DNA of 42,364 nt. It comes from Rhodovulum sp. PH10 (GTDB lineage: Bacteria > Pseudomonadota > Alphaproteobacteria > Rhizobiales > Xanthobacteraceae). This document shows positions 1 to 42,364 of the stretch, piece by piece. Below the pieces are notes generated by a model, which ran no database searches, was not told the DNA's origin, and was given only the letters and a program-made list of their open reading frames with translations. Location: positions 1-42,364 of the forward strand of contig NZ_AKZI01000034.1 in NCBI RefSeq assembly GCF_000293785.1, read 5' to 3'. Position numbers and translations under genes: made by a program. How positions within the stretch are numbered: position 1 is the first letter of the stretch; the number at the start of each line of letters is the position of its first letter.

Positions 1-15
1 AGGCCCGCACCGTGG

Positions 16-62
16 CCTCGCCCTTCGAGACGCACTCCTGCGGAGTGCTCCTCGGGACGAGG
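16..62. repeat. 47-bp dispersed palindromic repeat, copy 1
   Basis: An outer stem CCTCGCCC/GGACGAGG and an inner perfect stem CACTCC-tgc-GGAGTG surround a TTCGAGACG segment. The same 47-bp unit recurs at 23787-23833 and 40992-41038, always between genes. It lies just past the stop of the epimerase gene, so it may also act as a transcript-end hairpin. Similarity to copy 2 continues about 15 bp beyond position 62. Confidence 0.8.
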
Positions 63-84
63 TCGGACTCTGTCGCCGTTGGTA

Positions 85-1194
85 TCAGGCGCCGGCCGGC
101 AGCGCGCCGCCGATCGCGGCCTGGTCCGCGGCGGTGCTCGCTCCGCCGTCGGCATGCGCCGGCGCCACCCCCGCGCGATCCGCCGCCGCGCGATCCTCCA
201 AAACCCACTGCACGAGGCGCGACACGCCGTCGGCGGCACCGATCTCCGGCGCCCAGCCGAGCACCCGGCGCAGCTTCTCCACGTCGCTCACATAGGCGCG
301 TTGATCACCCGGCCGCCAGTCGGCGACCCGCACCGGGATGCGGCGGGAAAGCCGCGTCTCCAGCATCGCGATCACCTCGCGCAGCGACACCGCGTTGCCC
401 GGCCCGCCGCCGACGTTGAACGCCTGGCCGGCCACCGCGTCGGGCGCCAGGATCGCCGCCTCGTAGGCGCGCAGGAGGTCGTCGACGTGCAGCACGTCGC
501 GCACCTGGCGGCCGTCGCCGAACAGGGTGATGCCGCGGCCGAGCACGCCGGCGATCGCGAACCAGGCGACCCAGCCCTGATCCTCGATGCCGAGCTGGCG
601 CGGCCCGTAGATGCAGGACTGGCGGAACGAGGTGGCGGGGATGCCGTAGATGCGGGCGAAGTCGGTGACGTACTGGTCGGCCGCGCCCTTCGAGCAGCCA
701 TAGGGCGACAGAAAGTCGAGCGGCTCGCCTTCGCCGATGCCGTGCGGGCGGTCCGGCAGCGTCCAGCGCTCGCCGTGCAGCTCGGCGCGGGCGCCCGCCA
801 CCTTGCCGTACACCTTGTTGGTGGAGGCGAACACGAACACCGCGTCCGGGCAGAAGCGCCGCACGGCGTCGAGCATGTTGAAGGTGCCGAGCGCGTTGAC
901 GGAAAAATCGGCGCGCGGATCGGCGACCGAGGTCGTCACCGCCACCTGGGCGGCGAGATGGAGCACGGCGTCCGGCCGCGTCTCGGCGACCACCCGGTCG
1001 ACCGCCGCGCGCTCGCGCACGTCGACGCGGGCGAAATCGAAGGCGAGACGATCGCGCAGCCAGTCGAGATTGCGGTCGCTCCCGTCGCGGGAGAGTGTGT
1101 CGAGCACCGTCACGCGCCAGTTGCGCTCGCCGAAGAACCGCGCGGCGTTGCAGCCGATGAAGCCCGCGCCCCCGGTGATCAGTACCCGCTTCAT
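85..1194 (-). CDS. NAD-dependent epimerase/dehydratase (CDP-paratose 2-epimerase-like)
   Basis: A 369-residue extended short-chain dehydrogenase/reductase that should act on a nucleotide sugar in the cytoplasm. The N-terminus carries the Rossmann motif GGAGFIG at residues 8-14. NTLSRD-like residues follow beta-2, and the active site shows a Ser/Thr-rich FASTNKVYG segment and a YGCSK catalytic Tyr-Lys pair. FGDGRQVRDVLHVDD is the substrate-side motif typical of CDP-paratose/UDP-glucose 4-epimerase relatives. A GAGGA Shine-Dalgarno sits about 6 nt before the ATG. The last 25 residues are Ala-rich and probably disordered. It is transcribed away from the histidine kinase, and no other cell-surface sugar gene is in the window, so its exact substrate is open; any surface-polysaccharide role is inference. 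Confidence 0.85.
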   Translation of the reverse strand: MKRVLITGGAGFIGCNAARFFGERNWRVTVLDTLSRDGSDRNLDWLRDRLAFDFARVDVRERAAVDRVVAETRPDAVLHLAAQVAVTTSVADPRADFSVNALGTFNMLDAVRRFCPDAVFVFASTNKVYGKVAGARAELHGERWTLPDRPHGIGEGEPLDFLSPYGCSKGAADQYVTDFARIYGIPATSFRQSCIYGPRQLGIEDQGWVAWFAIAGVLGRGITLFGDGRQVRDVLHVDDLLRAYEAAILAPDAVAGQAFNVGGGPGNAVSLREVIAMLETRLSRRIPVRVADWRPGDQRAYVSDVEKLRRVLGWAPEIGAADGVSRLVQWVLEDRAAADRAGVAPAHADGGASTAADQAAIGGALPAGA

Positions 1195-1523
1195 CCTGTC
1201 CTCGTGTCTCGTCGGCCGACCGGGAGCCGTGCGCGCCCCGGCGGTACGACAACACGACGAGGCTCCGTCGGTTCACGGGAGCCCGCCCTGCGGTTGGCGC
1301 GCGGTGGTGGCGCCCGCACGATCTGTCCGCCATCCGACGCGGCGAAATACTGATCGGAAACAACCTCGGGTGACAGCCGGCGCGAACACCATCATCATGC
1401 CGGGGCGGAGCCGAATCTCCCGTACCGTCGAGGGTCGCTTCCTCCGGCGACACCGGTGCCGACGACGGGCGCCGAGCAAACTGTCGCCGGCTCGCCGAAA
1501 CTGGACAGCGTCGGAGTCCGCCA
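1195..1523. other. intergenic region between divergent epimerase and histidine kinase
   Basis: 329 bp with no gene that I can support. Open frames here are extensions of GC-rich shadow frames. It must contain both divergent promoters, but I see no convincing -35/-10 pair. A GGAG at 1513-1516 is the ribosome binding site of the kinase gene. Confidence 0.5.
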
Positions 1524-4463
1524 GTGAGTTCTGGAAAAGCCGAACATTCCGGGAAGTTCGAACACTCGGGCACGTCCGAACACTCGGGCACGTCCGAACA
1601 TTCGGGCACGTCCGAACACTCCGGGAAAGCCGAACACTCCGGGAAAGCGAAACACTCCGGGAAAGCGAAACACTCCGGGAAAGCGAAACACTCGGCGACC
1701 GGCGATCGGGGCCGGAATGGTGGTCGACCCGAGAAAGTCGATTGGTCCGGGAGAGCCGATCACCGTCGGCTCGCACCGGCCCGGTGGTCCGTCCTGGTCG
1801 CCGCCTGCGCCGCCCTCGCGCTCGGGGCGCTGTTCGCCCTGCAGGCGCGCGAGGATTACGTCGTCTCGGTGGAGCACGGCTGGGAGACGGTCGAGACCGC
1901 GGCCGAGCTGTTGGCCGACCACGCCGAGCGGGCGATCGACACCAGCCGGATCATCGCCGGCCGGATCGCCGAGCAGGTGACGGCCGGCGGCTTCGATCGC
2001 TACCGCGGTGATCGCTGGGAGGATCTGCAGGCGCTCGGCGCATCCTCGCCGATGGTCGGCACGATCTGGGTGCTGGACGCCAACGGCGACGTGGTCGCCA
2101 CCACCACCAGCAAGGTGCCGCCGGCCTCCAACGTCGCCGACCGCCCCTATTTCCGCGCGCTCAAGGCGGGCGCCGCCGATCACCTCTCCGGCCTGATGCG
2201 CGGCCGCGTCACCGGCCGCTGGTTCTTCGGCTACTCGCAGGCGATCCGGGTCGACGGCGTGTTTCGCGGTCTGGTCCAGGTGACCATGCACATCGAGAAT
2301 TTTCGGCGCGTCTACGACACGCTGGAGCTCGATCTCGGTCCGAAATCGCAGATCGGCGTCTACAAGCCTGACGGCACCATGGTGGTGCGCTGGCCGCTGC
2401 CGACGGCGGAGAGCGGCGAGAGCGAGGACGCGGAGGTGCCGCGCTTCCTCGCCGGCACGCTGCCGCACCAGGACGGCCGGGCCGAGATCAGCGCGCCGAA
2501 CGGCCGCGAGTTCCTCCAGGTGTTTCGCACCACGCCCCGCTACGGCCTGCTCGCGGTCGTCACCATCCCGTGCGCCGACGTGCTCGAGCCGTTCTACGGC
2601 CGGCTCGCCTCCAACGGTTCGCTGCTGCTGGTCGCGCTCGCGGTGATCGGCGTGTTCGGCATCGTCGCCGGCCGGGCGGCGAGTCGCGAGATGCGCGAAA
2701 CCAGGAGCCTCGTCGAGAGCGAGGAGCGGTTCCGGGCGGTGTTCCACAACGCCGCGGTCGGCATCGCGCAGCTCTCGCCGGAGGGCCGCTTCCTGGTGGT
2801 CAACGAGCGGCTGTGCGCCATCGTCGGCTACACCGCGGAGGAGCTGAACGGCAAGACCTTCATGGAGATCACCCACCCGGACGATCTCGATTCCGATCTC
2901 GTCCAGGTGTGGCGGCTGCGGGCCGGCGACGTCAGCGCGTTCCGCCGCGAGAAGCGCTACGTCCGCCGGGACGGCTCGGCGGTGTGGGTGGACCTCAACG
3001 TCTCGCGGCTGGTGGCCGGCGGGCGCTCCTACAACATCACGGTGGTCGAGGACATCACCGCGCGCAAGGCGGCCGAGCTGGCGCTGCGCGACAGCGAGCA
3101 GCAGTACCGCGCGCTGTTCGAGAACGCCGCGGTCGGCATCGCCCAGGTGTCCGCCGACGGCCTCTTCCTCAGCGTCAACGACCGCTTCTGCGACATCGTC
3201 GGCTACACCGCCGAGGAGCTGCGCACCACCAGCTTCCAGGACATCACCCATCCGGCCGATATCAAGGAGGATCTCGCCCAGAAGCGGCGCGTGCTGTCCG
3301 GCGTGATCTCCAATTACCGGATGGAGAAGCGCTATCTGCGCAAGAACGGCTCGCGCGTGTGGGTCGATCTCAGCGTCGGCTGCGTGCGGCCCGGCAACGG
3401 CGTGGAGGGCCGCTTCGTCACGGTGGTGAACGACATCACCGAGCGCAAGCAGATCGAGAAGGCGCTGCTGCGCAGCGAGGAGCGGCTGCGGCTCGCCGGC
3501 GAGGCCGGAAACGTCGGCGTGTGGGACTGGGACATCGCCACCGGCATCCTCACCTGGACGCTGCCGCAATGGCGCCTGCACGGGCTCGAGCCGCGCGAGA
3601 CGCTGACCTACGACGACTGGCGCCAGACGGTGCATCCGGAGGACCGCGACCAGCTCGACGCGGCGGTGATGGAGGCGGTGACGAGCGGCGGCGCGCTGGA
3701 GGCCGAGTATCGCGTGGTGCTGTCCGACGGCTCCATCCGCTGGCTGGCGACGCGGGCGAAAATCTTCATGAACGAGGCGGGCCAGCCGCTGCGCCTGACC
3801 GGCGTCGATCTCGACATCTCGGTGCGCAAGGAGGCCGAGGAGCAGCAGCGCCAGATGTCGCGCGAGCTCGACCACCGGGTGCGCAACACGCTGGCGACGG
3901 TGCAGTCGATCGTGGTGGCGACCGCGCGCGCGGCGACCGACATCAAGTCGTTCCGCGAGTCGATCGTCCACCGCATCGGCTCGCTGGCAAAGACCCACAC
4001 GCTGCTCACCAACCCGAGCGGCGGCATCGCGCTGACCGATCTCCTGCACCTCGAGCTGGACACGCACGAGGACCCCGCCCGCAAGCGGATCGCGCTCGAA
4101 GGGCCGCACGTGCTGCTGCCGTCGTCGATGGCGCTGGCGCTCGGCCTCGCGCTGCACGAGCTCGCGGTCAATGCCGCCAAATACGGCTCGCTGTCGGTGC
4201 CGGAGGGGCGGCTCGCCGTGCGCTGGTCGCTGGCGCGGCCGGGGCCGGACGGCTCGCGCTGCCTGTCGGTCGAATGGGTCGAGCGGGGCGGGCCGTCGGC
4301 GGCCGATGCCGGGTCGCCCGGCTTCGGCTCGACGCTGATCGACCGCATCGTCACCAGCCAGCCCGACTCCCACATCTCGCGCGAGTTCGGCGCCGAGGGC
4401 TTGCGGGTGACGATCGCGCTGTCGCTGCCCGACGCCAAGCCGCGGCTCCGGCTGGTGTCGTGA
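1524..4463 (+). CDS. membrane HWE-family sensor histidine kinase with Cache-like sensor and three PAS domains
   Basis: A 979-residue kinase. Order: a hydrophilic repeat tail at 1-57 (about nine EHSG[KT]x hexapeptides), TM1 at about 88-106, a periplasmic Cache-like sensor at about 110-365, TM2 at about 369-387, PAS1 from about 400, PAS2 from about 523, PAS3 from about 650, then the HWE kinase. The phospho-acceptor is His784 in RELDHRVRN. The N-box reads HELAVNAAKYG, and the family W-x-E signature appears as WVERGGP near the C-terminus. The GTG start is chosen because GGAG lies 7 nt upstream and the repeat stays in frame throughout. A later start after the repeat cannot be excluded, but I see no better ribosome site. 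No response regulator is adjacent. HWE kinases are mainly alphaproteobacterial; the ligand is unknown. Confidence 0.9.
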   Translation: MSSGKAEHSGKFEHSGTSEHSGTSEHSGTSEHSGKAEHSGKAKHSGKAKHSGKAKHSATGDRGRNGGRPEKVDWSGRADHRRLAPARWSVLVAACAALALGALFALQAREDYVVSVEHGWETVETAAELLADHAERAIDTSRIIAGRIAEQVTAGGFDRYRGDRWEDLQALGASSPMVGTIWVLDANGDVVATTTSKVPPASNVADRPYFRALKAGAADHLSGLMRGRVTGRWFFGYSQAIRVDGVFRGLVQVTMHIENFRRVYDTLELDLGPKSQIGVYKPDGTMVVRWPLPTAESGESEDAEVPRFLAGTLPHQDGRAEISAPNGREFLQVFRTTPRYGLLAVVTIPCADVLEPFYGRLASNGSLLLVALAVIGVFGIVAGRAASREMRETRSLVESEERFRAVFHNAAVGIAQLSPEGRFLVVNERLCAIVGYTAEELNGKTFMEITHPDDLDSDLVQVWRLRAGDVSAFRREKRYVRRDGSAVWVDLNVSRLVAGGRSYNITVVEDITARKAAELALRDSEQQYRALFENAAVGIAQVSADGLFLSVNDRFCDIVGYTAEELRTTSFQDITHPADIKEDLAQKRRVLSGVISNYRMEKRYLRKNGSRVWVDLSVGCVRPGNGVEGRFVTVVNDITERKQIEKALLRSEERLRLAGEAGNVGVWDWDIATGILTWTLPQWRLHGLEPRETLTYDDWRQTVHPEDRDQLDAAVMEAVTSGGALEAEYRVVLSDGSIRWLATRAKIFMNEAGQPLRLTGVDLDISVRKEAEEQQRQMSRELDHRVRNTLATVQSIVVATARAATDIKSFRESIVHRIGSLAKTHTLLTNPSGGIALTDLLHLELDTHEDPARKRIALEGPHVLLPSSMALALGLALHELAVNAAKYGSLSVPEGRLAVRWSLARPGPDGSRCLSVEWVERGGPSAADAGSPGFGSTLIDRIVTSQPDSHISREFGAEGLRVTIALSLPDAKPRLRLVS
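1525..1696 (+). repeat. 18-bp tandem repeat encoding EHSGxx hexapeptides
   Basis: Eight full 18-bp units run from 1543 to 1686 (1543, 1561, 1579, 1597, 1615, 1633, 1651, 1669), with a divergent unit before and a partial one after. Two subtypes are visible: units with GGGCACGTCCG and units with GGGAAAGCGA, and neighbouring units of a subtype are identical or nearly so, which indicates recent slippage or recombination. Each unit adds six residues to the cytoplasmic tail before TM1, so copy-number change keeps the frame. Confidence 0.95.
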
Positions 4464-4812
4464 TCGTTTCTCCGCCGCTCGCGACCACCCGGTGATCGGA
4501 TGATGGGCAGCCGCGGGGGCGCCGCGGCCCGATCGGCCACCCGCGCGCCGGGCCGGCCGCGCCGGCGGCCGCCGCCGCGGTGACGCCCTTTCCTGCGGCG
4601 AAGCGCTTTCTCCCGCAGGGGAAACCGCCGCGCCGCGGAACCCGCCCGGCGGGGCGGACGATCACCACCGCGACGCCGCAGGCTCCGGCCCCGCCGGAGC
4701 TGCCGAAATTCGTGCCAAGATCTCGCTCGAGCTGCCGAAAGATCGATCTCGACAGCGCTTCGGGCCGATGCTCTTTTTTTGTTAGTAGGCTAACGAAAAA
4801 CGGGCCGGCCCG
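4464..4812. other. intergenic region upstream of nicA
   Basis: 349 bp without a supportable gene. It holds a bulged hairpin at about 4589-4623 (TTTCCTGCGG against CCGCAGGGGAAA), a perfect 8-bp stem with a 3-nt loop at 4682-4700 (GCTCCGGC/GCCGGAGC), and the nicA promoter/operator at 4749-4800. The hairpins could end transcription from the kinase gene, but neither is followed by a clear T-run. Confidence 0.6.
4749..4800 (+). promoter_or_regulatory. nicA promoter with GTTAG-N4-CTAAC operator
   Basis: A perfect inverted repeat GTTAG-TAGG-CTAAC lies at 4781-4794. It extends outward through T and A runs to arms of about 11 bp with one mismatch. A -35-like TCGACA is at 4749-4754, so the operator would cover the transcription start. 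The -10 is poor. The same palindrome recurs at 9002 and 15084, with a degenerate version at 21788. Confidence 0.75.
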
Positions 4813-5274
4813 ATGCCGCGAACGACCGTCAATGGCGAGGTGCACGAGCTGGCGTTGCCACGCGCGACGCCGCTCCTCTCGGTGCTGCGCAACGATCTCG
4901 GGCTCAACGGCCCGAAATTCGGCTGCGGGCTCGGCGAGTGCGGCTCCTGCACCGTGCTGGTCGACGGGGTGGCGGCGCGCGCCTGCGTGCTGACGCTCGC
5001 CGACGTCGAGAACCACAGCGTCGTGACGCTGGAAGGGCTCGGCACGCCGGAAAAGCCGCACCCGGTGCAGGCGGCGTTCATCGCCACCGCCGGCGCGCAG
5101 TGCGGCTACTGCCTCAACGGCATGATCATGACGACCGCGGCGCTGATCGCCGCCAACCCGAACCCGACCGAGGACGAGGTGCGCGAGACGCTGCGCTACA
5201 ATCTGTGCCGCTGCGGCTCGCACGTGGAGATCCTGGCGGCGGTTCGCCTCGCGATCGAATGGAGCCACCGGTGA
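4813..5274 (+). CDS. nicA: nicotinate dehydrogenase small (2Fe-2S) subunit, NicA/IorA type
   Basis: A 153-residue xanthine-dehydrogenase-family iron-sulfur subunit. It passes electrons between the molybdenum site and the haem domains of its partner. A plant-type 2Fe-2S domain holds Cys38, Cys43, Cys46 and Cys58. An all-helical second 2Fe-2S domain holds Cys97, Cys100, Cys132 and Cys134 (CGYC and CRC motifs). Its length matches P. putida NicA (about 157 residues) and IorA. It overlaps the next gene by 4 bp (GTGA), so the two are translationally coupled. Its start is only about 13 nt past the operator and has no strong Shine-Dalgarno. On domains alone it could serve isoquinoline or an aldehyde; the nicotinate assignment rests on the downstream 6-hydroxynicotinate reductase and enamidase. 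Confidence 0.9.
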   Translation: MPRTTVNGEVHELALPRATPLLSVLRNDLGLNGPKFGCGLGECGSCTVLVDGVAARACVLTLADVENHSVVTLEGLGTPEKPHPVQAAFIATAGAQCGYCLNGMIMTTAALIAANPNPTEDEVRETLRYNLCRCGSHVEILAAVRLAIEWSHR

Positions 5275-8200
5275 GCACGCCGTCGCCCGCTCTCCGATCC
5301 GATCTCCAGGCGCGCGGGCGCAGCCGCACCGACTATCTGACGAAACCCGGCACCTTGGCGATCGTGCGGCCGGCGGGCGGCGCCGATGTCGACGTCGCGG
5401 CGGCGGATCCCGAAACGCTCGAGCCGTTCGTGGTGGTCGAGGCGGACGGCACCGTCACCGCCTTCAACGGCCATGTCGATCTCGGCACCGGCATCCGCAC
5501 CGCGCTCGCCCAGATCGTCGCCGAAGAGCTCGACCTCGGTTTTGCGCGCGTCGCGATGGTGCTGGGGGACACCGCACTGACGCCCGATCAGGGCCCGACG
5601 ATCGCCAGCGAGACGATCCAGATCACCGCGCCTGCCTTGCGCAGCGCCGCCGCCCAGGCGCGGCACTTTCTGCTCGCCCGCGCGGCGGAGCGCCTCGGCG
5701 CCGACGTCTCGGAGCTTTGCGTCGACGACGGCGTGGTGTCGCGGCGGCCGGCCACGACGGGCGATTCAGCGGGGCAGGCGGGCGCGCAGAGTCGCGGCGA
5801 CAATCGCTATCTCACTTACGGCGATCTGATCGGCGACGACGTGATCCGCCTCGCGCTCGCCGAGAACGTTCCGGTCAAGCCGGTCGAGCAGCACAGAATC
5901 GTCGGCCGCTCGCAGCCGCGCGTCGACCTGCCGCACAAGGCGACCGGCGGCCTCGTCTATGTTCACGACATGCGCGTGCCCGGCATGCTGCACGGCCGGG
6001 TGGTGCGCCCGCCTTATGCCGGGGTCGATGCCGGCGATTTCGTCGGCTCGAGCCTGATCGGCGTGAACGAACGCTCGATCGCCCACATTCCCGGCATCGT
6101 CGCGGTGGTGGTGCAGGGTGATTTCATCGGCATCGTCGCCGAGCGCGAGGAGCAGGCGGACGCTGCGCTGCGCGCGCTCGCCGTGAAATGGAAGCCGACG
6201 CCGACGCTGCCCGATCTGAGCGACCTCGCCTCGGCGATCACCAAAAACCCCTCGACGCCGCGCGTGCTGCTCGATCAGGGCGACGTCGATTCCGCGCTGG
6301 AAAACGTCGCGGTGCGGGCGCCGCGCACTTACACCTGGCCTTATCACATGCACGGCTCGATCGGGCCGTCCTGCGCGCTCGCCGACGTGTCGGACGGCCG
6401 CGTCACCGCGTGGTCGGGCACCCAGAACCCGATCCCCTTGCGCAACGATCTCGCAAGACTGCTCGACATGCCGGTGGAGGCGGTCGAGATCGTCCGCATG
6501 GAGGCGTCCGGCTGCTATGGCCGCAACTGCGCCGACGACGTGACCGCCGACGCCGCGCTGCTCTCCAAGGCGGTCGGGCGGCCGGTGCGGGTGCAGCTCA
6601 CCCGTGATCAGGAGCATCTGTGGGAGCCCAAGGGCGCGGGCCAGGTGATGACCGTCGACGGCGGCCTCGACGCCGACGGTCGCATCGTCGCCTACGACTT
6701 CCAGACCCGCTATCCCTCGAACGTCTGCCACACGCTGCCGCTCTTGCTCACCGGCAAGGTGCCGCCGACGCCGGTGGTGGCGCAGATGGGCGACCGCACC
6801 GCGATCGGCCCGTACGACTACGAGAACAAGCGCGTCGTCTGTCACGACATGGCGCCGATCGTGCGAGCCTCGTGGCTGCGCGGCGTCTCGGCGCTGCCGA
6901 ACAGCTTTGCGCACGAGTGCTGGATCGACGAGATGGCGGAGGAGGCCGGTGTCGACCCGGTCGAATACCGCCTGCGCTATCTGAAAGACTCGCGCGCGAT
7001 CGACCTGGTGAACCAGCTCGCCGAGCGCGCCGAATGGGAGCCGCATGTCGGCCCGCGCAAGCGCGAGGACGAGGCGGGCATCTTGCGCGGACGCGGTTTT
7101 GCCTACGCGCTCTACGTTCATTCGAAGTTTCCGGGATACGGCTCGGCCTGGGCCGCCTGGGTCGCCGACGTCGCGGTGAACAAGCATACCGGCGAGGTGT
7201 CGCTGACAAAAGTCAGCGTCGGCCAGGACTCCGGCCTGATGATCAATCCCGACGGGGTGCGGCATCAGATCCAGGGCAACGTCATCCAGTCGACCAGCCG
7301 GGTGCTGAAGGAGGAGGTGACCTTCTCCGACATCGCGGTGGCGAGCCGCGAATGGGGCTCCTATCCGCTGCTGACCTTTCCCGAGCTGCCGCCGATCGAC
7401 GTGATGATGGTGCCGCGGCCGAACGAGCCGCCGCTCGGGGTCGGTGAATCCGCCTCGGTGCCGAGCGCCGCGGCGATCGCCAACGCCATTTACGACGCCA
7501 CCGGCGTGCGCTTCCGCGAGCCGCCCTTCACCCCAGATCGTGTTCTCGCCGCCCTGCGCGCCGCCGGTGTGTCGCCGCAGGCAGACGCGCCGGCTCTGGC
7601 GCCGCCGCCCGCCGTCACGACGACGAAATCGCGGAAAAAGGTGCTGATGCCGCTGATCGCGGCGGCGCTCGGTGCGATCGGCTCGCTCGGCGTGACCACG
7701 CTGCCATGGCGGAGCGCCATTCCGCCGATCGCGCCGCCCGACCCGAGCGTCTTCTCCGCAGCGACCATTGCTCGCGGGGAGCAGTTGGCAAAACTCGGCG
7801 CCTGCTTCGTCTGCCACACGGCGAAGGACGGCGCGCCGCTCGCCGGCGGGCTCGCCATCGACACGCCGTTCGGCACCATCTGGTCGACCAACATCACGCC
7901 CGATCCAGACACCGGGCTCGGCCGCTGGTCGTATCCGGCCTTCGTGCGGGCGATGCGCGAGGGGCTGCACCGCGACGGCCGCCACCTCTATCCGGCGTTT
8001 CCGTATACCTCGTATGCCAAGAGCTCGGATGCCGACCTGCAGGCGCTCTACGCCTTCCTGATGTCGGTGCCGCCGGTGCGCAACAGCGTGCCGGAGCCGG
8101 CCTTCGGCTTCCCCTTCAAGCTGCGGCCGCTGATGGCGGTGTGGAACACCATGTTCCACGACGCGACGCCGTTCGCGCCCGATCCGACGAAGAGCGAGAC

Positions 8201-8978
8201 GTGGAACCGCGGCGCGTATCTCGCCGAAGGGCTCGGCCACTGCTCGGCCTGCCACACGCCGCGCAACGCGATGGGTGCCGAGGAGACCGGCGCCGCGCAT
8301 TTTTCCGGCGGCGAGGCGGAGGGCTGGCATGCGCCTGCGCTCACGAGCAAGAACCCGGCGCCGCTCGCGTGGGACGAGACCGCGCTCTACGATTATCTCC
8401 GCACCGGCTGGTCGAGCGAGCACGGCGTCGCCGCCGGGCCGATGGCGCCGATCGTCGCCGAGCTGAAAGTTTTTCCGGACGCCGACATCCGCGCCATGGC
8501 GCACTACATCGCCTCCTACACGGACGCGCCGCCCCGCGAAACCATCGCGGCGCAGGCGAAAACGCTCGAGGAGAAGGCGGCCGCGCGGCTGCACATCACC
8601 ACAGAGACCGCGGGTGGCCGTTTGTTCGCCGGCGCCTGCGCGGTCTGCCACGAGCAGGGGCGGGGACCGGCGCTGTTCGGCGTAAAACCGTCGCTCGCGC
8701 TCGCCACCGCCGTGCATGCCGAGACGCCCGACACGCTCCTGCGGGTGATGCTGGAAGGCATCTCGGTACCGGATCTCGACGCGCTCGGCGCCATGCCGTC
8801 CTTCCTGCACCATCTCGACGACGGCCAGCTCGCCGCGCTCGCCCGCTATGTCCGCGCCCGCTTCGCCCCCGACCTGCCGGCCTGGACCGGCCTGGAGGCG
8901 ACCGCCGCAACAATCCGTGCCCATGCCGTGCCGCAGGGCCGCCCTGCGGAGGCGGTGACCGCTTCGACAGAACCTTGA
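5271..8978 (+). CDS. nicB: nicotinate dehydrogenase large subunit: molybdopterin domain fused to triheme cytochrome c (NicB type)
   Basis: A 1235-residue fusion. Residues 1 to about 770 are the molybdopterin-binding subunit of the xanthine dehydrogenase family, ending with the GVGESASVPSAAAIANA region that holds the catalytic glutamate. A Lys/Arg-rich segment (TKSRKK) precedes a hydrophobic stretch at about 788-808. The C-terminal third carries three c-type haem motifs: CFVCH at 845-849, CSACH at 991-995 and CAVCH at 1123-1127. This architecture and length match P. putida NicB, which hydroxylates nicotinate to 6-hydroxynicotinate and delivers electrons to the respiratory chain through its haems. 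The positive-inside rule suggests a cytoplasmic Mo domain and periplasmic haems. The GTG start has GGAG 6 nt upstream. No FAD subunit or XdhC-type maturation factor is nearby. Confidence 0.88.
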   Translation: MSTPSPALRSDLQARGRSRTDYLTKPGTLAIVRPAGGADVDVAAADPETLEPFVVVEADGTVTAFNGHVDLGTGIRTALAQIVAEELDLGFARVAMVLGDTALTPDQGPTIASETIQITAPALRSAAAQARHFLLARAAERLGADVSELCVDDGVVSRRPATTGDSAGQAGAQSRGDNRYLTYGDLIGDDVIRLALAENVPVKPVEQHRIVGRSQPRVDLPHKATGGLVYVHDMRVPGMLHGRVVRPPYAGVDAGDFVGSSLIGVNERSIAHIPGIVAVVVQGDFIGIVAEREEQADAALRALAVKWKPTPTLPDLSDLASAITKNPSTPRVLLDQGDVDSALENVAVRAPRTYTWPYHMHGSIGPSCALADVSDGRVTAWSGTQNPIPLRNDLARLLDMPVEAVEIVRMEASGCYGRNCADDVTADAALLSKAVGRPVRVQLTRDQEHLWEPKGAGQVMTVDGGLDADGRIVAYDFQTRYPSNVCHTLPLLLTGKVPPTPVVAQMGDRTAIGPYDYENKRVVCHDMAPIVRASWLRGVSALPNSFAHECWIDEMAEEAGVDPVEYRLRYLKDSRAIDLVNQLAERAEWEPHVGPRKREDEAGILRGRGFAYALYVHSKFPGYGSAWAAWVADVAVNKHTGEVSLTKVSVGQDSGLMINPDGVRHQIQGNVIQSTSRVLKEEVTFSDIAVASREWGSYPLLTFPELPPIDVMMVPRPNEPPLGVGESASVPSAAAIANAIYDATGVRFREPPFTPDRVLAALRAAGVSPQADAPALAPPPAVTTTKSRKKVLMPLIAAALGAIGSLGVTTLPWRSAIPPIAPPDPSVFSAATIARGEQLAKLGACFVCHTAKDGAPLAGGLAIDTPFGTIWSTNITPDPDTGLGRWSYPAFVRAMREGLHRDGRHLYPAFPYTSYAKSSDADLQALYAFLMSVPPVRNSVPEPAFGFPFKLRPLMAVWNTMFHDATPFAPDPTKSETWNRGAYLAEGLGHCSACHTPRNAMGAEETGAAHFSGGEAEGWHAPALTSKNPAPLAWDETALYDYLRTGWSSEHGVAAGPMAPIVAELKVFPDADIRAMAHYIASYTDAPPRETIAAQAKTLEEKAAARLHITTETAGGRLFAGACAVCHEQGRGPALFGVKPSLALATAVHAETPDTLLRVMLEGISVPDLDALGAMPSFLHHLDDGQLAALARYVRARFAPDLPAWTGLEATAATIRAHAVPQGRPAEAVTASTEP

Positions 8979-9015
8979 CATGGAACGGGTCTCGAGAGAT
9001 CATTAGTACACTAAC
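8975..9015 (+). promoter_or_regulatory. hnr promoter with ATTAG-N4-CTAAC operator
   Basis: A perfect -35 TTGACA at 8975-8980 overlaps the nicB stop codon. A 17-nt spacer leads to a -10-like GATCAT (4 of 6) at 8998-9003. The inverted repeat ATTAG-TACA-CTAAC at 9002-9015 overlaps the -10 and the expected start point. The layout is nearly the same as in front of fpr. Confidence 0.75.
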
Positions 9016-9120
9016 AAAGTCTGCGATCCGGCGAACGATCCTCCGGGCCTTTTCGACCGCTTCTCCGGCCCTTCCGATCGCGGTGCACGAGCAGACCCGG
9101 ATCGCACGAGAGACGATGCA

Positions 9121-10605
9121 ATGACGATGGAAGCCACCACTGTCGCCGACAAGGTGCGCTGCGACGCCTGCCCGGTCGCCTGCTGGATCCGCCCCGGCAT
9201 GACGGGCGCCTGCGACCGCTATGCCAATCACCAGGGCGAGCTGATCCGGGTCGATCCGCACGTGATTCTCGAGCGCACGCTGGAGGAGGGCGGCCGCGTG
9301 GTGCCGTTCGACCTCAAGGAACGCGACTGGGACGGCACGCTGCTGCCCGAGCAGACGCACTTCGTCACCGCGATCGGCGCCGGCACCACCTATCCCGACT
9401 ACAAGCCGGCGCCCTTCATCGTCTCCTCCGAGATCGACGGCGTCGACATGGTCACGGTGGTGACCGAGGGCATCTTCAGCTATTGCGGCGTGAAGGTGAA
9501 GATCGACACCGACCGCTTCCTCGGCCCCGAGCAGGCGACGGTGCGTGCGCAGGGCGAGGCGGTCGGCCACGTGACGACCGGCGAGTACGGCTCGCAGATG
9601 ATCTCGCTCGGCGGCGTGCATCACCTCACCGGCGGCTCGAAGAAGGAAGGCCGCATCACCTGCGAGACCTTGCTCGATCTCTCCAACGGCAAGGCGGTGG
9701 AGCTGACGATCGACGACGGCGCCAGCGTGATCGTCGAGGCCGGCAAGCCGCCGATCATCAACGGTGCGCTCGAGGAGCGCATGCGGGTCGGCTGCGGCTC
9801 GGCCACCATCGGCATCTTCGCCAAGCAGTGGTACGGCAAGGTCGACGAGGTGGTGGTGGTCGACGACCACATCACCGGCGTTTTGTCGGAGCACCAGTCC
9901 GGCAAGCTGTTGGGCATGCAGCCCTCCGGCATCCGCATGAAGGGCCGGCGCTCGACGCCCGGCCGCTACTTTCAGGTCGCCGAGCCCGGCACCGGCTGGG
10001 GCGGCACCTCGATCACCGATCCGCTCGCCATTCTCGACACGTTCGACAAGGCGGTGGCAAAGCCCGGCGCCAGCCTGTTCATGGTCTCGACCACCGGCGA
10101 GCACGCGGCCTTCTTCCGGCTCGACGAAAATCTGGTGCCGCGCGAGGCGGAGATGCCGGCGGAGCTGCGGGCCTCCGCCGAGCTGATCAAGGAGAACTGC
10201 GAGCCGGCGCTGTGCACGGTGCTGTTCATCGCCGGGGCGGGCGGATCGCTGCGCGCGGGCGTGACGGAAAATCCGGTGCGGCTCACCCGCTCGGTCAAGG
10301 ACACGCTGACCCGTGTCACCTGCGGCGGCGCGCCGACTTACGTGTGGCCGGGCGGCGGCATCACCTTCATGGTCGACGTGACGCGGCTGCCGAAGAACGC
10401 CTTCGGCTACGTGCCGACGCCCGCCATGGTGGCGCCGATCGAGTTCACGCTGAGGCTCTCGGACTATGCCGCGCTCGGCGGCCACATGGACCGGGTGCGC
10501 CCGCTCGCCACGCTCGACGAGAGCCGCGACCGCAAGCTGGTGCCGCAGATCGAGGGCAATGTCTGGCCGTTCGCACGCGACGGCGTGCGCTGGGAGCACG
10601 ACTGA
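9121..10605 (+). CDS. hnr: 6-hydroxynicotinate reductase homologue
   Basis: A 494-residue protein that I recognise as the Hnr family first described in the nicotinate-fermenting Eubacterium barkeri. There a ferredoxin-dependent iron-sulfur flavoenzyme reduces 6-hydroxynicotinate to 1,4,5,6-tetrahydro-6-oxonicotinate. The N-terminus shows a cysteine cluster at Cys14, Cys17, Cys21 and Cys31 (CDACPVAC, then GAC), fitting an iron-sulfur centre. Further cysteines occur in SYCGVK and CEPALC. No signal peptide or membrane segment is seen, so it should be cytoplasmic. It starts a transcript under the operator at 9002 and is followed 4 nt later by the UPF0280 gene. The reaction in this organism is inferred from family membership plus the enamidase and NicAB neighbours. 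Confidence 0.85.
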   Translation: MTMEATTVADKVRCDACPVACWIRPGMTGACDRYANHQGELIRVDPHVILERTLEEGGRVVPFDLKERDWDGTLLPEQTHFVTAIGAGTTYPDYKPAPFIVSSEIDGVDMVTVVTEGIFSYCGVKVKIDTDRFLGPEQATVRAQGEAVGHVTTGEYGSQMISLGGVHHLTGGSKKEGRITCETLLDLSNGKAVELTIDDGASVIVEAGKPPIINGALEERMRVGCGSATIGIFAKQWYGKVDEVVVVDDHITGVLSEHQSGKLLGMQPSGIRMKGRRSTPGRYFQVAEPGTGWGGTSITDPLAILDTFDKAVAKPGASLFMVSTTGEHAAFFRLDENLVPREAEMPAELRASAELIKENCEPALCTVLFIAGAGGSLRAGVTENPVRLTRSVKDTLTRVTCGGAPTYVWPGGGITFMVDVTRLPKNAFGYVPTPAMVAPIEFTLRLSDYAALGGHMDRVRPLATLDESRDRKLVPQIEGNVWPFARDGVRWEHD

Positions 10606-10609
10606 GGCG

Positions 10610-11536
10610 ATGGGCTCGTCCGGACCAGGGAGGCGATTGCAGGCCGGGCTGCTGCCGGACGGCCGTCGCCTGCATCTCCAGGACGGGCCGATCGACCTGA
10701 TCGTCGAGGCGTTCGGTGATCGCGACGCGGTGGAGGCGGCGTACCGCGCCGCCGTCGCCCGTTTGGACGGCTTGCTCGACGAATTGTGCGGTGAGCTGAC
10801 GGCACTGCGCGCACCCGTCTCGCCGATGGCGCCGGGCGTTTCCGGGCCGGTCGCGAAGCGGATGGCGGCGGCGGTCGCACCATATGGCGAAACGGTCTTC
10901 ATCACGCCGATGGCGGCGGTCGCCGGCAGCGTCGCCGACGAGATTCTCTGCGCGATGCGCGAGGCGGCCGGCGATCGGCTGGTGCGCGCCTATGTCAACA
11001 ATGGCGGCGACATCGCGCTTCATCTTTCGCCCGGCACGCGCTTCACCACGGGGCTGGTCGATCGCCCGGACCGGCCGAGCCTGTTTGCCACTGCGGACAT
11101 CACGGCGGAGGACGGCGTCGGCGGCATCGCGACCTCGGGGGCGCGCGGCCGCAGCTTCTCGCTCGGCATTGCGGACGCGGTGACCATCCTCGCGAAAACC
11201 GCGGCGGAGGCCGACGCGGCGGCGACGGTGGTCGCCAATGCGGTCGATCTCGAGCACCCGGGCATCGTCCGCGTGCCGGCCCGTGAGCTCGCGCCCGACA
11301 GCGATCTAGGCGACCGTCTCGTCACGACGAATGTTCCCGCGCTGACGGCGGCCGAGATCGAGCTTGCGCTCGATCACGGCGAAAACGTCGCCGGGCGGCT
11401 GGTGCGTGACGGCCGGATTTCTGCTGCCGCGCTGCATCTGCAAGGCGTCACCCGCATCGTCGGCCGGTCCGGCGGCGCGGTCGGGATGCCATCGCTCGCG
11501 GCGCATGGCGGCGCTAGGGACGCCTTCTTTCGATGA
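10610..11536 (+). CDS. UPF0280 family protein (ApbE-like fold)
   Basis: A 308-residue member of the UPF0280/COG2122 family, which is distantly related to ApbE flavin transferases. Typical family blocks are present: YVNNGGDIALHL, ATSGARGRSFSLG, and a helix with DAVTILAKTAAEADAAAT that resembles the ApbE metal/FAD region. The ATG lies 4 nt after the hnr stop with only a weak GAGG before it, so translation is probably coupled to hnr. The family has no proven function. A plausible role is attachment or handling of flavin for Hnr, because the E. barkeri enzyme is reported to hold covalent flavin; this is inference. Confidence 0.85.
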   Translation: MGSSGPGRRLQAGLLPDGRRLHLQDGPIDLIVEAFGDRDAVEAAYRAAVARLDGLLDELCGELTALRAPVSPMAPGVSGPVAKRMAAAVAPYGETVFITPMAAVAGSVADEILCAMREAAGDRLVRAYVNNGGDIALHLSPGTRFTTGLVDRPDRPSLFATADITAEDGVGGIATSGARGRSFSLGIADAVTILAKTAAEADAAATVVANAVDLEHPGIVRVPARELAPDSDLGDRLVTTNVPALTAAEIELALDHGENVAGRLVRDGRISAAALHLQGVTRIVGRSGGAVGMPSLAAHGGARDAFFR

Positions 11537-11576
11537 CGGCAAAAATTGGTTTTCGCCGACCTCGCCCCGCACTCCG

Positions 11577-11649
11577 CTCGTTCCCGCGCAAGCGGGAATC
11601 CAGTCGGCCGTTCCGTGGGGCTCCAGGTCCCCGCTTTCGCGGGGACGAG
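11577..11649. repeat. intergenic palindromic repeat (CCCGC-gcaa-GCGGG type)
   Basis: A compound palindrome: the ends CTCGTTCCCGC and GCGGGGACGAG pair imperfectly, and two inner hairpins have stems CCCGC/GCGGG and CCCCGC/GCGGGG. It resembles the repeats common between genes of Bradyrhizobium and relatives. It separates the UPF0280 gene from the PF06684 pair and may shape mRNA stability within the operon. Confidence 0.7.
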
Positions 11650-11735
11650 CGGGAGCACGTTGCGGCCCGATCCTGCCGAAAACTGCGTGAATCACTTTCG
11701 TTCGATCTCTCGAAAATCCAGCAAGGCTCTCGCCC

Positions 11736-12317
11736 ATGCCGCAAGTTCAAGTTCGCAAGCGTCTCGTCCTCGTCGAGGAGATTTTTCACGAGGGCGGTCC
11801 GGTCGCAGCCACCCCGCTGAAGCGGGGCGTCGCGCTCGCGGTGATCGAGAATCCCTTTGCATGGTCCTATGTGGAGGACATCGCGCCCTTCATGAAGGAT
11901 CTCGAGCCGCTCGGCCTCGAGCTGGCGAAGGCGCTGGTGGCGGCGCTGGGCGGCGTGGAAAAAATCGAGGGCTACGGCAAGGGCGCGATCGTCGGCACCG
12001 CCGGTGAGATCGAGCACGGTGCGCTGTGGCACGTGCCGGGCGGCTATGCGATGCGTGAGATTCTCGGCGACGCCAAGGCGATCGTGCCGTCGACAAAAAA
12101 GGTCGGCGCACCCGGCACGAGGCTCGACGTGCCGATCACCCACATCAATGCGTCGTACGTGCGAAGCCACTTCGACGCGCTCGAGGTCGGCCTTCCCGAC
12201 GGCCCGCGGGCCGACGAGATCGTCCTCGCGCTCGTGATGACCACCGGCGGACGCATCCATGCGCGCGTCGGCGGATTGAAGGCCAGTGAGATCAGCAAAG
12301 GGGATGGGCTGCGATGA
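11736..12317 (+). CDS. amino acid synthesis family protein (PF06684/DUF1185), first of a tandem pair
   Basis: A 193-residue protein of the PF06684 family. Its few known structures show a variant of the Bacillus chorismate mutase fold; no reaction is established. Conserved blocks shared with the next gene are VIENPFA, an E-x-EH motif (EIEHG), SYVRSHFDAL and MTTGGR. AAGG lies 9 nt before the ATG. It overlaps the next gene by ATGA, so the two are made in equal amounts and probably assemble together. Its place between hnr and the enamidase suggests a step in nicotinate breakdown, perhaps acting on the formyl-dicarboxylate released by enamidase. That is inference only. Confidence 0.85.
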   Translation: MPQVQVRKRLVLVEEIFHEGGPVAATPLKRGVALAVIENPFAWSYVEDIAPFMKDLEPLGLELAKALVAALGGVEKIEGYGKGAIVGTAGEIEHGALWHVPGGYAMREILGDAKAIVPSTKKVGAPGTRLDVPITHINASYVRSHFDALEVGLPDGPRADEIVLALVMTTGGRIHARVGGLKASEISKGDGLR

Positions 12318-12898
12318 CCCCGAAGATTCGCAAGATCGTGACCGTGGTCGACGAGACCCTGACGGAGATGGGCCAGAAGGTCGACCCACCGGTGAAGCGC
12401 GCCGCTGCGATCGCGGTGATCGAGAACCCGTTCGCCGGGCAGTATGTCGAGGACTTGTCGCCGCTGATCGACATGAGCGTCGAGCTCGGCCAGATCCTGA
12501 GCGAGAAGGCGGTGGCGGCGCTCGGCGTGCCGGCCGACAGATGCGAGAGCTACGGCAAGGCGGCGCTGGTCGGCGAGAACGGCGAGATGGAGCACGCCGC
12601 GGCACTCCTGCATCCGAAGATGGGCGCGCCGATCCGCAAGACGCTGATCAAGGGCGCGGCGCTGATCCCGTCGTCGAAGAAGCGCGGCGGTCCGGGCGCC
12701 GAGCTGGACATTCCGCTCGGCCACAAGGACGCGGCCTTCGTGCGCAGTCATTTCGACGGCATGCAGGTGTCGATCGTCGACGCGCCACGCGCGAACGAGA
12801 TCATGGTGGCGGTGGCGATCACCACCGGCGGGCGGCCGCTGCCGCGCGTCGGCGGGCTGACCACGGATCAGATCAAGGGCGAGGACGGCCTGCGCTGA
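12314..12898 (+). CDS. amino acid synthesis family protein (PF06684/DUF1185), second of a tandem pair
   Basis: A 194-residue paralogue of the preceding protein, of the same length and fold family but clearly diverged. It keeps AVIENPFA, the EMEHAA version of the E-x-EH motif, AAFVRSHFDGM and TTGGRPLPRVGG. The start overlaps the previous stop by 4 bp. Differences around the EH motif (EHAAALLHP here, EHGALWHVP in the first copy) suggest the two have separate active sites or form a mixed oligomer. Function is unknown. Confidence 0.85.
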   Translation: MTPKIRKIVTVVDETLTEMGQKVDPPVKRAAAIAVIENPFAGQYVEDLSPLIDMSVELGQILSEKAVAALGVPADRCESYGKAALVGENGEMEHAAALLHPKMGAPIRKTLIKGAALIPSSKKRGGPGAELDIPLGHKDAAFVRSHFDGMQVSIVDAPRANEIMVAVAITTGGRPLPRVGGLTTDQIKGEDGLR

Positions 12899-12938
12899 TC
12901 ATGCTCGGCGCACCACCGACATCGGTTGTCGCCACGGC

Positions 12939-13020
12939 GGCCGGGTATGCCCCGGCCGTCGCCGTCTCCGGCGCGCCGGTGCCGGAACGCCATTGTCGGC
13001 GGCACCGTGCGGCGGTGCCG
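12939..13020. terminator. pair of GC-rich hairpins after the hnr operon
   Basis: A stem GGCCGGG/CCCGGCC with a 5-nt loop lies at 12939-12957. A perfect 8-bp stem CGGCACCG/CGGTGCCG with a 5-nt loop lies at 13000-13020. Neither is followed by a T-run, so intrinsic termination is uncertain. They fill the 235-bp gap between the PF06684 pair and marR, where I see no gene. Confidence 0.4.
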
Positions 13021-13133
13021 GTTCCCCTGCGCGCCGATGGCGCGTCGTTCCCCGAACATCCCCTCGACCACGGTCCTCGGCAAGCCGATAATCGTCTTGC
13101 GCCGACGCCGGGTTCGGCTCGGAGGCTTTTGCA

Positions 13134-13583
13134 ATGACCATCGAGACTGCCCGGAAAACATCGCTGCCCGCCGCCGACTACGTGCTCGACGCGCAGGTCG
13201 GCTTCATGCTGCGCCAGGTCAACCAGCGTCACACCGCGATCTTTGCGGCGCGCATCGGTTGCGACCTCACCGCGATGCAATGGGCCGCGCTGTCGAAGCT
13301 CGCCGAGATCGGCGCGACCTCGCAGAATCAGCTCGGCCGGGCGACCGCGATGGACGTCGCCACCATCAAGGGTGTGGTCGACCGGCTCACCAAGCGCGGC
13401 CTCACCGCGATCGCCGCCGATCCCGACGACGCCCGCCGCCGGGTGGTCGACCTCACCGCAGAGGGCAGGGCGCTGGTCGCCACCCATGCCGAGGTCGCGC
13501 ACACCATCACCGACGAGACGCTCGCGCCGCTCTCGGCCAAGGAGCGCAAGGTGTTTTTGGAGCTGCTCGCAAAGCTGCGGTGA
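13134..13583 (+). CDS. MarR-family transcriptional regulator, probable NicR-like repressor
   Basis: A 149-residue winged-helix regulator. An N-terminal dimerisation helix is followed by the DNA-binding domain at about 45-115: LTAMQWAALSKLAE, the recognition helix around ATIKGVVDRL, and the wing DPDDARRRVVDLT typical of MarR. GGAGG lies 8 nt before the ATG. Its place inside the nicotinate cluster parallels NicR, the MarR repressor of P. putida nicotinate genes. I propose it binds the GTTAG-N4-CTAAC palindromes at 4781, 9002, 15084 and perhaps 21788, released by nicotinate or 6-hydroxynicotinate. No such palindrome is found before its own gene. Confidence 0.85.
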   Translation: MTIETARKTSLPAADYVLDAQVGFMLRQVNQRHTAIFAARIGCDLTAMQWAALSKLAEIGATSQNQLGRATAMDVATIKGVVDRLTKRGLTAIAADPDDARRRVVDLTAEGRALVATHAEVAHTITDETLAPLSAKERKVFLELLAKLR

Positions 13584-13620
13584 GGCGGCTCCTGCGAGAT
13601 TCGGGTGATCCGCTCACGTC

Positions 13621-13725
13621 CGTCGTTCCGGGACGCGCCGAAGGCGCGGGCCCGGAACCCATATCCCCTGTCCGTGAGTATGGATTCCGGGCTCGCGGGC
13701 CTGCAGCCCGCGCCCCGGAACGACC
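13621..13725. repeat. intergenic palindromic repeat (CGTTCCGGG type)
   Basis: Ends GTCGTTCCGGG (13622-13632) and CCCGGAACGAC (13714-13724) are perfect inverted copies. Inner GC-rich arms surround a CCCATATC/GTATGGATTCCGGG centre. This has the form of the long palindromic elements common in Bradyrhizobiaceae. It lies between the convergent marR and enamidase genes and may serve as a two-way transcript end. Confidence 0.75.
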
Positions 13726-13784
13726 GAGAACCGATACCGACGGCGACGGAGTTCGACCTCGCCGTCGGTCCCGGCCCTTCGGCT

Positions 13785-14981
13785 TCAGTGCCCCACCACC
13801 GACGGCAGCTTGGTCGCCGGCGGGGTGTTGCGGCTGCGGGCGGTGCGCACCTGGCCGTCGATGATCGTCATGCCGATGCCGGGCAGGTCGCCGAGCGCGA
13901 TCGACTCGAGGAAGTGCTTGCCGGCCGAGTGCTGCGCCTTGTCCATGATCACGAAGTCCGCCGCGCGGCCGATCTCGACGATGCCGCAGTCGAGCGCACG
14001 CATGCGGGCCGTGTTGCCGGTGGCGAAGCAGAAGGCGATCTCCGGCGCCACCTCGCCGAGCGAGGCGAGCATCGCCACCATCCGCACGATGCCGAGCGGC
14101 TGCACGCCGGAGCCGGCCGGGCCGTCGGTGCCGAGGATCACCCGCTCGAGCTGATTCAGCTCGCGGGCGGTGCGCAGCGTGTAGAGCGCGGCGCGCTCGT
14201 TGCCGTTGTGGACCAGCTCGAGGCCGCGCCGGCAGCTCTCGCAGATGCAGCGGATCTCGCCGTCCGGCAGCGCGGTGTGGCCGCCATTGATGTGGCCGAC
14301 CACGTCGGTGTCGGCCTCGAGCACCATGTCGGCGCCGATCAGGCCGGAGCCCGGGATCGACGGGCCGCCGGTGTGGATGGTCGACTGGATGCCGTATTTG
14401 CGCGCCCAGCTCACCATCTGCTTGGCGTTGGCGCCGTCCTTGACGCCGCCGAGGCCGACCTCGCCCAACAGCTTCACGCCGGCGGCGGCGAGCTCCTTGA
14501 AATCCTCCTCCACCATGCCGTGCTCGAGCACGGGGGCACCCGCATGCAGCTTGACGCCGGCGACGCGGAACGCGTCGAAGCAGCGCTGCGCGGTGATCGC
14601 CATCGCCTTCAGGCCGACGATGTCGCGCGGGCGGCCGGGCGTGTGCACCTCGCCGGCCGAGATCATCGTGGTGACGCCGCCGTGCAGGCTCGACTCGATC
14701 CAGTTGAGCTGGCTCTGGCGCGGCGTCCAGTCGCCGGCGACCGGGTGGACGTGACTGTCGATCAGGCCGGGCGCGACCACCGTGCCGTTGGCGTCCACCA
14801 CCGTGCTGGCGCCCTCGACGTCGACGTCCTTCAGCTTGCCGATCGCGGTGATCCGGCCGTTCTCGGCGACGATCGTGTCGGCGTCGAGCACCGGGTTCTC
14901 GAGCGCCCCCGACAGCAGAAGGCCGATATTGCGGATCACCAGTTTGGTCGGGCCGGTCGCGGCCGGCGCATCGTGAGCCAT
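13785..14981 (-). CDS. ena: enamidase (amidohydrolase family)
   Basis: A 398-residue amidohydrolase closely resembling E. barkeri enamidase, which hydrolyses 1,4,5,6-tetrahydro-6-oxonicotinate to 2-formylglutarate plus ammonia. Visible family blocks are VAPGLIDSHVHP (the HxH metal pair), HGGVTTMISAGEVHTPGRP, LLGEVGLGG, IHTGGPSIPGSG, VVGHINGGHTALP and LGTDGPAGSG (the late metal/catalytic Asp). The C-terminus ends in ARSRNTPPATK, strikingly like the E. barkeri tail as I remember it. It is transcribed away from fpr, and the operator at 15084 lies in their shared upstream region. No signal peptide. This is the strongest single marker that the cluster uses the tetrahydro-oxonicotinate route and not the aerobic 2,5-dihydroxypyridine route. 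Confidence 0.92.
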   Translation of the reverse strand: MAHDAPAATGPTKLVIRNIGLLLSGALENPVLDADTIVAENGRITAIGKLKDVDVEGASTVVDANGTVVAPGLIDSHVHPVAGDWTPRQSQLNWIESSLHGGVTTMISAGEVHTPGRPRDIVGLKAMAITAQRCFDAFRVAGVKLHAGAPVLEHGMVEEDFKELAAAGVKLLGEVGLGGVKDGANAKQMVSWARKYGIQSTIHTGGPSIPGSGLIGADMVLEADTDVVGHINGGHTALPDGEIRCICESCRRGLELVHNGNERAALYTLRTARELNQLERVILGTDGPAGSGVQPLGIVRMVAMLASLGEVAPEIAFCFATGNTARMRALDCGIVEIGRAADFVIMDKAQHSAGKHFLESIALGDLPGIGMTIIDGQVRTARSRNTPPATKLPSVVGH

Positions 14982-15053
14982 CTCTTCTCTCCTCGTGCTC
15001 AGCGGGGTCCGCGCGGCGATGCCTCGACGGTCCGTTCGATGGTCGAGCGGGCA

Positions 15054-15097
15054 TTGACAAGGCCGCCCGGGCTCCGCATATTTGTTAGTACACTAAC
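15054..15097 (+). promoter_or_regulatory. fpr promoter with GTTAG-N4-CTAAC operator (shared with divergent enamidase)
   Basis: A perfect -35 TTGACA is at 15054-15059, followed by 17 nt and a -10-like CATATT (4 of 6) at 15077-15082. The perfect inverted repeat GTTAG-TACA-CTAAC at 15084-15097 covers the predicted start point. The enamidase ATG is about 100 bp away on the other strand, so the same site could also control it. Confidence 0.8.
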
Positions 15098-15145
15098 GAA
15101 AAGACCCCCACAAGCCGCTCGTCGCGGCAGCGAAGGCCCACCCCC

Positions 15146-15919
15146 ATGAAGATGTTCTTCGAAGAGCAGGTCACCGAGGTCCATCACTGGACGGACACGC
15201 TGTTCAGCTTCTCCACCACCCGCGATCCCGGCTGCCGCTTCAAGAACGGCCAGTTCGTGATGGTCGGCCTGCCGGTGAACGAGCGGCCGCTTCTGCGCGC
15301 CTACTCGATCGCCTCGCCGAACTGGGCCGATTCGCTCGACTTCTTCTCGATCAAGGTGCCGAACGGCCCGCTCACCTCGCGCCTCCAGCATCTGAAGGAG
15401 GGCGACACGGTGATGGTCGGCCGCAAGCCGACCGGCACGCTGGTGCTCGACAATCTGCGCGACGGCGAGAACCTCTATCTGCTCGCCACCGGCACCGGGC
15501 TCGCGCCCTTCCTCGCCACCATCCGCGACCCCGAGGTCTACGAGCGGTTCGACAAGGTCGTGCTGGTTCACGGCGTGCGGCACGTCGCCGAGCTCGCCTA
15601 TCGTGATCTGATCGAGAATCAGCTCCCGCAGGACGAATTGTTGGGCGAGATGATCGCGCCGAAGCTCGTCTACTACCCGACCGTGACGCGCGAGGCGTTC
15701 CATCATCAGGGCCGTATCTCCACGCTGATCGAGAGCGGCAAGCTGTTCGACGACATCGGCCTGCCGCGCTTCGACATGAACCGCGACCGGGTGATGCTGT
15801 GCGGCAATCCCGGCATGCTGGCCGACGTGCCGCCGATGCTGGAGCGTCTCGGCTTCCTCGAGGGCAACACCGGCGAGCCCGGCGACTACGTGATCGAGAA
15901 GGCGTTTGCGGAGAAGTGA
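15146..15919 (+). CDS. fpr: ferredoxin-NADP+ reductase
   Basis: A 257-residue Fpr-type flavoprotein that exchanges electrons between NADPH and ferredoxin or flavodoxin in the cytoplasm. The FAD site shows RAYSIAS at about residues 52-58, the NADP site GTGLAPFLATIRD, and the late MLCGNPGM motif. The C-terminus ends YVIEKAFAEK as in bacterial Fpr. The length is normal for the family. It has its own operator-bearing promoter inside the nicotinate cluster. The likely reason is to supply reduced ferredoxin to 6-hydroxynicotinate reductase, which is ferredoxin-dependent in E. barkeri. No ferredoxin gene is in the window. Confidence 0.9.
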   Translation: MKMFFEEQVTEVHHWTDTLFSFSTTRDPGCRFKNGQFVMVGLPVNERPLLRAYSIASPNWADSLDFFSIKVPNGPLTSRLQHLKEGDTVMVGRKPTGTLVLDNLRDGENLYLLATGTGLAPFLATIRDPEVYERFDKVVLVHGVRHVAELAYRDLIENQLPQDELLGEMIAPKLVYYPTVTREAFHHQGRISTLIESGKLFDDIGLPRFDMNRDRVMLCGNPGMLADVPPMLERLGFLEGNTGEPGDYVIEKAFAEK

Positions 15920-15984
15920 GGCGACGCTTTCCATGCGTGTCGTCCAACAGGCGTGTCACACCGGGGCTCGTCCCCGCGTCCCGA

Positions 15985-16004
15985 CCCTCCCCACCAGGGG
16001 AGGG
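15985..16004. terminator. perfect 8-bp hairpin after fpr
   Basis: CCCTCCCC-acca-GGGGAGGG forms a perfect stem with a 4-nt loop, 66 nt after the fpr stop and between convergent genes. No T-run follows, so it may be a stability element instead of a true intrinsic terminator. Confidence 0.5.
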
Positions 16005-16059
16005 AGGACGAGATCGGCCGGCGCGAGCCGGGTCGCAGCGAGGCTGCGCCCGGTCCGCA

Positions 16060-16629
16060 TCAGCCGACGATGGCGGCCGTCACCGCGTGTCGACGGTCCG
16101 TATCGATCCCTTGTGCGTCCATTGCGCTGTTCAGCAGGTGCAGATCACACCCGTGATCGCGCATCCAGCGGACGATGACGTCCGCGCGATCGTTGCGGCC
16201 GCGGCGCAGCTCGGTCGCGAGCCGTAGCTCGATGGCCACCACCGGGACGCGCTCGTTGCCGACCGCGATCTCCGAAAAATGGGTCCATGGGCCACTGCCG
16301 ATGGTCTCGAGATACGGCGAGTCCGACGGCCACTCGACGGTGCTGGCCTCGACCTCGACGCCGTCCACATCGAAGGCCGCGTAATACTGCCCGGCGGACT
16401 CCATCCAGGTCGGAGGCGTCAGGCATCGATGGGAGGCGAGCGCGCGCGCGAAAGTGTCGACGTGGCTGCGCTCGGTCACCAGCAGATCCACGTCGCCCGG
16501 CACCAGCGGCACGCCACGCAGCAGGCCGGCTGCGGTGCCGATCAGGCGATAGCGGAACGGCCCCTCGTTCTCCAAAAGATCGAGCACCTTCGCGAGCACG
16601 TCGCGCAGGAGATCCATCGTCGGCGTCAT
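16060..16629 (-). CDS. nucleotidyltransferase-like hypothetical protein
   Basis: A 189-residue protein. The N-terminal helix is followed by RLIGTAAGLLRGV and PGDVDLLVTE, which looks like the G(S/T)...DxD core of the nucleotidyltransferase fold; the middle part has VDGVEVEASTVEW with a possible third acidic residue. GGGAAG about 8 nt upstream supports the ATG at 16629. It may act as an orphan MNT-type enzyme or a substrate-binding relic. No HEPN partner is beside it. It sits between fpr and the ABC genes and has no visible link to nicotinate. Confidence 0.6.
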   Translation of the reverse strand: MTPTMDLLRDVLAKVLDLLENEGPFRYRLIGTAAGLLRGVPLVPGDVDLLVTERSHVDTFARALASHRCLTPPTWMESAGQYYAAFDVDGVEVEASTVEWPSDSPYLETIGSGPWTHFSEIAVGNERVPVVAIELRLATELRRGRNDRADVIVRWMRDHGCDLHLLNSAMDAQGIDTDRRHAVTAAIVG

Positions 16630-16704
16630 GAAACCGACTTCCCTTTCGCGGCCCCGAGACAGTGCCGCAGCCGCGGCGATCGCGACCGGAACGGTGTCGC
16701 CGCC

Positions 16705-17451
16705 TCACACGGCGAGATACGCATCGCGCACGTCCGGTCGTGCCTCGAGCTCCGCCAGCGTGCCGGTGAACTGCACGCGGCCCTTCTCGATGATCACCGC
16801 GCGATCCGAGATCAGGCGGGCGAAGTGGAGGTTCTGCTCGGAGAGCAGGATGGACAAGCCCTCGCGCTTCATCGCCAGGATGGCGCCGGCCATCTGCTCG
16901 ACGATTTTTGGCGCGAGGCCCTCGGAGGGCTCGTCGAGCAGCACGAGCGAGGGATTGCCCATCAGCGTGCGGGCGATCGTCAGCATCTGCTGCTCGCCGC
17001 CGGACATCCGGCCGCCGGGGCGCTTGCGCATGTCGGCGAGGTTCGGAAACAGCTCGTAGAGCCGCTCGGGCTCCCAGGTCGGCGCGCCCTCGCGCGGCGC
17101 CTGGCGGCCGACCAGGAGATTTTCCTCCACCGTGAGGTCGGTGAAGATGCGGCGGTTCTCCGGGACGAAGCCGAGGCCGCGGCGGGCGATCTCGTAGGTC
17201 GGCAGTGCGGTGATCTCGTCCGCATCGAACCACACCGTGCCGGTGCGGCGCGCGACCATGCCCATGATCGACAGGAAGGTGGTCGACTTGCCGGCGCCGT
17301 TGCGGCCGAGCAGGGCGACGACCTCGCCCGAATGCACGGTGAAGTCGACGTCGAACAGGATGTGGGCGGCGCCGTAGAAGGCGTTGAGCTTGACGACGTC
17401 GAGCTGCGAGGTGGCGGGCGGCGCCACGGCGGCGAGAGCGGGGGCGGCCAT
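16705..17451 (-). CDS. livF: Liv-type ABC transporter ATP-binding protein LivF
   Basis: A 248-residue ATPase of the branched-chain amino acid type importer. Walker A is GRNGAGKST, the signature is MSGGEQQML, Walker B is LVLLDEPSEGLAP, and the H-loop region reads LLSEQNLHFA. The LivF-type segment PENRRIFTDLTVEENL is present. An Ala/Pro-rich extension of about 15 residues precedes the domain. It overlaps livG by 1 nt and is the last gene of the minus-strand ABC operon. Confidence 0.92.
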   Translation of the reverse strand: MAAPALAAVAPPATSQLDVVKLNAFYGAAHILFDVDFTVHSGEVVALLGRNGAGKSTTFLSIMGMVARRTGTVWFDADEITALPTYEIARRGLGFVPENRRIFTDLTVEENLLVGRQAPREGAPTWEPERLYELFPNLADMRKRPGGRMSGGEQQMLTIARTLMGNPSLVLLDEPSEGLAPKIVEQMAGAILAMKREGLSILLSEQNLHFARLISDRAVIIEKGRVQFTGTLAELEARPDVRDAYLAV

Positions 17452-18257
17452 CAGTGGGCCTCCTGAGCGGTCGAGCCCGATGCGGGCGCATCCTGGTGGC
17501 GGGAATCGTAGACGAGGCCTTCGCCGAGATAGATCGCCTGCACCTGCGGGTCGCGCCGCACTTCTGTCGGCGGCCCCTCGGCGATCAGCACGCCGCGCGA
17601 GAGCACCATCATGCGGTCGGCATGCTCGAACACCACGTCCATGTCGTGCTCGGTGAAAAGCACACCGATGCCCTCGCGGCGGGCGATCTCGGCGGTGAGC
17701 CGCATCAGCTCGATGCGCTCCTTCGGCGCCATGCCGGCGGTCGGCTCGTCCATCAAGAGGAGCTTCGGCTCGTTGGCGAGCGCGATCGCCAGCTCGAGCC
17801 GCTTGAGATCGCCATAAGCGAGCTCGGCGGCGGCGCGATCGGCGTGGATCTCCATGCCGACCAGCGCGAGCAGGCGATCGGCCTCGGCGATGTCGGCGGC
17901 GCCGCCATAACCCCAGAAGCGGCGCAGCGCCTTGGTGTGCGAGAGGAGCGCGACCTGCACGTTCTCGCGCACCGTCATCGAGCCGAAGGTGGCGGTGATC
18001 TGAAAGGTGCGGCCGACGCCCTTGCGCCACACCGCGCGCGGCGGCAGGCCGAGCGTCGGGTCACCGTCGATGCGGATGGCGCCGGAGTCCGGCCGGATCT
18101 GGCCGTTGAGCATGTTGAAGCAGGTGCTTTTTCCCGCGCCGTTCGGGCCGATCAGGGCCAGAATCTCGCCGCGGTCGAGGCCGAACGAGACGCCCTTCAC
18201 CGCCTGCACGCCGGCATAGGATTTCGAGAGATTCTCCACCTCGAGAAGCCGGGTCAT
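17451..18257 (-). CDS. livG: Liv-type ABC transporter ATP-binding protein LivG
   Basis: A 268-residue ATPase. Walker A is GPNGAGKST, Walker B is LLLMDEPTAGMAP, and the H-loop lies in LFTEHDMDVVFEHADR; the LivG-type Q-loop segment is GVGRTFQIT. The signature is degenerate, reading LAYGDLKRLELA, as is common in LivG. The start overlaps the permease stop by ATGA, and the stop overlaps livF by 1 nt. It forms a heterodimeric motor with LivF. Confidence 0.92.
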   Translation of the reverse strand: MTRLLEVENLSKSYAGVQAVKGVSFGLDRGEILALIGPNGAGKSTCFNMLNGQIRPDSGAIRIDGDPTLGLPPRAVWRKGVGRTFQITATFGSMTVRENVQVALLSHTKALRRFWGYGGAADIAEADRLLALVGMEIHADRAAAELAYGDLKRLELAIALANEPKLLLMDEPTAGMAPKERIELMRLTAEIARREGIGVLFTEHDMDVVFEHADRMMVLSRGVLIAEGPPTEVRRDPQVQAIYLGEGLVYDSRHQDAPASGSTAQEAH

Positions 18258-20260
18258 CGGTCGATCTCCTGATGCGACGCGTTCCGATGCGCCACGTTCC
18301 GGTGCGACGTGTCTGTTGCGGCCGCATCGGTGAGCGTTCCGGTCGCGGTGCCGACCACGCCGCCGAGCACGGTGGCGGCGACCGCCGCCGTCGCCACGCC
18401 GCCGGCGAGCTTCCGCGCCCGCCGTGCGTCGAATTTCGCCCGCCAGTCGGCCAGCGTGCCGACGATGCCCTTGGGGAAGGCGACCACCATGGCGATGATG
18501 GCGAGGCCGAGCACGAGCTTGGAATAATCGGTCTGGCTGATCAACCAGATCGACAGCGCCTTGAAGACGATCGCGCCGACGATCGGGCCGAGCACCGTCT
18601 CGATGCCGCCGAGCAGCACCATCACCAGGCCGTCGATCGATACCGAGATCGACATGAAGTCGGGAAACACGCTGCCCTTGAGGAAGGCGAACAGCGCGCC
18701 GCCGAGCCCAGCGACCGCGCCCGCCACCACGAAGGCGACCCACTGCGTGCGCTTGCGGTCGATGCCGATCGATTCCGAGCGCAGCTCGGAGTCGCGGGTG
18801 GCGCGGAGCGCAAAGCCGAACGGCGAGAAGATCACCATCTGCAGAAGCGCCAGCGCCGGCACCGCGAAGGCGAGCGTCATCCAGAAGAAGCCGGACGGCG
18901 AGGAGGCGAAGGCGTCCGGCCAGATGCCGAGAATGCCGTTGTCGCCGCCGGTCACGTCGACCCACTGGAAGGCGATCGACCAGACGATCTGCGCGAAGGC
19001 GAGGGTGAGCATCGCGAAATAGACGCCCGACAGCGACACCGCGAACCAGCCGACGATCGCCGCGCCGAACGCGGCGAGCACCGGGCCGGCGAGGATCGCC
19101 ACCACCATCGGCATGCCGAAGGCGGTGGCGGCGAACGCCGCACCATAGGCGCCGAGGCCGAAATAGGCGGCGTGGCCGAAAGAGGCGAGGCCGCCGACCG
19201 TCATCAGGAGATGCAGGCTCGCGGCGAACAGCGTGAAGATCAGGATCTCCGAGCCGATCGTCAGCGCGTAGTTGCCGAGCACGAACGGCAGCAGCGCGAT
19301 CACCAGAACGACGCCGCCGGCGATCGTCAGCTCGGTGCGGTTCAGCGGGCGCCACGGGCGCACCGTGTTGCCGACGGCGGTCGCCTGCGGCGGCTGCGGC
19401 TTGCCGAAGAAGCCCCACGGCCGCACCACCAGCACCACCGCCATCACCAGAAAGACCAGCACCAGCGAGATCTTCGGAAACACCAGGATGCCGAAGGCGT
19501 TCAGCTCGGACACCAGGATCGCCGCGAGGAAGGCGCCGGTGGTCGAGCCGAGCCCGCCGATCACCACCACCACGAAGGCCTCGACGATGATCGAGAGGTC
19601 CATCGAGTGGTTGACGGCGTCACGCGGGATCTGCAGCGCGCCGCCGATCGCGGCGAGGAAGACGCCGAGCGCGAACACGCCGGTAAAGAGCCATTTCTGA
19701 TTGATGCCGAGCGCCGCCACCATGCCGCGATCGTGGGTCGCCGCCCGCACCAGCACGCCCCAGCGGGTGCGGTGAAACAGGAGCCAGAGCGCGACCAGCA
19801 CGATCGGGCCGAGCGCGATCAGGAACAGGTCGTAGGTCGGGATGTACTTGCCGAACATCACCACCGCGCCGCTCATGCCGGGCGCGCGGGGACCGACCAG
19901 ATCCTCCGGGCCCCAGATCAGCAGCACCAGATCCTCGACCATCAGCGTGACGCCGAAGGTGGCGAGCAGCTGAAACAGCTCGGGCGCGTGATAGATGCGG
20001 CGCAGCAGCACCATCTCGAGCAGGCAGCCGAGGGCGGCGACGATCACCGCGGCGGCGAGGAGCGCGAACCAGAAGCCGATCGCGCCGGAGAGCTGCTCGG
20101 TCAGCGTGTAGGCCACGTAGGCGCCGAGCATGTAGAAGGCGCCGTGCGCGAAGTTCACGATCCTCGTGACGCCGAAGATGATGGAGAGGCCGGAGGCGAC
20201 GAGGAACAGCGAGGCTGCGCTCGCCAGGCCGGTCATGAATTGAACGAAGACGAGTTGCAT
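18254..20260 (-). CDS. fused LivH-LivM ABC permease
   Basis: A 668-residue single polypeptide that joins the two permease subunits. Residues 1 to about 290 are LivH-like, starting MQLVFVQFMTGLASAAS and including IVNFAHGAFYMLGAY and VVVVIGGLGSTTGAF. After a PQPPQATAVGN linker, the rest is LivM-like, with TVGGLASFGHAAYFGLGAYG and LVMVLLGGIETVLGPIVGA. Both carry the EAA-type coupling segments that touch LivG and LivF. The frame is open across the junction, so this is a true fusion. An upstream ATG at 20299 would add 13 residues; neither start has a clear Shine-Dalgarno, and I chose the one that matches LivH N-termini. Confidence 0.88.
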   Translation of the reverse strand: MQLVFVQFMTGLASAASLFLVASGLSIIFGVTRIVNFAHGAFYMLGAYVAYTLTEQLSGAIGFWFALLAAAVIVAALGCLLEMVLLRRIYHAPELFQLLATFGVTLMVEDLVLLIWGPEDLVGPRAPGMSGAVVMFGKYIPTYDLFLIALGPIVLVALWLLFHRTRWGVLVRAATHDRGMVAALGINQKWLFTGVFALGVFLAAIGGALQIPRDAVNHSMDLSIIVEAFVVVVIGGLGSTTGAFLAAILVSELNAFGILVFPKISLVLVFLVMAVVLVVRPWGFFGKPQPPQATAVGNTVRPWRPLNRTELTIAGGVVLVIALLPFVLGNYALTIGSEILIFTLFAASLHLLMTVGGLASFGHAAYFGLGAYGAAFAATAFGMPMVVAILAGPVLAAFGAAIVGWFAVSLSGVYFAMLTLAFAQIVWSIAFQWVDVTGGDNGILGIWPDAFASSPSGFFWMTLAFAVPALALLQMVIFSPFGFALRATRDSELRSESIGIDRKRTQWVAFVVAGAVAGLGGALFAFLKGSVFPDFMSISVSIDGLVMVLLGGIETVLGPIVGAIVFKALSIWLISQTDYSKLVLGLAIIAMVVAFPKGIVGTLADWRAKFDARRARKLAGGVATAAVAATVLGGVVGTATGTLTDAAATDTSHRNVAHRNASHQEIDR

Positions 20261-20425
20261 CGGCGTCACGATCGATTGGGGGCCGAGGAATATCGGCATT
20301 GCCGGCGAAGGGGGTGCGACCGGCCGCCTGTGTCGTGGGTCCCGCGAGGGGTGGTCGGATCGCGAGGCGGTCCGGGAGCGAACGACAGGAGGGTCGACCG
20401 GTCCGTCCCGAAGCGCCTCGCGCGC

Positions 20426-20451
20426 CGGTCCCCCCCTCGCGGGGAGGACCG
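20426..20451 (-). terminator. GC-rich hairpin between binding-protein and permease genes
   Basis: CGGTCC...GGACCG with an inner CCCC-tcgc-GGGG stem and one internal mismatch. It lies just past the stop of the binding-protein gene. It probably acts as a partial terminator or 3'-end stabiliser that lets the binding protein be made in excess over the membrane parts, as is usual in such operons. Confidence 0.5.
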
Positions 20452-20463
20452 AGTGGAGCCCGC

Positions 20464-21675
20464 TCAGTTCTGCGGACGCATCGTCTTCACCTCGGCGTCG
20501 CTCGGCAGGTAGTTGGCGCCGTCGCGATAGGAGGTGTCGACCATCACGCCCTTGCCGTCCTTGACGGCGGTCTTGCCGACGAAGGCGCCGAGGGTCGACT
20601 GGTGGTCGATCTCGCGGAAGGTGATCGGGCCGAACACGGTGTCGACCTTCAACCCTTCTGCCGCTTCGATCAGGCTGTCGGCGTCGGTCTTCTCGCTCTT
20701 CTTCAAGACCGCGGCGACCGAGTACATCAGCGTGTAGCCGACCACCGAGCCGAGGCGCGGATAATCGTCGTACTTCGCCTGATAGGCCTTCAGGAACTTG
20801 GCGTGCGCCGGGGTGTCGAGCGAGTACCAGGGATAGCCGGTGGTGAGCCAGCCTTCCGGGGTCTCGGACTTCAGCGGATCGAGATATTCGGGCTCGCCGG
20901 TGAGGAAGCTCACCACGGTCTTGCCCTTGAACAGGCCGCGGGTGTTGCCCTCGCGCACGAGCTTCACGAGGTCGGGGCCGAACTCGACATTGACGATGGC
21001 GTCGGGGTTGGTGGCGGCGATCGCCTCGACCACCGCGCCGGCGTCGATCTTGCCCATCGGCGGCCACTGCTCGCCGACCCACTCGATGTCCGGGCGCTTC
21101 TTGGAGAGCAGCTCCTTGAACACCGCGATGGCCGACTGGCCGTACTCGTAGTTCGGCGCGATGGTCGCCCAGCGCTTGGCCGGCAGTTTTGCGGCTTCCT
21201 CCGCCAGCATCGCCGCCTGCATGTAGTTGGAGGGCCGCAGGCGGAAGGTGTAGCGGTTGCCCTTGGCCCACACCATCGCGTCGGTGAGCGGCTCGCCGGC
21301 GAGATAGAACACCTTCTTCTGCGCGGCGAAGTCCGACAGCGCGAGGCCGATGTGCGAGAAGAACGCGCCGGTGAGCATCACCACGCCTTCACGCGACACC
21401 AGCTCGTTGGCGGCGGTCACCGCCTCGCCCGGCTTGCCGGCGTCGTCCTTGGAGATCACCACCAGCTTGTTGCCGTTGATGCCGCCATTGGCGTTGATCT
21501 CCTCCACCGCGAGCTGCCAGCCCTTGCGGTACGGCTCGGTGAAGGCGGGCAGGCCCGAATAGCTGTTGATCTCGCCGATCTTGATGTCCGCCGCCCGCAG
21601 CGCGTTCGGCGCGGCGAGCGTCAGCACGGCAGCCGCCAGGCAAGTTCGCGTCAGGATTTTCGACAAGGCTCGCAT
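20464..21675 (-). CDS. ABC transporter substrate-binding protein (Liv family, periplasmic)
   Basis: A 403-residue type I periplasmic binding protein. A signal peptide (MRALSKILTRTCLAAAVLTL, then APNALRAA) precedes the mature start DIKIGEINSYSGLPAF. EEINANGGINGNKLVVISKDDAGKP is the family's first-lobe motif. AAGAAGGA lies directly upstream of the ATG at 21675; an in-frame ATG at 21795 is rejected because the operator-like site lies between them. It is the first gene of the ABC operon. Its promoter region carries a degenerate copy of the nicotinate-cluster operator, so its ligand may be nicotinate or a hydroxylated derivative. The same family also binds amino acids and aromatic acids. Confidence 0.9.
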   Translation of the reverse strand: MRALSKILTRTCLAAAVLTLAAPNALRAADIKIGEINSYSGLPAFTEPYRKGWQLAVEEINANGGINGNKLVVISKDDAGKPGEAVTAANELVSREGVVMLTGAFFSHIGLALSDFAAQKKVFYLAGEPLTDAMVWAKGNRYTFRLRPSNYMQAAMLAEEAAKLPAKRWATIAPNYEYGQSAIAVFKELLSKKRPDIEWVGEQWPPMGKIDAGAVVEAIAATNPDAIVNVEFGPDLVKLVREGNTRGLFKGKTVVSFLTGEPEYLDPLKSETPEGWLTTGYPWYSLDTPAHAKFLKAYQAKYDDYPRLGSVVGYTLMYSVAAVLKKSEKTDADSLIEAAEGLKVDTVFGPITFREIDHQSTLGAFVGKTAVKDGKGVMVDTSYRDGANYLPSDAEVKTMRPQN

Positions 21676-21787
21676 TCCTTCTTCAACGCCACCCGCCGTG
21701 GATTCCGGTCGGGTCGGTCGGCACTGGGCTCGGGAACCGTGCGGCCGCGACGCGAATTTTTTCGACGTTCGCGGTCGTCCAATTTTC

Positions 21788-21827
21788 ATTTGCACACTAA
21801 CGGTATCAACTCGCCGTTGGGGTGCAA
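21788..21827 (-). promoter_or_regulatory. probable ABC operon promoter with degenerate CTAAC operator
   Basis: Read on the minus strand: a -35-like TTGCAC (21822-21827), then about 20 nt, then GTTAG-TGTG-CAAAT (21788-21801). One arm matches the GTTAG-N4-CTAAC palindrome exactly; the other matches at three of five positions. The -35-to-operator distance (26 nt) is close to that at hnr (27) and fpr (30). Confidence 0.55.
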
Positions 21828-22011
21828 GAACGAAACGGAGGCAAGCGGGAAGGCAAACTGCCGATTGTTTGGCCGGATGGCCCGAACCGCGGGGTGCCCG
21901 AGGGCGGCGGCAGCGCTGCCGTCGCCATCGGCGGGCCGATGCCAGATCGATGCCAGCCCGGCGCGGCGGAGGGCCGGGTTCCGTCAGGGCGTTGGCGGAT
22001 CGAAGGATTCC

Positions 22012-22050
22012 AAAAAGCCGACGCCCGCCGCGGGGAGGCGGCGGGCGTCG
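22012..22050 (-). terminator. strong rho-independent terminator of the symporter gene
   Basis: A perfect 13-bp stem (22019-22031 with 22038-22050) with a 6-nt loop is followed, on the minus strand, by GCTTTTTG. It lies 112 nt past the symporter stop. Confidence 0.88.
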
Positions 22051-22162
22051 AGGAGGGGCAGGGGCGGGTGCGGCGCGTGCTGCTCAGGGAGCGGACAGGG
22101 GTGCTCGTCTGCCTAATAATAGGACAGCTGCGCAGCCGGCATGCCGCCGCTGCGCCGATCGC

Positions 22163-23581
22163 TCAGGCACGCGGCTGCATGCTGCCGTCGAGATCGGCGT
22201 CTCCGGTGGTGGCCGACAACAGGAGGCCGGCGACGATCACCGCGGCCGAGGCCGCGAGCCCGGTGAACAGTGGATTGACCGGCAGCGGCAGCGCCAGCCG
22301 GCAACCGACCGCCACCGCGATGCTCGCCGCCATCGAGAACACCGCCCAGCTCGGGGCGAGGTGGCGCGGCCAGAAGATCGCCAGCGTCAGCGGCAGGAAC
22401 ACCGCAGCGCCCCGCAGCGCCATCGACATGTAGTTCCAGTCGAGCACGTAGGAATCGAGCGCCGACAGCGCGATCGCCATTGCGAGGCACGTCACCGCGA
22501 GCACGCTCGCCCGGTTGAGCCACAGAATGTGGCGGTCGTCGCGGAGGCCGAACACGCCGCGGCCGATGTCGTTCGCCACCATCGTGCCGATGCCGAGCGC
22601 GAGCCCGGCGATCGAGCCGACCACGGAGAGGAGAATGCCGGCGAGCCCGATGCCGCCGACCCATTCGGGGGTGTAGCGGACCAGATAGACCGGCAGCGCC
22701 AGCACCGGCGACAGCTCCGGATGGGCGGCGTGCATGTACATGCCGATGGCGATCGAGGGCAGGCCGACCGGAATGGTGATCAGCGCCGCGAGCGAGGTGC
22801 CGACCGCCGCCACCTTGCGGTCGGAGGCCGAGTAGATCGCCTGCACATAGGTCTGGGTGCAGATCACGCCGACGATCAGCGCGCCGAGATTGCCGAGGCT
22901 TTCGCCCACCCCGCGGCCCCACAGGCTGAACCACGGGAAGGCCGGGAAGGTCGCCTCGAAGTCGGGCATCGCGCGCAGCGACAGCACCGCGCCGACGCCG
23001 GCGACGCACAGCGCCAGCGCCAACGTCACCATCTTGAGGATGCCCGAGACGCCGGCGCCCCGCATGCCGCCGAACACCACATAGGCCGCCACCAGCACGA
23101 CGATGATCGCGGCTGCCGCCAGCGGCGGCACGCCGAACATGGTGCCGATCAAATGGATGCCGGCGAGCGCGCTCGCCACCGCGCTGAACAGGATGCCGAG
23201 CGAGGAGACCAGGCTGGTGAGCGGCCCGGCGCCGCGGCCGTAATGCAGCGTCAGATATTGCGGGATCGTCTCGAGCCCGCTGCTGCGCAGGGGGTTCGCG
23301 TAGAACACCGCCATGATGGTGAGCGCGATGCCGCTGCCGAGCGTGAACCACCAGGCCGACAGGCCGAGGGCGGCGGCCATCTGCGCGGTGCCGACGGTGG
23401 CGGCGCCGCCGACGATGGTGCCGGAGATGCTGCCGGCGATCAGCACGGCGCCGGCCGAACGGCCGTTCAGGCTGTAGCCTTCGGCGGACTTCACGTTGCC
23501 GGCGGAGCGGGTGCCGATGAACAAAATGAGGGCGACGGTGAGGATCAGGCTCGAGGCCTGCACGAGAGTGAGGGAGATCAT
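22163..23581 (-). CDS. sodium:solute symporter (SSS family)
   Basis: A 472-residue inner-membrane transporter with about 12-13 hydrophobic helices. Family features include an early unwound TM1-like segment, SAEGYSLNGRSAG (the hydrophilic loop after TM1), GTIVGGAATVGTAQMA, and VVFGGMRGAGVSGILKM. CAAGAAGAAAC before the ATG gives a good ribosome site. It is transcribed away from a LysR gene, which probably controls it. The solute cannot be assigned; SSS members carry sugars, amino acids, carboxylates or pantothenate. Confidence 0.88.
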   Translation of the reverse strand: MISLTLVQASSLILTVALILFIGTRSAGNVKSAEGYSLNGRSAGAVLIAGSISGTIVGGAATVGTAQMAAALGLSAWWFTLGSGIALTIMAVFYANPLRSSGLETIPQYLTLHYGRGAGPLTSLVSSLGILFSAVASALAGIHLIGTMFGVPPLAAAAIIVVLVAAYVVFGGMRGAGVSGILKMVTLALALCVAGVGAVLSLRAMPDFEATFPAFPWFSLWGRGVGESLGNLGALIVGVICTQTYVQAIYSASDRKVAAVGTSLAALITIPVGLPSIAIGMYMHAAHPELSPVLALPVYLVRYTPEWVGGIGLAGILLSVVGSIAGLALGIGTMVANDIGRGVFGLRDDRHILWLNRASVLAVTCLAMAIALSALDSYVLDWNYMSMALRGAAVFLPLTLAIFWPRHLAPSWAVFSMAASIAVAVGCRLALPLPVNPLFTGLAASAAVIVAGLLLSATTGDADLDGSMQPRA

Positions 23582-23908
23582 GTTTCTTCTTGGTTCTGGC
23601 GTGTTTTGGCGATTTTGCGGCGCAACATGCCAGGGCGATATAATCCGGTCCAGTGTCGAGAGCGCAATGTTTGATCTCGGATATGGATTAAAGTAACGTC
23701 GCGGAAGGGACACGTCGATTTCGTCCCGAGGGGCCGCGAAGCGGTCGTCTCGAACAATGAGACCCGAGCCTCGTCGTCGTCCGTGCCCTCGTCCTTCGAG
23801 ACGCACTCCTGCGGAGTGCTCCTCTGGACGAGGTCGAGCTCTGTCACTTTCGGCACCGGAAGGCAGGGCCGGGCGCCGGGGGGACGCCAGGGAGGTCGAG
23901 AGGAACAC
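23582..23908. other. intergenic region between the symporter and LysR regulator
   Basis: 327 bp with no supportable gene. A perfect -10 hexamer TATAAT (plus strand) is at 23639-23644, with TTGCGG 18 nt upstream as a weak -35; its leader to lysR would be long. An AT-rich tract at 23664-23695 is the best candidate for LysR binding. Repeat copy 2 lies at 23787-23833. Confidence 0.45.
23787..23833. repeat. 47-bp dispersed palindromic repeat, copy 2
   Basis: Outer stem CCTCGTCC/GGACGAGG and inner stem CACTCC-tgc-GGAGTG are both perfect. It differs from copy 1 at only two positions (C23792T-type change in the left arm and T for G near the right arm). Confidence 0.85.
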
Positions 23909-24856
23909 ATGGACGTCCGGCAGATGCGCTGCTTCGTCGAGGTCGCCGAGCGGCTGCATTTCGGCCGGGCGGCGGAGGCGCTCGGCATCGCCCAGTCGGC
24001 GCTGTCGCGGCAGATCCAGCTGCTCGAGGCCTCGCTCGGCGTGCGGCTGCTGGAGCGCAACAAGCGCGCGCCGATGCGGCTCACCGATGCCGGCGGGCTG
24101 TTTCTCGCCGAGGCGCGGGCGGCGCTCGCTCAGTTCGAGCGGGCCGAGGCGGTCGCCCGGAAGGCGGGGCGCGGCCAGCTCGGCCGGCTCGAGATCGGCT
24201 ACGTGGCCTCGGCGACCTTTTCCGGCCTGCTGCCGTCGGTGGTCTCGGCGTTTCACCGCGACTGCCCGGCGGTGGCGATCGGCCTCGTCGAGATGGACAC
24301 CGCCCACCAGGTCGAGGCGCTCGAAGACGGGCGGATCGATGTCGGCTTCATCCGGCCGCGGCCGGACTATCCGCCGGGCATCGTCGCGCTGCCGCAGCTG
24401 CGCGAGCCGATCCTGGTGGCGCTGCGGGCCGACCACCCGCTCGCCGCGGCGGGCGGGCCGATCCCGGCAAAGGCGCTCGCCGACGAGGATTTCGTGGTGC
24501 CGCAGGCGCACGAGCGGGCGGGCTTCGGCGAGCTGACCCTGGCGATCGGCCGGCAGGGCGGGTTCGTGCCGCGGCTCACCCACCACGTGCGCGACTTCAT
24601 CACCGTGCTGAACTTCGTCGCGGTCGGCTTCGGGGTGGCGGCGGTGCCGGCCTCGCTCGAGCGGGTGCGGCTTCCCGACATCGTCTACCGGCCGCTCGCC
24701 GATCCGGTGCCGCATGCCGAGCTGGTGGCGGCGTTCCGCCGGAGCGGCAATGCGCCGGTGGTGCAAACCTTCGTCGCACTGCTGCGCCGGCAGGCGCGCG
24801 CCGGCGCGGCGCGCGACTTTTCTGCCGCTTCGTCCGGCACGCCGCCGGCGCGATGA
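23909..24856 (+). CDS. LysR-family transcriptional regulator
   Basis: A 315-residue regulator. The N-terminal helix-turn-helix reads MRCFVEVAERLHFGRAAEAL, then SALSRQIQLLEASLGVRLLER, the LysR hallmark. The effector domain from about residue 90 begins GRLEIGYVASATFSGLLP, with DVGFIRPRP and a late FITVLNFVAVGFGVAAVP segment. AGAGGA lies just upstream of the ATG at 23909; an earlier in-frame start at 23783 is rejected because it runs through the palindromic repeat. The C-terminal Ala/Arg tail is low-complexity. It probably controls the divergent symporter gene. Confidence 0.9.
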   Translation: MDVRQMRCFVEVAERLHFGRAAEALGIAQSALSRQIQLLEASLGVRLLERNKRAPMRLTDAGGLFLAEARAALAQFERAEAVARKAGRGQLGRLEIGYVASATFSGLLPSVVSAFHRDCPAVAIGLVEMDTAHQVEALEDGRIDVGFIRPRPDYPPGIVALPQLREPILVALRADHPLAAAGGPIPAKALADEDFVVPQAHERAGFGELTLAIGRQGGFVPRLTHHVRDFITVLNFVAVGFGVAAVPASLERVRLPDIVYRPLADPVPHAELVAAFRRSGNAPVVQTFVALLRRQARAGAARDFSAASSGTPPAR

Positions 24857-24993
24857 AACGCGCGGCACTTTCTATGCACAGTGCCCGCGCGAGCGTGCTT
24901 GTGGAGACGGTCGGGATCGGCTGCTATGGCGGCTCGGTGGCGGCGGTGCTTCGGGCCTTGTCCGCGCGTGCCGGGTAGCGAGGTTCTTTCGAC

Positions 24994-25752
24994 GTGTACG
25001 CCTCTCCCAAATTCCTGCCGGCCGGCGACACCGCGCTGGTGATCGAGTTCGGCGACACGGTCGACCGCCATCTCAGCGCGCTGGTGCTGGCGCTCGCCGA
25101 GCGGCTCGAGGCGACCGGTCTGCCGGGGGTGATCGAGCAGGTGCCGACCTTCCGCTCGCTGATGGTGCATTTCGAGCCGCTGGTGCTCGACGCCGCGGTG
25201 CTCGAAAAAACCCTCTCCGATCTCGTGGCGGATCTGTTGGCGGCGGAGCGGACGGGCGCAATCGCATCGTCCGGCAAGACGTTCCGGCTGCCCGCCTGCT
25301 ACGACCCGGCCCTCGCCCCCGACCTCGACACGGTCGCCGCGCGCACCGGCCTGACGCCCGAGGGCGTCGTCGAGTGCCACAGCGCCGAGATTTATCACGT
25401 CTACATGCTCGGCTACCTGCCGGGCTTTCCCTATATGGGCGACGTGCCGGACGCCCTGAAGGTGCCAAAACTCGACAGCCCGCGGGTGAAGGTGCCGGTC
25501 GGCGGCATCGCGCTCGCCGGCGCGCTCACCGCGGTCTATCCGGTGGAGAGCCCGGGCGGCTGGAATCTGATCGGCCGCTCGCCGGTGGCGATCTGGGATC
25601 TGCGGCGTGATCCTCCGGCGCTTTTTGCACCAGGTGATAAGGTTCGCTTCGAACCGGTGTCGCTCGACACCTATCACGCGCTCGCGCGCCGCGCCGCCGA
25701 GGGCCCGCTGGTGCTCGCGCCCGAGCCCGCGCGCGAGGGAGACGGCGCATGA
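24994..25752 (+). CDS. pxpB: 5-oxoprolinase subunit PxpB / KipI-like protein
   Basis: A 252-residue protein of the allophanate hydrolase subunit 1 family. It starts with FLPAGDTALVIEFGD and carries the family core GYLPGFPYMGDVP and VPVGGIALAGALTAVYPVESPGGWNLIG. In bacteria PxpB works with PxpC and PxpA to open 5-oxoproline with ATP. GAGG lies 10 nt before the GTG start. No pxpC or pxpA follows; the next 160 bp contain no homologue, and a GntR gene comes next. The partners must lie elsewhere, or this copy has another role. Confidence 0.85.
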   Translation: MYASPKFLPAGDTALVIEFGDTVDRHLSALVLALAERLEATGLPGVIEQVPTFRSLMVHFEPLVLDAAVLEKTLSDLVADLLAAERTGAIASSGKTFRLPACYDPALAPDLDTVAARTGLTPEGVVECHSAEIYHVYMLGYLPGFPYMGDVPDALKVPKLDSPRVKVPVGGIALAGALTAVYPVESPGGWNLIGRSPVAIWDLRRDPPALFAPGDKVRFEPVSLDTYHALARRAAEGPLVLAPEPAREGDGA

Positions 25753-25868
25753 GGTCCCCTCGTTCACATGCGATGGCCATACGCGGCGGCCCCGGCCGGG
25801 CCAAAAGCGCAATCGTCGTGCTTGACCGCGCTGCACGGCTTGGGCACAGATCGAGCTCACACGAAATA

Positions 25869-25886
25869 CCACTCGCAGGAGAGTGG
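25869..25886. promoter_or_regulatory. inverted repeat upstream of the GntR gene
   Basis: CCACTC-gcagga-GAGTGG is a perfect 6-bp inverted repeat 27 nt before the gntR ATG. It could be an autoregulatory site or a leader hairpin. It does not match the CTATAAATAG palindromes found elsewhere in this region. Confidence 0.35.
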
Positions 25887-25912
25887 CGACCGTCCGATGA
25901 TTGCCGCGTCCC

Positions 25913-26656
25913 ATGGTGAATAGAACACGGAAGCTGCCGAGCCAGGACGCAGACAGTCGCGTTCCCCGCTATCTCCAGGTCGCCGCGGTGCTGCGCCGCC
26001 GGCTGCGCGACGGCGTGTGGGCGCTCGGCGAGCGCATCTCCACGCTCGAGGAGCTGGAGCGCGAGTTCGGCGTTGCCCGGGTGACGGTGCGGCAGGCGAT
26101 CGACCTCCTGCAGAACGAGGGCCTGGTGCGCTCCCACCAGGGGCGCGGGACGTTCGTGACGAAGTCGGTCGACCATCGGCGCTGGCTGCAGCTCGCGACC
26201 GACTGGGAAAGCCTCGTCTCGATGATCCGGGACAATGTCGCCCACAAGCTGCCGGCCTATCCCTCCGCCGCGCCGCGGCTCGAGGAGGGGGAGGGCACGC
26301 CGGCCTCCTCCTATGTCTATCTGCGCAGCCTGCAGACCCGCGGCAGCGAGCCGTTCGGCTATGCCCGCGTCCATCTCGCGCGCCACATCTACACGATGTC
26401 GCCAAAGGTGTTCTCCTCGCGCGCGGCGCTGGTGGTTCTCGCCGAGATGAAGGACCTTGCGATCTCGCGCGCGCATCAGACGTTCACCATCGGCACCGCC
26501 GACATCGAGACCGCGAAGCTGCTCGAGATGAGCCTGAACGCGCCGACCGCCGAGGCACGCTGCGTCGTCACCGACGAGGAGGGCGTGGTGATCTATGTGG
26601 GCGAGATCACCTATCGCGGCGATCTCGTGCGCATCAATATCGAGCTGCGGGGGTGA
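25913..26656 (+). CDS. GntR/HutC-family regulator with UTRA ligand domain
   Basis: A 247-residue regulator. The winged helix at about residues 15-80 shows VPRYLQVAAVLRRRLRDGVW, TLEELEREFGVARVTVRQAI and LVRSHQGRGTFVTK, which is classic GntR. The C-terminal part, from about 100, is a UTRA-type ligand domain (YVYLRSLQTRGSEPFGYARV; EARCVVTDEEGVVIYVGEI; GDLVRINIEL). The ATG at 25913 is chosen over TTG at 25901. It lies convergent to the F420 operon. It is the only local candidate for the GTnCTATAAATAGnAC palindromes at 30784 and 35238; the pairing is inference. Confidence 0.88.
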   Translation: MVNRTRKLPSQDADSRVPRYLQVAAVLRRRLRDGVWALGERISTLEELEREFGVARVTVRQAIDLLQNEGLVRSHQGRGTFVTKSVDHRRWLQLATDWESLVSMIRDNVAHKLPAYPSAAPRLEEGEGTPASSYVYLRSLQTRGSEPFGYARVHLARHIYTMSPKVFSSRAALVVLAEMKDLAISRAHQTFTIGTADIETAKLLEMSLNAPTAEARCVVTDEEGVVIYVGEITYRGDLVRINIELRG

Positions 26657-26727
26657 GACCCGCTCGCGGCCGAGGGGCCTTTCGAGCGGTCTCCGAAAGC
26701 CGTTCGACGCGTTGGTGTCGACGAGAA

Positions 26728-27441
26728 TCAGCCCGGAAACCGGTCGGGGCCGGGCACGCGTGCGCCGTCCCGTGTCTCGGCTCGCGGGGGCAGGGCGTCG
26801 TCGTCGGCGGCGCGCGGCGAGGCGGTGAAAGCGCCGGCGGGGCCGTCGCGCCAGGCGAGCCAGCTCGCATAGTGGTCCGGATCGTCGAGATCGAAGGCGA
26901 GCCGCGGATCGAGGATCGTCTCCACCGTCAGCCCGAGCGTTTTTGCCGTCTTGCGGTGGGTGGAGAAGCTGCCCGGCCCGTAGGCGAACGGCAGCCGGTG
27001 CCGGCTGGCGCCGCGTAAGATCATCAGATTGGTGCCGTCGCTGCCGCGATCGGGCGCGATCACCACGTCCGCCGGGCGCTCCAGCGCGGTGGCGATGCTG
27101 CGCGGGGCGGCGAGCGGCAGGTCGATCGGCAGCACCACCAGATCGACCGTGCCCATCTCTTCCTGTAGCTGCGTCCGGGCGTGCTCGAGCGCGGCATTGA
27201 GCCCGCCGCCCGGATCGGCGATCCGCCCGACCGCGAAGGAGGCGGCGAGCGCGGCCGCCTCCGCATCGGCGGTGACCACCCGGATCAGCGCCGCCGGCAT
27301 CACCTCCGCCGCGCAGCCTAGCGTGCGCGCCAAAAGCCGCCGGCACAGATCGCGCCGCGCCGCGCCGTCGAGACAGCCGGCGAGGCGCGACTTGCCCTCG
27401 CGAAAGCCCTTGCAGGGAACGACGATGGCAGCCGGGCTCAT
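26728..27441 (-). CDS. cofC: 2-phospho-L-lactate (or PEP/3-phosphoglycerate) guanylyltransferase CofC
   Basis: A 237-residue nucleotidyltransferase that makes the GDP-activated three-carbon acid needed to build F420 from FO. The N-terminus IVVPCKGFREGKSRLAG is the GT-A nucleotide-binding start, LVVLPIDLPLA is the metal-binding region, and APDRGSDGTNLMILRG plus YGPGSFSTHRKTAK are CofC signatures. The C-terminal 25 residues are charged and Pro-rich, beyond the usual family end. It is the third gene of the minus-strand operon fbiC-fno-cofC. Which acid is used cannot be told from the sequence. Confidence 0.9.
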   Translation of the reverse strand: MSPAAIVVPCKGFREGKSRLAGCLDGAARRDLCRRLLARTLGCAAEVMPAALIRVVTADAEAAALAASFAVGRIADPGGGLNAALEHARTQLQEEMGTVDLVVLPIDLPLAAPRSIATALERPADVVIAPDRGSDGTNLMILRGASRHRLPFAYGPGSFSTHRKTAKTLGLTVETILDPRLAFDLDDPDHYASWLAWRDGPAGAFTASPRAADDDALPPRAETRDGARVPGPDRFPG

Positions 27442-27480
27442 GCGGGGGTCGTTGCTCCGTGTGCCGTCACGCGATCGCAG

Positions 27481-28173
27481 TCACTCGGCCGCGGGCGTGC
27501 CGCCCGGCAGGCCGGTGATGCGGATGCCGGAATCCGGCACCTTGTAGGTGCGGTTGATCCAGATGAGCACGGAGGTCAGTGCCTCCGCCACCACGGAGTT
27601 GGCGAGCGGGCCGACCTCGACGCCGCGCAGCCCGGCATCGGCCGCGAGCCCGGCCACCACCTTGCGCGCCTCCTTGTCGTCGCCGGCGATCAGCACGTCG
27701 CAATCGATCGCGTCGTGGCCGAGATCCTTCAGCTTGTGCGCCGACACGTTCTGGAACGCCGAGACGACCCGCACGCCCTCGCCGAGAAAGGCCTGGGTGG
27801 CCACCACGCAGGAATCGGTCTCGGGGAGCTGCACGCGGGCGACCTTCGGCGGCACCAGCGGCACCGTGACGTCGACCAGAATCTTGCCGGCGAGCGTGTC
27901 CTTCAGGCCTTCGAGGGTGGAGCGTTGCGCGGCGAACGGCACCGTCAGCACCACCACCTCGGCTTCCGCGGCCCCGTCGGCGCTGGCGACGCCGGTCAGC
28001 GCCTCTCGGCCCAGCAATTCGTTGAGCGCCTTCGCCGCCGCCTCGGCCTTTGCCGGATCACGCGAGCCGATGGTGACGCGGTGGCCGGCCTTGGCCCAGC
28101 GCAGCGCGAGCCCGCCGCCTTCGGCGCCGGTGCCGCCGACCACGCAGATCGAAAGTTTTGTTTCGGAGGTCAT
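27481..28173 (-). CDS. fno: F420-dependent NADP+ reductase (Fno/NPDR)
   Basis: A 230-residue Rossmann-fold protein that moves hydride between F420H2 and NADP+. The N-terminus SICVVGGTGAEGGGLALRWAKAGH is the dinucleotide site, and GSRDPAKAEAAA holds the Ser-Arg that favours NADP. Later blocks are SAFQNVSAHKL and GDDKEARKVVAGLA, as in archaeal and actinobacterial Fno. AAAAGGA lies 9 nt before the ATG. It lies between the FO synthase and cofC genes, so it probably keeps the F420 pool reduced, or reoxidises it, for the LLM enzyme at 38579. Confidence 0.9.
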   Translation of the reverse strand: MTSETKLSICVVGGTGAEGGGLALRWAKAGHRVTIGSRDPAKAEAAAKALNELLGREALTGVASADGAAEAEVVVLTVPFAAQRSTLEGLKDTLAGKILVDVTVPLVPPKVARVQLPETDSCVVATQAFLGEGVRVVSAFQNVSAHKLKDLGHDAIDCDVLIAGDDKEARKVVAGLAADAGLRGVEVGPLANSVVAEALTSVLIWINRTYKVPDSGIRITGLPGGTPAAE

Positions 28174-28210
28174 TGCAGTGTCCTTTTCTTATCGGTTGCG
28201 GGGGTCGTGA

Positions 28211-30682
28211 TCACGGTCCGGCGGCGCGGGCCGGCGGCTCGGGATCGCGCTCGAATTTCTTCGCGGGCGTGTTGACCGAGGGGGCGAGCGGCGCCGCTTG
28301 GAACGAGGCGCGGGTGCGGCTCTCCGGCGGCGTGCCGTACAGCGTCGTGCGCGGCCGCGGCTTCCGGCCGGCGTCGCGGATGATGTCGGTGAACTGATAG
28401 GGCGCCATCTCCTGGCCGTGCATGGCGCCGGCGGCGCGGCTGATGGTTTCTTCCATGAGCGTACCGCCGAGATCGTTGACGCCGGCGTCGAGGCACGCGG
28501 CGATGCCGTGCGGTCCGAGTTTCACCCAGCTCGCCTGGATGTTGGTGATCAGCGGATGGAGCGCGAGCCTGCCGACCGCGTGCATCAGCACCGCCTCCCG
28601 CCATGTCGGCCCCATGCGGGCCTTTGCGCGCAAGAACATCGGGGCTTCCATCGGCACGAAGGGCAGGGGCACCCATTCGGTGAAGCCGCCGGTGCGCTCC
28701 TGCAGCCGGCGGACGTGCAGGATGTGGCGCGCCCAGTGCACCGGCCGGTCGACATGGCCGAACATGATGGTCGCGGTGGTGCGCAGGCCGACCTCGTGGG
28801 CGGTGCCGACCACCTCGAGCCACTGCGCGGTCGTCAGCTTGTCGGGGCAGATGATCGCCCGCACCTCGTCGTCGAGGATTTCCGCCGCGGTGCCGGGCAG
28901 CGAGCCGAGGCCCGCCTCCTTCAGCGCGATCAGAAATTCGCGCAGCGACAGGCCGAGGGTGGCGGCACCCTGAAAGATCTCGAGCGGCGAGAAGGCATGG
29001 ATGTGCATGCCGGGCGCCACCGCGCGGATCGCCTTGCAGATGTCGAGATAGGTCTGCCCCGTATACTCGGGATGAATGCCGCCCTGCAGGCACACCTCGG
29101 TGCCGCCGCGGTGCCACGCCTCGTCGACCCGCCGCTGCACCTCGGCGATCTCCAGATTGTACGGCTTGCCGCGCAGGTTCTCGCTGGTCTTGCCCTTGGA
29201 GAACGCACAGAACTTGCAGCGATAGGTGCACACGTTGGTGTAGTTGATGTTGCGGGTGACGACCCACGACACCTGATCGCCGCACACTTTCTCACGCAGC
29301 GCGTCGGCGCGCCGGCACACCAGATCGAACTCGTCGCCGCGCGCCGCGAACAGCCGCACGATCTCCGCTTCCGTCGGCTCGGTGCCGACCTCGGCGCGAT
29401 CGAGAATGCGGTCGAGCTCGACCGTGTGATGCGCCGGCGGGGCGGCGCGAAACAGCGTCGGCGGGATGGTGTCGGCGCCGACCACCCAGAAGTCGGAGCG
29501 GGCAAAGCCTTCCGAATCGGCGTGCCGCATCACGGCGCCGTGCAATGCGGGATCGATCCAGCGCGCGGCGTCCTCCACATAGGACGGATAGGCGGCGAGC
29601 CGCTCGACCAGAATTTTCTCGTTGTCCTCGGTTTTCCGGGCGAGGCGCTCGATCTGCGGCCAGGGGGCTTCCGGGTTGACGTGATCGGGGGTGACCGGCG
29701 ACACGCCGCCCCAATCGTCGATGCCGGCGTCCAGAAGCTCGGGGAAGCGCTCGTAGCTGAGATTGGGCGGCACCTGGATGTGCATGTCGGGGCCGAGCAC
29801 GATGCGCGCCGCGGCCGCCGTCCACATCAGCTCGTCGAAATCCGGCTCGTCCGCCGCCGCCATCCGGGTGTCGGGCTTCGCCCGAAAATTCTGGATGATG
29901 ATTTCCTGCAGATGGCCGTACTGCTCGTGCAGGTCGCGCAGCGCGACGAGCGAGGCGATGCGGTCGCGCCGCGTCTCGCCGATGCCGATCAGGATGCCGC
30001 TGGTGAACGGCACCTGCTGCCGTCCCGCCGCCGCGATCATCTCGAGCCGCACCGCCGGATCCTTGTCGGGCGACCCGTAATGCGGTCCTCCGCGTGCGAA
30101 GAGACGCGGCGACACGCTCTCCAGCATGATGCCCTGCGAAACCGAGACGCGGCGCAGCCTCGCGATCTCGTCTTCCGTCATCACGCCGGCATTGACGTGA
30201 GGAAGCAGGCCGGTCTCCTCGAGCACCAGCCGGCACATCTCCTCCACGTAGTCGACCGTGGTCGCGTGCCCGCGGGCGGCGAGCGCCTCGCGTGCACTGC
30301 GGTAGCGCAGCTCCGGCTTGTCGCCGAGCGTGAACAGCGCCTCCTTGCAGCCGAGTTTTGCACCCGCACGCGCGATCTCCAGCACCTGGTCGGGTGTCAG
30401 ATAAGCTGCGGGCACCTCTCCCGGCACCGCCGCAAAAGTGCAGTAGGCGCACACGTCGCGGCACAGTCGCGTGAGAGGCACGAACACTTTTCGTGAATAG
30501 CCGATCGTCCGGCCGTGACCCTGATCACGCAGCGCGCGGGCTTGCGCGAGCAGGGTTTCGCGCGGCAGGCTGTCGAGCGTGGCGAGCAGCGTGTCGGCAC
30601 GCGGATCGTCGCCCGCAGCGCACCTCCCGTCGGTCGTCCCCGCAGAGCTCCGGATGCCGTCGGAAGTGTCGTCTGCGATCAT
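28211..30682 (-). CDS. fbiC: bifunctional FO synthase (CofG-CofH fusion, FbiC type)
   Basis: An 823-residue protein with two radical-SAM halves. It makes FO, the deazaflavin chromophore of F420, from the flavin precursor 5-amino-6-ribitylamino-uracil and tyrosine. The CofG half has its 4Fe-4S motif at Cys74, Cys78 and Cys81 (CRDVCAYC). The CofH half has Cys485, Cys489 and Cys492 (CTYRCKFC). The length fits actinobacterial FbiC, whereas archaea use two separate proteins. I place the start at the ATG at 30682, because the longer frame to 30859 would begin upstream of the promoter and palindrome at 30784-30816. The first 30 residues are poorly conserved. The cofD and cofE steps are not in the window. 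Confidence 0.92.
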   Translation of the reverse strand: MIADDTSDGIRSSAGTTDGRCAAGDDPRADTLLATLDSLPRETLLAQARALRDQGHGRTIGYSRKVFVPLTRLCRDVCAYCTFAAVPGEVPAAYLTPDQVLEIARAGAKLGCKEALFTLGDKPELRYRSAREALAARGHATTVDYVEEMCRLVLEETGLLPHVNAGVMTEDEIARLRRVSVSQGIMLESVSPRLFARGGPHYGSPDKDPAVRLEMIAAAGRQQVPFTSGILIGIGETRRDRIASLVALRDLHEQYGHLQEIIIQNFRAKPDTRMAAADEPDFDELMWTAAAARIVLGPDMHIQVPPNLSYERFPELLDAGIDDWGGVSPVTPDHVNPEAPWPQIERLARKTEDNEKILVERLAAYPSYVEDAARWIDPALHGAVMRHADSEGFARSDFWVVGADTIPPTLFRAAPPAHHTVELDRILDRAEVGTEPTEAEIVRLFAARGDEFDLVCRRADALREKVCGDQVSWVVTRNINYTNVCTYRCKFCAFSKGKTSENLRGKPYNLEIAEVQRRVDEAWHRGGTEVCLQGGIHPEYTGQTYLDICKAIRAVAPGMHIHAFSPLEIFQGAATLGLSLREFLIALKEAGLGSLPGTAAEILDDEVRAIICPDKLTTAQWLEVVGTAHEVGLRTTATIMFGHVDRPVHWARHILHVRRLQERTGGFTEWVPLPFVPMEAPMFLRAKARMGPTWREAVLMHAVGRLALHPLITNIQASWVKLGPHGIAACLDAGVNDLGGTLMEETISRAAGAMHGQEMAPYQFTDIIRDAGRKPRPRTTLYGTPPESRTRASFQAAPLAPSVNTPAKKFERDPEPPARAAGP

Positions 30683-30758
30683 CGGAGTCGTGTCCCGTGC
30701 GTCGTTGGAGATCGTCTGCGTGGGGCGCGAGGCAACGTTCGTGCCGCCGGCACGGATA

Positions 30759-30816
30759 TTGCCTGAAACGTCCTCAGGTCGTATCGTACTATAAATAGTA
30801 CGACTGCAAAGACCAA
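30759..30816. promoter_or_regulatory. divergent fbiC/dctP promoters with CTATAAATAG palindrome
   Basis: A perfect 9-bp inverted repeat TCGTACTAT-aa-ATAGTACGA lies at 30784-30803. On the minus strand, TTGGTC (30811-30816), a 17-nt spacer and TATAGT (30788-30793) form the fbiC promoter. On the plus strand, TTGCCT (30759-30764), 17 nt and TATCGT (30782-30787) form a possible dctP promoter. The palindrome covers both -10 boxes, so one protein could shut off both directions. Confidence 0.75.
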
Positions 30817-30880
30817 CCCTGCCCAATCGCCCGGCAAAGGATGCCGCATTTTTCTGCACATGCGAAATGAGGAGACAGCG

Positions 30881-31882
30881 ATGTTGTCCCGTGCTCCCGT
30901 CGTCGCCGCCGCTCTGTTCGGCCTGACGGCACTATTGACGTCCCCGGTGCTCGCCCAGACGGTGATGAAGCTCGGGCACGATCAGCCCGAGACCTCGACC
31001 CACCATCAGGCGGCGGTGAAGTTCAAGGAGTTGGTCGAGAGCCGCACCGGCGGCAAGGTGAAGGTGCAGATCTTCCCCGCCTCGATGCTCGGTAGCGGCA
31101 CCCAGCAGGTGGAGCAGGTGCAGGCCGGCGCGCTGGAGGCCGCCGTGCTGCCGACCGCGTGGGTGGCGCCGCTCGCCCCCAGCATCCAGGTGCTCGACCT
31201 GCCGTTCCTGTTTCCCGATCGCGCCGTCACCTACAAGGTCGTCGACGGCCCGGTCGGCGCGGCGATCCTGAAGCCGCTCGAGAAGGTCAATATCGAGGGC
31301 GTCGCGTTCTGGGAGTCGGGCTTCAAGCAGTTCACCGGCTCGTTCCCGATCCGTGAGCCGGCCGATTATCAGGGCCACAAGATCCGCACCATGCCGGCTC
31401 CGGTGATCCAGGAGCAGTTCAAGGCGTTCGGCGCCACGCCGACCACCATCGCCTTCGCCGAGCTGTACAGTGCGCTGCAGCAGAAGGTGGTGGACGGCCA
31501 GGAGAATCCGATTGCCACGATCGCCGCGATGAAGTTCTACGAGGTGCAGAAGTACCTCACCATGTCGGATCACGGCTTCCTCGCCTACGTGTTCATGATC
31601 AACAAGCCGTTCCTCGACAAGTTGCCGGCCGACCAGCAGAAGATCGTGAAGGACGCGGCCCGCGAGGCCGGCCGGTATCAGCGCGACATCATCAAGAAGG
31701 CCGAGGCCGAGTATCTCGAGACCTTCAAGAAGGCCGGTGTGGAGATCATCACCCTGACACCGGACCAGCGCAAGGCGTTCGAGGAGGCCTCCAAGCCGGT
31801 GTACGACTGGTTCGTCGCCAAGTTCGGCACCGAGACCCTCGACATGGTTCGCGACGACGTGAAGAAGCAGTCGGCGAACTGA
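30881..31882 (+). CDS. dctP: TRAP transporter substrate-binding protein DctP
   Basis: A 333-residue periplasmic binding protein. A signal peptide (MLSRAPVVAAALFGLTALLT, cleaved after SPVLA) precedes TVMKLGHDQPETSTHHQAAV. The DctP body includes GGKVKVQIFPASMLGSGTQQ, GFKQFTGSFPIREPADYQG (the Arg that binds the ligand carboxylate) and KVVDGQENPIATIAAMKFYEV. GAGGAG upstream fixes the ATG at 30881 over 30860. TRAP systems import organic acids with sodium. It leads a plus-strand run into dctQ, dctM and an M20 hydrolase. Confidence 0.92.
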   Translation: MLSRAPVVAAALFGLTALLTSPVLAQTVMKLGHDQPETSTHHQAAVKFKELVESRTGGKVKVQIFPASMLGSGTQQVEQVQAGALEAAVLPTAWVAPLAPSIQVLDLPFLFPDRAVTYKVVDGPVGAAILKPLEKVNIEGVAFWESGFKQFTGSFPIREPADYQGHKIRTMPAPVIQEQFKAFGATPTTIAFAELYSALQQKVVDGQENPIATIAAMKFYEVQKYLTMSDHGFLAYVFMINKPFLDKLPADQQKIVKDAAREAGRYQRDIIKKAEAEYLETFKKAGVEIITLTPDQRKAFEEASKPVYDWFVAKFGTETLDMVRDDVKKQSAN

Positions 31883-31904
31883 GGCCGAGCCCGAGGACAT
31901 CACG

Positions 31905-32465
31905 ATGAGCGAGACGAGCGCGCCGACCCCCGAACCCTCCGTGGCCCCGCCGAGCCTGCTCGGCCGGGCCGACCGTCTGCTGTGCCGGGCGGAGATCGTC
32001 TTCGTCGGCGGCGCGCTCGCCTTCTCGAGCCTGCTTCTGTTCGTCAACGTGGTGCTGCGTTACGTGTTCCTGATGCCGATCTCCTGGGCCGAGGAGGTCA
32101 GCCTCTATCTTCTGGTGTGGATAGTGTTCGTCGGCGCGAGCGTGGCGATCCGCACCCGCGGGCACATCGCCGTCGACCTGTTGCCGATGGTGCTGCCGGC
32201 CGCGCTGCGGCGGGTGCTGATGATCTTCGTCGGCTTCGTCACGCTCGGCTTCCTCGCGGTCTTCTTCTACTACTCCGGCCTGCACACGCTGCGGGTCTAC
32301 AACAGTGGCCAGGTCACGCCGGTGATGCAGGCGCCGATGTGGCTCACCTATTTCGCCATGCCGTTCGGCTCGGCGCTGATGTTCCTGCGCACCTGCCAGG
32401 TGCTGTGGGCCGCGCTGCGCGAGGCCGCCGTGGGCGAGCACTTCGCCATGGACCTTCAGGACTAG
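31905..32465 (+). CDS. dctQ: TRAP transporter small permease DctQ
   Basis: A 186-residue inner-membrane protein with four predicted helices. The family motif appears as MPISWAEEVSLYLLVWIVFVG, with the typical Trp-Ala-Glu-Glu, followed by IRTRGHIAVDLL. GAGGA precedes the ATG. It lies 22 nt after dctP and forms the membrane complex with DctM. Confidence 0.9.
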   Translation: MSETSAPTPEPSVAPPSLLGRADRLLCRAEIVFVGGALAFSSLLLFVNVVLRYVFLMPISWAEEVSLYLLVWIVFVGASVAIRTRGHIAVDLLPMVLPAALRRVLMIFVGFVTLGFLAVFFYYSGLHTLRVYNSGQVTPVMQAPMWLTYFAMPFGSALMFLRTCQVLWAALREAAVGEHFAMDLQD

Positions 32466-32517
32466 TCTTCGATCGGGCCGTCCCGTCGGGGTGGTCGGTA
32501 ACGTCACGGGGGACGTC

Positions 32518-33807
32518 GTGGTCGCGCTCTTGACTTTCGGGCTGTTGTCGGTCGGCTTGCTGCTGACCGTGCCCATGTTCATCGTGCTGACCGGCACGGC
32601 CTTCATCGTCTTCGCGACGACCACCTCGATCCCGCTGTCGATCCTGCCGCAGCGGGTGTTCGCCGGGCTCGAGAGCTTTCCGCTGCTCGCCATCCCGTTC
32701 TTCATTCTCGCCGCCAACATCATGGGGCGGGGCGGCCTGTCGGCGCGGCTGATCGGCTTCATCCAGTGCCTCGTCGGTCATCTGCCGGGCGGCCTCGGCA
32801 TGACGGTGGTGATCACCTGCGTGCTGTTCGGCGCGATCACCGGCTCGTCCGCTTCCACCATCGTCGCGATCGGCGGCATTCTCTATCCGGCGCTGGTCAA
32901 GGCCGGCTACGGCGAGCGGTTCGCGCTCGGCATCGTCACCTCCTCGGCGCTGATCGGCATGATCATCCCGCCGTCCAACGCGATGATCGTCTACGGCTCG
33001 ATCGCCAACGTCTCGATCGGCGCTCTGTTCATGTCGGGCATCGGCGCCGGCATCGCCTTCGCGCTGGTCTACATGATCTATTGCGTGGTCTGGTCGATCG
33101 TCCACGACGTGCCACGCGCCAGGCGCTCGACTTTTCGCGAGATTCTCACCGCCGCGCGCGAGGTCTTCTGGGGCCTCGGCATGCCGGTGATCATCCTCGG
33201 CGGGCTCTATGGCGGCGTCTTCACCGCGACCGAGGCGGCCGCCGTGTCGGTCGTCTATGCGGCCGTCGTGTGCGTGGTGATCTATCGCCAGCTCGATCTG
33301 CCGGGGCTTTGGGAAGTGTGCGTCGAATCGGCGCTCGCCAGCGCCCGCATCCTGGTGATGGTCGGCGCCGCCAGCCTGTTCTCCTGGATGCTGACGATCA
33401 CCGGCCTCACCCAGTCGATCGTCGCGCCGTTCGCCGATCTGAAGGCCTCGCCCGTCTTCGTGCTCCTGTTCATCAACGCGCTCGCGCTGTTCGCCGGCAT
33501 GTTCGTCGACGTCTTTTCGAACCTCCTGATCCTGGTGCCGATCCTGCTGCCGGTCGCGACCGGCGCCGGCATCTCCGGCACGCATCTCGGCATCGTGATG
33601 TCGGTCAATGTCGACATGGGCAACATCACGCCGCCGTTCGGGCTCAATCTGTTCGTCGCCTCCGGCACCTTCAACAAGTCCTATGTCAGCGTCGTGCTCG
33701 CCGTGCTGCCCTGGCTCGGCCTCGCGCTGATCGCGCTCGCCCTCATCACCTACGTGCCGGACATCAGCCTGTGGCTGCCGCGGCAGCTCTATCCCGAGCT
33801 GAACTGA
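32518..33807 (+). CDS. dctM: TRAP transporter large permease DctM
   Basis: A 429-residue, roughly 12-helix transport subunit. Family segments are FFILAANIMGRGGLS, FGAITGSSASTIVAIGGILYPAL, GMIIPPSNAMIVYG and MSVNVDMGNITPPFGLNLF. The GTG at 32518, preceded by GGGGGA, gives the usual DctM length and N-terminus; another in-frame GTG at 32491 would add nine residues. It sits directly after dctQ. Confidence 0.9.
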   Translation: MVALLTFGLLSVGLLLTVPMFIVLTGTAFIVFATTTSIPLSILPQRVFAGLESFPLLAIPFFILAANIMGRGGLSARLIGFIQCLVGHLPGGLGMTVVITCVLFGAITGSSASTIVAIGGILYPALVKAGYGERFALGIVTSSALIGMIIPPSNAMIVYGSIANVSIGALFMSGIGAGIAFALVYMIYCVVWSIVHDVPRARRSTFREILTAAREVFWGLGMPVIILGGLYGGVFTATEAAAVSVVYAAVVCVVIYRQLDLPGLWEVCVESALASARILVMVGAASLFSWMLTITGLTQSIVAPFADLKASPVFVLLFINALALFAGMFVDVFSNLLILVPILLPVATGAGISGTHLGIVMSVNVDMGNITPPFGLNLFVASGTFNKSYVSVVLAVLPWLGLALIALALITYVPDISLWLPRQLYPELN

Positions 33808-33853
33808 TCCGGTCCGTGCTCCTCGCGTCACCAAACCCCTGGAAGGAAGAAGA

Positions 33854-35125
33854 ATGACCACCGACGCCCGCAAGAAAGTGCTCGAGACGATCGATGCTCA
33901 CCGCGACGAGGCGGTGAAGTTTCTGCAGGAGATCGTCGCGATTCCGAGCGTCACCGGCGACGAGGGCAAGGTGCAGGCCCATCTCGGCGCCTATCTGAAG
34001 AAGCTCGGCCTCGAGGTCGACATGTGGGAGACCGACTGGGACGAGCTGCAGAAGCATCCCGGCTACATCCCGGTCACCCAAGGCTACGAGGGCCGGCCCA
34101 ACATCGTTGCCACCTGGAAGGGCACCGGCGGCGGAAAATCGCTGCTGCTCAACGGCCACACGGACGTGATTCCGGTCGGCAACGGCGAGGGCTGGAGCGA
34201 CGACCCGTGGTCGGCAAAGATCATCGACGGGCGGATCTACGGTCGCGGCTCGTGCGACATGAAGAGCGGCGTCGCCAGCCACATTCTCGCCGTGCAGTTC
34301 CTCAAGGCGGCGGGCGTGAAACTGAAGGGCGACGTGCTGATCGACATCGTGATCGACGAGGAGGTGTCGGGGCACGGCACGCTCGATACCGTGGCGCGCG
34401 GCTACCGGGCCGACGCCGGCATTTCGGGCGAGACCTCGAGCCTCGCGGTGCAGCCGGCCTGCATCGGCCGCATCTGGTTCGAGATCGAGATCCAGGGCAA
34501 GGCCGCCGGCATCCAGCGACGTTATCAGGGCGTGTCCGGCATCGAGCTCGGCTACAAGATCGTCAAGGCGGTGGAGGCGCTGGAGGCGCATCGCGTCGCC
34601 ACCGTGAAGCACCCGCTCTATCCGAAGCCGATCGACGCGCTGCCGTGCATGATCGGCGCCTTCCATTCGGGCAATTTCCCCTCGTCGTTCCCGGCGACCT
34701 GCCTGCTGAAGGGCAGCATGGCCACCGTGCCGACCGAGGACCACGAGGGCGTCAAGAAGAGCCTCGTCGAGGCGGTCGCCAAGGCGGCGGCGGAAGACCC
34801 GTGGATGAAGGATCATCCGCCGGTGGTGCGCTTCGTCGGCTACGATGCGCAGGCCTCCGAGATCGCCCACGACCATCCGATCGTGACGACGCTGTGCAAG
34901 AACTACGAGGAGATCACCGGCGAAAAGCCGGAGATCAGCGGCCGGCAGGGCGCCGCCGACACCCGCTTCCTCAATCTCTACGGCGAGACCCCGACCGTGA
35001 TCTTCGGCCCCGGCCAGACCGCGGTGATGCACTCCGACGACGAGTGGGTGTCGATCGACGACTATCTCACCGCCATCAAGGTGATGGCGCTCTCCATCTA
35101 CGACTGGTGCAACACCCCGAAGTGA
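33854..35125 (+). CDS. M20-family metallo-deacylase/peptidase (ArgE/DapE type)
   Basis: A 423-residue zinc hydrolase. Metal and catalytic residues are visible: LLNGHTDVIPVG (His, Asp), GRGSCDMKSG (bridging Asp), IDEEVSGHGT (catalytic and metal Glu) and a C-terminal MHSDDEW His. A dimerisation domain lies between. GGAAGGAAGAAG gives a very strong ribosome site. It follows dctM by about 46 nt and should be cotranscribed with the TRAP genes. It would remove an acyl group from an imported N-acyl amino acid, or cut a related amide. The substrate is unknown. Confidence 0.88.
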   Translation: MTTDARKKVLETIDAHRDEAVKFLQEIVAIPSVTGDEGKVQAHLGAYLKKLGLEVDMWETDWDELQKHPGYIPVTQGYEGRPNIVATWKGTGGGKSLLLNGHTDVIPVGNGEGWSDDPWSAKIIDGRIYGRGSCDMKSGVASHILAVQFLKAAGVKLKGDVLIDIVIDEEVSGHGTLDTVARGYRADAGISGETSSLAVQPACIGRIWFEIEIQGKAAGIQRRYQGVSGIELGYKIVKAVEALEAHRVATVKHPLYPKPIDALPCMIGAFHSGNFPSSFPATCLLKGSMATVPTEDHEGVKKSLVEAVAKAAAEDPWMKDHPPVVRFVGYDAQASEIAHDHPIVTTLCKNYEEITGEKPEISGRQGAADTRFLNLYGETPTVIFGPGQTAVMHSDDEWVSIDDYLTAIKVMALSIYDWCNTPK

Positions 35126-35139
35126 TCGTGCCGTCGGTG

Positions 35140-35165
35140 CCGGCCGCGGAAACGCCCGCGGCCGG
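35140..35165 (+). terminator. perfect 10-bp hairpin after the TRAP-M20 genes
   Basis: CCGGCCGCGG-aaacgc-CCGCGGCCGG forms a perfect stem with a 6-nt loop, 15 nt past the M20 stop. There is no T-run. It probably marks the end of the TRAP operon before the next promoter at 35236. Confidence 0.6.
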
Positions 35166-35235
35166 AGGCCGAAACCGTCGCCTCGCCCGTGCCGCGCTGC
35201 AGCGGAGGGCGGGGCGCGGAGCGGCACGAATATAG

Positions 35236-35264
35236 TTGTCCTATAAATAGGACCACCCTATGAT
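35236..35264 (+). promoter_or_regulatory. promoter of the PLP-enzyme operon with CTATAAATAG palindrome
   Basis: TTGTCC (35236-35241), an exact 17-nt spacer and TATGAT (35259-35264) form a good sigma-70 promoter. The perfect 7-bp inverted repeat GTCCTAT-aa-ATAGGAC (35238-35253) fills the spacer and overlaps the -35. It shares the core CTATAAATAG, with conserved outer GT/AC, with the palindrome at 30784. It lies 45 nt before the gene start. Confidence 0.78.
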
Positions 35265-35308
35265 CGGTTCCGACCCCCGAAGGCGGAACGAGACGGAAAA
35301 CCCTCGAC

Positions 35309-36795
<1,487 letters not shown>

Positions 36796-36799
<4 letters not shown>

Positions 36800-37755
36800 C
36801 CGTGGTTCGACCCTACGACACGTTGCGCAAGGATTTGGCCGAGCGCGATCGCAGCCTGCGCGAGAAGGTGATGACGCTCGAGGAGGCGGCCGCGCTGGTT
36901 CACGACGGCGATACCGTCGGCATCGGCGGCTGCACCATGTCGCGCACGCCGATGGGCATGATCTGGGCGCTGATCAGGGCCGGCCGCAAGCGGCTGTCGT
37001 GCTCGCGCAGCATCATGTCGAGCGACGGCGACTGGCTGATCGGCTCGGGCGCGAGTGATCACGTCCTCACCAGCTGGTTCAGCCAGTCGATCCTGTTCGG
37101 CATCTCCAAGGTGATGCGCCACAATGTCGAGAACGGCACGGCGCGCTTCGAGGAGTGGAGCCACATGGGCGTCGGCATGCGGTTCCGTGCCGGCGCGATG
37201 GGCGTGCCGTTCGTGCCGGTGCGCTCGATGCTCGGCTCCGGCGTCGCCGGCGAGCTCGCCGCCGTGAAGGAGATGGACTGCCCGTTCACCGGCGAGAAGC
37301 TCTTGCTGGTGCCGGCGCTCAACCCGAAGGTCGCGCTCATTCACGTGCAGCGCTGCGACGCCTACGGCAACGCGCAGATCGACGGACTGCAGTTCATGGA
37401 CATCGATCTCGCGATGGCCGCCGACCGGGTGATCCTCACGACCGAGCGGATCGTCTCCAACGATCAGATCCGCCGCGCGCCGGACCACACCAAGATTCCG
37501 TTCTTCACGGTCGATGCCGTGGTCGAGCTGCCGTTCGGCTGCGCACCGCACGAGTGCTACGGCGTCTACGAGCCGATGCTCGATCACATGCGTTATTACG
37601 TGGGTCTGGTGAACAAGGACCCCGTGAACGGCATGAAGGAGTATCTCGACCGCTTCGTCTACGGGCCGAAATCGTGGGTCGAGTATCTCGGCCTGATCGG
37701 CATCGATCACGTGCTCGCGGCCGCGCGCGCAGGGGAGTCGATCTATGACGCCTGA
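36796..37755 (+). CDS. CoA-transferase subunit A, glutaconate CoA-transferase type
   Basis: A 319-residue class I CoA-transferase alpha subunit. Length and motifs fit GctA (about 320 residues): VHDGDTVGIGGCTMSRTP, GVPFVPVRSMLGSG, KVALIHVQRCDAYGNAQIDG and ERIVSNDQIRRAPDHTKIP followed by FGCAPHECYGVYE. Its start overlaps the PLP-enzyme stop by 4 bp, and its end overlaps subunit B by 11 bp, so the pair is tightly coupled. It would transfer CoA to a dicarboxylic or keto acid; the IpdAB ring-opening hydrolases are relatives and cannot be excluded. Confidence 0.88.
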
Positions 37756-38548
37756 CACCAAGACCGCCGCAAAGCCCGCCACCGATCCCAAGGGCTACAC
37801 CGCCAACGAGCTGTTGGCGATCCTCAGCGCGCGTCAGCTGAAGGAAGGGCAGGTGGTGTTCGCCGGCGTCGGCGTTCCGCTGCTCGCCGCGACGCTCGCC
37901 CAGCGGCTCGGCTGCCCGGGCCTCACCATCCTGTTCGAGGGCGGCGTGGTCGGCGCCTTCATCGAGCCCGGCAAGCTGCCGCCCTCCACCAACGACCAGC
38001 GCTGCACCCGCCGCGCCAACATGGTGCTCGGCAGCGCCGACGTGCTCTTGCTGCTGCAGCGTGGTTACGTCGATGTCGGCTTCATGGGCGGCGCGCAGAT
38101 CGACCAGTACGGCAATCTGAACTCGTCCTTCATCGGCGATCCGAAGAACCCGAAGACGCGGCTGCCCGGCACCGGCGGCGGCAACGACATCTCGAGCCTC
38201 ACCGACATGATCGTCGCGATGAAGCACGAGAAGCGCCGCTTCGTCGAGAACGTCGATTTCGTCACCAGCCCCGGCTGGCTCTCCGGCGGCACGTCACGGC
38301 GCGAGGCGGGCCTCACGCACGGCGGCATGTTCCGCGTGGTGACGGAGCTCGCGGTGTTCGGCTTCGACGAGAAGACCCGCCGGATGAAGCCGCTCGCGCT
38401 CAATCCCGGCGTCACCCGCGAGGAGCTGCAGGACAACACCGGCTTCCGCCTCGATTTCGACCCCGACCTCGGCACCACCGACCCCCCCAGCGAGCGCGAG
38501 CTGTCCACGTTGCGGATGCTCGATCCCGAGCGACTGTTCATCGCCTGA
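37745..38548 (+). CDS. CoA-transferase subunit B, glutaconate CoA-transferase type
   Basis: A 267-residue beta subunit, matching GctB length (about 266). The likely catalytic glutamate is Glu65 in LTILFEGGVVGA, the equivalent of the ENG/ESG motif that carries the CoA thioester in the family. Further blocks are VDVGFMGGAQIDQYGNLNSSFIG and GTGGGNDISSL. A conserved glutamate argues for true CoA transfer and not only hydrolysis. It is 30 nt before the LLM gene. Confidence 0.88.
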   Translation: MTPDTKTAAKPATDPKGYTANELLAILSARQLKEGQVVFAGVGVPLLAATLAQRLGCPGLTILFEGGVVGAFIEPGKLPPSTNDQRCTRRANMVLGSADVLLLLQRGYVDVGFMGGAQIDQYGNLNSSFIGDPKNPKTRLPGTGGGNDISSLTDMIVAMKHEKRRFVENVDFVTSPGWLSGGTSRREAGLTHGGMFRVVTELAVFGFDEKTRRMKPLALNPGVTREELQDNTGFRLDFDPDLGTTDPPSERELSTLRMLDPERLFIA

Positions 38549-38578
38549 TCGCGCGACGCTCACAACAGGAGACATTGG

Positions 38579-39526
38579 ATGACCCAGTTGAGCGGAACCT
38601 TCGGGATCGCCGCCCGTAACTTCACCGCCTATCCCGACATGCCGGACGTGCACCAGCTGGTCGACTACGGCGTGAAGATGGAGGAGCTCGGCTTCGACTC
38701 TCTGTGGGTGTGGGATCACATCCTGCTCGGCGTCGACCCCAACTTCCCGATCATCGACTCGCTGACGCTGCTCACCGCGATCGCCGCGCGCACCAAGAAG
38801 ATCAAGCTCGGCACCGGCATCCTGGTGCTGCCGCTGCGCAACCCGGTGACGCTGGCGAAGCAGCTCTCCAGCATGGATCTGCTGTCGGACGGCCGCCTGG
38901 TGATGGGCATGGCGTCCGGCTGGTACAAGCGCGAGTTCGACGCGGTCGGCGTGCCGTTCGAGAAGCGCGGCAAGATCATGGACGAGAACCTCGAGCTGCT
39001 CGAGAAGTTCTGGACCGAGGACATGGTCAAGGGCGAGTGGATGTATCACAAGATCCCCGCCGGCGTGATGTATCCGAAGCCGAGCCGCAAGGTGCCGATC
39101 CTGATCGGCGGCTATGTCGACCGCGTGCTCAAGCGGGCGGCGCTCAACGGCGACGGCTGGCTGACCTATTTCTATCGCCCCGAGAGCTTCAAGACGTCGT
39201 GGGCAAAGATCCGCAATTTCGCCAAGGAAGGCGGCAAGGATCCGGACACGCTGCTCAACGCCGCGCAGCTGCCGATCCGCATCGGCAAGTCGCGCGCCGA
39301 GGTCGAGAGCGGCATGATGGAGTGGCTCGGCAAGGAGTGGGACTACGCCTCCTGGAGCGAGTCGACCAAGGACAGCGCCATTCTCGGCAATGTCGACGAG
39401 TGCGTCGCGCAGCTGAAGGAGCACATCGCCGCCGGTGTGCAGAAGCTGATCTTCGTGCCGTATCGCTACGAGATGGAGCAGATCGAGATCATCGCCCGCG
39501 AGATCATTCCGCGCCTCAAGGCGTGA
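38579..39526 (+). CDS. LLM-class oxidoreductase, probable F420-dependent
   Basis: A 315-residue luciferase-like TIM-barrel enzyme. Family features are GVKMEELGFDSLWVWDH (second strand and helix), LGTGILVLPLRNPVTLAKQ, MGMASGWYKREFDAVGVPF and VPILIGGYVDRVLKRAA. This subgroup often uses F420; others use FMN. The F420 reading rests on fbiC, fno and cofC under the same kind of palindrome. AGGAGA lies before the ATG. It probably reduces or oxidises an intermediate made by the PLP enzyme or CoA-transferase. Neither substrate nor direction is known. Confidence 0.85.
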   Translation: MTQLSGTFGIAARNFTAYPDMPDVHQLVDYGVKMEELGFDSLWVWDHILLGVDPNFPIIDSLTLLTAIAARTKKIKLGTGILVLPLRNPVTLAKQLSSMDLLSDGRLVMGMASGWYKREFDAVGVPFEKRGKIMDENLELLEKFWTEDMVKGEWMYHKIPAGVMYPKPSRKVPILIGGYVDRVLKRAALNGDGWLTYFYRPESFKTSWAKIRNFAKEGGKDPDTLLNAAQLPIRIGKSRAEVESGMMEWLGKEWDYASWSESTKDSAILGNVDECVAQLKEHIAAGVQKLIFVPYRYEMEQIEIIAREIIPRLKA

Positions 39527-39573
39527 GGCGCACGCTCCCGGCACTCCGCCGAGAAAGGCCGCAAGGCACCCCC

Positions 39574-40938
39574 ATGGTGAGCGTGTTCGATCTGTTCAAG
39601 ATCGGCATCGGGCCGTCGTCGTCACACACGACCGGCCCGATGCGGGCGGCCGCCGCGTTCCGCGGCGCGCTGCTGCATCATCCGCGGCAGGACGCCGTGA
39701 CGCGGGTGCGGGCGACGCTGTTCGGCTCGCTCGCCTGGACCGGCAAGGGCCACGCCTCCGACAAGGCGGTGGCGCTCGGGCTCGCCGGCTGGCTGCCCGA
39801 GACGGTCGACCCGGACGCGGTCGGCGAGCTGATAACGGCGATCGCCCGCACCGGGCGGCTCGTCCTGGAAGGCGAGCGGACGGTCGCCTTCGCGCCCGAC
39901 ACCGACATCGTGTTCGACCTCGAGAACACGCTGCCGCGCCATCCCAACGCGATGGCCTTCGCGGCGCTCGCCGGTGACGAGATTCTGCTCGAGGAGACCT
40001 GGTACTCGATCGGCGGCGGCTTCGTCGTGCGCGACGGCGAGGAGGTGGACGTCCACTCCAAGGCGGCGCTGATGCCGCGCTGGCGCAGCGCGAACGAGCT
40101 TCTGGCGCTGTGCGAGGTGAACTCCTGCAGCATCGCCGAGCTGGTCTTCGCCGACGAGTGCGCGCTGCGGCCGCGCGAGGAGGTGGAGGCAGGCCTCGAT
40201 CGGCTGATCGCGGTGATGTTCGAATCGATCGAGCGCGGCATGCGGGCGACCGGCAAGCTGCCCGGGAGCCTCGGCGTGCAGCGGCGCGCCCGCGTGCTGC
40301 TCGAGCGGCTCGACCGCACGCGGCTCGACAACAAGCGCGCGCCGCACGACGTGTTCGAGTACGTCAATGTCTACGCGATCGCCGTCAACGAGGAGAACGC
40401 CGCGGGCGGCCGCATCGTCACCGCGCCGACCAACGGGGCGGCGGGCGTCGTCCCGGCGGTGATGAAGTACTTTCGTGATCACTGTCCGGACGGATCGGCG
40501 GAGGGCTTGCGCACCTTCGTGCTGACGGCGGCGGCGATCGGCGCGCTGTGCAAGACCAACGCCTCGATCTCGGGGGCCGAGATCGGCTGCCAGGGCGAGG
40601 TCGGCGTCGCCTGCGCGATGGCCGCGGCGGGGCTCACCGCGGCGCTCGGCGGCTCCGACCGGCAGGTCGAGAACGCCGCCGAGATCGGCATCGAGCATCA
40701 CCTCGGCATGACCTGCGACCCGGTCGGCGGGCTCGTTCAGATCCCGTGCATCGAACGAAACGCCTTCGGCGCGGTGAAGGCGATCAACGCCGCCTCGCTG
40801 GCGCTGCGCGGCGACGGCGAGCACGTCGTCACCCTCGACGAGGCGATCGAGACGATGCGCCAGACCGGCGTCGACATGCAGTCGAAATACAAGGAAACGT
40901 CGCGCGGCGGCCTCGCCGTCAACGTGCGCAACTGCTGA
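39574..40938 (+). CDS. sdaA: L-serine ammonia-lyase (iron-sulfur type)
   Basis: A 454-residue single-chain L-serine dehydratase that turns L-serine to pyruvate and ammonia with a 4Fe-4S cluster. The N-terminus reads [20 protein letters not shown]. The alpha domain shows [14 protein letters not shown], then cysteines in [21 protein letters not shown] and [19 protein letters not shown] that ligate the cluster. The C-terminal [10 protein letters not shown] holds the family's tail cysteine. It follows the LLM gene by 47 nt in the same direction and may be the last gene of the operon, or a housekeeping gene reached by read-through. Confidence 0.93.
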
Positions 40939-40991
40939 GGCGAGGGAGCGCGGGAAAGCGCGACGGCCGATCGAGCGGCGCGCCGCACCGG

Positions 40992-41038
40992 CCTCGTCCG
41001 TCGAGACGCACGCGGGCGGAGCGCTGCTCGGGACGAGG
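40992..41038. repeat. 47-bp dispersed palindromic repeat, copy 3
   Basis: The outer stem CCTCGTCC/GGACGAGG is perfect. The inner arms are changed (CACGCG/GGAGCG), so pairing there is weaker than in copies 1 and 2. It lies between the convergent sdaA and fliP genes. Confidence 0.75.
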
Positions 41039-41068
41039 TCGTCGGCCCCTGCCGTGTCGGCGTGAGAG

Positions 41069-41839
41069 TCACCCGCCGCCGTAGCTCTGCACCAGACTGC
41101 CGGCGACCAGGCTCCAGCCGTCCACCAGCACGAAGAAGATCAGCTTGAACGGCAGCGAGATCACCGCCGGCGGCAGCATCATCATGCCCATCGACATCAG
41201 CACCGAGGCGACGACGAGGTCGATGATGAGAAACGGCAGGAACAACAGGAAGCCGATCTCGAACGCCCGCCGCAGCTCCGAGATCATGAAGGCCGGCACC
41301 AGGATGCGCAGCGACAGGTCGGCGGGCGTCGGCGGCGCGGGCTCGCGCGCCATGTCGACGAACAGTTTCAAGTCCTTCTCGCGCACGTTCTTCAGCATGA
41401 AGGCGCGGAACGGCTCCGAGGAGCGCTGAAACGCCTGCTCGGCGGTGATCTCGTTGTTCATCAGCGGGCGCACGCCGACGTCGTAGGCCTGCTGGAAGGC
41501 GGGGCCCATCACGAAGGCGGTGAGGAAGAGCGCGAGCGAGATGATCACGGTGTTGGGCGGCGCCGTCGCGGTGCCGAGCGCGGTGCGCAGCAGCGACAGC
41601 ACCACCACGATCCGGGTGAACGAGGTCACCATGATCAGGATCGAGGGCGCGAGCGACAGCACCGTCAGAAGCGCGATCAGCTGGATCACGCGCTCGGTGA
41701 GGTCGCCCCCCTGGCCGAAATTGATGCTGATGTCCTGCGCGAGCGCAGGCCCGGCCTGAACGAGGCCGAGCAGAGCGAGAACGACACCGGCCGCCACCGT
41801 CGCGAGACGAACGCGGCGGCCGATCGCCTTTTGCGTCAC
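41069..41839 (-). CDS. fliP: flagellar type III export protein FliP
   Basis: A 256-residue core subunit of the flagellar export gate. It starts with a cleavable signal-like segment (LATVAAGVVLALLGLVQAGP, ending near ALAQ). Conserved FliP blocks follow: LSLAPSILIMVTSFTRIVVV, LRTALGTATAPPNTVIISLA, RPFRAFM-like FMLKNVREKDL and LVASVLMSMGMMMLPP. It begins with GTG overlapping the fliO stop by 4 bp (GTGA), so the two genes are coupled. Confidence 0.96.
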   Translation of the reverse strand: MTQKAIGRRVRLATVAAGVVLALLGLVQAGPALAQDISINFGQGGDLTERVIQLIALLTVLSLAPSILIMVTSFTRIVVVLSLLRTALGTATAPPNTVIISLALFLTAFVMGPAFQQAYDVGVRPLMNNEITAEQAFQRSSEPFRAFMLKNVREKDLKLFVDMAREPAPPTPADLSLRILVPAFMISELRRAFEIGFLLFLPFLIIDLVVASVLMSMGMMMLPPAVISLPFKLIFFVLVDGWSLVAGSLVQSYGGG

Positions 41840-42364
41840 GATTTTCCGGGCGCGCGGCCGAGCAGGTTCGCCATCTCTTCCTCCAAACTCTCGTAGGGGG
41901 ATTTGGCGGGTGCCTCCTCCGCGGGTTTCTGGTCGTGATCGGCGGGCGGCGCGGCGGCGGGCCCGCTCGCGGAGCCGTCGACGGTCGCCGTCGGCTCCGG
42001 CGCGGACGACGGCGCATCGGCCGGCCGCTCGGGCGGCGCCTCGAGCGACGCCAGGGCCGAGGCGAAGGCCGACGCCGACGCTTCGTCGTCCGGCTCGGCG
42101 GCGTGGGCGGGCGTCTCGGCGGCGTGGGCGGCCGCTTGCGGCGCGGCTGCTTGTTGCGTGGCCGCTTGCGGCGCCGCCTCGGCGGTCGCCGGCTCGGGGC
42201 GGGCGCTCGGCGTCGTGCGCGGGCTGGTGCGGCTCAGAAAGTTGCGGTCGAGCAGCGACGAGCGCTCGCCGGGCGTGCGCAGGCCGCGCGACAGGCGCGG
42301 CGGGGCGGGCGGCGGCACCGGCGGGGCAGGGGCGGGTTCGGGCGCTGCGGCCGCGTTCTCCCCG
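41836..42364 (-). CDS. fliO: flagellar protein FliO, C-terminal part (runs off the window)
   Basis: The frame is open to the window edge, so the N-terminal membrane segment is not seen. The visible 175 residues are a low-complexity Ala/Pro/Glu-rich tail, including RGLRTPGERSSLLDRNFLS, and end in a conserved-looking YESLEEEMANLLGRAPGKS. Direct coupling to fliP and this rhizobial-style long acidic tail support FliO. The assignment is mostly by context. Confidence 0.75.
   Translation of the reverse strand, partial: GENAAAAPEPAPAPPVPPPAPPRLSRGLRTPGERSSLLDRNFLSRTSPRTTPSARPEPATAEAAPQAATQQAAAPQAAAHAAETPAHAAEPDDEASASAFASALASLEAPPERPADAPSSAPEPTATVDGSASGPAAAPPADHDQKPAEEAPAKSPYESLEEEMANLLGRAPGKS

What the first reader, a model, noticed from the sequence alone, without database searches (positions are those of the whole stretch)
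26728..39526. F420 synthesis genes built into an inducible catabolic island
fbiC, fno and cofC form one operon divergent from a TRAP importer. The next promoter downstream drives a PLP enzyme, a CoA-transferase pair and an LLM oxidoreductase of the type that often uses F420. A shared palindrome ties the promoters together. F420 is known in a few proteobacteria (Paracoccus denitrificans and Oligotropha carboxidovorans have been reported to make it), but its role there is unclear. This arrangement suggests a defined F420-dependent catabolic pathway: import, deacylation, PLP chemistry, CoA activation and an F420 redox step recycled by Fno. I could not name the substrate, so this is the best candidate for an undescribed system in the window.
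Basis: partly seen in the sequence, partly recalled or inferred. Interest (0 to 1): 0.78.

Follow-up and report, generated by a model that had tools for sequence, protein, structure and literature searches.

The report
Catabolic island making its own F420
A set of bacterial genes that makes the rare cofactor F420 shares a genetic switch with genes that appear to import and break down an unidentified, probably nitrogen-ring, compound; the same island recurs in related bacteria and on Sinorhizobium plasmids, which makes a possible reason for F420 there testable.

Summary
fbiC, fno and cofC lie divergent from a TRAP importer and beside a PLP-enzyme/CoA-transferase/LLM/serine-dehydratase operon; cofE and cofD lie on another contig beside an ABC importer, pxpA and a Mo hydroxylase. 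The palindrome is a conserved operator: its degenerate form has three exact copies in the 4.8 Mb genome, all in this set; by score permutation it is significant in 10 of 18 related clusters, 0 of 18 sister clusters and 0 of 15 other fbiC loci. In other genera the F420 pathway, CoA-transferase and LLM form one run of genes. In a 385-genome survey all 5 other genomes with the close LLM carry fbiC (60 of 384 do). Twelve Sinorhizobium plasmids carry the F420-LLM stretch; the four opened lack the PLP gene and carry a diaminopropionate-lyase gene. Reading: inducible reductive catabolism of an N-heteroaromatic compound, with F420H2 reduction by the LLM protein and a C3 amino acid passing to pyruvate. 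Gene content, linkage and operator are shown by sequence; co-regulation and F420 use are inferred; substrate and reaction order are unknown. No structure model was obtained; nothing was tested biochemically.

The parts
24994..25752 (+). pxpB (5-oxoprolinase subunit B), the only PF02682 gene of this genome
   Evidence: TIGR00370 168 bits vs 146; one match in own genome
25901..26656 (+). GntR-UTRA regulator, candidate repressor of the regulon
   Evidence: Pfam GntR and UTRA; relatives in L045, L046, L076, L078, L095 and in the four Sinorhizobium loci; VARVTVRQA helix shared by the window, L046, L076, L078 and L095 proteins. DNA binding not tested
26728..27441 (-). cofC (FbiD), guanylyltransferase of F420 synthesis
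   Evidence: TIGR03552 over cut-off
27481..28173 (-). fno/npdG, NADPH:F420 oxidoreductase
   Evidence: TIGR01915 over cut-off
28211..30736 (-). fbiC (fused CofG-CofH, FO synthase); exact start codon not settled
   Evidence: NF006687 over cut-off; 13 of 60 relatives and 61 of 385 class genomes have a match
30784..30803 (.). operator palindrome between fbiC and dctP
   Evidence: perfect 9+2+9 inverted repeat; one of 3 exact degenerate sites in the genome
30860..31882 (+). dctP, TRAP solute-binding protein
   Evidence: TIGR00787 290 bits vs 175; ligand not deducible from PDB relatives
31905..32465 (+). dctQ, TRAP small permease
   Evidence: Pfam DctQ
32491..33807 (+). dctM, TRAP large permease
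   Evidence: TIGR00786 over cut-off
33854..35125 (+). M20 ArgE/DapE-family deacylase or carbamoylase
   Evidence: TIGR01910 over cut-off, NF005373 below cut-off; 72-77% relatives in L022, L047, L105 and Sinorhizobium islands
35236..35255 (.). operator palindrome in front of the PLP operon
35309..36799 (+). PLP enzyme, fold type II, cysteine-synthase-like
   Evidence: Pfam PALP; nearest PDB sequences cysteine synthases; K110 and the STGN loop invariant in 17 aligned relatives (their catalytic roles recalled)
36796..37755 (+). CoA-transferase alpha subunit (CtA)
   Evidence: Pfam CoA_trans; best PDB match glutaconate CoA-transferase 1POI_A, E=3e-41
37745..38548 (+). CoA-transferase beta subunit (CtB)
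   Evidence: best PDB match 1POI_B, E=2e-48; E65 aligns with a Glu of 1POI_B (that this is the catalytic Glu is recalled)
38579..39526 (+). LLM oxidoreductase, candidate F420H2-dependent reductase
   Evidence: TIGR03619 191 bits vs 167; one of two LLM genes in the genome
39577..40938 (+). L-serine dehydratase (iron-sulfur type) 50 bases after the LLM gene; start inferred
   Evidence: TIGR00720 588 bits vs 345; SdaA also in L016, L042, L043, L045

Best explanation
An inducible regulon makes F420 as part of a catabolic pathway. A GntR-UTRA protein (inferred) acts on a palindromic operator in front of the F420-synthesis and TRAP genes, the PLP-CoA-transferase-LLM-serine-dehydratase genes, the pxpA-Liv genes and, at a weaker site, the Mo-hydroxylase genes. 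On induction the cell imports an N-heteroaromatic compound, probably a carboxylate. A CoxL-type Mo hydroxylase oxidises a ring carbon next to nitrogen. Fno makes F420H2 from NADPH and the LLM protein uses it to reduce the ring, perhaps after CoA activation by CtAB. PxpABC opens the lactam or cyclic urea with ATP, the M20 enzyme removes an N-acyl or carbamoyl group, and the PLP enzyme with serine dehydratase, or a diaminopropionate lyase in relatives, turns the C3 amino acid into pyruvate. Shown by sequence: gene content, conservation, operator. Inferred with good support: co-regulation, F420 use by the LLM protein. Inferred weakly: reductive direction, reaction order, C3 exit, N-heteroaromatic class. 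Unknown: the substrate.
For: One run Fno-CofE-CofD-CofC-FbiC-PLP-CtA-CtB-LLM in genomes of two other genera. PLP-CtA-CtB-LLM together in 19 of 20 LLM loci, the 20th cut by its contig end; FbiC in the same locus in 12 of 20, fragments in 2 more. 5 of 5 other class genomes with the close LLM have FbiC against 60 of 384, hypergeometric 8e-5. Operator significant in 10 of 18 type A loci, 0 of 18 type B loci, 0 of 15 other fbiC loci; p=0.002-0.007 in 4 of 4 Sinorhizobium loci. Sites before Fno, PLP or CtA, PxpA/PxpB, CoxL and LivK. N-heterocycle: Mo hydroxylase (CoxL of L016 best matches quinoline 2-oxidoreductase in the PDB) with PxpA in the same loci. C3 exit: diaminopropionate ammonia-lyase family protein in L022 (NF006058 506 bits vs 276), its relatives in L046 and the Sinorhizobium loci, serine dehydratase in 5 of 20 LLM loci. 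Reductive direction: NADP transhydrogenase genes inside the S. meliloti R28 island. [quoted passage not shown]).
Against: 8 of 18 type A loci show no significant operator, and permuted AT-rich motifs also tend to fall upstream of genes (mean 4.66 of 13 against 11 observed, 3 of 300 as high). Accessory genes vary: PxpA in 8, M20 in 3, SdaA in 5, DctM in 2 of 20 LLM loci, partly because loci are cut. L046 has PLP and F420 genes but no CtA, CtB or LLM in its 16.9 kb. Sinorhizobium islands lack the PLP gene. PxpC is not in the window; the one found is on C7 with a second PxpA. Only 5 of 60 other fbiC genomes of the survey have this LLM, so the island does not explain F420 in general. No enzyme of the pathway has a known substrate.
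Confidence: 0.57

Rival explanations
1. The LLM protein works as an F420-reducing dehydrogenase, like Fgd or Adf: it oxidises an alcohol or aldehyde intermediate and Fno passes the hydride to NADP.
For: Several LLM families oxidise (Fgd, Adf, hydroxymycolate dehydrogenase; review PMC8498797, passages); nearest PDB sequences include Fgd and Adf as well as Mer.
Against: A separate Fgd-family LLM is in the genome; NADP transhydrogenase genes in the S. meliloti R28 island fit NADPH demand.
Confidence: 0.17
2. The LLM protein is an FMN-dependent monooxygenase and its place beside F420 genes is not functional.
For: The two best PDB sequence matches are LLM proteins not described as F420-dependent (2b81, 8cbb), ahead of Mer; F420 binding was not tested.
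Against: TIGR03619 over its cut-off; 5 of 5 co-occurrence with FbiC; FbiC in the same locus in 12 of 20.
Confidence: 0.09
3. The island is a variant of the reductive urate/purine pathway, with LLM/F420 in place of YgfK and PxpABC in place of HyuA.
For: PLP-family relatives sit in clusters with YgeW, carbamate kinase, YgeY-like and SsnA-like genes; M20 and diaminopropionate lyase occur here too.
Against: No SsnA-like protein was found by BLAST in type A loci; YgeW, HyuA and YgfK were not searched for there; CoA-transferase is not part of the urate pathway; the own genome has a separate PLP cluster with SsnA-like and Xdh genes (L015).
Confidence: 0.11
4. F420 genes and catabolic genes are neighbours by shared transfer only, without a common function.
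For: The island lies on plasmids typed conjugative in Sinorhizobium; gene order varies.
Against: Shared operator across separate units and two contigs; FbiC is kept when unlinked, as in G119, G259 and G288.
Confidence: 0.04

Closest known systems
Picrate (npd) F420-dependent catabolism of actinobacteria (recalled; picrate reduction by LLM-type enzymes is mentioned in PMC8498797)
   Same: LLM-type F420H2-dependent reduction in catabolism, with an NADPH:F420 reductase
   Different: Here the cofactor's own synthesis genes are in the cluster, with Mo hydroxylase, CoA-transferase, PxpAB and a conserved operator; bacteria of another phylum
Reductive urate pathway of E. coli and C. difficile (PMC12507026)
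   Same: Mo hydroxylase, reductive step on an N-heterocycle (proposed here), M20 hydrolase, diaminopropionate lyase in relatives, pyruvate as exit (proposed here)
   Different: No SsnA-like protein in type A loci; PxpAB(C) and a CoA-transferase present; F420 made by the cluster itself
Glutaconate CoA-transferase GctAB (1POI)
   Same: Best PDB match of both subunits; a Glu of the beta subunit aligns
   Different: Substrate unknown; no hydroxyglutarate-pathway genes noticed
5-oxoprolinase PxpABC
   Same: PxpA and PxpB are in the gene set, PxpC elsewhere in the genome
   Different: Genes are scattered; substrate may be another lactam or cyclic urea

Membership tests
Complete F420 biosynthesis pathway | FbiC (or CofG+CofH), CofC, CofD and CofE in one genome | tested here: met
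   FbiC and CofC in the window; CofD by PF01933 and CofE by TIGR01916 (267 vs 181) on C74
F420-dependent LLM (luciferase-like hydride transferase) | Member of an LLM family tied to F420 by its curators | tested here: met
   TIGR03619 191 bits vs 167; S. meliloti copy 190 vs 167
F420-dependent LLM (luciferase-like hydride transferase) | Binds F420, not FMN, and transfers hydride | not testable with these tools
   needs purified protein; structure prediction was requested but not finished
Operator-controlled regulon | Same palindrome in front of the separate units and conserved in relatives | tested here: met
   8 of 18 type A loci not significant
Operator-controlled regulon | GntR protein binds the palindrome and responds to an inducer | not testable with these tools
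   linked gene and conserved helix only
Reductive urate cluster | SsnA amidohydrolase in the cluster | tested here: not met
   no AmidoH (SsnA-like) BLAST match in the type A loci
Reductive urate cluster | YgfK or UacX reductase, HyuA, YgeW in the cluster | not tested
   not searched for in type A loci
5-oxoprolinase PxpABC | PxpA, PxpB and PxpC encoded together | tested here: not met
   in this genome PxpA on C74, PxpB in the window, PxpC and a second PxpA on C7; all three together in L076, L078, L095, L132
Glutaconate-type CoA-transferase | Glu of the beta subunit that carries CoA | tested here: met
   aligned Glu in CtB; its role is recalled
Diaminopropionate ammonia-lyase | The window PLP enzyme scores over a family model | tested here: not met
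   best NCBIfam match cysK 79 bits, cut-off 351; the true family member is a different gene, in relatives

The most novel reading that the evidence does not exclude
CtAB and the LLM protein form an F420H2-dependent heteroaromatic acyl-CoA reductase: a ring carboxylate (for example imidazole-4-carboxylate or pyrazine-2-carboxylate, whose N-C-C(COOH)-N unit is the skeleton of 2,3-diaminopropionate) is activated as a CoA thioester and dearomatised by low-potential hydride from F420H2. It would be an aerobic counterpart of benzoyl-CoA reduction, with the cofactor made on demand under the same repressor, and carried on Sinorhizobium megaplasmids.
Probability: 0.17. Interest if true: 0.92.

Novelty: new variant of a known kind. 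Interest (0 to 1): 0.73.

Why it matters
Why Alphaproteobacteria make F420 is an open question: a 2021 review says that no F420-dependent enzyme had been studied by experiment in bacteria outside the actinobacteria, and calls the role in Paracoccus and Oligotropha minor or niche-specific (PMC8498797, section 23 read). This island offers a defined operator, regulator, candidate reductase and importers, and places them in Kaistia granuli, Ancylobacter tetraedralis and Sinorhizobium meliloti GR4, where deletions and growth tests are practical. It would also show a cofactor pathway controlled like a catabolic operon.

Tried and rejected
Rejected: chance palindromes. The 3 exact degenerate sites in 4.8 Mb all lie in this gene set. 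The fourth CTATAAATAG core (C41:16125) lies in a region with a recombinase-like ORF and does not fit the wider pattern, so I treat it as chance.

Rejected: that this island explains F420 in the class as a whole. 5 of 60 other fbiC genomes of the survey have the LLM gene. Twelve fbiC loci picked by hand from genomes without the close LLM show no PLP, CtA, CtB, PxpA or PxpB match; with three unlinked fbiC loci of LLM genomes they form the 15 operator controls.

Rejected as first choice: an IpdAB- or AibAB-like non-transferase role of CtAB, because the Glu is kept.

Papers: in the held library no search gave a paper that describes this island: F420 with Paracoccus and Oligotropha (one review), with TRAP/CoA-transferase/luciferase-like/operon (none), with 5-oxoprolinase (one unrelated), with alphaproteobacteria/catabolic/fbiC, diaminopropionate lyase with 5-oxoprolinase (none), F420 with urate and Chloroflexota, LLM role, heterocycle reduction (79 papers, 12 listed), GntR regulon (28 papers, 10 listed). 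Most subscription papers are not held.
Full report
1. Observation. On the - strand: cofC (26728-27441), fno (27481-28173), fbiC (28211 to about 30736). On the + strand: dctPQM (30860-33807), an M20 hydrolase (33854-35125), a PALP-fold PLP enzyme (35309-36799), two CoA-transferase subunits (36796-38548) and an LLM protein (38579-39526). I add a GntR-UTRA regulator (25901-26656) and PxpB (24994-25752) next to cofC, and an iron-sulfur L-serine dehydratase about 50 bases after the LLM gene. The two palindromes are real.

2. The rest of the set in the same genome. cofE, an FbiB-C-like nitroreductase and cofD lie together on contig C74. Next to them, convergent, are Liv importer genes preceded by pxpA, and beyond these CoxL- and CoxS-like genes run the other way. 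The core CTATAAATAG has four copies in 4.8 Mb. The degenerate operator has three exact copies, in front of fbiC/dctP, the PLP operon and pxpA; one of the eight further one-mismatch sites lies just before coxL (C74:17605-17624). The reversed control pattern is commoner (128 against 11 per strand at up to one mismatch), so enrichment is not claimed from the count. The genome has one PxpB and two LLM proteins, this one and one over the TIGR03557 Fgd-family cut-off.

3. Conservation. In two genomes of the same family but other genera (G019, G006) Fno-CofE-CofD-CofC-FbiC-PLP-CtA-CtB-LLM form one run of genes, with Liv genes nearby; G019 also has PxpA and CoxLMS there, G006 an M20 and a diaminopropionate-lyase-family gene, and its FbiC reads in two frames. 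A scan with the PLP family kept the best 80 of at least 588 relatives. Two cluster types stand out: type A with CtA, CtB and LLM; type B with a second PLP-type protein. Of 50 type B loci, 18 have an SsnA-like and 15 an Xdh-like match, and 0 have FbiC, CtB or a close LLM. In a quick tree 15 of 16 type A rows fall together with one unlabelled row (SH-aLRT 87), and Ancylobacter (L095) lies apart. Among 20 LLM-defined loci (window, 2 relatives, 12 of the 80, 5 from the class survey), PLP, CtA, CtB and LLM occur together in 19; the 20th is cut by its contig end; FbiC over at least 40% of the query is in 12, with fragments in L045 and L051.

4. Co-occurrence. In 385 evenly drawn genomes of the class (own included) FbiC occurs in 61, the close LLM (E up to 1e-70) in 6 and PLP in 12. 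Without the own genome, 5 of 5 LLM genomes have FbiC against 60 of 384 (hypergeometric 8e-5); for PLP 6 of 11 (0.003); 5 of 60 FbiC genomes have the LLM. These loci were chosen for their PLP clade, LLM or F420 genes, so they are not an independent sample.

5. Operator test. A weight matrix from the three own-genome sites was scanned in other loci against 400 matrices with permuted half-sites. p up to 0.05 in 10 of 18 type A loci (7 up to 0.01), in 0 of 18 type B loci (18 of the 50, picked by hand) and in 0 of 15 other fbiC loci. Not significant: L016, L043, L055, L068, L129, L130, L134, L136. Relatedness of the loci was not corrected for. Sites lie before PxpA/PxpB, Fno, PLP or CtA, CoxL and LivK. 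The GntR proteins of L046, L076, L078 and L095 share the VARVTVRQA helix with the window protein; the L045 ORF lacks that part.

6. Sinorhizobium. The LLM protein hits 12 plasmid records at E up to 1e-60, all Sinorhizobium (10 S. meliloti, 2 S. fredii), all typed conjugative; a DNA search with the 8.6 kb F420-LLM stretch covers at least 80% of it in those 12. Four were opened (L151, L154, L155, L156): Liv genes, Fno, CofE, CofD, CofC, FbiC, CtA, CtB, LLM, M20, CoxLMS, LivK, a diaminopropionate-lyase-like gene (in two frames in L151) and a GntR gene; NADP transhydrogenase genes are annotated in L151. No PLP gene was found in them, nor in any Sinorhizobium record by the PLP search. Operators precede Fno, CtA (two), the unit after M20, CoxL and LivK, p=0.002-0.007. 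Two other plasmids with the PLP gene (Rhizobium NXC24, Bosea) show no LLM, F420 gene or significant operator nearby.

7. Mechanism. Mo hydroxylases of the CoxL branch (L016 CoxL: best PDB match quinoline 2-oxidoreductase) oxidise ring carbons beside nitrogen, and PxpABC hydrolyses a lactam with ATP (both recalled). The diaminopropionate-lyase family gene, the serine dehydratase and the PLP enzyme point to a C3 beta-substituted amino acid. The PLP family also occurs beside YgeW, YgeY-like and carbamate kinase genes (L018) or carbamoyltransferase, carbamate kinase, SsnA-like and Mer-like LLM genes (L058); these two loci and L015 were checked with models, and the SsnA-like and YgeY-like proteins score under the curated cut-offs. 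In E. [quoted passage not shown]). The most economical reading is reductive catabolism of an N-heteroaromatic compound with F420H2 as hydride source. The place of CtAB is open; its position directly before the LLM gene in 19 of 20 loci and in the four Sinorhizobium loci suggests that a CoA thioester may be what is reduced.

8. Status. Shown by sequence: gene content, order, conservation, operator. Inferred: GntR control, F420 use by the LLM protein, reductive direction, C3 exit. Unknown: substrate, order, biochemical function of any part. F420-dependent reductive catabolism is known in actinobacteria (review passages, and recall); a regulon of this make-up was not found in the paper searches listed under Tried and rejected.

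Noticed in passing
window 4813-15919: A second, separate N-heterocycle cluster: Mo-hydroxylase small subunit (4813-5274), a protein without Pfam or NCBIfam match (9121-10605; recalled likeness to 6-hydroxynicotinate reductase), two AA_synth proteins, a MarR regulator, an enamidase-like protein (13785-14981, PDB 2VUN E=2.7e-112) and a ferredoxin-NADP-reductase-like protein. It looks like a nicotinate-type reductive pathway.
   Followed up: partly
L015 (own genome C79), L017-L020, L058: Sister PLP clusters without F420 synthesis genes that carry reductive-urate-like genes: YgeW, carbamate kinase and YgeY-like in L018; SsnA-like and Xdh in L015; a Mer-like LLM beside an SsnA-like gene in L058.
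   Followed up: partly
L149 7716-14313 (own genome C7): A second PxpA divergent from PxpC, beside Mo-hydroxylase genes; lactam hydrolase and Mo hydroxylase appear together again.
   Followed up: partly
L002 9677-10402 (own genome C74): Free-standing nitroreductase like the FbiB C-terminal domain between cofE and cofD, under the model cut-off (124 vs 250 bits); may bear on which F420 precursor is used.
   Followed up: no
L045 8189-10001: PxpA is followed by fbiC fragments and then PLP; fno, cofE, cofD and cofC are missing: a remnant of the island or an assembly fault.
   Followed up: no
L151 5318-6361: A dimer-type dihydroorotase (TIGR00856, 406 bits vs 293) lies before the Liv genes of the S. 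meliloti island; it may open a cyclic ureide or be an unrelated neighbour.
   Followed up: no
L094, L098: Two MAG records titled Bifidobacterium breve carry PLP clusters that group with Acidimicrobiia in the tree; the titles may be wrong.
   Followed up: no
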